From contig CM055095.1 of assembly GCA_029204225.1 (NCBI GenBank), forward strand, positions 15,406,049 to 15,470,048: a stretch of DNA of 64,000 nucleotides, read 5' to 3'. Below the pieces are notes generated by a model. The model did not search any database, had not been told where the DNA came from, and was given only the letters and a program-made list of their open reading frames with translations. The position numbers and the translations under genes are program-made. Every line of letters begins with the position of its first letter. The first letter of the stretch is position 1. Source of the stretch: Diphasiastrum complanatum (lineage: Eukaryota > Streptophyta > Lycopodiopsida > Lycopodiales > Lycopodiaceae). Of the stretch, positions 1-64,000 are shown piece after piece.

Positions 1-520
1 AAGTTATTAGACTCAACTAGTTTCAAATCTAGTATATTTTGTTGCACCAGTTAATGTTGACATTTTCTATCACATCATATAGCTCAAATATGCTATCTAT
101 CATTAAAGATAGTTGTATTTTTGGCCTTTATCACTCAAGATTGTCCATCGAGTGACGAAACCAATAGAATAGTGACTTTGAGACATTGAAATAGCTTGAT
201 TTTGGTAGCTATCCACTCGGAATAGCTCAAATTCGATGCCTAACGTGTGATTTTGGTGCTGATCACTCGACATGGCTGATCAAGAGATTAGACTCAACTA
301 GTTTCGAATCTAGTATTTTAAGATTCATCAACTTTGACCCCTTCTCGATGGGGTTTACCCCTATCACATGAAATAGCTCAAATTTGATGTCCATCATCAT
401 AGATAAGTTGATTTTGGACTTGAGATTTTACATTGGGCGATTGAATTAGCTTTAGGACATTTAAGTAGCTCAAGATAATTCAAATTTGACATCAATCACC
501 CATGTGATGATCTTGGATTC
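1..520. repeat. Degenerate satellite array, left part
   Basis: The stretch is built from diverged copies of one vocabulary: gactcaactagtttcaaatc, then agatagctcaa, then a line like atttgatgtccatcac. The 'gactcaac' block recurs near 12 and 290 here and near 2420 and 2562 in the right-hand array. Spacings of about 142 bp or twice that suggest a satellite of roughly 142 bp. No gene is visible. Confidence 0.6.
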
Positions 521-1156
521 CAAGGGTACTATTTCTGGGATGATCTTGGACTTATACAACATTCCACTCTCTCCAACGTGCACTCTTTTGTCCATCACTT
601 TGTTTGACTCTTAGGATGATGGTCCTGTTGATATCCTACAAAGATGAGATGTACCTCATTGATAACCTATCCTATTCGTGTTGGATATATATGTCACAAT
701 CATAGTGCTTATCCATATCCACTTTGGCTAAGATTCCACTAATTTGCCACATCGTCATTGGTGGCTAGTGTTGACCTTCTAGATTCCTACAATCTAGGAG
801 ATAGCTCCTACAATGTAGAAGATTTGACATTTGACTCTTATGAAAAGTATATACAATGGATTTGAATTTAATACTTGATATTTCACATTGGGAGACCACT
901 CCTACGCATGTGATAGAACATTTTCTACCACTAGAATGGTGCCAAGTGGCATAGTACGTCTACTAAACTAGTTGTTGGCCAATTTAACCACTAGTTTCCA
1001 AATTAAATGAGATGTACAACCCATATGATCTATCTAAATGACTTAGGCATAGATTTCACATGTGGGAACAGGCTCCACACATGTCTATTGATTATAGGTA
1101 TAAGTCATTGTGGTATTTACAAGATTTGATCAAGTTAGCTTTTGCCAATTTTAACA

Positions 1157-2060
1157 CTCCTCCTCAAAACTAACTTGATAAAAGCATGATGATAATTGAT
1201 TCCTTCCAAATTCCATGTAGATGCTTGACTTTGAGGCATTCTCTTTCTTGATGTGCATGCTCCTCCTTGATGGAAATCCGAGACCTCCATGTCTCATGAT
1301 GATCACTACAAACATGATCATACAATGTGCACTTACTCATCAATATTACTTGTGCTAGAAACATAAGTCCAAAAATCACCACAACTTGGCATGATTTTTC
1401 TAATATTGAAATCAAAAAGTATTTCCATCTCAATAAGGCTAACTACTTGCTTATGGATCTAACTACCTGCTTATTGATCTTATTGAAAAACTCAAACATC
1501 TTACTTTTGGAATCCAAAAGTGCCTCTTTTTCACAAGTATCTAATGGAGGTGCATTAATGTATGAATCTTTTATTGATAATTACTCTAGATAGATCTAGT
1601 AGAAGAGTTAGCAAATGCTTGCGAGCCTTTGAGAGTCTACAAGTCTCACAACTCTTTCCACACTTTGAAAATGCTTTTGGAAGGCCGAGTGCAAGCGCCT
1701 TTGTGCATAGGATCTCCATTGATTTGAAGTTGGGGTGGTCGACCTCTTATGACAAAGTTCCACTTGTGTAAGCTCCTCCTTAACCATGTTCACACTTCCA
1801 AGAAACACATTAGCATCAAGCTTGAATAGCCTCCCTTGCTTGAATCCGTTTATTGAATGCAAGTGTCATTCATCATAATAGAGCAAACACCTTCCTTAAA
1901 ATGAACATCTAAACCACTATCCATTAGTTGCCCAACACTAAGCAAGCTCCTAGTAGGATTAGAAGCAATCGCACTTCCCCGGCCCTCGGCATCTCAGTGA
2001 CAAAAACGGTTGGACGACTTTCTCCTGCCGGATTTTCTTCTTGGACTTCCATCATGTAGT
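1157..2060 (-). mobile_element. Ty1/copia fragment (GAG-pre-integrase region) inside the satellite
   Basis: Reading the - strand from about 1990 down to 1580 in shifting frames gives a copia-like order: a LLSVGQL-type block, then ELCHKR and NGDP, then a CETCRLSK-like block. This is the region just before the integrase core. On the left, the - strand shows a purine-rich tract (complement at 1157-1169) followed by TGTTAAAATTGG, the usual polypurine tract to LTR junction, so a 3' LTR should end at 1156 and extend left for an unknown distance. The reading frame is broken many times. Satellite sequence flanks it on both sides, so it probably inserted into the array. Confidence 0.5.
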
Positions 2061-2084
2061 ACATTTAGATTGATTGTTTTTTAT

Positions 2085-2790
2085 CACTTATGGATGGAAT
2101 TGACCCCTATCATGCGATATTGCTCAAAATTATTGTCTATCACTTGAGATAAGGCATTGAGTGATCAAGTTAGAGTAATTTTGAGTTTATGACATTCATG
2201 TAACTTTGAATGTAGTGCTTACATGTGAGACAACTCAATTTTGGTCCTAATTACTTGTCATTGTTCTTTGAGTGATCATAATTGACCAACATCACATCAG
2301 ATAGCTCAAACTTGGTGTCCATCAATGTAAATAGCCCCATTTTGGTGTCTCTATCACTCGGAAAAGTCAAAATTTGCTACCTAACATATGATTTTGTTGC
2401 TTATTACTTGACATGGCTCTATCAAGTGACTAGACTCAACAAGTAGTATATTAAGACAACTCAAGTTCAACCCCTTGTCAAACTCCTATTACATGTGATA
2501 ACTTAAATTTTATGTCTGCGTGGTTTTGTTGCTTATCACCCGACACGACTCATCAAGTGATCGGACTCAACCAATCCCAAGTCTAGTATATTAAGATAGC
2601 TCAAGCTTGACCCATTTTCAACGAAATTGACTCATATCACATGAGATAACTAAAATTTGATGTGCATCTTTTGGAATAGCTCACTTTTCCTGAATATCTT
2701 GGTCTTTATCACTTGACATAGAAGTTCGAGTGACTGAACTTGATCAATCTATGATTTGGAACAATCAATTTTGGCCCCTGGTAGATTGAA
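2085..2790. repeat. Degenerate satellite array, right part
   Basis: This has the same repeat vocabulary as 1-520. Two consecutive units can be followed from the 'gactcaac' block at about 2420 and again at about 2562, a period near 142 bp. Units differ by many substitutions, so the array is old. Confidence 0.6.
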
Positions 2791-4084
2791 TCTAGTCCTT
2801 GGGCAGGATGATTACTCTGCTGCTTGGAAGGACAAGAGCAATAGTGATTTTAAGAAGAAATTATGACAGCAAAGATGTAATACATGAGCATGAGCACTTC
2901 AACAGATGGACATTGCAAATGCTCGATTTTTCCTTGTCCCCCATCACCATCTCAAGAACCCATTTCACGCTCTCAATGATCCTCTAAAATCAAAATCCGA
3001 CCGTGATACAATCAATTAGTCTTGGCGATCCTCTCAACATTGTCGGTAGCACCTCTGCACAAGACCACAGCCCAAGATTCCACAAACAAAGATGCTTGAT
3101 CCATTCCTCAACGTTAGCAATCATCTAACAATGTTTGCCGAGCTGCTGCTAGCTATTTCCTTTCCATCCACTAAATTCAAAGTCGGAAAAACACCCCACC
3201 ACTTTCCTTGCGCTCTTGTCAATTGCTCCCATCTCCATCCATCAACAATCCCTTCACAAAAAAACCCACCTCCAATCCCTCCTCGGATCCCACCCACAAA
3301 GATTTCAGATCTCTTCTATCCTTAATCTTCCTTCAACTGCCTTTAACCGCACAACACACAACCATTTTCCTTGAAATCTATCAGCTCCTTGGTACCATAC
3401 TTCGTGGAAGTAGTAGTATATCTAGCATCCCTCAGTGTATTACAAGGAAGAAGAAAGAAGATTGCGACCATCTTAACACATGTTTTTTTATTTTTAAGAA
3501 AACGTTCCAACCCACAGTACGTTCTGACCCAAAAGGGTCGGAACGGGTTTCTAAGGGACACATATATAACAAATTAATTAAGACTTTATAAACTAAATAA
3601 TGTCCACAACTTATATGCGACATCAAACCACATTTATCATTTGTCATTTTTTATAAATCACAACAAAATTTTAAACACATTGTCATTTTGTACCAACCAT
3701 ATCAAATCATTTACTTGTCTTATATCAAATCAGAATATAATCAATACTCATTTGCCCTTTTTAAGAAATCATCAAAATTTTCAAAAAAAGCATGGTCCTC
3801 TTGTACCCAAAATATGTCATATCAATCACATGCTTTTGTCCTTAAAAATTCATGCCTAAAAATATGTCATATTACTCACATGCTTTTGTCCTCAATTTTT
3901 TTATTATAAAATAACAGTCATATCAATGTTTTAGTTCCATAATTTGTCTTTTTGACAAACCACTCACTACATGACACCTTTCAGGCCGTGGTCACGTATT
4001 ATCAAGCAAAAAAACAATTGTGTGGCACTTCCACACATGGCACAAAAATGCGTGGCAGAGCCACGCGACACTTGAAATCTGAAA
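2791..4084. other. No gene seen; small hairpin and short tandem duplication
   Basis: I see no recognisable coding sequence. At 3521-3544 there is a near-perfect hairpin: gttctgaccc, loop aaaa, gggtcggaac, with one mismatch. At 3811-3892 a segment of about 33 bp (starting aatatgtcat) is repeated 50 bp further on. The short open frames here have no family features. Confidence 0.5.
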
Positions 4085-4199
4085 AGTGTATAAAAATGAT
4101 GCCCTCATTCAATATTTCTTCACGCTTTCTTGTGGATTTCTTGAGGCTCACTATCACTCTCAAGCTCTCACACTCTCACTCTCAAGCTCTCAATCTCTC

Positions 4200-4556
<357 letters not shown>

Positions 4557-4755
4557 CTTCTCACTCTCCAATCTCCAATCTCTTTTTCTCTCTCACACAC
4601 TCTCATATCTCCTTTTCATTTTTCACACATTTAAAAGTTTGATTCTCTTTCTCACTCTCTCACATATCTCACACACACACGCACACTTTCTCATTTTTCA
4701 CATTTGATATCTTTCCAAGTTCTTTTCACAACTTCATATCTTTCTCTCAATAGTC

Positions 4756-5600
4756 ATGTCTACTAGCGGTAGTGGAGCATCAAGGAGGAGGCCAAGATCC
4801 TCTTCCGGTGGAAGAGGACAAGCCTCGAGATCGAATTCCGATTCAGTGCGAGATTTTTATACTATGCTATCTCCCGAGGAAAGGCAAAGGATGAAAGCCC
4901 TTTGTCTTTCCGAAGGAGAATCCGATCAACAAGATCATGGATTCGTTTCGACGGAGATGCCGTCGGAAGAATCCACGAATGTTTTCTATGACCCTGATGA
5001 GGAAGGTTCCATCATCATGGACCTTACTCTTAAATACTTTGGTCACGATTTGTTTAACCCTTGGGAGCAACAAAACCAAGGGGACAAAGACAAGATGCTT
5101 GATATATTGTACCGTGAGTTTTCACAACCAAATCAATTTAATGACAAATGGGCGAAGACGAGTATGTGTACACATATTCGTCATAAGCGCCAATCATTAA
5201 GACGATTATGTAGTAAAGGCAAGAAGAGGCCGGGATGGGTGTCTAAAAAAGATTGGGAAAAAGTTATTTATTAATCCAAGCATCCTAATATCGAGCACTT
5301 TAGGCAACAAAGAGAGGCAACAAAATCAAGGCTTAATCTTTTAGGCCAATCTCACCTTGGATCGGGAGACGAGGCTAATATGCACGCCCAATTTGTAAGC
5401 AATTCTCTTTTAGTTAATTGCATTTCATGTATTTTTTGTTTATCAATCATTTTTGTTTTTTTTCTGATCATTCGATTTGTGTTGATGTAGGTTGAAGATT
5501 ATGGGCGCAAGTATACAAATGTCGAGTACAATATTGGATATCGCCAAGGCTATAGTGCCTTGGTTGATCATCTTGTGGCACAAGGCGTACATCCAAGAGT
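4756..5600 (+). pseudogene. Transposase_24-like (plant CACTA-associated) protein, broken
   Basis: An ORF of 172 residues starts at 4756 with a Ser/Arg/Gly-rich tail (residues 1-30), an acidic middle, and a basic region with a PGWVSKKDWEKV block like the RP..v...W segment of plant Transposase_24 (Ptta/En/Spm) proteins. A TAA at 5272-5274 ends it, but the same frame continues with related content (SKHPNIEHFRQQREATKS) to a good splice donor at 5395 (GTAAGC). An acceptor at 5489-5490 then leads to an in-frame exon (VEDYGRKYTNVEYNIGYRQG) that reads to about 5600. The TAA is therefore probably a nonsense lesion in a two-exon gene. The assignment rests on motif layout only; a host gene of unknown function is the alternative. 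Confidence 0.45.
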
Positions 5601-5839
5601 AAATTTTTGCTACATAATTTGTATTTCTCATATTTTTATATTCTGTTTGCCATCGAGTACATAACCTTCAAGTTGGATCATGTAAATATCTTCTTCAATC
5701 TCCATTGTCATATCGAAATCAGGAGTGATAGTTCAATTGTTGGAACCTTACCCTTACCCTTGAGGTCTTAAAACTAACCCTCATTAAAAAAAAAAAAAAC
5801 TATACATCTTATAGTTCTTGTCTGAAGAGGCAACCAATG

Positions 5840-7260
5840 AAAATGGATTTGATATTGTGGGAGTCCAATTTATTTATGATATACTCTGGTATCTATGCAT
5901 AGGCAATACATCCAAATACTCTGAGGTTAGATAATGAAGGTTTAGAGCCTGTCCAAACTTCATAAGGTGTTTTGTATGAGAGCCCTTTAGTCAGATATAT
6001 GTTTTGAATATAAGCTACAATAGAAACAACTTCAGCCCAAGTATACTTAGGCAGTGTCACATGAGCAAGCATACGCATAACCGCTTCGACTAAGGTTAGA
6101 TTCTTTCTCTCAACAAGTCCATTTGATTGAGGTAAATAAGGAGTGATGAATTGTTGCTCTCAAGCCTAGCATGTAAAGTACTTCCTTGATCGTCTTGCTT
6201 TTGCCATCAGGTAGCTAGATGGAAACAATGCCCATGCCTCTGATCTTGCACAAGTCACCATTTGCTTGCAAAACTGATATTCCAGTATTTAAATCCTTCA
6301 GACTACTGAACCAATCCTTGTTACCTATCATGTGTCTAGTGGCTCCCAAACCAATGTACCAAGCATGAACTTCTTGATTAGATGACAATGCTGATATAAA
6401 GATATTAGAATCTTCAACTTTACCTTTATCAACAAGGTTGTGTGCTTTGGATTTCCCTTGCCTAATTCCACTAGATATTTACGACATTCACTTTTCCAAT
6501 GGCCCTTTTTGTTACAAAAAAAACATTTGTCCTTCTTCTTGCTCTTACTGGATGATTCCTTATTCTCTTGGGCCTTGGCATACTATTGTTTGGACTTTTC
6601 TTAGCCTTGCCCTTGTTGTGTTTTTGGCATGCCGCAAGTGCTTGATCATCAACGTTTTGACATCAAGCTTTCACCATTTTCTGTCTTTGCTCCTCCTACA
6701 TCAAGATCCTTGTAAATTCATCAAAAGTTGGTAGTCTTTCCCTTGATGCTATCCCACTCACAAACATCTGATAGAGCTCTGCAATGCTGCATAATGCATT
6801 GTGCACGAGCTCTACATCACGTATGTGCTTGCCAATAGAGTGCAGATCATCCATCTGTCTTGATTCTGGTCATATAAGTTTGAATGTGCTCCCCTTGGTC
6901 CATTCGGACACTATTCAACTTTGACTACAAAAACATAATCCTTGATCGATTCGATGTCTCAAAATGCTCCTTCAATACATCCCATGCTATCTTGGTGTAA
7001 CTACATCTCTAATGTGGGTAATGATGTGGTCTTTTACTAACAAGTTGATGAAGGTCAATGCTCTCCTTGCCTTGATGTCGAAGACCCTGATGTCCGCTTC
7101 ATTTGGCAGTCTTCGCTCATCACCTGTGAGAACATCCCATAGTTCATTCTATATCATAATATTTTTCATTTTGAGTTTCCATACCGCATAGTTGGAAATA
7201 CCGTCCAATTTGTTATTTTCAATCAAAATGGACTCTCCCATGTTCGCCATCTCAAAACTG
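5840..7260 (-). mobile_element. Ty1/copia gag-pol fragment, degenerate
   Basis: Read 5'-3' on the - strand from 7260 there is: a UBN2/gag-like region (a WDVL...GDERRLPNEAD block near 7120, then DIKARRALTFINLLVKDHII); a zinc knuckle near 6490-6525 (CFFCNKKGHWKSEC, CX2CX4HX4C intact); a decayed protease region; and integrase blocks (QSNGLVERKN near 6120, then KTPYEVWTGSKPSLSNLRVF within 5893-6078). Several frameshifts and stops separate these blocks. No LTRs were identified at either end. The gag part is related to the fragment at 51068-51290. Confidence 0.75.
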
Positions 7261-8168
7261 CTTTGAAACTGCAACCATAGGCCAAAAATTGTGTTTTGAG
7301 CACAATGGCGATGTTAGAAACTTTTTTTAATGACCTGCTAAAATTTCACACCAAGCCCCCTAGTTGCTTAGGTGGCAATTCGAAAGCCAAGTTGGTTTCT
7401 AGGCATGAAATGCCTTTTGTCTCACATCCTTGACTACTTGCTCTCTAAAAGGGGCAAAAGAGATTTGGCATCCATTGAGTGATTTCTCCATGGTAATCAC
7501 TCTATTTTGTGGTACCGTACTTGTAGGCACAGTCCGGGTGTCCTTCATTTGAGTTCGTAGCCTTTCATTTGGTCTAAAATGGTTAAAGGAGGTGAAAATA
7601 AGGGCCTTTCTACAAAATGAACTGTTTCTTCCCTTTGAAAAAACTTCAACTTTCGTGAATTTTCTGACCTTGGTCCCTTTCAAGACAAATATTTTTAAGG
7701 AAAATGAAGGCCAATATGCACTTTAGTGTCCTTCGTGTTGGAGTTTAATCTTACTCCTACTCATCCTAACTGCCCTCCTTCATTCTAAGTGAATCACTCT
7801 CAAAAGGATCTGCAGAAATGAATTGTTTTTCAAAGATCCGTTAACTCTGCAAGTATCTATCTCAACAATACTTTTATCATATGTTTATCAGCAGGCAAAA
7901 TCTCGACAAACCCAACAAAGTTCTCTATTTCACTTTCAGGCCATTCTGAACACAAAAGTATTTTGCGAAAAATGCAACAATGTGTTCAGTTCATATTTTG
8001 GTCCATTTCAAACACTTTAAAAAATGCGACACTTTTCCCGAAGTATGTGAAAAAGCGACAATGTGTTCAGTTTAGATTTCGGTCCATTTTGGACACTTCC
8101 ATTATTGCGACACTTTCTCCAAAAAATATGACACTCTACAGATTCACACAAGATTTTAAATACAGACT
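7261..8168. other. No gene seen; 81-bp tandem duplication
   Basis: No recognisable coding content. A segment of about 69 bp starting at 7974 (gcaacaatgtgttcag) is repeated, diverged, from 8055 (gcgacaatgtgttcag), a period of 81 bp. Confidence 0.5.
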
Positions 8169-8820
8169 ATGAACGTCTTCACGCTCCAATAACAACGCAA
8201 TTGTAAAGTTAGAATAGCACAAGATCATCCAGCTGCTATATAAGTAAATGAGCATTGTAGATACGAGCATGACGATGCTCGAGTGATTGATATAGAATAC
8301 GACATAGATCAAACGACCAAAACTGGTCTTCTAGTAGCTGACTCCTTCTAATATAGATATATATATATATATATATATATATTCAGGACTATAGCAATTG
8401 ATTCGTTTCTGTAAGTAAGATCACGTGCTTATCAGCGCAATTGTATTGTGATCTGATCGTTGTTATTACAACATTAGTATATAGATTCATTATTGTTCTA
8501 CCTCACTGCATTCGGTTGAATGTTAATTAACTCTCACTCTTCTTCCGTAAGTATCATAAATGAAGAAATGCATGGCTGTCATTGACGCCTAATCGTTCTT
8601 ACATTTCTTTATATCAGAATATCAGTATTAGAGAATTGCATGGTTGTCTCAGACGCCTAATTGTTTTCTTGCAATATCTTTTTATGGTAGTCTAAGACTC
8701 CTACATTGATACTCTTAATCAACACAATCAAAACAGCTCTATAATATCCATTCTCCAAGTAATCCAGTATTTCATAGTTTTTATCTCGTTGGTGTGAGCG
8801 AACCACAGACCTCATCCACA
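8169..8820 (+). repeat. Putative 5' LTR of a copia element, with (AT)n
   Basis: The stretch ends in ...ccaca at 8820 and is followed at 8823-8834 by ttgatatcagcc, a mutated version of the plant initiator-Met primer-binding site TGGTATCAGAGC. Copia coding sequence starts just after. It contains an (AT)n run (about 8357-8382) and two diverged copies of a 'gcatgg..gtc..agacgcctaat' block (near 8570 and 8638). The left boundary is uncertain. Confidence 0.4.
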
Positions 8821-8834
8821 AATTGATATCAGCC

Positions 8835-10375
8835 TATCTATCAAAGACAAATCCATGGCTCTATACACCAAGAAGAAAGACTACTCCAAGGGCAAGAATC
8901 AAGTGCAGCAACAATAGTAGAAGCCTCATACTCAAGGTGAGAATAGTGGATCATGAAAGAAGCTTTTCTGCACATATTGCAAGAGAGCCAATCAGGACAT
9001 CAGGGAGTGTCGTATCCAGATTTACAATGAGACGAAGAAGCAACAATAGCAACAGCCAGACTCCTCCAACATGGCGGAATTCAAAGAGCAAGATACACAT
9101 TTGTTAATGGCTTACAACAACAACAAATAAGACTATGATAGCTGGTACCTGGACATCGACGCTACCCAACACATGACCTCTCGCAAGGAATGGTTTACCA
9201 AGTATGCAGCTTACAACAGAGATCAATTCATCTACCTCGGAGATTCAAACACCATACGCATGGAAGGGCAAAGGAACAATGAAGATCACTTTCAACAAAG
9301 ATCTTTCTATTTGTGTTCCCAATGTCCTTCACGTTCCTCAGCTGTCAAGGAATCTGTTATCAGTCTCTAAGATAATTGATGAGGTCTACACTGTTACTTT
9401 CTCATCTGAGTAGTGTACAATATTCAAGGAAGATACTACTCTGACTACATGCACTAGAGTCGGAAGTCTTTATGTACTCTCTAATTTAGTTGCATTAGCT
9501 AGTATCTCTAATGAAAATGTAAACGATAATGCTATTTTGTGGCATAGTCGATTTGGACACGTGAATACAAGATCACTTTCCTATATGCGTTGTAATAACT
9601 TTCCTATATGATGGATTGAATTTCTCTTCTTCATTAGATAGGAAATCTTTCTTTTGTGAATCATGCGTCTATGGCAAACACTCTAGAAGCAAGTTTCCCA
9701 AATCACATTACATCAAAACAAAGCATGTATTGGATCTTGTACATAGCGATCTTTGTGGTCCAATGCCAACTCCATCCTTAGGAGATGCAATCTATTTTAT
9801 CACTTTCATAGATGATTATTCTAGATGGTCTACAGTCATGTTCATTAAGCACAAATATGAAGCCTTTGAATGCTTCAAGAGATTCAAGGCCATGGCTAAG
9901 ACACAAACGTCTACAAAAGTGAAGACACTCCGAACTGATGGTGGTGGCGAATACCTCTCTAATGAGATGTCCGACTACATGGCTGAACATGGCATTAGAA
10001 GACAGTTCACCACTTCCTATTCACCTCAACAAAATGGGATTGCAGAAAGGAAGAATCGGACTCTTCTCAACTCAGCCAGATCCATGCTACATCAAGCACA
10101 CCTACCTGCGAAGTTATGAGCAGAAGCTACTGCCACAACCTGTTACGTGCAGAACAGATCCAACACCAAAGCCGTCAACAACAAAACTCCTCATGAAGTT
10201 TGGCATGGGCACAAGCCTAGTGTCATCCATTTAAAATTCTTTGGTTGTATATGTTTTATTCACATTTCTAAACAGCTTAGGAAGAAGCTGGATCATAGGA
10301 CAAATAAATGTATTTTCATTGGCTATCCTGATGAACATAAAGCTTATAAAGTTTATGATCCATCCACCCTCTCCA
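8835..10375 (+). mobile_element. Ty1/copia gag-protease-integrase, degenerate
   Basis: Recognisable in order on the + strand: a gag tail with a damaged zinc knuckle (CTYCKRANQDIREC, His replaced by Asn); a protease motif WYLDIDATQHMTS in which the catalytic D-S/T-G is now D-I-D; a GAG-pre-integrase block LWHSRFGHV near 9540; then a long intact integrase frame at 9616-10119 with SDLCGP, TDGGGEYLS and NGIAERKN carrying the D, D and E positions. After a TGA, the frame goes on with NNKTPHEVWHGHKPSV and KCIFIGYPDEHKAYKVYD to about 10360. Reverse transcriptase and RNase H are missing because the element is cut off by the sequence at about 10376. It is not active. Confidence 0.9.
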
Positions 10376-10459
10376 AGCTTTCACCTCCTGTGAAGGACTT
10401 TCTCACTTCATTGCGGAGCTTGTGACAAGCTGTATCCACTGATCAGGCATGCAGGACTA

Positions 10460-10708
10460 TCGGGCTCTGATACCATGTCGACAATCAGATAAGCACTATC
10501 AAGCATTCACCATAAGGAAGAGGAAGAACACAACATCACACTATTATACTGAAAATGTCTTGTATACAAAGAACCATGAAATAGAGAGAGAAAAACACCT
10601 AGGAGTTGACTGTCAAACTAGCCTATAGCTAATTACAGCTGGTAACAGCTGTCAACAGTAACGTAACTAATAAGCCATAATACTTAAGTTTATAATTGAT
10701 TTCTAACA
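10460..10708 (-). repeat. Copia LTR (233 bp) with primer-binding site, - strand
   Basis: On the - strand the unit 10708 to 10476 starts with TG and ends with CA, and is followed at once by TGGTATCAGAGCCCG (10475-10461), a canonical initiator-Met tRNA primer-binding site. This marks the 5' LTR of a - strand element whose interior (below 10460) is lost after about 85 bp. A reverse-transcriptase fragment of the same strand lies just to the right (10730-11290), so this may be a recombined or tandem arrangement. Confidence 0.7.
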
Positions 10709-10729
10709 TGATGAAGCCCTCAAGCTATG

Positions 10730-11290
10730 TCAGTTAGATGTTCTCTTCACTAGTCCAGTGAAGGAGGCATTACTAACATGCATTTGAAGTAAAGGCTAAT
10801 CAAAATGAGAAGCCAAATCAAAAGGCACTTAGATTTAGCTATTGGAATGGTTTCTCAAAATCAATGCACTTTGTTTGACAACATCCCTTTCCCACAAGCC
10901 TTGCCTTATGCTTATGGATGGTTTCATCTTTATTAAATTTGATTCTAAACACTCATTTGCAACCAATCACATTATTGTCCAAAAGCAAATCAACCAACTT
11001 CTATGTATTATTCTCAAGAAATGCATTGTACTCAACAATCATTACATAATGACATTCCTTCAATTCTAAAGTTTCATTCCACTCTTGAAGTTTCTCCAAA
11101 GAGGAAAGAATAGAATGATCTACCTTACTCGATTTTTTTCATGATATGTGAATTGATGGCTCCAACTGTAGCTTGGGTGGACCTCCTTGGAGTTGCTGGA
11201 GCTCTTTGCACTTGCTCCTCCTCTTCGTCAAGCTCCTCCTTATCTCAACGATCTCTTTGACAATGGACTTGTTTGTGGCTCAACTTTACA
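10730..11290 (-). mobile_element. Copia integrase-RT junction fragment
   Basis: The - strand shows an acidic/RRST hinge (QVQRAPATPRRSTQATVGA near 11200), then the start of copia reverse transcriptase (EYNAFLENNT, VIGCK, FRIKFNKDETIHKHKARLV near 10860-11040). This matches the usual copia order of hinge then RT N-terminus. Stops and frameshifts interrupt it, and RT is truncated before its catalytic motif. Confidence 0.75.
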
Positions 11291-11334
11291 TTATACTTTC
11301 GTCAAAGATCACATCTTTAGAAGATGTTCCATAC

Positions 11335-11432
11335 ATGAAAATGCCACATAGAAGATCGTATTAAGCACCATTCTCTCTAACTTATGAAAATGCCACATAG
11401 AAGATCGTATTAAGCACCATTCTCTCTAACTT
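11335..11432. repeat. 49-bp tandem duplication
   Basis: The 49-bp segment starting atgaaaatgccacatag at 11335 is repeated with no spacer from 11384. The copies look identical, which implies a recent event about 100-200 bp upstream of the STR12 promoter. Confidence 0.9.
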
Positions 11433-11534
11433 TTGTTGACTGCAACGGGCAAGGCATATGCTTTAATCCGAGCTTGTGTAATGACATATTATGAGCTTGC
11501 TTCTCACCTACTAATTGCATAACACACACTCTCT

Positions 11535-11543
11535 CTATATATA
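11535..11543 (+). promoter_or_regulatory. TATA box of STR12
   Basis: ctatatata lies 78 bp before the chosen ATG at 11621, with pyrimidine-rich sequence between. The spacing suits a plant core promoter with a short 5' leader. No ATG occurs between the box and 11621. Confidence 0.5.
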
Positions 11544-11620
11544 CATGTGGCCCCTTTCCCCTTGTCTTTCTTTTTGGCTGCCATTGAGCCAAGGTCCTTC
11601 TCCTCCTTCGCTCTTTGGCT

Positions 11621-14600
11621 ATGATGCAAGCTTCTTCTCAAACCATGGGCGCTCCATCCCTTGCGCGCTCTTCGTCCCTCATCTTCATCAGAGCAGCACC
11701 TTCGCTCATGCGATCATCGCGTTTCTGCTCATCTGCCTCCTCTCTTTTTCTAACCGCTGCTGCTGCTTCGACTTGGGTTTCTGCTCTCAACTCAGCTAGT
11801 ACTAATTCTTCATTTTTGTCTTCAACACCCACTATCTTCGCTGCAGCGCTCCAGCCCTCTTGCAGTCATTATTGGCTGTCGCGCCAGGCGCGATCTCTAT
11901 GCGGTAAGCGGCACTGCACTTTGGGTTTGAGATGAAATCGGGGAAGGCCTAGCATTGCGGATATGTGTGTTGAATTCAGAATAATCGAGCTCGAGCATAC
12001 TGATTAAGGGCTGCTCTTGTATCGACTGAAAGCACTGAATCTAAAATGCAGGCTTCTTACTCTCAGTAGTTTATTTAAGCTGCAATGTTAATACATATGA
12101 AGAGTTTTATTAACGGGTTTTGTATTTTAAGTAGTTTTAAAAGCACATTATTCTGCAAAGATTGAAGTCTTCTTGTGTTGTATATGAGTGATCAACCAAG
12201 CTCTGTCTGTAGCAAGCACTTATTTTAGGAAAAAATAGCATCACAGGGTATGACAGTTCAAAATATTTCAAATTGGCATGATGCTTCTCGCAATGTTTTT
12301 TCTATCAATCTGGAGAAAAGAACCATGATTCAAGAGAGTAGCTATGCCATGTCTGAGTTTTTTTGAAATTGTTGGTCATCACGTTGAAGAATGCTGGTTG
12401 CAAAGTTTCAATTTTCTAATGTCAAGATAGGCTTGAAGTTTATTGTATTGGATGTGAGTTTCAGACATTCAAAGCAGTAGCTAATGTAACATAGTTTTTG
12501 AAGTCCTATGTAGTTGCAAGCAACACAGGAGGTATGGCTGGCACAGAGACATCAAACGCCGTGGAGCGAGAAATTCTGGTTCAACATTTACTTGTGAAGG
12601 AGGATCAGCTTCACTTGCTGTTGGATCTTCAGCGAAGAATCATTCAAGGTGTATCAATCAATATTTACTCTTGCTTAGTAATTCCATGATCAAAACGTGA
12701 AGGGTTGGTTTCAGGACTGCTTCTAAATCTAATCTTTCCAATAACAACCAACTATGATGTAATAAATTTGTGGGCTATTGGAGTCCTGGATACAAAATTC
12801 TAGAATATGTTATTATTTTAAGGAGAGTGTGATTTTGGGATGATGCATGCTGATGCTACTTCAATATTTCTTGTCTCCTTGTTTCAAGAGGGTGCTGACC
12901 TGAGCGATTTAGTTGAAGAGTATTCTCTTTGCCCATCAAAAAGTGAGGGTGGAATGCTTGGCTGGGTAGCAAAGGGCCAATTGGTAAGCTTTTTATGTCA
13001 AAATTTTGGTTGATGATTGGTTCAAAAAGCATGTACAAGTTCTGATTACAGTTATAATGGATATTTGTAGTACATGCCATGTTTGTAGTAAAAGAGTTAC
13101 GAAAAAATCATCATTAGAGCACGCACGAAACCAAATAGTGAACAAACAAAAATCTAGGTTCAACTAAGACCTCGTACAATCAACAATAAGCTGAATAGCA
13201 AGTTAACCTCTAAAGGATGGCTGAACACAAGAAATTCCTACTGGGTAGCAAAGGGCCAATTGGTAAGCTTTTTATGTCAAAATTTTGGTTGATGATTGGT
13301 TCAAAAAGCATGTACAAGTTCTGATTACGGTTATAATGGATATTTGTAGTACATGCCATGTTTGTAGTAAAAGAGTTACGAAAAAATCATCATTAGAGCA
13401 TGCACGAAACCAAATAGTGAACAAACAAAAATCTAGGTTCAACTAAGACCTCGTACAATCAACAATAAGCTGAATAGCAAGTTAACCTCTAAAGGATGGC
13501 TGAACACAAGAAATTCCTAGTATGCCAAACAACACAGAAATGCTGGGAACTGCAAAAATATTCTAGGAAATGTACTTTGCTTATCAAATGTATGCTTAAA
13601 AGTGATGATTTGTATCTAAACATGATGCTGGAAATGACAAGCTGGAAATGAGAAGAATTATTCAATAGAGCTCCTACCTGCACAAATGAGGCCACACTAG
13701 CCTAATTATAGGACAAGGGCTAGCTTTGTGACTGTCTAATTAGGCCCAATAATAGCCCAAGTAAGAAACCTCAATGATACATGATGGTTTTCCTGGTGCC
13801 CAAACCAAGGTTTCATTACCTCGAAGCTGGAAATGGACCTGAACATGGAAAGGACCTCTAGATGACTGGTGATCAAGGCTTGTGCTACAACCACGATCTC
13901 TGACTCAAGGTAATCTAGCAATATCCTCAATAAGGAGATCTAGGTAGTGGGCAGCAAAGGCATCCAAAAGATGTGGGGCATAGGTAATGAGCCTTTTCAT
14001 GGGCACACAAATTGACACATCGTTAGTGACGACCTGTAAAATTATCAATGTTTAAACTTGAATCAAATTTTGGAATTTAAATATTATCAAAGTTTGAATT
14101 CTGAACAATGACCATACCCACAATGCACATTGACAGTTGACAAGCAATTGAGATTACCTACGCAACGTTGTCTCTGGCCCCACCTCCTCAATGGCTCCTC
14201 TAATATGGCCAAACATGTACTTGCTTGTGATCATAGTGCTTGAAAGGGATATATTTGTAAATTGTAAGTTTTAACGGTCCATAGATTGCAAACTTGAAGC
14301 TAGTATACAAATTACAATGTACATCAAGTTTCAACAAACGGACAAATACATGTAACATGCCACGGCCTGCATATTGGAAATTTTAGAAGATACCTTACCT
14401 ACCTTAGAGGTGTCGATGTCTTGGAGTGACATAGTACTAGCCCATGCAATTTTGGGGGTGCCAATTTTTAGAAGGAATAAAAAACAAGGTAACAATTTAC
14501 AAGTACAAGGCAACCTACAAATTGCAAGTTACAAGTAGCAAGAATAGGAATAAGGATGCAAAAGCCAAAGAGTAATTATGAATTAGCAATAGTTTGTTGA

Positions 14601-17600
14601 TCAATTGTCACCTGATGGGCTCTAGCTCTTTGCTCATAGCATCTGTCTCAAGGAGAAACTCTTTAGTCCTCAACTGCTCCATGCTAGGCCCAAGAGTCGG
14701 AGGAGTTTGATGGGGTATGTCCTAACTCGGTCTCTCTTGAAGGGGTTTACGTGTGCAATACGCATTTAACCTTGAAATAGATGGGGGGTGGGATGGGGGG
14801 TTATTAAGTGAAATTGTGTATTTAGGGTTCAGGGGATCTAGACATGAATATGGTCACACTTGTTTATCATGGAATAAACTCCAGCTAGGCCTAATTAGAT
14901 TTTGATGCATGAAGGGCTCCCTACTTACAAATTCTAGGAGGAGGTCCAAAGCAGATCCTTCATATCTGGCACAAATACCTTTCCATCTCTCAACGACATA
15001 CCTTCCTTCATGGTGTATGTTAGATATGTACTGGTGTGTGTTGTGTGCCTATGGAAGCTACAGGCGAAGCTGACTCTTCTATTTGGTCAACTATCTTGCA
15101 TGCATTAGGCCACACACGCTGACAACATGAGTTCTTTTGCTGAGCCCTTTTGATCTTCTTTAATGTTAATTCTCTAACGTATCACTTCTCAAATTTATCT
15201 TTACCAAGTCTCTTGGTAAAAAGTATATGCAACTTGTTCTTCTGTAGGACAATAGATAAACTCAACTTCATGATTATGAAGTTTCTCTCCGATGAAATGT
15301 TGTTGTACTTCAATATGTTTTGATCCGTTGTGTTTATGTCTTCGTACCACTATTATTGTGTGGTTTGTACTTGTGGATTATAGTAGTGGTAAATATGTTA
15401 TGACAATGAGTATTACACATGGGAGATTTTTTGAGGACAAGAGATTCTATTATGTCATAGGACACGAATCAATGGTGTGGTTTTGATAGTAGTGAGGACA
15501 CTATGATTTCTCATGGTGTAGGCATTGATTGGTAGTTGAGGCTGGCTAAATTTAAGCTTTAAACACACATTTTGTATCATATCGACAAGTGGTTGTCGAT
15601 TTGTGTGTCGTGTTACTGCAACATCCGTTGTGCAAGATGTGAGATCTGTTTGTGCTCAATGAGGTGGACAAGGACATGCCATTCTTTTGTGCTTCTAGTT
15701 AGATGATGCATGAAGGGATCTAGATTGGACAAGTTCAAGTTTGTCATTGGAACCTTCATTCTTATTTTTTGATAATGTTGTCCATTGTCTAATTGATTCT
15801 AGCGTATGCTTCTTGTCCTTCTGTCTTGCATCTTATCCTTCTGGATGGCATAGTCATTAAACACATTGACATTATTTTATCGGGTGCCATCTTAGGGACA
15901 CTTTCCACTCGAAGTATTTGACATAAGCGTGGAAATGCTCATTCTTGCACATCTTGATCTTGTTAAGATGTAGGAAGGAGTTCTACAAGAAACAAAATGG
16001 CTTGAACATTTTGATGAAGGTAACATTCGTTGAGTCCAGTTGTTATGCTTGTACTACTCGAGATTGAATTACCACTCTTTGGTTTTTTTCAGCTGAAATG
16101 AGAAAACCAAATTGGAGGCCCAAGAGTCTATTTATTGTCCCATGGGCAACAATCTCAAAACCTAGTTGAGACAAACATTTGGGAAGATCCTGGTGCGAAG
16201 GAAGAAGGATGTTAGATTTAGCTGTAAATGAGGAGCATTGCAAAACAAAGAAGATACAAGTGCAATGAGGTGACCAACAAAAAGTGAACATTTATAGGAG
16301 AAAATTGGATCTATTCCAATTTCGAAGCAAAGCAGAATTTAAGCATGCATCACTAGAGTCTCACGAAGCTTTTTCAAATAAGTTGTAGTTAGATGTTGTA
16401 GAATGATATCCATTATGTTTCAACCCTTTAATTGGACCCAATTGTTTTGGAGAGATGAGTCTACTTAAAGTAGGACTCAACCTAATAATTACAATAATGT
16501 TTTGTTGCCTTTGTGGATGTTGCTACTTTGGTTTGAATAGATGTGATCCCTCCATTATCAGGATCAACCAATGTTGGGTGGGTATATAGTTGCTCGACTA
16601 GTATCAACTCATGTATCAACTTAGGTATCAACCCGAGTATCAATGAACCAACTAGTATATGTTTTGTGACATTAGGGTTGAGAAGCAATTGCTCTCCCTA
16701 ATATAAGCATTGTCAACACCTTGGTCAATACTTGACTAGGATTGGTTTTGGCCTAAACAATTCTTATTTCGATATTCTTGTTAGGGGCGAAATCTTGCCT
16801 TTTGCCTTGTAATTGATTCTGGTGAGAACATTTATTCACGAAACCCCAAGTATGATGGTGGGCAGCATCAAGTATTGCCTTTTCATAGCAATTTGACATT
16901 GCATTTGTGAAAGGTCATGCCTTTCAATAGTTGCGTACTACCTTCAAAAAATCTATGCCTTTGAACAATGTATATATATTCATATCCAGGTTCATAATTA
17001 GTTGGCATCACCCTTGCAATACTAGTTTGTTTAAATCAGTTTGCAACTCATATATCATGTGTATATCGGTTGATATCAAAAATTTGTAATATTGTAATAT
17101 AATTAAATCAGCCAGATTTAAAAGTTAGGGATTTTTCCAATAAAAGGGCTCGGTTGGTATTGGAATTAACGGCCTTCGCCCTAGATCGGTATCAACAATA
17201 GCTATGAACTTAGTTATTTCCAAAGAGATGTCACCACACATAGTAAGTTCTCCCTCTGGACCAGCAAAACCACGATCATTCTTGACGTTGGTCGAATCAA
17301 CAAGCATGGGTTCCTTAGTACTCTTGTCAGGCTTCCTCTCTCAATGAGCCATGTTAATAGCAATACACCCTAGCCCTTGGACTCTTGGCTGGAATGATTT
17401 TTCACCATCATGAGGTGCCTCCTCACTCACAAGCGGTTCTATTAGCAAATCATCTTTATTAATTCCACTCGCAAATGACCATTATCACGGAAAAATGCAC
17501 ATTGGACTTTCAGCGCCTCTTTTCCATTGTCCTCGTCATTGCTCCGTTCTCCCTCCAGTCGTCATTGTGTACATAAAAATGAGCATGTCTAAAATCATAC

Positions 17601-20600
17601 CATCTATCTTTCCATATATCCTCCTTATAACATGTTTACCATATCAATGGTAGAGAGAATGTCAGGTGTTCACTCCAAAGAAACAAAAAACACTTGGTAT
17701 GATGTCAACTCTAACATTGATGCATGCAAAATGCTATTCCTTCCATACTGCTTGCAAAATTCTTTTGTTGGAAGTAAGTGGCATATTACATGGATTTTTT
17801 GTTGGATCTATTCTTGCTTGGTGGCATTTACCATCAGAGACAAAAGTCTTATCTTGTTATTCTTTTATATCAATTGTTTCCACTTGTAATGTTTCTATTC
17901 CTTTCTAATGTTTGTTTAGAAAACCATTCAATCTTTGATATGGTTTTTCTAGGTACCTGAATTTGAAGAAGCAGCATTTAGCGCCCCACTCAATAAGCTT
18001 GTACGTGTGAAGACAAAGCATGGTTGGCATTTGGTGCAAGTTCTATCTGAAAGGTATCATTTTATCTTTGTTTAATCTCTTGAATGATTCACATAGACAA
18101 GTATCAAAGCAACATCGAGGATTAGTGAAGAAGCATGTGTGCTCCTTAAAAGGACTACTAGCAAGCTTTTCAATTCTATCTCCATGAAGGATTATGTATA
18201 TAAGGGAAGCTCCTTAGATCCTGCTTACAAATCCTAAACACAAAAGGATAACACACTGTGAAGAAACCACCCAACCAAGTAGAAGCATCCAATCAATCTC
18301 TAGAAGCCTCACCCCCAAGCCAAGGAACAAGAAGCATGAATGTAGAGTGAGAGCCTGGCAATGAATCAAGAACCATGATGAGGAGTAGGGCGAGTTTGGT
18401 CCTCTTATATAGAGCCTAATGCATCCTGGGCACATAGCCATGCATAGCCCTATGTTCCCTAGACATAGATTCACCTAGAATAGGGTCCTATGCATGGACC
18501 AACTATTCATAGAATTGCTATTGATAACTCTACACATGCATACACTGTCTCATTACCTTGTCTAAACTCCACTTAGTGTGTTATGGGCCTCACAAGGATA
18601 TTAGTTACTTTCGGGTCACGTCCATTATGACGTGGCATAACTAACAGCTTGTTTCACTGGAGTACCGTGTATCCAAGACTAGGAGTATACTGTATCCTAT
18701 GTACTGGTCATGGACATAACATTCTTCTCTCCTTAAACTGTTTCTATCCTTAGAAACTAAAATTCGGGAAATTCTTCTTTATGTTATCAACTCTCTCCCA
18801 CGAATCATCATCCTCAGTACGACCCTTCCACCGAATTAAGCACTCAGAGATAGAACGATTTCTCAATTGTTTATCTCTGGTTCTGAGCACCTTCTCAGGT
18901 TCCAAAGGTACACTAAGCGACAAATCTTCCAAATGGGATAAATCCTCATCCGATCCAACTGTATCACCATCATGTAAACTTAGTTTCCAACGACTTACAT
19001 GAAACACTGGGTGTGCAGTCGATTTTCCTTGAAGATCGAGTTCATACGCCAAAGAACCAATTCTACATACAATCCTGAAAGGTCCACAATAACGGGTAGA
19101 CAACTTATAATGCTTCCTTGTACGTAATGCCTTAGAATCTTTTGGAATCCTAAGATATACCCAGTCATCAACTTTAAAATCTCTTGGAGATCTCTTAAGA
19201 TCGGTATAGTGTTTAGCTCTATCCTGAGCACTACAGATACTATCCTTAGCCACCTGCAACATTTCTTGCATATCATGCAAAAAATCAGCAACCTTTTGGA
19301 TCTTAACAGACTTCGTCTCAACATTTATTGGAGATCTAGGTTGAAAACCGTACATAAGCATAAAAGGACTTTAACTTGTAGCAGAATGTTTTCTACTATT
19401 ATATGCATTTCCATCAAGGAATTTAGTTGGGGGAGGCCCTATTGAGTGTAGTGGCCCAGGTTTAATAGAGGCAGGAGCTCCTGTGGCAGCTATGGATGGA
19501 GCACACTCATGCCCTAGAGTCAGGCCATGCATGACCACATTCACCCACACAAGATAGCGCGGGCAGATATCGACAGAGCACAGTGCCTTCAGGGTGGCAA
19601 TGGACACACCATGAGGCCACTAGACTTACATGCCAGTTTTTCTATAGTGGCTATCTTGCATTTGCCTTGGTCAACACCGCCATCTTTCATGAATGATGAG
19701 GGAGACAACAGACAACTTGTGACACAACTTGGAGATCCCCACATGCGAGTCTCTGTGTACTCGCCATTTGAGAGAGGAGCATGTATGCATCACAAGAGAG
19801 CTCAGCCCATATGGCATGTCTAGCCCACATATGGTTGCTCTATTCTAGCGAATGGGTGGATTGATATTAGGCTCAAGCCTATTATCAACATCTTGGTTCC
19901 ATGCCCAACGGGCATTGTATTTCTCAAGGGTGTGGATGCTTCTTGAGCTGGTGTTGTTGAGTTGGGGAGAGGTTATTTATGAGCGTATCCATGCAGCAAT
20001 CATTGAGGTAGGGGCGCAACGTGTAGTACAGGTGGTCACTGACAATGCCAACAATTGTGTGGCCATGGGTGAGCTTTTAGAGTGAGACTATCTTGCCATT
20101 GTGTGGATCCCATGTGCACCACACTAAATCGATCTTTTGATGTCGACATAGGAGCCCTCTCTTGGGATTCCACCATCATATCTACTGACATCTTCTTGGC
20201 CACATTTGTGACCAGGAGGAAGAGTGCACTTGCCATGTCAGGACATATAGGCACTAGATGGCAACCAGCCCTAAGTTTACACAGTTGCTTCGCAGCAGCG
20301 AGCTAATTGGACTTAGATTCCAGAGGATTGTTTTTGGACTAGCGATAGGCCAAAGCAGCTGGTTGAGGTCCTGCAGCCAACGTATCTTGTGATGAGGTTG
20401 GTGGATTGTAAGGGTCCTACACTCTACCTCATCTACAGAATAGGATTGAGGAGACCCTTCAATGACCACTTCTTCAAGGAACATCATCTGCGATGGTAAA
20501 ATAAGGGTACAATGCATGCAAAGCGTGCATGATCTCCCAAGCAGCATCAGTGAGAGGTCTACCGTGCCATGCAACCAAGTACTCACGGATAAAACGGTTT

Positions 20601-23600
20601 CTAAGTCGTCTCTCTCCGTTCCAATACTGTGTCAGGTCTGTGCATCACCTCAGGCTCTTGAAACAAAACAAGTCCATCAATTAGCAAGTTATCACCGTCA
20701 TCTAAAACCCTCTTGAAGCGTGAAACATGTAAAACTTGATGAACTTTACAATTATGAGGGAACGCTAGTTTATAAGCAACATCATTAAGCTTTTTAACTT
20801 TTTTCTAATCTGTTTTATGCATTTATTTTGTGAAAGTGTTTCAAATTATTGAGTTATTTTTTTTACAATGAAATGATTACTGTTTTGGTTCCTGTAGGAT
20901 GTCATCTATTCGAGAGAAGTGGTTTGATAGGTGGAATTTCTTCCACAAGGCCATACACAGTTGCTCATTTGCTTCACCCTATGTGGGCTATTGGAGGCAT
21001 ATGCACAGACGCCAAGCTTGTGGACGGCTGGAGGACATACATGCAGAACTTGTATCCAGTTCAGGCTTGTGCCCCAATAGTTCTCACAGAGCTATCTAAA
21101 TCAAACCCAAAGCACACCAAAGTAGGCACCAAATATCCACTTTATTGATTTCTCCTGAAAGTGCATATCAAGTTACAAGCATAAACACAAAGGGCACTAC
21201 TGCTAAGTCTCCTCCCAGCCACTTGCTGCATAGATTATGATTAGGAATGCCTCTCTCTATGCTCACTTATACATAATTCTCAAGCACCGACTTTACCCTG
21301 ACCCTTTCCTAACGTCGACACATGGCGAGCCCTATGCACAATCGACTCTTGTCACTTGGCATTATGGTTAGAATTTGATTCTAGAAGTTCACAAAGACTT
21401 CACTTGTTTGAATGACTCAAAAGGAGGTCAATCCAATAGCCTCTAAATTAAGACCCAGTACCCCCATACTAAATACAAGCAGGTCAACAAGTTAACAAAA
21501 TCTACTATTTACATTTTCTTACAAAACACCACAGGCCGGTGTGAGCCATTTCAATATTTACAATTTACAACTACATTTTACAATTTACAATTATCTAAAA
21601 CCCTCTTGAAGCGTGAAACTGGATGAACTTTACGATCCTGAGGTAACGCTAGTTTATAAGCAACATCATTAAGTATTTTAACTATTTTCTAGGGTCCACA
21701 ATAACGCGGAGATAACTTATAGCACTTCCCTGTCTTAAGAGAAGGTGAGTCCTTAGGAATCAGAAGAAACACGATGTCTCCTTCCTCGAACTCTCTTGGT
21801 GTGCGATCCCATATAACTATGGACATCTTTATTAATCTTAGGCCATCGGAAATTACATCGGATCAACTCACAAGTCTTATCCACACCGGGACACCTGCAC
21901 TGGGCTATCATAACAGGAATGCAAGATTTTCTTACGCAGCTCCTCACAAGTTGGAATGAGAAATTTGCCATTCCTCTCAACAAAACCATCCTCTATGGTA
22001 TACTTAAGATAAGTGTGAGCAAAGGAGTAGAGCTCTCCTCTTGAGACTCTGCATGGCCGTGACTCACCTCAAGCTCCACTCTCTTACACTAAGGATCCTC
22101 TAGTTGAGCCTTCTTTATCTCAACTGATAGGTCCCTTTCAATGACCACAAATGACATTGATACACTGTTCGAGACAATGCATCAACAACTCTATTTTTGC
22201 CCCTTTGTTATACCGAATTTCCATTTGAAATTCTTGCATAAGTTCAGATCATCTCGCCTGTCGGCCTCTGAGATCAGGTTGTTTGCAGAAATACCTCAAG
22301 GTATCATGATCATTGTAGTATGTACACATAAAACTCAAATCCATACAAATAATGCCTCCATACCTTTAACGCATGGACTGTGGAGGTGGTCTATTTACAG
22401 GACAAGATCCGGGAATAAGCTCTTATGTTCAACATTTCTATTAGGCGGTAACGCAGATGCAAATCATTAGTAAACACATCTGCAAACTCACTCCTAATTT
22501 CATGGTCTAGGTTAGCTAAAGTATTGTCTTGCACCTACCACATGCTACTCTCACTAGTACTAGTAGTCATATCTAGCAGAAAACAAACATACATACTTTC
22601 ACAGCTTACCTTACGCAACTGCGTAGCTGAGACCAGTGGTCCTGGAGGCACATCCCGCTCACCACGGATGGAATGAAGCTTACCACCATGCTGAAACTCA
22701 TACACATGAGTATCCCCGACTATGTAAGGCTTCCACAACACATCCCCAGAACGACATCAAAGCGCGCCTAACGAGTTATCTCAAAAGCCAACTCCATAGA
22801 ATAACTTTGAATAGTTAAGGGCATACTCACAACCCTCGCGTCCCAAATCTCCTTACCCTTTCCATCAGCCATGTCGATTGTGTACTAGTACTTGGACGGT
22901 TGTGTGCTCACTCATAACTTCTTAACAAGAGTTGAATTAATGACATTATGCGAGGACCCAGTGTCAAATAGAACTAAAAATACTTCTACCACAAAGCTGT
23001 CCACGCATAACTATCAAGGAAGTGTCAGGAAATTTGATACCCGTGTTGCGCTTCTTTTGATAACGTCATTGGAGGAGTTGTGTCCACCTTCCGCACGACA
23101 AAAACATTCATTAATTGAAGAACATCAAGATTAGCTTATCTCTTCTACTTCCATCGGCTGCTGCTGCTGCTCTACTTGAAGATTATAAGTGGTTCTCATC
23201 TGGTTACGTGGACATTTTTTCCACCGATGTTGTCCCAAGCATCCAAAGCATAGATTCTCTCTTTTTGCCCTCTCTTGGTCCTGTGGTGACAACATAGAGT
23301 GTTGATCCCCTTGGGCATTAGGCCGCCCATACAAAGGCGTTTCAGAGCACTAACCCCTTTACCCTTTTGGCTACATGCAGCTTGCCCTTGCCCTTGCCAT
23401 TGGCCTTTGAACTTCTTGAATTTGCGCTTACTCAAAGGCATTTGGCCCCCTTGGGCTTGACCACCCGAGGTTCTGCTGGTTCATGGGATTTCTTCCCATC
23501 TTCATAGTAAATAGCCATTTGAATGGCATTGTGGACAATATGTGTTTGCCCCTTTCGCACAAACGGCGGCAAACTCTCCCTAAGTCCTTTGATAAAATGA

Positions 23601-26600
23601 AACACCTGTAAATACATATGGACTTCCTCAGGGATTCTTAGCAATGCCTCTTTATATCAATCAACATATTCTTGAACTGACCAATCGCCTTCCTTGAGGC
23701 CTGTCCACTATTGCATGGCTTGATTCTTTTCATCAAGAGGCACCCACTTTTGTACAAACATCTGTTGAAATGCCTCCCAGGAATCCGGTACAAGGCCATC
23801 TTTTCAACTTTCCTCCACCATCGTTGTGTCGATTCCTATAATCGTTAGGTAGCTTCAGCAATCATCTCTAAATCATCGGTAATGCCACACATACCAAAGG
23901 CCTTTTCCCATTTTTGCAACCAGTTTTCCACTGCATCTGTGGTTCTTATAACTATTGCACCTGTAAACTTTGGAGGTTTCAAGTCCTTAATGGACGACAA
24001 CTTGCGCTTCTTGCCAAGATCCACATCTCTTTTAGTTGAACCAGGCTCACCACCCAAATTCCCTGTACCACTCAGATGCATGGCAATTACTCTAAGATCT
24101 GCTTTAACATCAACTTTGGCAAAAAGTGCATCGATCCTCTGAGAATCATGTGTAGTATCACTAGAAGATGCCATAGCAAAAACTAGCCAGGAAAAAGCTA
24201 AGAAACTTGCAAAATTGTGCAAAAACCAGCAACAAAAGCACTTGAAACAAAGCACCAATGCCTTATGGTACCTTTCGAATTGCCTTTTTGAACTGTGTTT
24301 GAATCGAGTTTGAATCGGGAAAGAATCGGCTTCTCCAGGTTTGAACCGGAAAATCGGTTTTAGGGTTTTTTTTTTCAAAACATTAATGTCACACCATACA
24401 TATTACATATTACATATTACAATGTACCATGTGCATGGCTAGTTAGTAGTAATTTGTAAATTAGCAAATGTTCAATGATTCAAACATAACGAAAATGACA
24501 TTGAATACAATGTGCATTGTAACTTTAAATTATTAACATGTAATAGATTATAGTACTAACTTCTAACAGCTTATAGGTAACAGTACTAAGTAGTAAGTAC
24601 TAACTTCTAAGTATAAACTCTTGAGTTACTGTGAGTACAAATCCCATTCGACATTCAACATTGATAATTGAAACATTCCACAGTTGAACATTACCAAAAT
24701 GTAAACATATTACCTGAGTCTTGAATCATATATGTAGTTTTAACTTATCCATAAATGCCAAATGGTAATAATGTTGTACCAGTGATGACAAATTACTATC
24801 TGCTAGTAACTAGTCTCAAGTTTATAATCTCAAAACTTCAAAGTCAACTCCTAATTTTTATAAACTAACCAAAAGACTTATTACTAAATAGTAAATGCCA
24901 AATGGTCCACTCTCCTGGACCAAGGCAAACTAAAGCCTAACATAGCCTCCTCCTAGTCACCTGTGGAAGCTGTGACCTGCTCGCTCTTGCAGGCTTAGGA
25001 GCAGGATCCTCGTCAATGCTATTATCATGATAAGATGGATCACTCTCATCGCTATTGACTTCATCTTCTGAGGTCTCTGTGTCATCTTCATCTTCTAGTG
25101 GCTCCTCGTCCTCGAGGGCTCGAGGTGAGAGAATGTGTACGACGAGCTTCTGCAATCGAGGAGCATCACCCCCATACTTGTCAATGGCCCGTGCATCATC
25201 CCAAAAAGGAGATGCTAGCACAATCCTCTCAAATTGCTGAGCCTTAGGCTCTCGTGAGGCCTCCACTCATGCTAATGGTTTAAGACCACCATCTGTTTGA
25301 AGTTGTCATGCACCTTCAAGAGGCACTCCAGAACAATGAAAAAAAAGGCAAACCTGGAATGAATCATGATTGCAAATTGTATTAGCTTCAACAAATCAAT
25401 TATCGAATAACAAAGTTGAAACTTGAAAGTGGTCAGTAGTTACTAGTAAGCTATGTACTAACTTCTAAGAATCTAAGTGATGAATCAAATTTGATGAATA
25501 GAAAAGTAGACTTGGTGGGGGAATTCCTCTAAATCTTGAGGCTAGAATATTCCCTGAACATGCTCAGGACTCTCGGTCTCTTGGTGACAAACCTCACCAA
25601 GAACCGGTTTATGTCTAGTACCTCTCTAATCCATGGCAACTTTGCTATATCTGCAAATAAGAGGCCTAAGCAATGTGCAGCACGTCCAAAAAATCCAAGG
25701 GTACTTTTCATTTACGAGCTTCCCCATGGCAACACAATTTACCGCATTGTCTGTGACAACTTGCAAAGCAGACAATTGCAACATTGGACATCCATCATCC
25801 ATGATCCAAGAATCAACATTGAACAAGTAGTAAATATTAAGTACAAAGATTTCACTCATTTTTATTTCTCACTACTCAACTGAAAGTAAAGAATCAATAC
25901 CTGCACAACATTTTCTTTCCTGACCTCCACAATGGCCTCGTCAATATATCTAAACAATGTCTGGCCATCCAAGACTAAGCCCACTTGTGAGGTGTCGATG
26001 GATCTCAGGAACATCGTGCCCAAGCAAGAAGAAACCAATATATTTACAATATGGTGCTTCCCAACCATCTAACATGATGGAGCACCCATACCTAGTTCAA
26101 AAGATCCCATTGCCCACAAAATTCAAATTTCAGATGGCAATTGTCAATTGCATTTACAATATATGTAATTGGTCAATAAATATAACTATTTTCAACCATT
26201 CTTAAAACATAAAAGTTAAGACATAGAAGTTAGAACTTGGCACCTGCCACTTCAAACTTAAAATTCAAGTTAGAACATATATGACAAGACATATTACATT
26301 AAAGTAGGGTTTAGGATTTACATATCCCATGATCTCCTGATAGGCTCTAGCTCCCTATCCACGGAGTCTCGCTCAGCAACCAACTGAGTCGTCCTCAACT
26401 GCTGCATGAATGGTCCCTCCCACTCTGAACCAATCCTAGACACATGTCTCATCATCTCCCTCCATATAGGGGTCGTAGTCAAGTGAAAGGGGAGGTTGCA
26501 CATGTAGAAACACCTCCTAATAGACACATTGGCTATCTCCTTGTTACTTTGCTAGGAGGATGCCACATACACATCTCTGCCCCTAAGTTGTGTACGGCTC

Positions 26601-29600
26601 TGGGCATGAGAAGAGCCTTGTGACAACAATGCCATCATATTGGTCTGACTCTGAGTTTGACCCTATGATGTGGAAGGGTCTGCTGGAACTGTTGCAAGCT
26701 CCAAATTAATAGCTACTATCTAGATTCTACAACAATGGAGATAGATGAATTGTGATAGACTATAGTAGTCTGTAGATTGTAGCAAGTACATACTACATGC
26801 AATGAATTATAATTTACGACACAATCTTCAATGCAAATATTTTCTATTTAGCATCTAGCAACAACTTACAATTGCCAATATTTCAAGCTTTATAATAGCT
26901 TAGGAATCACTGATTACGATCACTAACTTGTGGTTGAAGGACCAGCCTTTGAGGTAGCCGTAGATGGAGCTGCAGGTATCATCAATGAGTCTGGTGCTCG
27001 CATACAACCTGCGATCTCACAACCACGCAAACACAATAGGTGTGCGGCGTGCCTTTATTCTAGTGGGGCCACCTGTGTAGTCCTTGCCGTAATACTCACA
27101 TGTCCACCTCTTAGTGCTTGAGGTGCCATAATTCGAAGCAATTGTCACATGATTCCACAAGGGATCCTTCTCTCTCGGTATGGTATCTAGTCTCTCTCTG
27201 CCTCAATGGTCAAGACTCAGTGGCAAGTGCTCACTCAAACTCGTATGATCTAGATTCTAGTTTCTATCTCAATAAACTACCTAGCCTAAGTTACTAATAC
27301 TTATTACTAAGTTTTAACACGCCAAATCAACATCTAACATTCTAACTTAACATTTCTAAACTCTAATTTCTCACTCACTCACACCGAAAGGCTAACTCTC
27401 TGTAATAGATCCTAACACCACAGTAGGGCAAACACTCCTGATCCACCCAACCTTGCCTACTCCCTGATATAGAGTAAGCCCCTCCTAGCCCAATGTGAGG
27501 ACTGGTAGCATGCTACTGCCAAGTGTCGGCCACATGGCACTGACGTGGCCGACTGCACGTCGGGACCCAACTGGGGGCCCTATCCTGCTGACAGGGTCCC
27601 TAGGCTGTGTTAGGCCCGCCATGGCTATGGACCATGCTGGGGCACACTACTCACACTGTCTTGCCCTGTTGGTCATGTACGCTGGACACGACCCTGACTG
27701 TGGTATTTGACCTATCTGTGTTCTCTAGGGTTCGGCACTGGTTACGAGCTCGTAACACTCCCTCCCCCTTAAGAACCGTCTTGGTCCTCTAAGACAAAGT
27801 CTGGAAAAATCTTGCGAAGGACGCTGCCTCTTTCCCAAGTGGCATTCTCAACAGGCTGATCATTCCACTTAACCAGATATTCTCGGTATAGAGTATGACG
27901 AGTCTGCGTCTCTCTACTATCAAGAATCTCCTCTGGTTCATGTGGAGGTTGTTGAGGATCCAATGGGAGAACTAGAACACTGTCCCCTACCAGATTATCT
28001 GATCTGGTTAAGGCTTTTCGTAACTGACTTACATGAAAGACTGGAAAAACCTTACTGCTGTGTGGGAGTTCTAGTTCATAGGTGACCTCGCCTAGTCTCC
28101 TACTGATGGTAAAGGGACCACAATACCTTGGAGACAACTTAGCACACACTCCTGATTTGAGGGTTTTAGAGTCAACTGGGACTCTCAAGTAGACTTTCTC
28201 ACCAGTGGAGAACTGCACATCCCGTCTGTGTGGATCTGCATAATGCCTGGCTCGATCCTGGGATTGTCTAATGCTACGCTTAGCATGTTCTATCATCTGG
28301 TTTAGGTCTTCTAAAAAGTTTCTGGCTGCTTCAACTTTTTCTTGTTTAAACCCTACAGCTGTGGGTGAGCGTGGCTGAAAACCGTACATCAGCATAAATG
28401 GGCTGTATCCCGTAGCTGAATGTTTGGTACTGTTGTAAGCAAACTCTAATATCGAGAGATACTCCTCCCAATTAGTCTGCTTCTTGCTGACGTATGCACG
28501 AAGCATATCCTCCAGCACTTGATTTACCCTTTCTGTTTGACCGTCCGTCTGTGGATGGTCGGTGGTACTCATATTAAGTTTAGTATGGAGATGATGGAAT
28601 ACTGCCTTCCAAAAATTTCCAGTAAACTTACTGTCCCGGTCGCTGACTATGCCGGAAGGTAGACCGTACAATTTAAATAGCCCGTCTACAAACAACCTCG
28701 CTAACTCTGGAGCTCTAACGGTTGTTTTGGTCGGAATAAAATGAGCCATTTTGGTCAGACGGTCAACTGTGACCCATATAGCGTCATTACCCTTTTGGGT
28801 TTTAGGCAGGCCTACTATAAAATCCATGGAGATACTCTCCCATTTACCAGCTGGTATTTCTAAGGGATGCAACAACCCTCCTGCCTTTAAACGCTCTGCT
28901 TTATTTACTTGACATTTCTGGCAACTGGTTACATACTGGTGGACGTCCTTTTTCATACTGGGCCAGAAAAATTGCCTACGAAGAAGCTCATAGGTCTTCT
29001 GTATGCCTGGGTGTCCCGCGCTAGGATTGTCATGACATTCATATAGGACCTGCTGCCTATAATCCTCTGAATTGGGGACACATACTCTATCTCTATAGAG
29101 CAAGTACTCATCCTGAATGGAATACTGTTTCCATTTGAATCCTTGAGTCAACTGACCCTCAACCACTGGGGTTTGCTTGGGTGATACAAGCTCAGAATCC
29201 TCAACGTCATCTGATGACGTATACTCGGACTCATCATCATCCTCAACGAAAGCTGCCGTATTCTTGGATGAACTGGCACCAGCCCCGGGAACTGGTTCTG
29301 GAGTCTGTAACTGTCTGTTCTGGACTGAGTTCCAGATAATAGAGAAGAATGCATCATGCTGGCATTTCCCTCTCAAGGACTCGAGTAACTCATTACGAAT
29401 CTGAGTAAAACTCAGCTCGTTTATCATAGGCATTCTGCTAAGGGCATCTGCTACTGTATTGAATTTTCCACGCCTATATCTGATAGACATGTCAAACTCT
29501 TGCATCAACTCTGCCCAACGAGCTTTCCGACCTCTAAGCTCAGGTTGATTGCAAAGGTATCTGAGACTCTCATGGTCTGTCAGGACCTCAAAGTTGGCAC

Positions 29601-32600
29601 CATACAAATAATGCCTCCAAGTCTTAAGGGCATGGACTATAGAAAAGAGTTCCTTTTCATAGGCACTATACCTAGTCTGTGCTGGCTCGAGTTTTTTACT
29701 CTCGAACGCAACTGGTCGTCCACCCTGAGTTAGCACAGCACCTACTGCAAAGTCGCTAGCATCTGTTTCGACCACAAATGGCTGATTGGGGTCGACGACC
29801 TTTAAAACTGGTGCTGTAGCTAAGGCTGTTTTGAGAGCATCAAAGCTCTCCTGTTGTGCGGACTCCCAAATGAACTCCTTTCCCTTCCCCTTAATAAGGA
29901 GATTTGTCATAGGGACTGCTATCTGAGCATATTCCTTGACAAATCGTCTGTAATATCCCGCCAGACCAAGAAAGATTTAAAGTTCCAAAATATTCTGAGG
30001 TCTCAGCCAACTGAGTATGGCTTTAACCTTATTTGGGTCCATCTTAATCCCATCTGAAGAGATAATGTGACCCAAATATGCTACTTCTTCAACGAAGAAT
30101 TCACACTTGGATTGTTTAGCATAAAGCTTATGCTTTCTGAGCAGTCGAAACACCTTTCTGAGGTGTTTTAGATGCTCCTTCCTGGTTTTGCTGTAAACGA
30201 GGATGTCATCTAAAAATACGACTACAAATTTACCCAAGTATGGTCTGAGGACACTGTTCATCAAGGTCATAAAGGTAGCTGGAGCATTTGTGAGCCCAAA
30301 TGGCATCACCTTAAACTCATAATGACCGTGACGAGTCCTAAAGGCTGTTTTTGAGACATCTTCCGATTTTATACGGACTTGATGATATCCCGATCTAAGG
30401 TCTATTTTACTGAAAAACTTAGCCCCGTCGAGTTGATCAAACAACTCGTCTGCCCGAGGCATAGGGTATTTATTCTTAATTGTGACTTTATTGAGGGCTC
30501 TGTAATCTACGCAAAGACGCATAGACCCCTCCTTCTTTTTCACCAATAGGACTGGTGAGGCCCATGGTGAACTACTGGTCTGAATTTGGCCTTTCCCAAG
30601 ATAGTCTGTTAACTGCCTAGTTATTTCTTCATCCTCTGTTCGGCTGACCCGATACGGAGGTTTAGAAACAGGTGCTGTACCTGGTACTAGGTTTATTACA
30701 TGATCTACCTCTCTGCTAGGTGGTAAACCATGTGGCAAATTTTCAGGAAAAACATCTTTAAATTTAGACAATAAAGTTTCTAATTTACTGATTTTCTGCT
30801 GAATAGAATTGGAAATAGAAACTTCAGGAATAAACTGAAAGTCACATAAGAATACCTGATGGTCTTCGTCTCCGATTAGCTGACAGAGCTCTGAACTGCA
30901 GACCATAGGGCTGTTGGGAACATCATGCTCCCCATGCAACTGGATCTCTCGGCCTTTATACTGAAAGCTGAGGGTGTTCTCCTGATAGTTTCTCTGGAGG
31001 GAAGGTCCTAAACTGTAGAGCCAATCTCTCCTGAGAACAATGTCTGTTCGATCCAGGTGCATTATCTGAAAGTTTATTTGATCTTGGTACCCCTGAATAC
31101 CAAGATTTAACTTACTTACCATAGTTTCCCATATTTTTTTATCTTCACCCTTAGCTAATGAAACTATGTACCTATGCTGACTAGGTACTTCTGGTAGTTT
31201 AAGCTTTTTAACCAGGGTGTGGTTGATGAAATTATGGGTTGCCCCATCATCAACCATGACTCTTACTGACTGGTTACCAACTTTCCCATGCATACGTACT
31301 AGGTCATGCGGCCCAAAGCTGAAGGGTCTCGCTAGCATTGCAGAGGTCAGCTGGCAACAGTGTTCATGATCTTCATGGAACACTTTGATCTCGGAAGCTG
31401 CCGAGTCACTGGGGAAACATACAATCTGAACAAGATGAACTTGTTTTTTATCTTTTTTAGTGAAAGGCCCCTTGGGACACTGTCTGACTGTGTGTCCCTT
31501 GCCCATACACACAAAGCACAAACGTTCTTGTTTGGCTTTCTCAAAATCATCTGGTTTTAAGGGCTGTATGAGTGAAGGGCGTTTCTGAGGAGCTTCACCT
31601 TTAAATTTATCTTCTTTCTTTCTTTTTAAAAATTTCTTTTTAAATTGAAAGTCTTTCTGAGGAAGCTGCTCAGAAAGTGGTTGCTGTCTCGCTCTCTTCC
31701 TACCCACTGAATCATCATAGATTTGAGCATATCTGAGAGCTTGCTCAAGGGTAGTAGGCGAGTTTCTCTGGACCTCTACTTTATATTCATCTTTGAGGCC
31801 ACGGACAAATCCCCTGATTTTTTGATAGTCATCCATATTTTTAATCTTTAAAATTGCCTCTCGATACTGCGAGATATATTGGATGAGGGACTTGTCCATT
31901 ACTGTTCTTTCCCAGGCTTCCCAGGCTCTATCAAGTTCATTCTCTGGTAGAAATTCTCTTAGGAAAGCTTCTTCAAAAGCTTTCCATGACCGGGGAGTCT
32001 GCCCAGTCTCCTGGAGATTTAACCACCACTTATAGGCCATAGGCCCTAAAGAAAGACTGGCCTCAATTGCTTGCAAATGGTCAGGGGTCTGTTTAAGAGC
32101 ATGAATGTTCTTCCATTTGCTGAGGAAGGTTTGTAGAATATCTGCATTTCTATCCTTCTCTTCCCCATTAAAAGTAGGAGGCTTTAGATCTTTAAAAACA
32201 TTGGGGTGAGACCGTAAAGTCTCACCCGAAACTGATGGAAGAGGAGAAGGGGATAACTGAGAAGTGGAGGGAAGGCTTCCTTTCGCGGAGCTCAAAATCA
32301 AGTTTTTGAGTTCAGCGAACGAGTCGTCCACACTGGACTTGAAATTGGCTAATGCCAGCTTCAGTTCATCCACTTCTGTTACCAATTGGAGGAACTGCTC
32401 CTTGGTAACCAGTTCGTCGAGTTCTTCGGCGAACTGTTCCTGTTCTTCTACTTCCATGGGTTCCTTCCCTTTTCTGTAAGCCAAGGCTTCTGTTTCAAGT
32501 TCGTCGAAGCCTCTCTCCTGGGGTTGATCAGGTCCCTGAGGAGTGGTCATCTTCGAAACTGAAAGAGAGCTACCTTAACCTCTGAAGGAAAAAAGTCTAA

Positions 32601-33723
32601 AAGACTAATTTACAACTATACAAGGGAAAGGAAAGATGACTTAGCTGTTTCTGAGGACTGTACTTCCAAAGAAAGAATGAAGAGGAACCCTTTCAGCTCT
32701 TTTCCCCAAAATTTCAGACCTGCTGTTCCGAAATGCCAGTTTGAGGCTTCAAAACGATACTAAATTTCCCGGTTTTTTGAGGATAGTAGCTCGCTGGTCT
32801 GATTGCAATCCAACTTGTCCACAAAAAGGCAAATCTGAAGTCCAAAAACCCTTCTGAGTTCTGAAATTTCAGAAGTCTCCTACTCGCTGATCTGGTAGGA
32901 ATCCTCTTGCTCCAAATCTCTGACGTTGGGGCCCAAAAACTTGTTGAAAAACCAGATTTTCAAAAGCACTGGCAGCGCTGGCCCTGCTCCTCTTTTTTGG
33001 CTTCCAACTCGCTGAGAACCAGTAACTTTTTCCCTGGAAATCGGATGTAGGTCTCTGACTGTACAGCGATGGAGGTGCTGGCTTCTTCCTACTCTAATTT
33101 CGCTGTGAAAACTACGAAGAATCCTTTGAACTCAGTGAGAAACAGCTGTTTTTTCAGCGAGTTACCTACACTTGGAATCTGACTCCTTGCTACTGTGATT
33201 TCTCAGTGGAAATCAGAAGTTTGAAGGCTGCTCCTACAGCGATCCTCCTCCTCTATTCCTCTCTGAGAATCTGAGAAACACTTCCTATCTTCTGATAGCT
33301 TTCTCTACTGCTGTCCTAAACTCCCTAGGATGGAGATGGCTCTGATACCAGTGTAATAGATCCTAACACCACAGTAGGGCAAACACTCCTGATCCACCCA
33401 ACCTTGCCTACTCCCTGATATAGAGTAAGCCCCTCCTAGCCCAATGTGAGGACTGGTAGCATGCTACTGCCAAGTGTCGGCCACATGGCACTGACGTGGC
33501 CGACTGCACGTCGGGACCCAACTGGGGGCCCTATCCTGCTGACAGGGTCCCTAGGCTGTGTTAGGCCCGCCATGGCTATGGACCATGCTGGGGCACACTA
33601 CTCACACTGTCTTGCCCTGTTGGTCATGTACGCTGGACACGACCCTGACTGTGGTATTTGACCTATCTGTGTTCTCTAGGGTTCGGCACTGGTTACGAGC
33701 TCGTAACACTCTCCCACACACAC

Positions 33724-33805
<82 letters not shown>

Positions 33806-36800
33806 GGAGTTATGGAAATGTGCACGAGGGCTCGGGCTGGCAGTTGACGCATTTTTTTTTTGAAAATTTTTGAACCAAGCCGGTTCGAACCGGAAATTGC
33901 GGTTCTTTCATCGAACCGCGATTCGACACAACACTGCAAAGCACAAATAAGCTTTTTTCACCCCAAATAAGCTACACAAAGGGACTACCTTGAATTTCTC
34001 AGAGAACTGGATAAAATAGATCTTTTACAGTCGAATTCTAGCAACCGGCAAACTCTTTTCCTTCAAAAATCAGCAAACAAGGGTTTGAAACTGACAATCT
34101 ACAAAAATAAAGGAAATCACTGAGAAGGAATGTGATAGGCGTCTACCCCACCAACGACGTACCACTAGATCCTTATTGCAATTGTCAGATCCAAAAAAAT
34201 GTTGAGAATTGAAAAAGTTACAAACACTTTTGCAAATCTAAAGAAGGCTGAATTTTTATAAAAGCAAAGAGAAAAAGCAAGCCAGATAGCAGGAGATGCT
34301 CAAAGGCTACTTAAAGACCAACCATCCACCATAGGCCCCAATTTGTAAGCTTCAAGGGACTCAAAATGCTCAGAAATACACCTGTAGGAGGGCACCGACT
34401 CTCCTAGCCCACCATAAACCCTAACTCAAGGCAAAAGTAATGCCAAACCCCACACAATCCTAGAAAGGAATTGCTCTGATACCAAATCTCACGAAGCTAT
34501 CTGAATGAAACCCAAAGCACACCAAAGTAGGCACCAAATGTCCACTTTATTGAAGTACATATCAAGTTACAAGCATAAACACATAAGAGCACTGTTGCTA
34601 ACTCTCCCAACCACCTGCTGCATAGACTATGATTAGGAATGCCTCTCTCTAAGCTCACTTATACATAATCCTCAAGCACCCACTTAACCCTGGCCCTTTC
34701 CTAACATCGACACATGGTTAGCCCCATGCACAATAGACATTTGCTCTTGGTAGTACCTTGACATATTGGCAAGCAAGTAGGAGGACCGTCCGACCGTGAC
34801 CTCATGCACTAGATGGACCAAGTGTCTCAATGAGCATATGACATGTGTCCCATTGACCTATCAACACCTACTTTTTAGGAGGTCAGTCCAGCAGCCTCTA
34901 AATTAAGACTCAGTACCCCCATACCAAATACAAGTAGGTCCGCAAGTTAACAAAACTTGCTATTTACATTTTCTTACAAAACACCACAAGCCGGTGTGAG
35001 CGATGTCAATATTTACAATTTACAGTTTACAAGTCTAGCGTGTTTACATTGAGGGAGGAATATAGGTACATGACAATAGTGCTATCTAACCCATCTTTTT
35101 TTCTGCACTTTTATAATCGTCAACACTTTTTTGTGGTTTTGACTCATTGCTTTCTAGAATTTGAGATTGTTCCCTACCTTTGTGTAGGTCATGACCCTTG
35201 TTGCGTAGAATTGAGAGACAAATGTTGGATTTTGAGTGCAGACAAGGATGTTTCTTTGGATCTCAAGGTGAGTATAACGAGTTTTTGCTAGAGCCGCTCA
35301 CATGGTGGTGTCTTATGCATACGAGGAGATGCAACAGGCTCAACATTCCCCAACTAAACAAGTTGGCTTAGTGCACCACCAACTTGAGGCTACTCAGGCA
35401 CATGTGAAAGACGGTACACCTAGGCAGGTGAATCACCGTACCTTAGATCCATAGGCACTGCAGCAGGCCAGGCACAAACAGAGCCTATGGCTGATAATGG
35501 GATCTTCTTGGAGTATAATTGGGAGCTGAGATGTCATGATAGGGGCAGCGTTAGACCATTGGGTCCACAACTAGGGTCGATACGGGTGGGCGGGGGGGGG
35601 GGGGGGGGGGGGGGGGTTTGGGTTGGGGTGCCTAATTGATTTGCATGTTGAGCCGGAGACAATAATATCAAGGGTAGAGGGAGCAGTGCCCTGACGAGGC
35701 CCTGGTAGACCTAGAGGTAGTGGTAGTGGTAGAGGCAGAGGTAGAGGTGAATGTTCGCAAAGATAGCAGCGTATCCTTGAGGAGGATTTCCTATCTTCCT
35801 ACTCGTCCACTAGTGACAGTAATGAGGAGCTGACGAGCTAAGGACATCGGGTGGAGTTTGGGTTTGTAGACCAAGTGTAATTCAAGTCCAAAGAAGGCCA
35901 AGTTTAGCTTGTTACACAATATTCAATTTAGGTTAGAAGATGGCTCATACATGTAAGCTCAAAGCTAATATCAATGCAAGATCCTAAGCAATCAAAAGCT
36001 ATAACATGATCCACATGCAAGAGGTTTAACAAGATTCGACCATACAATAGCAGGGCTGGATCTGAGGAAGCAAGATTTTTTAGAAGATCCAAGCATGCAA
36101 TAGCAACAAGCTATCACTAAGCATACTATAGCTTCAACAAGTTCCAAGCATGCAATATTAAGGCACTTTGGTTACATCCAAGCTTGTAACAAGGCTAGAT
36201 CTATGCATACAAGAGTTGGTAAGATCCAACTTTGTAATTGCAAAAGTGAGGTCACTGCAAGCAAAAGCTTTGGTAAGATCCAAGCATGTGATAATAAATG
36301 CCAAATCAATGCATGTAATGGACAAGTAGAGAGGCTTGAAGAGAGAATTGGCATGGATGTGGGTTTCCCTCTTGAAGCACAAGACTTTCCATTGTTGTGG
36401 ACCTATAGTACCTTTAAAACTTATGGGTCTTTCATCCATTGTACTTGGCATGACCAATGTCTGTTATTGTTCATAATCATACATGTAGCATCACATCAAG
36501 CACATATACACCATAAAGGATCAAGCAAATGGCCTCCTCCAACTAGGGACACTGAAAGAACATTCAATAAGGCCAATAGTTGATCCCCTACAAGGTAGAG
36601 CAATGAGTTTCTTACAAAGAATTCCAGTGTAATCCAAAACATGTATTCCAAATGAATGTGTCTACTTCCTGTTATACTCTACTAAAATCAAAGCTAGGTC
36701 CCTAGTTTGAAAATGAAGATCAAGAGAAGGGCAATGGGTGAATGAAAATAACCATTCTTCCTATAATTAGTCACAACTTGTGAATAACAATACCCTTAAT

Positions 36801-39800
36801 TCTACCAAGTAGAATGAGTGCTGGGTCCATAAGCCCGAAAGGTGCTATATGTCCATCTCTTTCAAGATCAAACAAAAGTGGAAAAAAGGGTAGCTTTGTT
36901 CCATGTGCAATTCTACTATTGGAAAATAGCCTACAAGCAATAGTATTAACCTTCATCAGTTCTGTCCTCCCTAGATGCTGGCCTCCTCTTTTAGTCAAAG
37001 AAAGGCCTGAAGCAAGTGGTGGAGAGAGTAAGGAGAGAGTTTGAACGTTGGGAAGGCATATTCCAATTGTCATAAAGAGAGAAGTATGAGTGGAAAGTTT
37101 TTCATGTGAGAGAAATGGCATGGGGAACATAGACATGTCTACCTGTGAGTGAGGTATTCTTTGCATGTGAATAGATAAGAGTAGGTAGGAAAAAGAATTT
37201 GACCCTTCTATACCATGCAAAATTCTCTTATCTCAACTTGTATTTTTCTCTTTGCCATAAAATTGATTCCACCCATGGGTTGACTTGCATGTTGATGTTG
37301 GATACACCATCTTCCTAGTTGCACACCATTCTTAAAGTTTCTGTTCTTTTACGTCAAGGTCTGAGTCCAAGAATCTTTCTTCTTGACAATTCCAGAGGAT
37401 TAACATCACCCACCCAATGGCTATTTGCATATTGGGGTTCTATGTGATGAACCTTTTTTCGTGCACTAAGGCACATCACTCCAGAGGACCCTCACAAGTG
37501 TGTTCAATTCTCCAGGGCCTTCTTTTGTTCTTGAGTCTCTGGATTCATTGTGCAGTATAAGTCTTAAGCAGGACCTTCACATATATGGTTAGATCATCCA
37601 ATGTAAAAAATAAAACTTCAAACGCATCTTACCCCTCAACATAGGTAGGGTTGCCGATCTCATTGATCCAAAGAATAAACCATGCATGGTAATCAAATAT
37701 TAATGAGTCACATGCATACACATGCATCAACGATCACTCATAAAACAAGTACTTTGAAGGAAAAGTCTTTATTGCATTTAAGGCACACTTATAAGAAACT
37801 CCAAAGTCAGGTAATCTTTTGCCTTAAATTTCAGGGAGCGTGCTTGAGATGGTGATTGTTCTTATTGTATAATTTGGTTATGTGGTTCATTGTGATACTT
37901 TTATGAGACATTCTTGCTCAATCAATGCGGTTGTGTTATCCAAATTCTGCCAGCAATTTGTCCAGATTTTCAAAATTTGAGCTTTGATCTCCATTTAGAA
38001 GTAAATATTCTGTCCAAGGGCTTGCCGAGCAAAGATTTTACCTTATTTTCATGGGTACAGAAAGTTGCCAATTTTTTAGTATTTTTACAGGAGCATCATG
38101 ATGATGATCTCAAAGAAGTTGTAATCAGAGAAAATCATAAGGAAGAACCACACATTATGATCTGCTACCTAGCATTGTGTCATTCTTATCAGTAAAGGAG
38201 ATATTGGGTTCTTGGAGTAGCAGTACAAAATGAGTAACCCGTAAGCAAAATCTTGCAATAAAAGTCTCAATAGCTGTCAAGGAGTTACTATTATGGATTA
38301 CTTCATTATCTGCTGTGAATGGTATTGCCAGGGAACTAGAGACTGCACAAACTTGACTATTATCTTTTGTTTTGCATATAGGGAGGCGAGCACCTTGAAG
38401 GGGATACAACCTGAGGAGTTGCATATTCTCATGCAGGACCTATGCTTTAGGGAAGAGGCACAATTGATTGACGTTCGAGAACCTGATGAGATGTATATAC
38501 CTATATACCTTGGCGTTGTCATGTTATCTCTAAGTTTTATAATGAGGAATCTCCTCTGGTGAACTTTTCTTTTATGCTAAATAATCTCTGGTAGATGAAT
38601 ACTTCTTTTTCACTTATTACAAATGTGAAAAGTTGAGTCACCAACGGCAAGCATGTGTTAGTGATTTTATGTAGGAGATGGCTGCAAACTGCAGTCAGAA
38701 TATGTAAGGTCTGTTTTAAGGTTCTAATGGTTGGCACATGCTCGGGAGACTATGTTGGTAACGTACAGAAGGTTCTTTTGTGCTAGTGTGTCCAGTAAAG
38801 AAGCACAGCTGTTACCTATTATCATAAATAGTTGAAAGGTTACAGTTCACATCAATGGATTGTGCATCAGTGGACCAGTCTCAAAAACACGTCATGGCCT
38901 AGGTATCATATTTTGTAAGCCTGCAAACAAAGGTACATGCTCCAACTTGTTGGCTTTGTCAAGACACGGTTCTTCATATTCAATTGCTGCTGGAGTGCTG
39001 GTTGGAAGGTTGGGGGACTGGAGCAGAGGGTGGTTGCCTTTGATCGATCCTATCTTGCTTACCATAATATCCTTTCCTGACCATAATATGTAGGAGCCTT
39101 CATGTGAAAGAGTCAGATTATTATGTAAGAGGGTTCCTTGGGTCTCAGCCCTCATGTTGATATTTTCTTTTCAGCCACTTGTATCTGGGCCATCCTAATA
39201 TTAGTAGTTAGCTGACTTTTCACATGGTTTGGGTCCCATGGTCCCATTCTTAATGATTACCATTTATTATTCACATTCTCATTGTTTGTTATATTGTTGG
39301 CATTAGGAGTTTGCATTCTTACATGCACCGTAAATAATCAATAGGTAGTGTGGCCTCATTTGAATGGGTGATTGATTGGGGGGTAGCGTTAACTTTCTCT
39401 TCCAGTTCTTAACGATTCTAGCTTTTATCAGCATTTTCCTACTGTTAATCACAATGATCAGCTTGGTTACATTTCCTGTTTGGTGTGTCTGCAGTTCTTT
39501 CAGTTCTACTAGTGTTATTTGTCTCATTTACCTTGTACTTTTGGTGACTAGATCAATTGCAGCGATCGGAGGATTCAAGCCATATCCCTTGAGCCAATTT
39601 GGCCAGTGGGCTCCGACAATTACTGAAGATCTTGAGCCTGCTAAGGACACTTACTTGCTTGTTAGTAAGCCATATTATCAAGCTATTCAAATTTTCAATA
39701 CACCTTGAAACCTGTCGTTTTAGGGGGATTTTTTTTTACTTTAGTAGCAGAATAAGTATTTGATGATAACCATAAAAATCCCAAACAAGGGGAGCGGGAA

Positions 39801-41847
39801 GAATGATTTTAATATGGTTCTGGTATGAAAATGTTCTTTTTTGTGGATTCACTTATGTGTTTACCAGGTCTAGAAGGCAGCTTGAACGTTGTGTTGAAAG
39901 TTTCATATGAAATAAGCTTGTTGAAAGTTGCATTTGGGAAGTTCTTTGTTTTTCTTAGGGATTTGGCTATTTCCTTATAATGAACTAACGAAGGGCTATT
40001 TTTCTATTTTTTCATGCAGTGTCACCATGGCGTGCGGTCAATGCAGGCTGCGATGTGGCTTAAATCGCAGGTAAAAATTTTGAGCCCTCAAAACTGCTCT
40101 TGGCTCAATTTTTGTCTTTTCCCTCATTTCTGGCACGCTGAGTGTCCAGCTGAGCATATGAAATGTCTATTTTTGTCAAAATCATCCTTGAAAAAATGTC
40201 CCTGTAACAAAAATCACCCCTGCTCAGTGCCTTCTACAGACACAGTTGAAGGATGTGAAAGAACATGAGCTGAAGCTGATTGACCCTTCATTATGGCCAA
40301 ATAACTTGCTCTAATATCAAACATGCTTCTCCTTCATATGGATCTTACCTAGTGTCATGATGCTTTAGTCTGTAAAGAAACCAATTCGAATCCTTCCACA
40401 GAGTCTATTGAGTTTCTTTCTTGTTTCCATGTGCTGTTTTCAAAGGCATTTGGAGAGTACTATCTTAACTTGTCTTTCTCGAACTAGGCACATTCAGCCA
40501 TTCATGAACTAAAATTGGTCAAGTTACAGAGACCCATGACCCTCACTGAAAGCTGAATAATGTCAATCCTCTCTGTTCTGCCCTTCAGCGTCAATACACT
40601 CAATGGGCTCATTCTCATGGGTTTCTCACTTTACCTGATGCACTGACAGTATCTAGCTTGTACGCAAGGCTAAGTTTTGGTACTGCCGGATTATGATTGT
40701 ATTGTCACAAGTGAAGAGACCTTGGTGAGACGACATATGTCTACCATGAAAGCTCATACCTGTTAATCTAGAATGGATCATATATCATATATAAATATGA
40801 ATGCTTCTGCCTCAGATCGTGCTTATTTTCCATATGCTAATTCTGACGAGGCTAGGTATGGAAACAGTTGATGACTACATGGCCTCAATCGCTATCTTCC
40901 ACTATTGGAGGAAATTTAGAAGACTATGGTTTTAGATGAGCTTTTCGTTTTCCCTGTATACCCAATTTGGCCTATCCATCTAGATAGAGGACACGGAAGT
41001 AGTAAGTCAGGATGATGTTGGATACATCTACATCAAGTCAATTTTTGACTTGTTCTACTCTGTTCTATATTCTCTTTCCAAGACATTTAATAAACTTGTG
41101 AGACCTTAAAGCTTTCAAATATAGCTTAAGGCGATCCTTGGGTAGCCCCGTCCTGTTAAAACAGCTAGCACTACATGTCTATTCTCGTCTTAGTGTATGC
41201 AACTTAGCCAGTGTTTGGTTCCCTTATATTCCCATTTTGTGACCGTTACCTTCACAGGCTTGTGAGCAATGTTATAAACATACCATCATGTCCCGACATA
41301 CTATCACATTTTCTTACAGGAGGGATGGTTCAACATGAACCTTCTTGAGGTGGATATTGTAAGGAATTTCCAAAAGTTTAGATTGCGCACTTTGGGATTT
41401 CACATTGCGAAAAAACAATGTTTGGTCAATCACTATCAAAGGAGTACTTTGTACTTCGTCGTTTCATGTTTGCTAATATCTTAGCTTTGAGTTTATAGCT
41501 TCTAGTGACTCTGTTTGAGTTACATAATGTGTAGAACGAACTTTTGCCAAAATGCTACCAGCTTTTAATTCCAAGATCTCATTATATCCAAAGTGTGCTA
41601 CAGGCGATATATCATAGTATAAGCCCATGTGTTTAGATAAGGTAATATGGGAGTGTTGTTTATGTTGCTTAGGTCGGTGCAATTTTTAGCTTCCTTCAGT
41701 TTTTTCTATGCTAGCCTTAAATTATCGTATGTTCTAAAATTAATGAGCATAAAATTGTCCTTGCAGGGCTTCAAGCGATTATTCAATGTTGTGGGTGGAA
41801 TTCATGCGTATGCTACGAGGGTTGATGAATCCATCACAAAATATTAG
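11621..41847 (+). CDS. STR12: Chloroplast PpiC/rhodanese-like protein, eight exons
   Basis: Exons: 11621-11903, 12529-12648, 12889-12983, 17953-18053, 38382-38492, 39552-39660, 40020-40070, 41767-41847. They total 951 nt, 316 residues plus TAG; all joins keep frame, with GT donors and AG acceptors. Residues 1-94 have no Asp or Glu and are rich in Ser, Ala and Arg, as expected of a plastid transit peptide. About 107-199 is a parvulin/PpiC domain ([49 protein letters not shown]). About 208-316 is a rhodanese domain ([27 protein letters not shown]) with active-site loop CHHGVRS, Cys274 being the first codon of exon 7. This order matches Arabidopsis At5g19370 (STR12), from memory of the family. 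Likely stromal sulfur-transfer or peptidyl-prolyl isomerase role, not proven. Introns of 4969 bp (3) and 20328 bp (4) are full of transposons. No lesion is visible. Confidence 0.9.
12962..13519 (+). repeat. 279-bp direct tandem duplication spanning the exon 3 splice donor
   Basis: 12962-13240 is repeated exactly in register at 13241-13519. I see two differences (acagtt/acggtt and gcacgc/gcatgc). The unit starts inside STR12 exon 3 (ctgggtagcaaagggccaat) and includes the donor GTAAGC, so intron 3 holds a second copy of the last 22 exon bases plus donor at 13241-13268. The first donor keeps the reading frame; the second copy has no acceptor of its own. Confidence 0.95.
13700..14720 (-). mobile_element. 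hAT-like (DUF659) transposase relic 1, in STR12 intron 3
   Basis: Read on the - strand: [20 protein letters not shown] near 14650 (the 'LR.t.L..E...v..ELepir' block of DUF659 proteins), [15 protein letters not shown] near 14420, then [16 protein letters not shown] and [14 protein letters not shown] at 14030-13915, followed by [14 protein letters not shown] near 13850. The order is that of plant hAT-like DUF659 transposases. Stops, frameshifts and probably a remnant intron (about 14040-14330) break the frame. Terminal repeats were not found. Confidence 0.7.
14721..17952. other. Rest of STR12 intron 3
   Basis: Apart from the copia tail at 15160-15345 I see no recognisable element or gene. The short open frames in both strands have no family features. 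Confidence 0.4.
15160..15345 (-). mobile_element. Copia RNase H tail fragment
   Basis: The - strand reads [20 protein letters not shown], then [15 protein letters not shown]. This matches the end of copia polyproteins (R-T-KHI...HFI.E.., then a T..Q.AD.FTK-like block). Decay follows within about 60 bp and no LTR was delimited. Confidence 0.7.
18210..18721 (-). repeat. 3' LTR of a - strand gypsy element (left edge uncertain)
   Basis: The right edge is clear: ...ggacataaca ends at 18721 and is followed by the complement of a purine tract (18722-18732), so on the - strand the LTR starts TGTTATGTCC after GGAGAGAAGAA. A - strand TATA-like CTATATAAG lies near 18410. Where it ends on the left was not resolved. 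Confidence 0.5.
18750..19435 (-). mobile_element. Ty3/gypsy chromovirus pol C-terminus
   Basis: An uninterrupted 203-codon frame (19361 to 18750) holds the integrase C-terminal region ([55 protein letters not shown]) and ends in a chromodomain ([33 protein letters not shown]). Upstream, after one stop, [13 protein letters not shown] is still readable to about 19435, where homology ends abruptly. It lies in STR12 intron 4 and carries its own 3' LTR to the left. Confidence 0.9.
19830..21085 (+). mobile_element. hAT-like (DUF659) transposase relic 2, in STR12 intron 4
   Basis: On the + strand: [20 protein letters not shown] near 19832 (the GCSIM.DGW start of DUF659), [14 protein letters not shown], then [20 protein letters not shown] at about 20025-20085, then [14 protein letters not shown] near 20200. 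After an intervening gypsy piece (20335-20830) the C-terminal part resumes: [11 protein letters not shown] near 20930, then [18 protein letters not shown] near 21010-21060. Multiple frameshifts. It is cut at about 21088 by an LTR. Confidence 0.7.
20335..20830 (-). mobile_element. Gypsy chromodomain fragment inserted in the hAT relic
   Basis: The - strand reads integrase-tail sequence ([32 protein letters not shown], 20800-20690) and a chromodomain (VLERRE, then [19 protein letters not shown], then DAAWE, 20640-20530) with a frameshift between. The 20690-20805 part resembles 21590-21692, so the same gypsy pol segment is present twice on either side of an LTR. Confidence 0.7.
21091..21569 (-). 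repeat. LTR copy of the old gypsy element
   Basis: Clear similarity to 34487-35024: both start tctcac.gagctatct/tctcacgaagctatct, share 'aaacccaaagcacaccaaag' and 'caagttacaagcataaacac', and end ...ccggtgtgag..., caatatttacaatttaca. An internal segment differs, consistent with a deletion or replacement near 21340-21420. Confidence 0.75.
21590..24380 (-). mobile_element. Old Ty3/gypsy element, internal deletions
   Basis: Read on the - strand: gag from about 24171 ([49 protein letters not shown]); a gag C-terminal block at 23644-23432; a zinc knuckle at about 23240 ([13 protein letters not shown], one residue short of CX2CX4HX4C); a protease [13 protein letters not shown] near 22960 with the D-T-G intact; then directly RNase H ([13 protein letters not shown] near 22380) and decayed integrase Zn-binding and C-terminal regions to 21600. 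Reverse transcriptase and the integrase core are gone. Its probable 5' leader and LTR lie at 33830-35024, beyond later insertions. Confidence 0.75.
24381..24936. other. AT-rich stretch without a gene
   Basis: Low-complexity AT-rich sequence with repeated short words (ttacatattac, tagtaactagt). It probably belongs to the 3' flank of the hAT-like relic on its right. No terminal inverted repeat could be assigned. Confidence 0.3.
24937..27180 (-). mobile_element. hAT-like (DUF659) transposase relic 3, most complete
   Basis: The - strand carries the whole family order: a BED-type zinc finger at about 27150-27040 ([20 protein letters not shown], second Cys replaced by Tyr); the ELEPIR block at 26527-26318 ([20 protein letters not shown]); a shifted GCSIMLDGW start near 26085; [13 protein letters not shown] near 26000; then [20 protein letters not shown] and [18 protein letters not shown] at 25760-25545; and a C-terminal dimerisation-like block [20 protein letters not shown] at 25266-25130 followed by an acidic tail ending at 24937. 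Several breaks. The young gypsy element inserted 220 bp upstream of the zinc finger. Confidence 0.75.
27401..27757 (-). repeat. 3' LTR of the young gypsy element
   Basis: Starts tgtaatagatcc and ends cgtaaca on the + strand, i.e. TG...CA. Identical to 33352-33708. The + strand open frames inside it (from 27495) are shadows repeated in both LTRs. Confidence 0.97.
27758..27772 (-). other. Polypurine tract
   Basis: On the - strand AAGGGGGAGGGAG directly precedes the 3' LTR (27757). The pol stop codon TAA (27771-27769) overlaps its start, so coding sequence and plus-strand primer are packed together. Confidence 0.85.
27769..32550 (-). pseudogene. Gag-Pol polyprotein of the young gypsy element, one internal stop
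   Basis: A single frame runs from ATG at 32550 to TAA at 27769 (1594 codons), broken only by TAA at 29979-29977, giving open parts of 857 and 713 residues. Visible in order: gag ([20 protein letters not shown]), zinc knuckle [14 protein letters not shown], protease [13 protein letters not shown] (D-D-G where D-S/T-G is usual), reverse transcriptase with [12 protein letters not shown] and [13 protein letters not shown], RNase H ([23 protein letters not shown]), integrase zinc finger (HPGI, CQKCQ), DDE residues in [16 protein letters not shown] and QTERVNQ, then GFQPRSP and a chromodomain ([19 protein letters not shown]). The stop lies between RT and RNase H, in the conserved stretch just before [11 protein letters not shown]. 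Everything else looks intact, so this copy may be moved only with help from another copy. Confidence 0.95.
33338..33350 (-). other. Primer-binding site
   Basis: On the - strand TGGTATCAGAGCC begins one base after the 5' LTR end. It is complementary to the 3' end of plant initiator-Met tRNA. Confidence 0.9.
33352..33708 (-). repeat. 5' LTR of the young gypsy element
   Basis: Identical to 27401-27757. On the - strand it is the 5' LTR, followed by the primer-binding site and a leader of about 790 bp before the gag ATG. Confidence 0.97.
33727..33803. repeat. (CT)n microsatellite beside the gypsy target site
   Basis: About 38 CT units follow cacacacac. The element's target duplication CTCTC lies at the edge of this tract. 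Open frames here are LSLS/RERE artefacts. Confidence 0.95.
33830..35024 (-). mobile_element. Leader and 5' LTR of the old gypsy element
   Basis: On the - strand the LTR 35024 to 34487 is followed by a primer-binding site (complement gctctgatacca at 34473-34484) and about 650 bp of leader. The leader shares the word gaaccggaaa with the gag-proximal sequence near 24350. This is probably the 5' end of the element whose gag begins near 24171, now separated from it by the hAT relic and the young gypsy element. The LTR matches 21091-21569. Confidence 0.65.
35025..35939. other. Unassigned intron sequence with a (G)25 run
   Basis: An uninterrupted run of 25 G residues lies at 35592-35616. A + strand Gly/Arg-rich stretch ([16 protein letters not shown], about 35703-35755) is readable for only a short distance and has no clear start. 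I do not recognise a gene. Confidence 0.4.
35940..36330. repeat. Short degenerate repeats
   Basis: Words such as agatccaagcatgcaata, ccaagcatgcaat and aagatccaagcatgtga recur at irregular 40-90 bp spacing, suggesting a decayed minor satellite. Confidence 0.4.
36331..38381. other. End of STR12 intron 4, no gene seen
   Basis: A 149-codon - strand frame (37220-36771) has no recognisable motif, start context or homologous feature I can name. The intron ends at the acceptor AG at 38380-38381 before exon 5. Confidence 0.4.
38493..41766. other. STR12 introns 5-7, no elements recognised
   Basis: Intron 5 (38493-39551), intron 6 (39661-40019) and intron 7 (40071-41766) contain no transposon or gene that I can identify. 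Confidence 0.5.
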
Positions 41848-42910
41848 TTGTATATTCTCCTCGACCTATCTATCATATCAATCATTGTGGACTAACTTCA
41901 AAGTGACAACTTGCACAGTCTTGTATACCCTTTCGGTCTAAAGTTTTCCATGCATTTGCATCATTGCTTGTAGAGCATGTGCTACTCGTCAATGGCATGC
42001 CTAAGGACCTTGGATGTGGAGTCTTCTTGTAGCATAATTTGAGGAGATTTATCCCATGAAATCCATAATCCATCTCAAGTTTTTGAAAAAAATGACACAT
42101 TAGAATTAAAATGCAAATATGAAAGCTCAATAATTGAGATTTTTTGGAACTGTGATATATATTATTCATAAAATAAATGAACACTTCAAATGCCATATTT
42201 TCTCTTAAACTTGAACGGAAGTGGTCTACTCTAGTCCCCAGATTAGGTAATAATTGAACTGGGCTTTTAAAAAATTTTGTGCATAACTTTAGAATTGTTT
42301 TCAACACTTAGGCGTGCATGTGTAGTGATTTGATGTAAAAACAAACGTGCTTATTTTAGATGGAATTTTTTTTTTATATAACCAGATTGACGAGAAAATG
42401 GCCGAAAAAGAATGCCATTTTAAAAACCTTAGTGGACTTTTTTGCTACTATTTTTTGTGTAGATGCATTTATGCAACAAGTTTATAGTGTTTTTGTTTTG
42501 TCATTTTTACATAGACATACACATGTACTAAATTGTTATGATTATTAATTATAAAGGATGCCTTTAGCTTTGTTGATTCAAACAATGCATTTTAGCACTC
42601 GACATACGAACATTTAATTGACTGTATCTATTCTAGTAAAACTTCAAATGGGATTGTTTTTCGATGACATCATGTTATGGTTATATAGGATTTTTTTAGA
42701 GTATATAGTTGTAAAATGTTCATTGAAAGACATGGGATTACACAATTGAAAATATCAAAGTTTGACCAATGACCATGGATGTTTTGACATATCATATCTT
42801 CATTAGAGAAATTTAGAGCTCGAAGAGGGCCTTTGAATTTTTTTTTTTTTAATATTTTTTTTCTTATTTTTGTTGCCATGTTGACCAATTGAAACCTTGA
42901 AATCGGGGTT
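41848..42910. other. STR12 3' flank, no gene seen
   Basis: AT-rich. A possible poly(A) signal aataaa lies at 42172-42177, about 325 bp after the stop. No other feature is supported. Confidence 0.35.
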
Positions 42911-42923
42911 CTACGTAACGTAG
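42911..42923. promoter_or_regulatory. 13-bp palindrome upstream of gene A
   Basis: CTACGTAACGTAG is a perfect inverted repeat around a central A. Related motifs lie upstream of B (45985-45997, CTATGTAACATAA) and C (52061-52073, CTACGTAATGTAG). It could be an operator or a terminal/subterminal element motif. Confidence 0.5.
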
Positions 42924-43281
42924 GATTTTTTAAATATAAATAAAATAAAAACTTTTAAAATATATTGTTGTTTCGTCAAGCAGCATGCAGAAATGCTATT
43001 GGTTGATGAGGCTTGCCCTTCCAGCTCATCACTGCTCGAAGAGACCAAAAAATATTGAAAATGAATATGACAGATGGTTGAGATGAGAAAATCGATGTAC
43101 CATTAATGTATATGTATTGTCAAATCATGGTTAACAGGGTTAACCAGAGTTAATTTGTCAAGCCAAATAAATCAGTGTTTCAAATTTTTGCCAACACATT
43201 TTCTCAGATTCATGGCTTTTTGTTTACGCAAATTTTCAGATTCATAGTTCATTGTTTCAGATTTTTGCATGCAAATTACGA

Positions 43282-44602
43282 ATGGTGCCATCAAGGAAGC
43301 CGTGCTCTTCAATTGACTCTGTGCTTCTATTCAATGAGACAAATGATAATGGATTATGAGTGCCAAGAAAATATTCAAAAAACTCTTGGGTTTTGATGCA
43401 TCCATCATCAAGAGGAACATTTCGAAAAAGGAAAAGGTCAAAACTATCATTTTGATCTTCAGAACATCATCAGGAGAAAAATCTATTTCTGAAATTCTAG
43501 TCCAACATGTATATATGCATTCAGAGATAAATGTGTAGGGATTCAACCGTCAGGATCACCAAAAAAGCAACTGTGAGTATTGATATTTTTGATACTTTGA
43601 TTTTTGTCATTCATAAATATTTAATAGTAAATTTGCCAATCTGATCATTTTTCTCTTGTAGATTTATATCCATCCAACATAAATGAATGGGAGCCGAGTA
43701 GATCTTTTGCAGGTGTGTTAGATGTTATTCACTGATATTGGACAACTGCAATGTCGAGGTAAAACTGCAAAAGATCTAGCTGATAGTGAGATCTTTTTTT
43801 ATGAATCAATGTACATTCCTGATACAATTTTTTTTTTTGGACAAATAGTACCAATTCCATCACCTAGTTTTGAAAGTGATAAATGGATTGCACCAGATAC
43901 TACAGTTTCAAAATCATTTCGTTGCAAGATATATAATGATGTAAAAAATTCATTAAAAATGAGCACGGGATAAAAAATAGTCAGATTGAGTTGGTTTATT
44001 TCCTTGAATATATTTGTGGATTTCTTTTCAAGTGTCAATGACACAAAATCCCAACGATGTTTGTATGCAAAAATTTATCAGATAGTTTATTATCTGAACT
44101 TATGGATGAAGGCTGGGACAAAAGATCAGATGGAATGCAAAATTAAATTGTCTTCCATGTGCTTCCGTTATTAAATTGAAAAACAAATGTTGAGCTTATG
44201 CTTTCATTATCAAAGATGGAAAAATAAAAAAAAAAGACTCGATTAAGATTTGGAAGCCAGTGGACATTCAAAACGAAAAAATATTGAAATTATATACAAT
44301 GATGTCGTTTTGACGTGTGTTGAGGTGGAAGAAGATTGGAGTCTAAACTACATCAGGCAGGAACTATTGCTCCTACAAGATGATGTACTTTTAGACTTCA
44401 GATTTATTTTCAATGGTAAACTCGTAAGTAACTGTAAACACTCGATCTTTTATGAATAGTTTCAATCAAAACTTTCTAATACAATTTCTGTACTAATTGT
44501 AACTAACTTTGTATTAGTTTTATGCAGGTACGTAAAAGACATGAGCTCGAGATCAAATGTAGAGATATTGGCGAAACAATCCAACTTATGAAAGAACATT
44601 GA
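43282..44602 (+). pseudogene. Gene A: copy of the novel A/B/C family
   Basis: Exons by comparison with gene C: 43282-43572, 43662-44423, 44528-44602, with the same intron positions. Exon 1 starts MVPSRK and shares NSWVLMHPSSRGTF and ISEILVQHVYMHSEI with B and C, but it has a TGA in place of the usual Trp and a frameshifting deletion before ILIFRTSSG. Exon 2 keeps QCRGKTAKDLADSEIFFYES, then LSWFISLNIFVDFFSS, then EKQMLSLCFHYQRWK, with more frameshifts. The last part (NGKL, then exon 3 VRKRHELEIKCRDIGETIQ) is intact. A poly(A) signal lies at 44717-44722. Function unknown. It converges with D1, whose stop is 244 bp away. Confidence 0.7.
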
Positions 44603-44845
44603 GATTCACTATCAGCAAATACATGCCAATCATCATGTCTTTTTATCAATATAGAAAATTGCATTCCAGTATTACACTATGGACACAACCTGATTGTAAG
44701 AATCTATATTGATATCAATAAAAAAAATCCATAAACGGGTTGTTTACATGTAAAATGATTGCATCTTTTTTTTTTTTTTTGATGTATCTCTATTTACAAA
44801 TAGATTTCTATTTAATCAATTTTTTTATATTTTTTTTTATCAGTA

Positions 44846-45900
44846 TTAGGAACTGATAAGAGAACAACTCCTTCTATAATTTCGCCCTCTACTATTTCGG
44901 AAAGGGCCCCAATGCCCTTTTAAGACAAGAGGACTCTTTGCTATAATATTGCCTTCCTCTGTATCAGGAAGGATTTTTATTCCTTTTTGATCATATAAAA
45001 TAAGATCTGCATCCTGAGCAACCTGAAAGGCTGTTAAGGCAGGAGCAGGTTCCTTTTGAGGGCCCTCGATCCCAAGTGCAACGCTTACATCGTACTGGGC
45101 ATAGGTTCTGATCAACTCTTGCCGAAATCTATATACATCATCAGGAGTACACGGCTCAAGAGTGAACTGTCATCACAAAACACGAGAATAAGCAAATTAC
45201 AAACAATGATAGTAAAAAAATATGAATCAGAATGAAAGGAACTACAAATGAACAAAATATTACCTTTTCAATATCTACATCCACTTGTAAATTATACCAC
45301 TCAAAAAATAGCTTTGTATTGTACATGACGAACCATGCACAACTAAAAGCGTCATTTTGCTGTACACACTGCATATATAAAACGAAAATTAGTAATATTA
45401 TGATAGAAATTTTATTTATGCTATGACGATACATTTGAATTAAAAAAGAAATACATGCATATCAGAGATAGATTGAATATACCTTGAGAGATCTAATGGT
45501 TATTTCTCCAATTGAAGTTGTCGTTGTCGGTATTTCCTGAACGACATCATGAAGTAGAGAATCAAATTTTCTATGTGTATTTGCAGCTGAGTTTAATTTT
45601 ACACATAAAAAATTTGATACTCCCTCCTTACTCATCTTTACAGAAAGAATGTTCAGGTTCCAATGCCGACTGCAACAACCAAAATACAAATATCGATAAA
45701 TCCATATTTCTGAAAGAGTTTCTTACTTATTAAAGACTGCATTCGATAAAATAGATAGCCTTCTCAAAATTGGCTTCTTTCGTTTTTATCGCTCCCATGA
45801 AAAATGGACTAACAACAAAAACTGTACCATGGAAATCGAAACTAATACTATTTAGCAAAAAAGATACTCCGGCTTCTACTCATTACAAGAGTTCTCAAAC
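44846..45900 (-). pseudogene. D1: Ulp1/C48-like peptidase, N-terminally truncated
   Basis: Exons on the - strand: 45669-45483, 45368-45264, 45166-44846. The first holds the catalytic-His block RHWNLNIL and FLCVKLNSAANTH, the second the Gln/Cys block CVQQNDAFSCAWF, the third a family-specific tail (FTLEPCTPDDVYRFRQELI) that is longer than in D3. All three join in frame with good splice sites. Upstream only a decayed stretch (VFVVSPFFMGAIKTKEANFE near 45810) remains; the H3-like and N-terminal parts are lost. By family this would be a cysteine peptidase removing SUMO or a related modifier; the Asp of the triad is Asn here, as in D2-D4. Confidence 0.7.
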
Positions 45901-45984
45901 TTAGAAGGGCCGTTTGTTACGAGTTTTTTTTTTCCCTCGCTGTTTATGTCCATGTGGCCCAATTGGTTCTTGACATAGTGACTT

Positions 45985-45997
45985 CTATGTAACATAA
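45985..45997. promoter_or_regulatory. Palindrome-related motif upstream of gene B
   Basis: CTATGTAACATAA matches the CTACGTAACGTAG motif upstream of gene A with substitutions that keep most of the symmetry. It is about 220 bp before the ATG of B. Confidence 0.35.
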
Positions 45998-46216
45998 CTC
46001 GCTTGACCCGGAAAACACAATTCATGTTTGGGCAAATTTGAATTTCCGGTCCGGTAGATTGGAAGCATACTATTGGTTGGCGTGCGCGACGACTGGTTGA
46101 CTAAATTGCTTGGGTTAACCTCAAGTTAAAATTATCTTGGGACTCACAAATAGGTTTGGCGCCTATTATACTCTGGACTCTCATATTGACAAGTTCAAAC
46201 GTGAACTCTTCAAGCT

Positions 46217-47575
46217 ATGGCGATGAGAAGAAGACCGAGATCCTTGATATGCTCTGCAATTTTTTATAATGAGAGGGAAGACAATGGCACATGGATTGCT
46301 CGTGAATATCATAAGGCTTCTTGGGTACTGATGCATCCATCGGCGAGAGGGGCTTTTCGCCAAAAGAAAAAGGCCAAGTATACATATAGATCTTATTGGA
46401 AAGGGCGGATTATTGATTTCAAAGTTTCTTCAGGAGGACAAACCATTTCAGAGGTGCTTATTCAACATGTTTATATGCATTCAGAACTTAATGTGGAGGC
46501 TGTAAATCCACATGATTTTTGAAAGTGTAATTGTAAGTATCTTAATTTTTTGGTTTGCTTGTCATTTTTAAAACGTAATCGTATATATGAATCGGAGCTT
46601 ATTATGATTTTATATTGTAGATCTATATCCTTCAAATATACATGAATGAGAACCTGTGGCATCTCTGTCAGATATTATAGATGTCATCCATTCAGAAATT
46701 GGCAAATTGCAATACAGAGGACGAACGACAAAAGAACTTGCAGATTCAGGAATATTTTTTTATGATGCTATGTATATTCCAGACATAAATGGAGGAATGG
46801 AAAAACTAGAGTGTATACCTCTACCTAATTTTCAAGATAATGTGTGGTGGATTGCAGTCAACGACAATATAATAAAATGTTTTTGTTCCAAGCTATATAA
46901 TGATGTACAAAAGTCACTCAATACTAGTACTGGATCAAGAAATGTGCACTTAAGCTGGTTTGTTCCAATGTCATTGTTTGTCAGCTAAACATGGAGGTGC
47001 ATCGAACTTCCACATTGTTTGTTTGCAAAAATCTATCAGATGATTTTTTATTCAAATTCATGGACAAAGGTTGGGATATAAGATCCACTGCAGATATTTC
47101 TTGTAGAATCAAACATTCATCCATATCATTTAGATACAGTATAGAGAAGCAAATGCTTAGTATGGCGTTTCATTATCAGAGATGGAAAGAACAGAATGGT
47201 ACTTGGGCCCCATTAGATCAAGATCTAGACAACATTGGACACACTGATCGTATATGCATTGATATCATGGCAAATGGGGAGTTACTTACCAATATTGAGG
47301 TTGAGCAGGACTGGACCTTATTCTACATTAGAACGGAACTGATACTTTTACAACAAGATATCCCCGAATATTTCAGCTTCATATTGGATGGAAAATTGGT
47401 ATGTGAAATCTATGAATTTGTATATTAATTTGTATTCATTATTTTTTTTTGTCAATATTTGGATCACTAACTGTAATTTGATTAACGTATGTTTGTGCAG
47501 ATATGTAAAAGACATGAAGAGAAAATCAAATGCAAAGATTTAGGCGGAATTGTTCAGATAATAGAGCAATCATGA
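46217..47575 (+). pseudogene. Gene B: copy of the novel A/B/C family
   Basis: Exons 46217-46532, 46621-47398, 47501-47575, with GT donors and AG acceptors. Exon 1 begins MAMRRRPRSLIC (basic start) and includes WVLMHPSARGAFRQKKKAK, YRSYWKGRIIDFK, ISEVLIQHVYMHSELNV. There is a TGA at 46520 near the exon end and another where C has Trp (IHE*EPV). Exon 2 runs SDIIDVIHSEIGKLQYRGRT to LSWFVPMSLFVS, then a stop and frameshift at about 46986, then resumes TSTLFVCKNLSDDFLFKFMD and EKQMLSMAFHYQRWK. The C-terminal 80 residues (RICIDIMANGELLTNIEVEQ, SFILDGKL, exon 3 ICKRHEEKIKCKDLGG) are intact. It converges with D2. Confidence 0.7.
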
Positions 47576-47753
47576 TACAAGATTTGTAAAAGCTCTCATA
47601 AATATCAATATATTTCTCATTTTCTGAGAATGTACATGTGTGTCCTGTATATAACAATGGATGCTTTTCCCCCATTGTCTCTATCTTTCTATATGCCCAT
47701 AATTATTCACAGGGCATTACATCAAAAATGTATATCTCTATTTAGTCTATTAT

Positions 47754-50243
47754 TTACAGCTCAAAGTAACATGGATTATCTCCACCTTGCACTAGTGTCA
47801 GCTGTGGACTTGATTGGCCTCCCGTTTCTGCAGCTGGACTGGGTGTTGCATGAGATAATAAGTTCACCAACATCTGTTGACGAAACTCATATATCTCATT
47901 CATTGTAAATGCTCGACATTTATACTGCAAATCGAAAAGAACCGAGTCAATTGACCTATCAAAAACCAAATCGAAAATAACTTAGTTAGGAAATTCACTA
48001 GTCTATTTACCTTTCGCATATCTGGAACCCCGGATTGCATGATGTACCACTCTAAGAAGTCATGTATATTGCGGATGGAGAACCATCCACAGCTATGTCC
48101 ATCATCGTGCTGAGCTGACTTCAATCAGAAAATGTATAATAAATTAGTTGTGCACTCTGAAAAAAGTAAATCATATTACCTATCAGATACTAGATGAGAA
48201 ATACTTACTTCTGCATCAACAATCTCCAGGTGGCTATTTACAGTGGCCCCATCCGGCCTTGGCAAAAATGGCAACATTTTGCTGTACATCACGTCCATTT
48301 CGGCATGGGTAGACTTTAAGGAGTTCATCTTTAAACAGATGAGATTAATGATCCCATCTGAATCTTCCCTAAGGGAGATTATATGCACACTCCAATGCTT
48401 ACTACAAACAAGAGATAATTAGTTAAACTGAAGGAATTACAAAAGTTATTAAAAATATGTGACTTGAATATATTCTATGTAATCACTTACTTTTGGCAAT
48501 ATGGAATAATAAAGACTTTGGTCTCCGAGGTTGTATGGAGAAGATACTTTGCTGCCTTAGTTGGACTATGAAGGATGTGTGCAAAAAAGGACAACACAAC
48601 TTCAATGTCCTTAGTATCATCACATTTACATCTATTTACAAAATAGATCAAACCAGCCTCCACAACTGGATCTGATATATCTACTGTCTTCTCCTTCAAG
48701 GCATCACAAAAGTCTTTATTTATGTGATTTACATAATTAATTGAACATAGACAAAAAGAAAATTGACCTCCTAGCTTATCAATTTCTTTGGCAACATACT
48801 CATCAAAAACTATATACCTCTCAAAATCCAAAAATGAATCTTTCGGATCAACTAGAAATCTTACACAAAGATCCTTATAAAAATCATCTACTAAAGTTAT
48901 ATCTAGATCCGATATTATTTTATCTAAAGTAGAGGTCATATCCTCGTTATTGTGGGATGAAATGGAGGGAATGGAAGAGGAATTACTTGAATAGCTAGGG
49001 GTGGCAGGAGGAGAGAACGACATTGCAGACTGGTGTGATGGTCCAACCAAAGGACGAGATATATGAGGGGGGGGATGGTGATTAGCTGACTACGACCCTT
49101 TGCCTGGCAGGCCTGGTGGGCTTGGTCTACTTTCTTCTTCTTCGTTGAGGAACAAGACCTCTCTCTGTAGGTGGTGGCCTAGAGGTGAAGCCACTCTTAA
49201 AAACTTGATCGTATGTACTCCTCAGTCTCATGACAAGATGCATGTCCTGAGACATGAGGGTAACTCTCTTTTTAATATTTACCTGTGCAAATGCCTCCTT
49301 TATCATCTTAAACATTGTTGCATATGCTTCCCTACTGATGTTAGAAAAGTCACATGCCCCCTGAAGCAATGTAATGTCTAATATTTTTCCAACCTCATCC
49401 ATAATGCTATCAGTATCTGAAGCCTTAATCTTTTTCATTTTGTTATTATTTAACATTGATTTCATAGATTTAGAAGTCAAGATAGAGCCTAGTGAGTTTC
49501 CAATTCAAATCTCATTGGCCAAATGGTCTTCAACAACCAATGCTGATCTGCATTGCAAACATAATATTCATGAAAATGTCAGTAGAAATTAGGACACTCA
49601 TAGTATTCACAGTAGTATATAATAAGCAAATCAACAGAAAGTTGAAATGAATAAATAACAAAATTAGTGATTATGAATGAATCAAAAAGTCCAAGCAATA
49701 TTCAATACCAAATAAGCTATAACTTACTTGAATGTATAGATTCGTCTTTTTCTATGACCTCCTCTGGATGATAGATCACATATATCCTTATTTACCAGTC
49801 TTTTCCTCTTGTTGCTTCGGACCTTTCTGTTGAGCACATCCATATCTTTAACAAGAGACAAATATGAGATACGCATGGATTGAAATGCAGTTTTTATCTC
49901 ATCATTACTAGTTGTATAATGATGCAAAGAAGATTTCAACCTTTGGATCTCCTTCTTGAGCATCTCATTTTCATCCAAACAAGTTTTCATCTTTGTAGAT
50001 TTTTCTTTGCACTCCTTTGATATTTTCCTTGATTCTTCTTCCAAATAATGTATTCTTTGCATTGAATGTGCATTCCCATAGAGCATCAAATTCTCACAGT
50101 AACCCAAAAGGCCATATTTACCATGACACATATAGATTATTAACTGACTCAACGAATGAAAATCTGGATGTTGCAATGAACATGGATCAATAGGATACAA
50201 TGTTCTTGATGACCATAAATCTACATGCTTTAGCTTTTCCTCC
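47754..50243 (-). pseudogene. D2: coiled coil + H3-like fold + Ulp1/C48-like peptidase
   Basis: Exons on the - strand: 50243-49728, 49547 to about 49127, about 49077-48491, 48401-48209, 48118-48011, 47924-47754; the later joins are in frame. The first exon encodes CHGKYGLLGYCEN, a coiled coil (about 50090-49880) and two basic clusters (SNKRKRL, HRKRR). The second, after a TGA, carries an H3-like end (FSNISREAYATMFKMIKEAF, KRVTLMSQDMHLVMRLRST) and closes ERGLVPQRRRRK-TAG. The peptidase part has FIIPYC, KHWSVHIIS, ICLKMNSLKSTH, and AQHDDGHSCGWF with His at the position six before Cys. Lesions: TGA near 49507, TAG and a frame change near 49100-49130. Exons upstream of 50243 may exist. Confidence 0.65.
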
Positions 50244-51067
50244 CTGTATCAGACCATATCAGAAGTTGACAATTTGGGTTGCTTTGAATTTCTTGTCCTG
50301 AGCGGAGCATATTCTGGTGACAGATTCACATGAAGATAACAAAGCTTTGTCATCAGTACAGTAGTATAGTAACAAACAACACAATGACAATAACAAAGCT
50401 GGAGATGGCAGTAACGACTCTGTTGGAGATAGAGATGGCGCTAAACACTTGTTTTTGACCCTAGAGATAGAGATGGCGTAGGCTTTGTTTCAGAAATGTT
50501 ACTCCTAATTCAAATTTTTGAGTGTTCCCAACTATTGGGAGGGAATATTTCAGCATTTTAAAAAATTATATTTCAACTATGGTTAAGCACTAGTGAAGTT
50601 TGATGTGATTAAACTAAGGTGCATTCATTTACATGGAAAGTAGTGCGGGCAGATGCGTAAAGAAGTTAGAAAATGATATTATAATTACTTTATAGTTATT
50701 TTTCTCTCTCTTACATGGCATTTCTTATAAGGCTCTCTTTGGGCCCATATTTTCTCTAATGGTTGGCAAGTTGCTTAAAATCAATGGCTTAATCTTTTTA
50801 ATTGATATATGTATATATGAAGAACATGTATGTGAATGAATTTGATGACATTTGTGATAGTTAGTGAGAAGTGAATTTTAAAAGGAGTGATTGAAATGTA
50901 CACTTGCATTTTGTATCATTATACTATTAACAAAAATGAATCAATTAGAACTTTTTCCTTGAATAGAACATAAATATTTAGGCTTGTTTGAAGTTCAAAA
51001 TAGAAGTTTTTGTTTAGTTTTATGTATAGATTTTTGTGACTATCTTAAAGGAGTTGTTTTCAATCTC
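50244..51067. other. No gene recognised
   Basis: AT-rich flank of D2. The word gatagagatggcg occurs twice near 50430 and 50468. The D2 promoter or first exon should be here but I could not place it. Confidence 0.3.
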
Positions 51068-51290
51068 ATGGAGAAAGAGTTGTGGGACATCATTGCAAGC
51101 ATAGAGGTGAGGCTGGACACTACTCCAGCTGACATGAGGGCTTATGACTGGAAGGCACAGAGAGCGTTATCTTTGATCAATTTATTAGTGAAAGATTATG
51201 TGATCACCCACATAAGTGACATGATGACAACCAGAGGGGCTTGGGAAGCCTTGAGAACACAATTCCAAATCACCAATCCATCTTGTGCAA
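51068..51290 (+). mobile_element. Copia gag (UBN2-like) fragment
   Basis: The frame starting at 51068 reads MEKELWDIIASIEVRL, then AYDWKAQRALSLINLLVKDY, then VITHISDMMTTRGAWEALRT. This is the retrotransposon gag/UBN2 layout and is the same family as the - strand copy at about 7140-6870. Sequence after 51290 is unrelated. Confidence 0.65.
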
Positions 51291-51550
51291 TCATTAGAGG
51301 AGTTCCAAGGCCCAAAAGGGTTGGATGCCACATAAGAGAGAAAACTGTTCGATTTTAAAACTCGGACCAAGTTTTTGGTCTGCCCGCACAACTCCGATGA
51401 CTTGACCTCACTAGTAATGTGTGTAGTTTATGGTTTTGTGGTTTAAGCTAATATTGTTTTGTTATTATAGGTCTAAGTTTTAAATATACTTGATCGAGTA
51501 ATACTGTTCAATTCTCTTAACATAGTCCATGATTTTGTGTTTCAAACAGG

Positions 51551-51990
51551 TTTTAAAAGAAGATTATGACATTCTATTTTGGATTTTTAGTAAAACAGAT
51601 TATCCAGAGATAATCAAGAATCATATGAGCGGCACACCACTCAATGTTCCTGGAATAGGTAATTTTAAGGTGGAATGGCATTTGGCTGGAGACCGGAAGT
51701 TGTTGAAGTGCATGTTCAACATCTCACATGGAGCAAATTCAAAACATCCATGCCTCTATTGCATGAAAACTACATAAGACATATCGAAGAGCATGAGAGT
51801 TTCAAGGGATATAGAAGATTCGACTTGGAAACCAGTACTACTGATTCTGCTTAAAATGTCCACATTTGTACACTACATGGAGGTTAGAATTATCGAAAAA
51901 TTGATATACCTTCATATTTGGTTTGCCTGGAATACTACCAGAGTCATTAGCCAAAAAAACATTAGAGGAGTTCTCAATATCAAAAAGGCC
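51551..51990 (+). mobile_element. Transposase-like fragment related to gene F
   Basis: After a good acceptor (AAACAG) the frame reads VLKEDYDILFWIFSKTD, then FKVEWHLAGDRKLLKCMFNI, then SHGANSKHPCLYCMKTT, a stop, then WKPVLLILLKMSTFVHYMEV and RIIEKLIYLHIWFAWNT. The same blocks, better spread out, occur in gene F. The GD...HGA..KHPC.YC arrangement resembles zinc-binding segments in some eukaryotic DNA transposases, but I cannot name the superfamily. Confidence 0.5.
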
Positions 51991-52060
51991 TTTTGTAAAG
52001 ATACTTTAAATTTTTTTTCTTTAGTTTTGATTCTTTAATCAAAATGCACAGATTTGAAAT

Positions 52061-52073
52061 CTACGTAATGTAG
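52061..52073. promoter_or_regulatory. Palindrome-related motif upstream of gene C
   Basis: CTACGTAATGTAG differs by one base from the perfect palindrome upstream of gene A and sits at a similar distance (336 bp) before the ATG of C. Confidence 0.4.
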
Positions 52074-52408
52074 TTCAAATTAACTAAAAAATAAAAATGC
52101 AATATAGAAAACTTTGAAATTTGTGTCCGGGCAGCATGGACATATCCCATTGGTTTCTTCTTCCTGCCCGACACGTGCTAATCTGCCCGACGTCAATACC
52201 TCAAGTTAAATTTACTTGACTATGCTGGTTAGTATAATGAAATTTTCTAACTATACTTGTTACAGTTATAGAAATATAGTATGTACAGTTACATAAAATA
52301 TGGTATGCGCAGTAACTGTGACTATGTTGGCATTCACATTAGATTAAATGTGATACGAAAAATTATCATATCAGAGAGATTTTTGGCGCCCAAGCTTTGA
52401 AAATAGCA

Positions 52409-53781
52409 ATGGCAAGGAGACCCAGATCTACAATCGATTCTGTGATTCTTTACAATGAGAAAGATGAAGCTGATAATTGGAAGCCAACAAAATATACGAA
52501 GAACTCATGGGTATTGCTGCATCCATCATCAAAGGGCAATTTTTGACAAAAGAAAAGAGCAAAAATGACTTACAAATCTTATTGGAAAGCAAAAATTTTG
52601 GAGTTTAAGACTACCCTGGGAGGTCAATCGATATCAGAAGTCTTAGTGCAACATGTATATATGCATTCAGAAATCAAAGTACATAATATCAATCCTCATG
52701 ATCATAAAAAATGTAATTGTAAGTATATCAAAACATATACACTCTACAACAATCATAGGTGATTTCCTTTATTGATGCTCTTCAGATTATGATGTAAATG
52801 CCTCAACATTGTTTTTTTCTTTCAGATTTATATCCATCATGCATAAGTGAATGGGAGCCCGCACAATCACTTGCAGGAATATTAGACGTGATTCACTCTG
52901 ATGTTGGAAAGCTGCAATACAGAGGAAGAAGTCCAAAGGAACTTGCAGATTGTGGTATCTATTTTTATGAATCTTTATATACGACACAAACAGATGGAGT
53001 TTTTGGCAAGCTCGAAGCAATTCCTTTGCCTAGTTTTCAAAGTGATGAGTGGCCTACTCCTGACAACATTGTTTCTGAATCCTTGAGATGCAAGCTACTC
53101 ATTGATATTAGAAATGCTATGAAGATAAGCACAGGCTCAAAAATTATTCACCTAAGTTGGTTTATCTCATTGCATATATTTGTTGATTTTTTCTCGAGTG
53201 CTAGTGTTCGTAGGACACCAACTTTATTTGTTTGCAAGGATTTATCAGATGAGACTTTTTCAGATCTCATGGATCAAGGCTGGGATAGTAAAACAAATAA
53301 TGACATAGATTGCAGGATCAAAAAGTCCTCAATGATCTTTCGTTATCATATCGAAAAGCAAATGCTCAGTCTCACATGTAGCTACCAGAGATACAAGAAA
53401 ATTGAAGGTACATGGCTACCACTGGATCAAGACTTTGAACTAAATGGTTACACAAACCGAATGGAGATAAGCATTATCTACAATGAGGAATATTTGACTA
53501 TGGTTGAGGTAGGAGAGCATTGGAAGCTTGATTTTATCAAAACAGAGCTCATGCTATTACAAACCAATCTACCAACATATTTCAGATTTATCATCAACGG
53601 AAGACTCGTAAGTATTTTATGTTTATTTCCATTTCAAAATAGAACAAAATAATAGAAAATGTCATCATTTACAATTGCACATTCACTAATATTTGCCATG
53701 TCACAGATGCGAAAAAGACAGGAGCTGATAACGTGCTACAAAGATCTACCTACAACAATCACCATTGTGGGAGAACAATAG
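52409..53781 (+). pseudogene. Gene C: best-preserved copy of the novel A/B/C family, one nonsense codon
   Basis: Exons 52409-52718, 52826-53607, 53707-53781 give 389 codons in frame, interrupted only by TGA at 52544-52546 (codon 46; B has CGC, Arg, here). A poly(A) signal AATAAA is at 53828-53833. Residues 1-12 are basic (MARRPRSTIDS). About 50-95 (YKSYWKAKILEFKTTLGG, VLVQHVYMHSEIKV) resembles a small chromatin-type beta-barrel, but this is only a guess. The middle holds KLQYRGRSPKELADCGIYFY, LSWFISLHIFVDFFSS, TLFVCKDLSDETFSDLMDQG. The last 80 residues (MEISIIYNEEYLTMVEV, YFRFIINGRL, then MRKRQELITCYKDLPTTITI) alternate strands around one helix and could be a ubiquitin-like fold. I do not recognise the family. 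It converges with D3, 195 bp away. Confidence 0.75.
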
Positions 53782-53976
53782 TTTCAAATAAACTTTAGTA
53801 AAAATCTGTGTATACACTCTTTCATTCAATAAATGAAAGCCCAAGTTGGGCATCTATACATGTATTTTGTGCTCCCAAATTCATAAACTTGAGCAGCATT
53901 TGATATATCAATGTATATTTTTCTATGAAGTCTATACATGTATTTTTGTTCTATGCTATCTATATTTTTTCTGATC

Positions 53977-55602
53977 TTAATTTAGTATAACTACATCATC
54001 CTTTGCACCATCATCAATAATGGGAGGTTGAAGCCTTGCCCTAGCTAGTATACTCAAGAAAATTTCTTGTCTAAATCTGTACACCTGGCTTGATGTGTAC
54101 TCAAGAAGTGTAAACTGCAAAATAGAATATTCATGTATTGGTAATGGCCAAAAACATCACCATAATAGAAAACTAATCATGATTCCAAAATAAAAATAAA
54201 CAGAATCTATTATCTTAGAAATATCAACATCTTGTTGAAGGTTGAACCACTCTAAAAACAACTTGGCATTGTATAATGTGTACCACCCACAGCTGAATGA
54301 ATCATTTTGCTAGGGTGACTGCAAAATAATTCAGCACACAAGAAATCAATTATGAAACAGAATGAATTGGATTGAAAATATTTCATTAGAATACTGATTT
54401 CAAAATGCTATTAAGAAAGACAGAGTTTACCTCCAAACTGACGATCTGCCAGTCCACGGAATGGGGAACGTCTGTTGGAATATATTTACTTAGATATGGA
54501 AGGCATATATCTACATCCTTATGCGTATTTCTCGCCGAATTCATCTTGACACAAAAACCTTTAATAATATTATTTATAGATCTCTTAATAGAGATCAGGT
54601 TTAAACTCCAGTGGTCACTACAAAATAAGATTGAAATTTCTTTAGCTTCAATTCTGAGAACTATTTCCATTGACAATGCCAATGTTAATGCATAAAACAG
54701 CAAGAAGCATTTAATATATCTTACTTCGTATGATAAGATATGAGCATATACTTTGTTGCTGGTGTGAATCCACTTGTCAGACACTGTGACAATGTGTCAT
54801 TATTCTCCTTGAAGGCCTGAAGCAGAAAGTTACTCAGCACCAGCAACTCATTTGATGAATCTCTTGCAATGTCATATTGCAAGAGTGTAAGCCCGGACTC
54901 TATCACAGGATCATTGATAGGAGCCCATCTGACTTTAATACTAAAATCAACTTCATCTAGTCTAAAGCAAAAAGGAGTACCAATAGTATCTATAGCATCG
55001 GATATGTCTTTCTCAAATTTAAGATAATCATCCGAATCTATATATGTATAAAAATTTGGGGGAGGAGGAGGAGGTGGATGTGTAGTATCTACAACAATTG
55101 AAGGGGTATCCAAAACAAGGTAGCTATATTTACAGCATTATCAACAACAACGTTATCTACAATGGATTCCGGGTTAGGCTTCACAGAATCTGAAGGGTTA
55201 GGCTTCACTTTCTTAGGAGCATGCTTGGGGTTTAGGGTTTAGGGTTTAGGATAAAAAATCCTTGGGCATTATGGTAACCCTCTTGAAATGGATGGCAAGC
55301 AAAAAAGAATCCTCAAAAAAAAGGCTAATGTAATCTTCAGTAGCCTCCTGAAGGCACTGAAGAGCACTAGGTGTGAATCTAACCAGCTGTCCGAGATCAT
55401 TTCTTGTTATGTTTCAGACAGCACGGTAGAATGGAGCTCTTGGGATCAACAAAGCTGTTGATCTCTAATACTTGCGTATCTCAGAGAGCCACCTGCTGCG
55501 GTTGCGCGTTCTAGGTCTAGCGGGTGGTGTGATGGCAACCGCAGGGGATGAGGATGAGCCAGGAGAGAAGAAGTCCCTCCTTGTCTGCTTTCTCCTATCC
55601 AT
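53977..55602 (-). pseudogene. D3: histone H3 - Ulp1/C48-like peptidase fusion
   Basis: The - strand ATG at 55602 starts MDRRKQTRRDFFS, echoing the H3 tail MARTKQTARKS. It continues [57 protein letters not shown] (to about 55260): helices 1-2 and loop 2 of H3. After a telomere-like insert and frameshifts the peptidase begins: 55113-54725 (to YMLISYHTK), 54617-54431 (DHWSLNLISI, FCVKMNSARNTH), 54318-54214 (QNDSFSCGWYTLYNAKLF) and 54114-53977 (tail FTLLEYTSSQVYRFRQEIF). Exon lengths 187 and 105 match D1. Lesions: TAG near 55475, TGA near 55435, frameshifts at 55120-55255, TAG at 54312-54310, and the third donor is AT instead of GT (54213-54212). It shares promoter P1 with gene E. Confidence 0.75.
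55231..55250 (-). repeat. Short telomere-like (TTTAGGG) block
   Basis: Two full TTTAGGG units and a partial third occur on the + strand. They sit exactly where the H3 frame of D3 is lost, before the peptidase part, so they may be repair filler at a break. Confidence 0.7.
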
Positions 55603-56271
55603 GGATGTGTACTATGTGATAGCGGACTTGTGCGTGACGGTTAGGATGACCAGGGAGGGATGATAAAGAACTCGCAGAGGACCGATATGTGCGAGCCGAA
55701 TATCAGAGAGAACGACTAGTTTTGAGGAAAGACGCACAAGTGCGATATGGGGTGACATGTAGGCAGATGTATCAGACCTGTGAACATGGAAGGCAGTAGG
55801 AGGAATTTCGATTGTGAAGGACGCGCACAAGTGCGATATGCAGAGCCTAAAAAAAAGTGAAAAAAATTCATCAAAGTTTGTGATTTTATATCGCGGTTCA
55901 CACGTGCAAAAGAACATCCTGTCACACGTGTGAGAGTTGTACGAACAAATGCAAGAGTGACATGTGTCACCTTGTCACATTACACGTGTGAGATTTGTAC
56001 GATCAAATGTGAGAGCGACATGTGTTGTTGAGCAAATGAATGAACATGCAACACATGTCCAGGTGTCATTTCACACGTGTGCAGGTGTCACCTCACACAT
56101 GCCTGTGCCTGTAGTCCAATTGAAAGTTGACACGTGTCCTAAGTTCGTTGACCACACATGCAAAAATTTAGTATAAATGGCACGAAAACTGATTAATTTT
56201 TTATCTTTTCTGTTCTCAAAATTCGCGGCATATTGCTCTTGTGCGCTCGCATTGCCTTCCGTTTGCCTGCA
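55603..56271. promoter_or_regulatory. P1: bidirectional promoter between D3 (-) and E (+)
   Basis: The core (about 55910-56160) is dense in ACACGTGT, CACATG and related E-box/G-box words, including a tandem repeat of about 59 bp (acacgtgtgagatttgtacg type, near 55922 and 55981). TATA-like boxes face outward on both sides: gatataaaatc on the - strand (about 55885-55895) and agtataaatgg on the + strand (about 56169). Flanking these on both sides are copies of a motif CGCGCACAAGTGC(G/A)ATAT (55731-55750, 55822-55840, and beyond the region 56282-56303 and 56371-56392). Confidence 0.65.
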
Positions 56272-57844
56272 ATGGTACCTACTCGCGCACAAGTGCAATA
56301 TTCGGTATCTGCCTGCCGTACATATCTCTCTTGTGTGTCATTTTGATAGTTAGTTTTGGTTCAGTTCTCCCTCGCGCACAAGTGCAATATTCTTACTGAA
56401 AACCTAGACTATTTCCACAGTCTATTCAGGCCATATCTACATGTTTTCAGGACTGCACAACCAAATTTTGACGTATTTTATGACCATTATGTCAGATTCA
56501 GAGATATACTTAGTAAGCATGTTTTCTCCATAGGTCCACTCCAGTACATGCATTATACTGATCTTGTTCATTTCTTCCCAGCTTTTAGACATAGACTGGA
56601 TAGAATGTTCACCAAATTGTTTGATCTTTTCAAAGCAGTTCAATGTGTCCGTATTGCAACAAGAAATGTCGATTGGTTGAATTTTAGAGTGGTTTCGTAC
56701 TTTTTCTGTTAGTTCAGATCCCAGATGATGATGAAGTTTCTATTGCTGACCGTCCTTTTGCACCATCCTCTGTTCAGTCAGCTATTAAGGATATCAGTCA
56801 CTTCCTTATCGACACTCCTGATAAGGAAAGTGACTTTATTGATGTAAATACTAATGTTCTCCGGGATTCTTTCATTGGCCAAAATACATCTGATGATAAA
56901 TCCAAATCTATGGAGGAGTCAAAATGTCTTTTCAATTTGCCTATATATTATATTAATGACAATGTATATTTTACTACTGCTGATTTATGTAAATTTTTTG
57001 ACTATCGTGAGGACGAGGTTCTATCTTTATTATCCGGCACAATTTCCGAATTCTCCGACTTTGTAGATTTTGAAACAGATGACCTTGTTGTTGGTATTGA
57101 TTTTGATGATGAGGAGGGACTTATGACCGGTGAAGAATGCCTGAATAAGACTTTATCAAATATAGCTAAGAACGGGCGAGGCAGACCATCGGATGAAGAA
57201 TTCACGGCATTTTAATCCCAGATGGGCTTCCCTCGTCCATCATTAATGCATTTCACTAATGATTCCACTTCAGTCGGTGGTCATTATATTGATCATCCTG
57301 ATCTATTTGCTGCTGATGATGAAGAATGTGTAAGTGTTTAATCTTCCTTGCATTTGAATGTTTTCAATCACTGAATGTGTTTTTGCTAACATATTTCCTA
57401 TTGCAGGATGCTCTCATAATAGATGATTTTGCTGCAAGACGAGGTGGTTTCAGACAACATGTATCCTCGTTCCAGAGGGACAGTGGACTGGGCCACTATC
57501 TTAGGCATTTCCTGAAGAATGAGATCTGTATTGCTCATTTCAAGTTGAGCCCAGCCGGGGAGAGTCTTATAATGGCAGTTAGAGCTTTATCATTTTACCT
57601 AGGAGGACATAAATTTGTTAAGATGAATAAGATCATTTTTGTCAAAAGATCTTATGTTTTGAACATTTTAGGCTTTACTGATGGGAATGTTCCTTTAAGG
57701 AGCTCCCATTATTCATTGTATTACACTTATATTGAGCTTAGTAAAAATAAGGATAATGCACATCTATTAGATGCATACGCTAGCAGAGAATTTCTTCATG
57801 ACAATACTGCCATAGAATCTGATACAAGATCTGGTGATGAATAG
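56272..57844 (+). pseudogene. Gene E: unknown protein with AT-hook-like motif
   Basis: Likely exons: an open stretch from about 56356 to 56644 (FHSLFRPYLHVFRTAQPNFD, YMHYTDLVHFFPAFRHRLDR), then 56713-57329, then 57407-57844; both joins keep frame. Exon 2 contains FNLPIYYINDNVYFTTADLC, an acidic stretch, and NGRGRPSDEE, an AT-hook-like GRGRP. A TAA at 57213-57215 interrupts it but the frame continues to the donor at 57330. Exon 3 (146 codons) has FAARRGGFRQHVSSFQRDSG, then HFKLSPAGESLIMAVRALSF, and an acidic end. The start is unsettled: ATG 56272 is followed by an early stop, and the next in-frame ATG is 56548. I do not recognise the family. It shares P1 with D3 and converges with F. Confidence 0.55.
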
Positions 57845-58340
57845 TTGACACTTTGTATTTTGGTATAATACAATCAATACATTTACATTAGGTATTTCTC
57901 ATCTCTTGTTCAATGAATTTGCAAAGCAATTCTGAACATGTCATGATTTGATGACAATGATGATTTTCTACTCATCAATCATCTAATTTCCTCTTCTTGT
58001 ATGAACGCATGCTTTTCTAAACTTGTTATATTGTGTGGCCTTTGTTATATGTCAAATCTGAACTCTGCGGTAGAACCACTGAAACAATTTACAAATGTAG
58101 TTTCGTTTTTCATTGGTTCCTCCATGTTGTGTATTTCGATGAAATGCTGCTCGTGCTTGCCAGTGTGACTTCTCCATCCCTTGTGATGACCATACACTCA
58201 AGCTTCCATATGTATTTGCAAAAAATGTTATATGATCTCTTAGTATGTGCTGCATATGTCAAAATCATAATGTTAGTCTTATGTTTGGATCTAAATATAT
58301 ATATGAAAATTTGAAAGCATTTTGAAAATTTTATACTAAC

Positions 58341-59710
58341 CATGTAATGAGTGATGTGATCTTCTCCCCATGCTTTTGATACTGCATTAACAAACTCGAC
58401 ACAAGTCCTTTGGACAGCTTTCTTATCAATATCGGAGTATTTTTCTTTTCTTAAAATAGCAATCACTATCACGCTTTTTTCATACATCAACTTTTAGTAC
58501 TCTGGTTTTGCCATCTTTCTCGAAGTCCTGAGTGGCAGCAATAATATATGTCCAGACTGAGTGTTGAATATTAGAAGCCTTACCAGTATGATTTGATAGA
58601 AAACAACGTGCTTTTGCTCCTCCTATGCTTGGCTTAGTTGGCATGTTCCCATTCTTTCTTGAAAGCTTTTCATCTTTTCGAATTTTGACATGTCCTCTAT
58701 GGAGTCTTGCTTTTGATAAAACATCTTCTAATCAAGAGATAGCTTCCTTTGCTAATGATGCTGGCTTAGTATTCCAAGCAAAAACTATATGAAGATAAAT
58801 GATCTTTTCTATTAATCTAACTTCTGCATGATGAGTGCAAACATGCACATCTTTTAAGGGGATAGGCAGCACAGGTTTCCAGTTTGGATCTGCATATTCT
58901 CTAGTAATTTCTATACTCCTAGTACATCTTTTGCCATTTTCATGCAGTACAAACAAGGGTGTTTTGATGTAGCACCGTGAGAGACATTATACATACATTT
59001 CAATGTTCTCAAATCACCTGCTAAGTGCCATTCAACATTGAAGTCTCCAACTCCTGGAACATTGAGAAGTTAGTCCTCCATCCATATGGTCCTTGAGAAT
59101 ATCCATGATAATATATCATGATCCTCTTTCAGCACCTGTCCAAAGAATTAATCAGACTTAGTTTACAATGTATTAATACTATTCAATGAATGTAATGTAA
59201 TAATGAGGCTAGTTACCTAAAACGCTGCCAACCACCATATATCATTTTCTGACTAGACACTGAATTTGAAATCTTCTTGGTTCTCTGTTTGTGATAGAGC
59301 ACCATTCATGAAAGTTATACTAACACTCTCCATCTTCTGCTCTTTCACAATTTCTGACTCATCTAACTTAAGTACTATGATTATTTTGCCATTCACCTTT
59401 TCATAGGTTATATCATAGAATGTGACGATGTATCTCAACAGGTAATTTAGATCAACAAATAAATTGTTTGATGAATTATAGAATATCGATCTTCCATCAG
59501 TTTCATATACCTACTCAATATGAAATGGAGTTCGCTATGACGCGAGATGGAAAGAAGTTGCCCCAAAATCAAACAGTCCTCACGTGATGGCGATATTGGT
59601 GACTGACAGGATATCACAGTGACGCGAGGGATACAAGCTCGTACAGACTGTGACCTAGATTTTCTCGTGGTAGCAATATTGCCTAGAACAGGAAGTGTGG
59701 ACACAAACAA
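58341..59710 (-). pseudogene. Gene F: transposase-like protein, degenerate
   Basis: The - strand ATG at 59710 starts MFVSTLPVLGNIATTRKSRS; blocks then follow in shifting frames: YLLRYIVTFYDITYEKVNGK (near 59430), FKFSV then SENDIWWLAAF, an intron from about 59217 to 59136, VLKEDHDILSWIFSRT, NVPGVGDFNVEWHLAGDLRT, LKCMYNVSHGATSKHPCLYC (near 59000), NWKPVLPIPLKDVHVCTHHA and EVRLIEKIIYLHIVFAWNTK (58890-58770), SIGGAKARCFLSNHTGKASN (near 58640), and CVEFVNAVSKAWGEDHITHY (to 58341). At least four stops or frameshifts. The central part is shared with 51551-51990. A DNA-transposon transposase is the best guess from the GD...HPC.YC segment and the repeat distribution; no catalytic triad was established. 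It shares P2 with D4. Confidence 0.5.
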
Positions 59711-60379
59711 GAGCTACGGGGAGTGAAAATCGAAAACTAAGCGATAGTTGTAAACTGATCGAACAACATTTATATAGCTAAAACCAATAAAATCCAAGCC
59801 GTACATGCATTGATCCAACAACGGATCAGATCTCACATGCGTAATGTAATCGTCCACATGTGCTAGTCCACACGTGCAACAATACACGTGAATTTGCCAT
59901 TCGGACATGTGCCCACACGTGCGAGAATGCACGTCAATTTACCATTCGACCCCATGTCCACATGTGCAGTTTTACATGTGCGAGTCCACACGTCATTTTT
60001 TGATTCGGCCACGTGTCGCAAGTGCACACATGTGTGAACTTTTTTTGGCTATATAAGTCCATTCCCCATGATTTTTTAGGTTTTTGTTCAATTTTGGTTT
60101 CTTCCTGGAATGCTACCAGAGTACTTGTAGACCCGATATCGCCATTATGTGAGGACCTCCCCCCCCCTCTGACTCAGCTCCTTTCTCGCGTCATAGTGAT
60201 ATCAGCTCATAGTTTTCACTATCGGCATCACACGAGAGAACCCAATATCGTGTGATGTACCGCTATCTTCGCGTCGTAGAGATATCCATCTGTACCACCC
60301 AATATCGCCATCACGCAAACATGTCTATCATTCATCACCATGGTAACACTCTCTCGTCTGGTAGAGATATCCGACCTCA
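59711..60379. promoter_or_regulatory. P2: bidirectional promoter between F (-) and D4 (+)
   Basis: A CACGTG/ACATGT-rich core (about 59830-60040) is flanked by outward TATA boxes of the same form: gctatataa on the - strand (about 59773-59781) and on the + strand (about 60047-60055). Beyond both boxes lie copies of CTCGCGTCA(C/T)(A/T)GTGATATC: on the + strand at 60185-60205, 60268-60287 and 60351-60372; on the - strand within the start of F (59609-59630 and, shortened, 59535-59546). The layout mirrors P1 although the sequence differs. Confidence 0.65.
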
Positions 60380-62060
60380 ATGGCTCGGATGAAGCAAACC
60401 GCTAGGCTAACTAGCTTTGCTGAGCCAGTCCACTGAACCTGTACGTCCGCAAAGACATGGAAGACCTCGTCGTCCATGGTTGAGGGACATTAGGGGGTTA
60501 CAAAAGAGCACCAAGCTTCCGATCCTGAAAGCAGCCTTGTACTGGGCTGTGAGGGAGGTCACGCAAGATATGACTACTCATCTGCCCTATGCAGTGAGGT
60601 GGAATATCATTGCTTTGGAGGCATTCCATACTGCATACGAGGACTTCCAGAATAAAATGTTTGAGGATTCGATCTTGTGCTCGATACATGCCAAGAGGGT
60701 GACACTGATGCCCAAAGACATGCCATGAGGCTTCGGAACACCTATGACAACATTTTTAAGTCTGGCTTCACACAGAGGCAAGTTCCTCTTGAAAGGGGGC
60801 TTGTCCCATCCCAAAAATAGAGAAAGCAGACACAACCCAAGCGTTCAAAACCCCAGCCTAGGTCTCCCAGCTCTTCACCCTTGCCTCCTCCCATTAAAAA
60901 AGATGTGACAAGTACATCGGCAATTCCATGGGTTGAGAGTCCTCCCGTAACTCCTAGGATCTTGAAATCCAAAGTTCTCCTTCTCAACATGCGGATGATT
61001 TAAATAAATACAATGGTGGACAAGATTGTTTCTGATGTTGATGCAACTGATAAAGAGTTGCATATCAGACTCCCCAATGATCCAAATGACACATTCTTTG
61101 ATTCTGAAAGATACATTGATTTTGATATGTATATAGAAAAAAATAGATGATCTTGGAGGAGAGTTTATGTTTTGTATATATGATATTAATTTTAGAATGC
61201 ATATCAAAGACCCGCATTGTAAGGAGCTAAAGGAGAAGACCTCCCATATCTCCGACATAGTTGCTGAATCTAGGTGTGTATACTATGTACATAAATACAA
61301 ATATACAATCACGAAGGAGATTTTTGTTGTATCTCTATTTTTTGGACATCTGTTGCATAAAGAGAGGAAAGCCAAAAGGCTCTTCAGGCACACAAGCAAG
61401 GAGGCATCAATATTCATCATCCCATACTGTGCAAAGTAAGATATTTTTTTTTTGGAAACTCTTATAGATTTTAGTAATTTATTGCTTCTCATTTGTTGGC
61501 AGCAAACATTGGAGCGTGCACATAATATCTTTGAAAGTGGATTCTGCTGGAAGCTGCACACCTGTGTGCATGACAATGAATTCCTTGAATGCCACCCATT
61601 CCATTGTTAACTCCATGTACAAGAGAATGGTGGGGCTATTGCCAAGCCAGATGGGCTGATTGTAAATATTAACTTAGAGATTGTTGATGAAAAGGTAAAA
61701 GGATCTTTTCACGTTTTTTATTTACATGATGGTATGGAGTTTAAAATTAAACTCACAGACAACAACGGTCCAATCACAAGTCAGGACCCTACCCGGTGGG
61801 AGTTTTGAATTGTATAAAAATATGATCAAAAAGTTCCAAAAAAATCTATGGAAATTGCAGATCCTGTAGCAACCTTCTAAGCCAAATTATCTCCTTCACT
61901 GTTGATGTAGTTGCAACGTATTCAGATTATGTAGAGGACAACGAAATGCATTTCGGCTTTCTACTGTTCCATAAAATGGGTCCTCCTGCAAGGAAACAAA
62001 TGTAACATGATGTGGATTTTTTGGTGTCCAAGTCTCCTGTCCAATCTGAATCTGAATAAG
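60380..62060 (+). pseudogene. D4: histone H3 - Ulp1/C48-like peptidase fusion, truncated
   Basis: ATG at 60380 gives MARMKQTARLTS, the H3 tail start with Arg2, Lys4 and Arg8 kept. After one frameshift comes a full-length H3 fold in one frame: RPRRPWLRDIRGLQKST, AVREVTQDMTTHLPY, ALEAFHTAYED, FEDSILCSIHAKRVTLMPKD (to about 60720). The spacing across loop 1 equals that of canonical H3. After another frameshift: AMRLRNTYDNIFKSGFTQRQ, ending VPSQK-TAG. The peptidase part follows: ERYIDFDMYIEK near 61100, a frameshift in an A-run at 61133-61145, DLGGEFMFCIYDIN, FIIPYCAK (exon end 61436), then 61503-61694 with KHWSVHIISL and VCMTMNSLNATH, which loses frame before its end. The Cys exon expected next is not found; from about 62085 the locus is copia. 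Confidence 0.75.
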
Positions 62061-62084
62061 TGATTAGTGAAAGTACAGCTTCTG

Positions 62085-64000
62085 TATTATCGTTATAGCT
62101 CAAAGCATAGTGCTTCGTAGCTTGAATGTACTTTTATACTCTTTGTAGAGTCTTCTAATGTTGTAGTCCTAGATTGGACATGTATTGAGACAGTGTGCTT
62201 ACTACATATGCTAGATGAGGTCATGTGCAGATCATAGAATACATTATAGATCCTATGACAGACTGATAAGGATACCTGCACATTTCTTGCTGATCTGCTT
62301 GAGTTCTGGGGCACATGTCTTTGGACAGCTTTGATCTAGGATCCATAGGTGTGTCTATGGGCTTGCAGTCCACTATGCCATATCTACGTAGTACATTGAT
62401 TAAATAGGACTCTTGGCTTATAGTGATCCTTTTGCTTGCGTGATCTCTATTGATCTCCATACCGAGTAAGTAATGAACTGGGCCTAAATCAGTCATCTCA
62501 AATTCTGATGAAAGCAAAGACTTGTTTTCATGTAGCACCTGATTTGAATTGTTGATAATTAATAAATCATCAACATACAATGCTATAATAACATAGCTTA
62601 CGCTTGAGATACACATTAGAGTCTACGAAGCAAGAAGTGAAATTATGCTACAACAAGAAGTGGTTGATTCTTTCATACCAGGCTCGGGGAGCTTGCTTGA
62701 GGCCATATAGTGCCTTGTGCAATTTACATACCAAATGCTCTTGGCCTTGAAGGACGTAACCTTCTGGTTGATAAATGAATATGTCTTCTTGTATGTATCC
62801 ATGAAGGAACGTTGTTTGGACGTCCATCTAGTGAATGTCTAGACCCTTTACAGTAGCTTATCCAGCAAGGTGCGAATAGATGATGCTTTACCAATGGACT
62901 ACCACTGTACTGAAGGTGTCAGTGTAATCTATTCCATATGCTTGCTCAAATCCTTTACCCACTAAGCGAGCTTTCCATTTGGATACTGATCCATCTGGCT
63001 TAAGCTTTAGCTTGAAGATCCATTTAGAGTCAATATGTTTTATACCTGCAGGAGGATTAACAAGATTTCAGGACTTGTTTTTTATCAAGGAACTATACTT
63101 AGCATCCATTGTAGCCTTCCAGCTATCTACATTTGACGTTGACAATGCTTCTGCAACAGTGGAAGATTCATCATGACTGATAAACGCTTGAGGGATGAAA
63201 TGATTAGGTTGCTGTCGTTGACGTGTAGATCTTCGGACTGTAGGTGCTTGAGTTGATGTTTCTCTTGGGTGAATGACTGTGATAGCTTCATCTTGTGGTT
63301 GAACAGTCATGGGACTAAGCCCATCGATGGTGAATGGAGTTGTTGGGACAAACTCCTGCATTTGAACGTTCGTAGGTTGTTGCCTATCGATGGAAAATGG
63401 AGCTGTTGTGATAGACTCCTGCATTTGCTGCTTCTGCTTGAAATCATGAAACTTGTCTTCAAGGAAGACAACATCACGACTGACTGAGATATGTCCTATG
63501 TCGATATCATAGATACAATATGCCTTGTGTGACGTTGAATAACCGACAAAGATATACTTATAGCTTACTGGGTCTAACTTCTTCCTAAGATCAGACGAAA
63601 TTTGAGCATAGTAGAGACATCCGAATATACGTAAATGTTTCAGACTTGGTTTGTAGTCATAGTAGGCTTCAAAGGGTGTCTTGGAGTCGATTGCGTTCAT
63701 GCTGGAATAATTTTGTAGATAGCAAACTATAAAGATTGCTTCAACCCAAAAGTTCTGGGGTAATTGAGCGTCGACAGTCGCGGATCATGCAGCTTCCAAC
63801 AATGTATGATTCTTTCGCTCACAGCTATGCCATTCTGTTGTGGAGTGTAGCTGGCTGTGAACTGATTGTGCATGCCACATGATGATAGGTAGTCTGCCAT
63901 TTCATTTGATAAGTATTCTCCTCCTGTATCAGACCAAATGGTCTTGATTCTCTAACCAGTTTGGTTCTCAACGAATTGCTTGAACTCCTTGAAGAAATTG
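62085..64000 (-). mobile_element. Ty1/copia pol, partial (continues beyond window)
   Basis: Read on the - strand from 64000: integrase core (FFKEFKQFVENQTG, SDTGGEYLSNEMADYL, TPQQNGIA), a 210-codon intact frame at 63700-63068 (KTPFEAYYDYKPSLKHLRIF, KYIFVGYSTSHKAYCIYDID, RRSTRQRQQPNHFIP), a decayed RT N-terminus, then an intact frame at 62616-62221 with the RT catalytic YVDDLLIINN and YLLGMEINRD, and the RNase H start (PHLAYVVSTLSQYMSN) to about 62085. Stops are frequent outside these frames. It resembles the copia at 8835-10375 (GGEYLSNEM). Its left end abuts D4. Confidence 0.9.

Follow-up and report, generated by a model that had tools for sequence, protein, structure and literature searches.

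The window, by which we mean the whole 64,000-nucleotide stretch of Diphasiastrum complanatum DNA that was analyzed, carries copies of four genes, here called B, C, D, and E, along with terminal repeats. Its features are as follows, with coordinates in the window.

42801 to 42831, + strand: possible terminal repeat of the B1/D1 element, 21/31 (the best of 20 shuffles also gave 21)
43250 to 44600, + strand: gene B1, function not assigned (self-comparison)
45000 to 45722, − strand: D1, His/Asn, Cys, and C-terminal exons of a C48 peptidase only (frames, Pfam C48)
45881 to 45911, + strand: terminal repeat at the start of the B2/D2 element, 30/31 against the right end
46205 to 47572, + strand: gene B2 (self-comparison)
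47757 to 49267, − strand: D2, end of H3 with helix alpha-C (RVTLMSQDMHLVMRLR), linker, and the C48 exons that carry His, Asn, and Cys (Pfam C48, alignment to an unbroken copy)
49196 to 50338, − strand: gene C exons for the N-terminus of the transposase, fused to D2 (tblastn with homologues of gene C)
51292 to 51322, + strand: terminal repeat, 24/31
51529 to 51993, + strand: gene C1, transposase fragment, 84% to P0004
51960 to 51990, + strand: terminal repeat, 26/31 against the left end and 25/31 against the right end
52343 to 53778, + strand: gene B3, containing a 284-aa open frame (frames, self-comparison)
53977 to 55137, − strand: D3, end of the linker and C48 peptidase exons (Pfam C48 on joined pieces)
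55249 to 55602, − strand: D3, histone H3 fold with a short H3-like tail, MDRRKQTRR (Pfam Histone, reading frames)
55603 to 56290, no strand: stretch between D3 and E with five ACACGTGTG motifs, likewise found in other elements
56350 to 57844, + strand: gene E, function not assigned (comparison with other elements)
58034 to 59600, − strand: gene C2, RAG1/Transib-like DDE transposase (tblastn of gene C homologues, family fold)
60380 to 60735, + strand: D4, histone H3 tail (MARMKQTAR) and fold, frameshifted (Pfam Histone, frames)
60735 to 61700, + strand: D4, linker and C48 N-half (to 61436), an intron, and the His/Asn exon (about 61505 to 61656)

D3 and D4 each have an H3 fold with a C48 (Ulp1-like) peptidase behind it on the same strand, as a first-pass annotation had read them, and both copies are decayed by stops and frameshifts. 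For H3, the Pfam Histone profile (PF00125) gives E = 8.7e-24 for D3, whose H3 holds two in-frame stops (written X), and E = 1.3e-15 for D4. The Peptidase_C48 profile (PF02902), which has a curated cut-off of 20.7 bits, bears out the peptidase for the joined pieces of D3 (E = 2.2e-7, 31.4 bits), but gives only E = 0.016 (15.5 bits, below the cut-off) for D4. The joined pieces of D2 also pass (E = 1.7e-6, 28.4 bits), and those of D1 fall just short (E = 6.2e-4, 20.1 bits). On the − strand of D3, a TTTAGGG-like repeat lies past the end of H3, and the peptidase is divided into an N-half (55137 to 54721), a His/Asn exon (about 54628 to 54425), a Cys exon (about 54324 to 54208), and a C-terminal exon reaching about 53978. 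One frameshift of D4 lies inside the tail and another after MPKDM; no Cys exon was found in D4.

No H3 was seen in D1 (45000 to 45722, − strand). D2 had been described as keeping a shrunken H3 end. The end itself, with alpha-C, is present; the apparent shrinkage is the remnant of an internal deletion. What precedes RVTLM comes from the N-terminal part of the neighboring gene C; over 63 residues it is 95% identical to P0001, but P0001 runs on into gene C where D2 does not. The N-terminal exons of gene C were fused to D2 through this deletion.

None of the gene D copies in the window is intact, and unbroken fusions are present elsewhere in the same 1.74-Gb genome, where gene D forms a very large repeat family. 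The first exon, encoding H3, the linker, and the N-half of the peptidase, is unbroken at 8 of 25 gene D places inspected and not at the other 17, most inspected copies being decayed. One copy (L017) yields a complete spliced frame of 518 aa across three GT-AG introns (88, 90, and 86 bp), and this single protein scores above the cut-off for both Pfam families (Histone, 3.4e-20; C48, 1e-4), which bears out the suggestion that the two domains belong to one protein. The C48 bits are 22.7 in L017 and 25.0 in L009, against the cut-off of 20.7. A copy from another subfamily (L060) has the same architecture in a 527-aa frame, and L062 has it in part. The gene D protein comprises about 518 aa, with an H3-type histone (a short tail starting MARTKQTAR, the full histone fold, and alpha-C), a linker rich in Pro, Ser, and basic residues, and a C48 cysteine peptidase. 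Among PDB sequences, the best matches were H3 variants (E 3.2e-17). In absolute terms, the C48 match of the family is weak, with E from 1e-4 to 2e-7; a profile built from four copies matched SENP2 at 3.1e-5.

Gene D sits beside genes C, E, and B in a DNA transposon of about 9 kb with CATTA...TAATG inverted ends. These terminal inverted repeats, together with a DDE transposase, agree with the mobile-element origin proposed at first pass, and we regard it as nearly certain that the H3-C48 fusion is carried by a mobile element. The transposase is gene C, whose predicted fold matches RAG1/Transib. Its second D was present in all 41 gene C proteins where the region was found; a CxxC follows 20 residues on in 34 of these and 17 on in 1, one Cys is lost in 5, and 1 is too short. 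C2 includes this D with its CxxC, HxxxxH, and an exon with WSSQGMEK that carries the Glu. This exon was found in six copies as well as in the window, and we take its Glu to be equivalent to that of RAG1 on the basis of a RAG1 motif. The element has CMCT hallmarks, namely a RAG1/Transib-like predicted fold, the series D, D, C(2)C, H(3–4)H, E, and 5′-CA...TG-3′ ends. Relatives of gene C include one from Klebsormidium nitens.

The element with B3, D3, E, and C2 probably begins at the terminal repeat at 51960 to 51990. In 7 end pairs, no target-site duplication of 2 to 5 bp was found directly at the ends, and inspection by eye showed neither a duplicated site nor a target sequence in common. In one of these pairs (L040/L041), ACTGT stands at the end of the left flank and again in the right flank, three bases in. 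Gene B adjoins gene D in 19 of 20 loci. The predicted model of B3 is of low confidence (mean pLDDT 36.5) and has a beta-grasp-like C-terminus, beta-beta-alpha-beta-beta; Pfam detected no ubiquitin-like domain in the pieces scanned. A gene E frame at 57323 to 57841 shares about 30 to 50% identity with the gene E of other elements.

Across 20 copies of gene D, dN/dS is 0.23 for the H3 fold and 0.42 for the N-half of C48, compared with 0.81 for the tail and 0.72 for the linker; with transversions only, the values are 0.38, 0.52, 0.86, and 1.07, respectively. The tail and linker are much less constrained than the H3 fold and peptidase N-half, and it is very likely that purifying selection acts on both the fold and the peptidase. 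The catalytic His and Cys are each kept in 19 of 20 copies and the Gln six before Cys in 17 of 20 (His replaces it in D2). Because the catalytic Asp is replaced by Asn (19/19 copies, and also D1 to D4), protease activity is plausible from the sequence but not assured.

Within the tail, the K4 peptide MARTKQTAR is kept: across copies, its start reads A (16/17), R (13/17), T (17/17), K (17/17), Q (16/18), and T (15/18), so that T4 and K5, counted from Met, are invariant. The K9 position is Leu in 16 of 18, leaving no K9 counterpart, and the remainder of the long H3 tail is missing in the copies read. Like core H3 and CENH3, the gene D H3 has a histone fold and an ARTKQTAR start; it differs from them in its shortened tail, in lacking a K9 counterpart, and in its C-terminal enzyme. 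Its LIPxAPF and EDS residues resemble those of plant CENH3. In a tree with H3 and CENH3 rows, the transposon H3 rows form a branch of their own (89/84), with H3 and CENH3 on the opposite side. D3 and D4 had at first been called two independent copies. Instead, they belong to one very large repeat family, and because the H3 domains of four divergent subfamilies form one lineage, a single capture of H3 is likely.

We reasoned that the gene D product may be a chromatin-tethered deSUMOylase with an anti-silencing role, protecting or targeting the transposon, and give this reading about an even chance. The H3 fold would pair with H4 and place or dock the enzyme on nucleosomes, the peptidase would strip silencing factors or histones there of SUMO or a similar modifier, and this removal would keep element chromatin open for expression or transposition. 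Against this, histone-fold proteins can work without entering nucleosomes, and the Asn in place of the catalytic Asp, the weak C48 match, and the decay of most inspected copies also count. Because its H3 keeps the K4 peptide and lacks a K9 counterpart, a gene D particle could take K4 marks but not the K9 silencing mark. A more far-reaching form, in which the protein replaces H3 on element DNA to make private nucleosomes free of K9 (probably also K27) silencing marks, strips SUMO from silencing complexes, and so builds its own anti-silencing chromatin, seems rather doubtful to us.

The constraint on both domains would also suit a fusion that serves transposition rather than silencing, its H3 fold tethering the transposition complex to target chromatin while C48 matures or remodels that complex. 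Gene D is one of four genes in an element with a RAG1/Transib-like transposase, and RAG1's partner, RAG2, is a reader of H3K4; however, no link of gene D to ends or target sites was found, the 7 end pairs showing no shared target sequence, and we judge this role unlikely. Retention of most of ARTKQT while the remaining tail drifts could instead point to a decoy that occupies H3 chaperones, writers, or readers off nucleosomes as a K4 peptide mimic, while its peptidase acts on these same proteins. Constraint over the whole fold exceeds the needs of such a mimic and makes it quite improbable. It is a still fainter prospect that C48 serves to cut one of the element's own proteins, such as the adjoining gene B product with its beta-grasp-like end, given how weak the B model is and the lack of any ubiquitin-like Pfam match in the scanned pieces. 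The broken state of every window copy might suggest that a host H3 gene or pseudogene happens to lie next to a peptidase unrelated to it, or that the assembly put the two together. That explanation is extremely improbable and was rejected: unbroken copies exist elsewhere in the genome, the same in-frame H3-C48 junction recurs at many places and across subfamilies, and constraint lies on both sides of it.

If the fusion enters chromatin as the tethered-deSUMOylase reading has it, it would offer a direct test of whether nucleosomal SUMO holds plant transposons silent, and a natural histone-tethered deSUMOylase usable as a tool. A high-copy RAG1/Transib-like transposase in a plant genome, with a relative in K. 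nitens among others, is also relevant to the history of this transposase family.

Mobile elements are known to carry enzymes acting on silencing marks. We know of none in which such an enzyme is joined to a core histone, and no H3-SUMO-protease fusion was found in the literature searched. In its transposase residues (D, D, CxxC, HxxxxH, E) and CA...TG ends, the element resembles the CMCT group (CACTA/EnSpm-Mirage-Chapaev-Transib, with RAG1) (PMC12730594), and differs in its accessory genes and in having no target-site duplication at the ends of 7 pairs. The same paper describes fungal TET/JBP-bearing DNA transposons, CMCT and others, which likewise carry an accessory enzyme acting on a silencing mark; there it is a dioxygenase acting on DNA, and here a histone-fused peptidase (PMC12730594). 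Oomycete Cryptons are also mobile elements with an added C48 (Ulp1-like) peptidase, but they use a tyrosine recombinase, and the excerpt available mentions no histone for them (PMC3212892). A precedent for the proposed role comes from KIU (Kaonashi)/Vandal elements, non-TIR MULEs with a captured Ulp1 domain tied to escape from silencing; those with Ulp1 lose the silencing of their kin (PMC13317346). Both they and the gene D element are plant DNA transposons in which an accessory gene encodes a Ulp1/C48 domain, but KIU/Vandal are non-TIR Mutator elements with VANC-type genes, whereas the gene D element has terminal inverted repeats, a RAG1/Transib-like transposase, and an H3 ahead of the peptidase.

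Gene D is a fusion of histone H3 and a Ulp1/SENP-like (C48) peptidase that resides in a mobile element and has evolved under constraint. Comparison of the window with itself indicates that D1 to D4 are four copies of this single gene. Pfam searches of the translations bear out the H3 fold that the first-pass annotation had read in D3 (8.7e-24) and D4 (1.3e-15). In both, C48-like exons come next on the same strand, with matches of 2.2e-7 in D3 and only 0.016 in D4; D2 and D1 score 1.7e-6 and 6.2e-4, respectively. When the PDB was searched with a profile built from the four peptidase parts, SENP2 (3.1e-5) and Ulp1 (0.046) were matched.

All four copies in the window are broken: D3 carries two stops within H3, D4 has frameshifts, and D1 has lost its H3 part. 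The shrunken H3 end earlier assigned to D2 must be reinterpreted: the H3 fold is gone, and protein P0001 shows that the half lying upstream encodes the N-terminus of the transposase gene, gene C. D2 (~49127-49129) reads K*TKP where other copies read KQTKP or KLTKP, and the H3 part of D3 (55249-55602) reads KY*RS versus KYQRS in locus L062. Both stops would fit the CAG to TAG changes expected of methylated-C decay in silenced copies. In D3, about three plant-type telomere repeats (TTTAGGG; ~55229-55251) separate the H3 end from the linker and look as if they were filled in at a repaired break.

In the genome assembly (1,744,706,496 bases, 5176 contigs), where the window occupies G000:C4:15406049-15470048, the D2 peptidase exon yielded 5124 preliminary candidates, and the best 150 of these 5124 all scored at E <=2.2e-65. 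D2 has a 99% identical partner on its own contig, at a distance of 0.9 Mb (G000:C4:16355574-16356170), and therefore the region may be duplicated. We inspected 28 loci (eight top matches and 20 larger loci). Three are nested in others, which leaves 25 distinct places, and these include D2 of the window itself. The first exon is unbroken, from MARTKQTAR or variants through the end of the C48 N-half, in 8 of the 25 places (L009, L010, L013-L017, L020), a fraction biased upward because 19 of the 20 larger loci were picked for long open frames. L009 and L010 are 99.7% identical across 9.9 kb and may be alleles. Splice models were built for 16 loci with fixed patterns. L017 gives a complete 518-aa frame with a terminal stop, whose predicted protein exceeds the cut-offs of both Pfam families, and L009 and L010 give 462 aa each without the last exon. 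Six other models are interrupted by a stop, and seven lack a splice site matching the fixed patterns.

The L014 protein starts with MARTKQTARLTTFAPPPRPPLQRVVGSGTRVGRPRRPWLRDIRRLQRTTNLLIPRAPFYRPVRLVTRSLSHDVRWNITALEALHTAYEDFHVKFFEDATLCTVHAKRVTLMPQDMHLVMRLRSTYDQVFKSGF, followed by the linker and then the peptidase. Numbered from Met, T4 and K5 of the tail are kept in 17/17 copies, and the H3 K9 position is Leu in 16/18. Selection was compared among regions by dN/dS for pairs of 20 copies, omitting L005, L006 and L008-L011, which are duplicated or nested, as well as L001 and L002 (D2 type) and D3 and D4 of the window. Copy pairs are not independent, and the values are therefore contrasts between regions rather than exact rates.

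dN/dS of gene D regions (tail; H3 fold; linker; C48 N-half)
20 copies, all changes: 0.81; 0.23; 0.72; 0.42
20 copies, transversions alone: 0.86; 0.38; 1.07; 0.52
Seven open copies, all changes: 1.19; 0.24; 0.75; 0.48
Seven open copies, transversions (noisier): 0.81; 0.44; 1.04; 0.79

Later exons give 0.54, 0.35 and 0.42. The low H3-fold value owes something to a high synonymous rate, and the regional contrast persists with transversions alone; the 0.79 of the C48 N-half makes its contrast weak in the last set. Amino-acid differences per column in the two domains (0.111 and 0.104) are about half those in tail plus linker (0.206), and none of 10,000 permutations was equally large in either case.

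Gene content was scored in 20 oriented 9.9-kb loci, with D as bait and the left end often cut off by the fetched windows: D is present in 20/20, its companion B in 19/20, and C and the second companion E in 10/20 each. The complete order C(+), E(-), D(+), B(-) occurs in five (L012, L013, L017, L018, L022). E and one C piece in L014, and a C piece in L019, are oriented contrarily, as if through nesting or rearrangement. The left end of the element is CATTAGAGGAGTTACAAACATCAAAAGGGCC or a variant. The right end is ...CCTGTAATG or a variant in thirteen copies, beyond which the flanks are alike in L016 and L023 only. Full-length copies span ~9 kb (L018 with L030; L017 with L029). Terminal repeats in the window lie as follows.

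45881: terminal repeat, positioned as expected for the B2/D2 element
51960: terminal repeat, positioned as expected for the B3/D3/E/C2 element
51292 and 42801: weaker terminal repeats

No target-site duplication lies directly at the ends in seven copies with both ends read; in one of these, L040/L041, ACTGT closes the left flank and reappears three bases inside the right flank. The 0.8-kb stretch between E and D abounds in ACACGTG, which four copies contain 6 to 16 times per 760-800 bases. The RAG1/Transib-like transposase family to which gene C belongs has many copies (window 58034-59600, L012-L022, proteins P0001-P0061) and a relative in Klebsormidium nitens. Among other mobile DNA in the window, long open frames at 27769-32574 (-) resemble gypsy-type gag-pol by eye. 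A copia-like fragment at 62221-63784 (-; Pfam SH3_retrovirus, 7.1e-26) may have truncated the D4 element on its B side.

Twelve further H3-like repeats were fetched. L060 is another open fusion, whose 527-aa frame runs through H3, linker, C48 N-half, an unspliced intron and the section with His/Asn. L062 (D3 type) has an open frame that covers the H3 fold and continues into C48; this frame enters from a gene C piece, and the tail start is out of frame. L063 is an H3 part of D4 type. The other nine (L056-L059, L061, L064-L067) belong to a different, peptidase-free dispersed repeat, in which a histone resembling centromeric H3 (CENH3) stands alone. Identity among these loci is mostly 88-97% across 0.5 to 2 kb, and the histone has a long Pro/Ser/Thr-rich tail and the end ...RRLRRERN; the repeat may be mobile or may represent copies of host CENH3. 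In an H3-fold tree of 17 rows, a branch (89/84) that recurs in 87% of 200 bootstrap trees separates all eight transposon rows from host H3 and the CENH3 rows. The proposal of two independent copies gives way here to a single capture, of either H3 or CENH3, followed by long divergence, which would be the simplest reading.

No transposon-borne H3-C48 fusion was found in the literature searched, which included a minority of subscription papers. Given the constraint on its fold, the gene D protein might pair with H4 and dock on chromatin, and its catalytic residues suggest that the peptidase could perform deSUMOylation. The catalytic His and Cys are each present in 19/20 copies and the Gln six before Cys in 17/20; the Asp position is Asn in 19/19. 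This Asp-to-Asn change is the chief argument against full protease activity, and the kept Cys and mostly kept Gln argue against a dead enzyme. SUMO participates in heterochromatin silencing. Vandal/KIU elements, which are MULE transposons, carry a captured Ulp1 domain whose precise function is called unknown in a review (PMC13317346). By analogy with these Ulp1-bearing elements, gene D may have an anti-silencing role.
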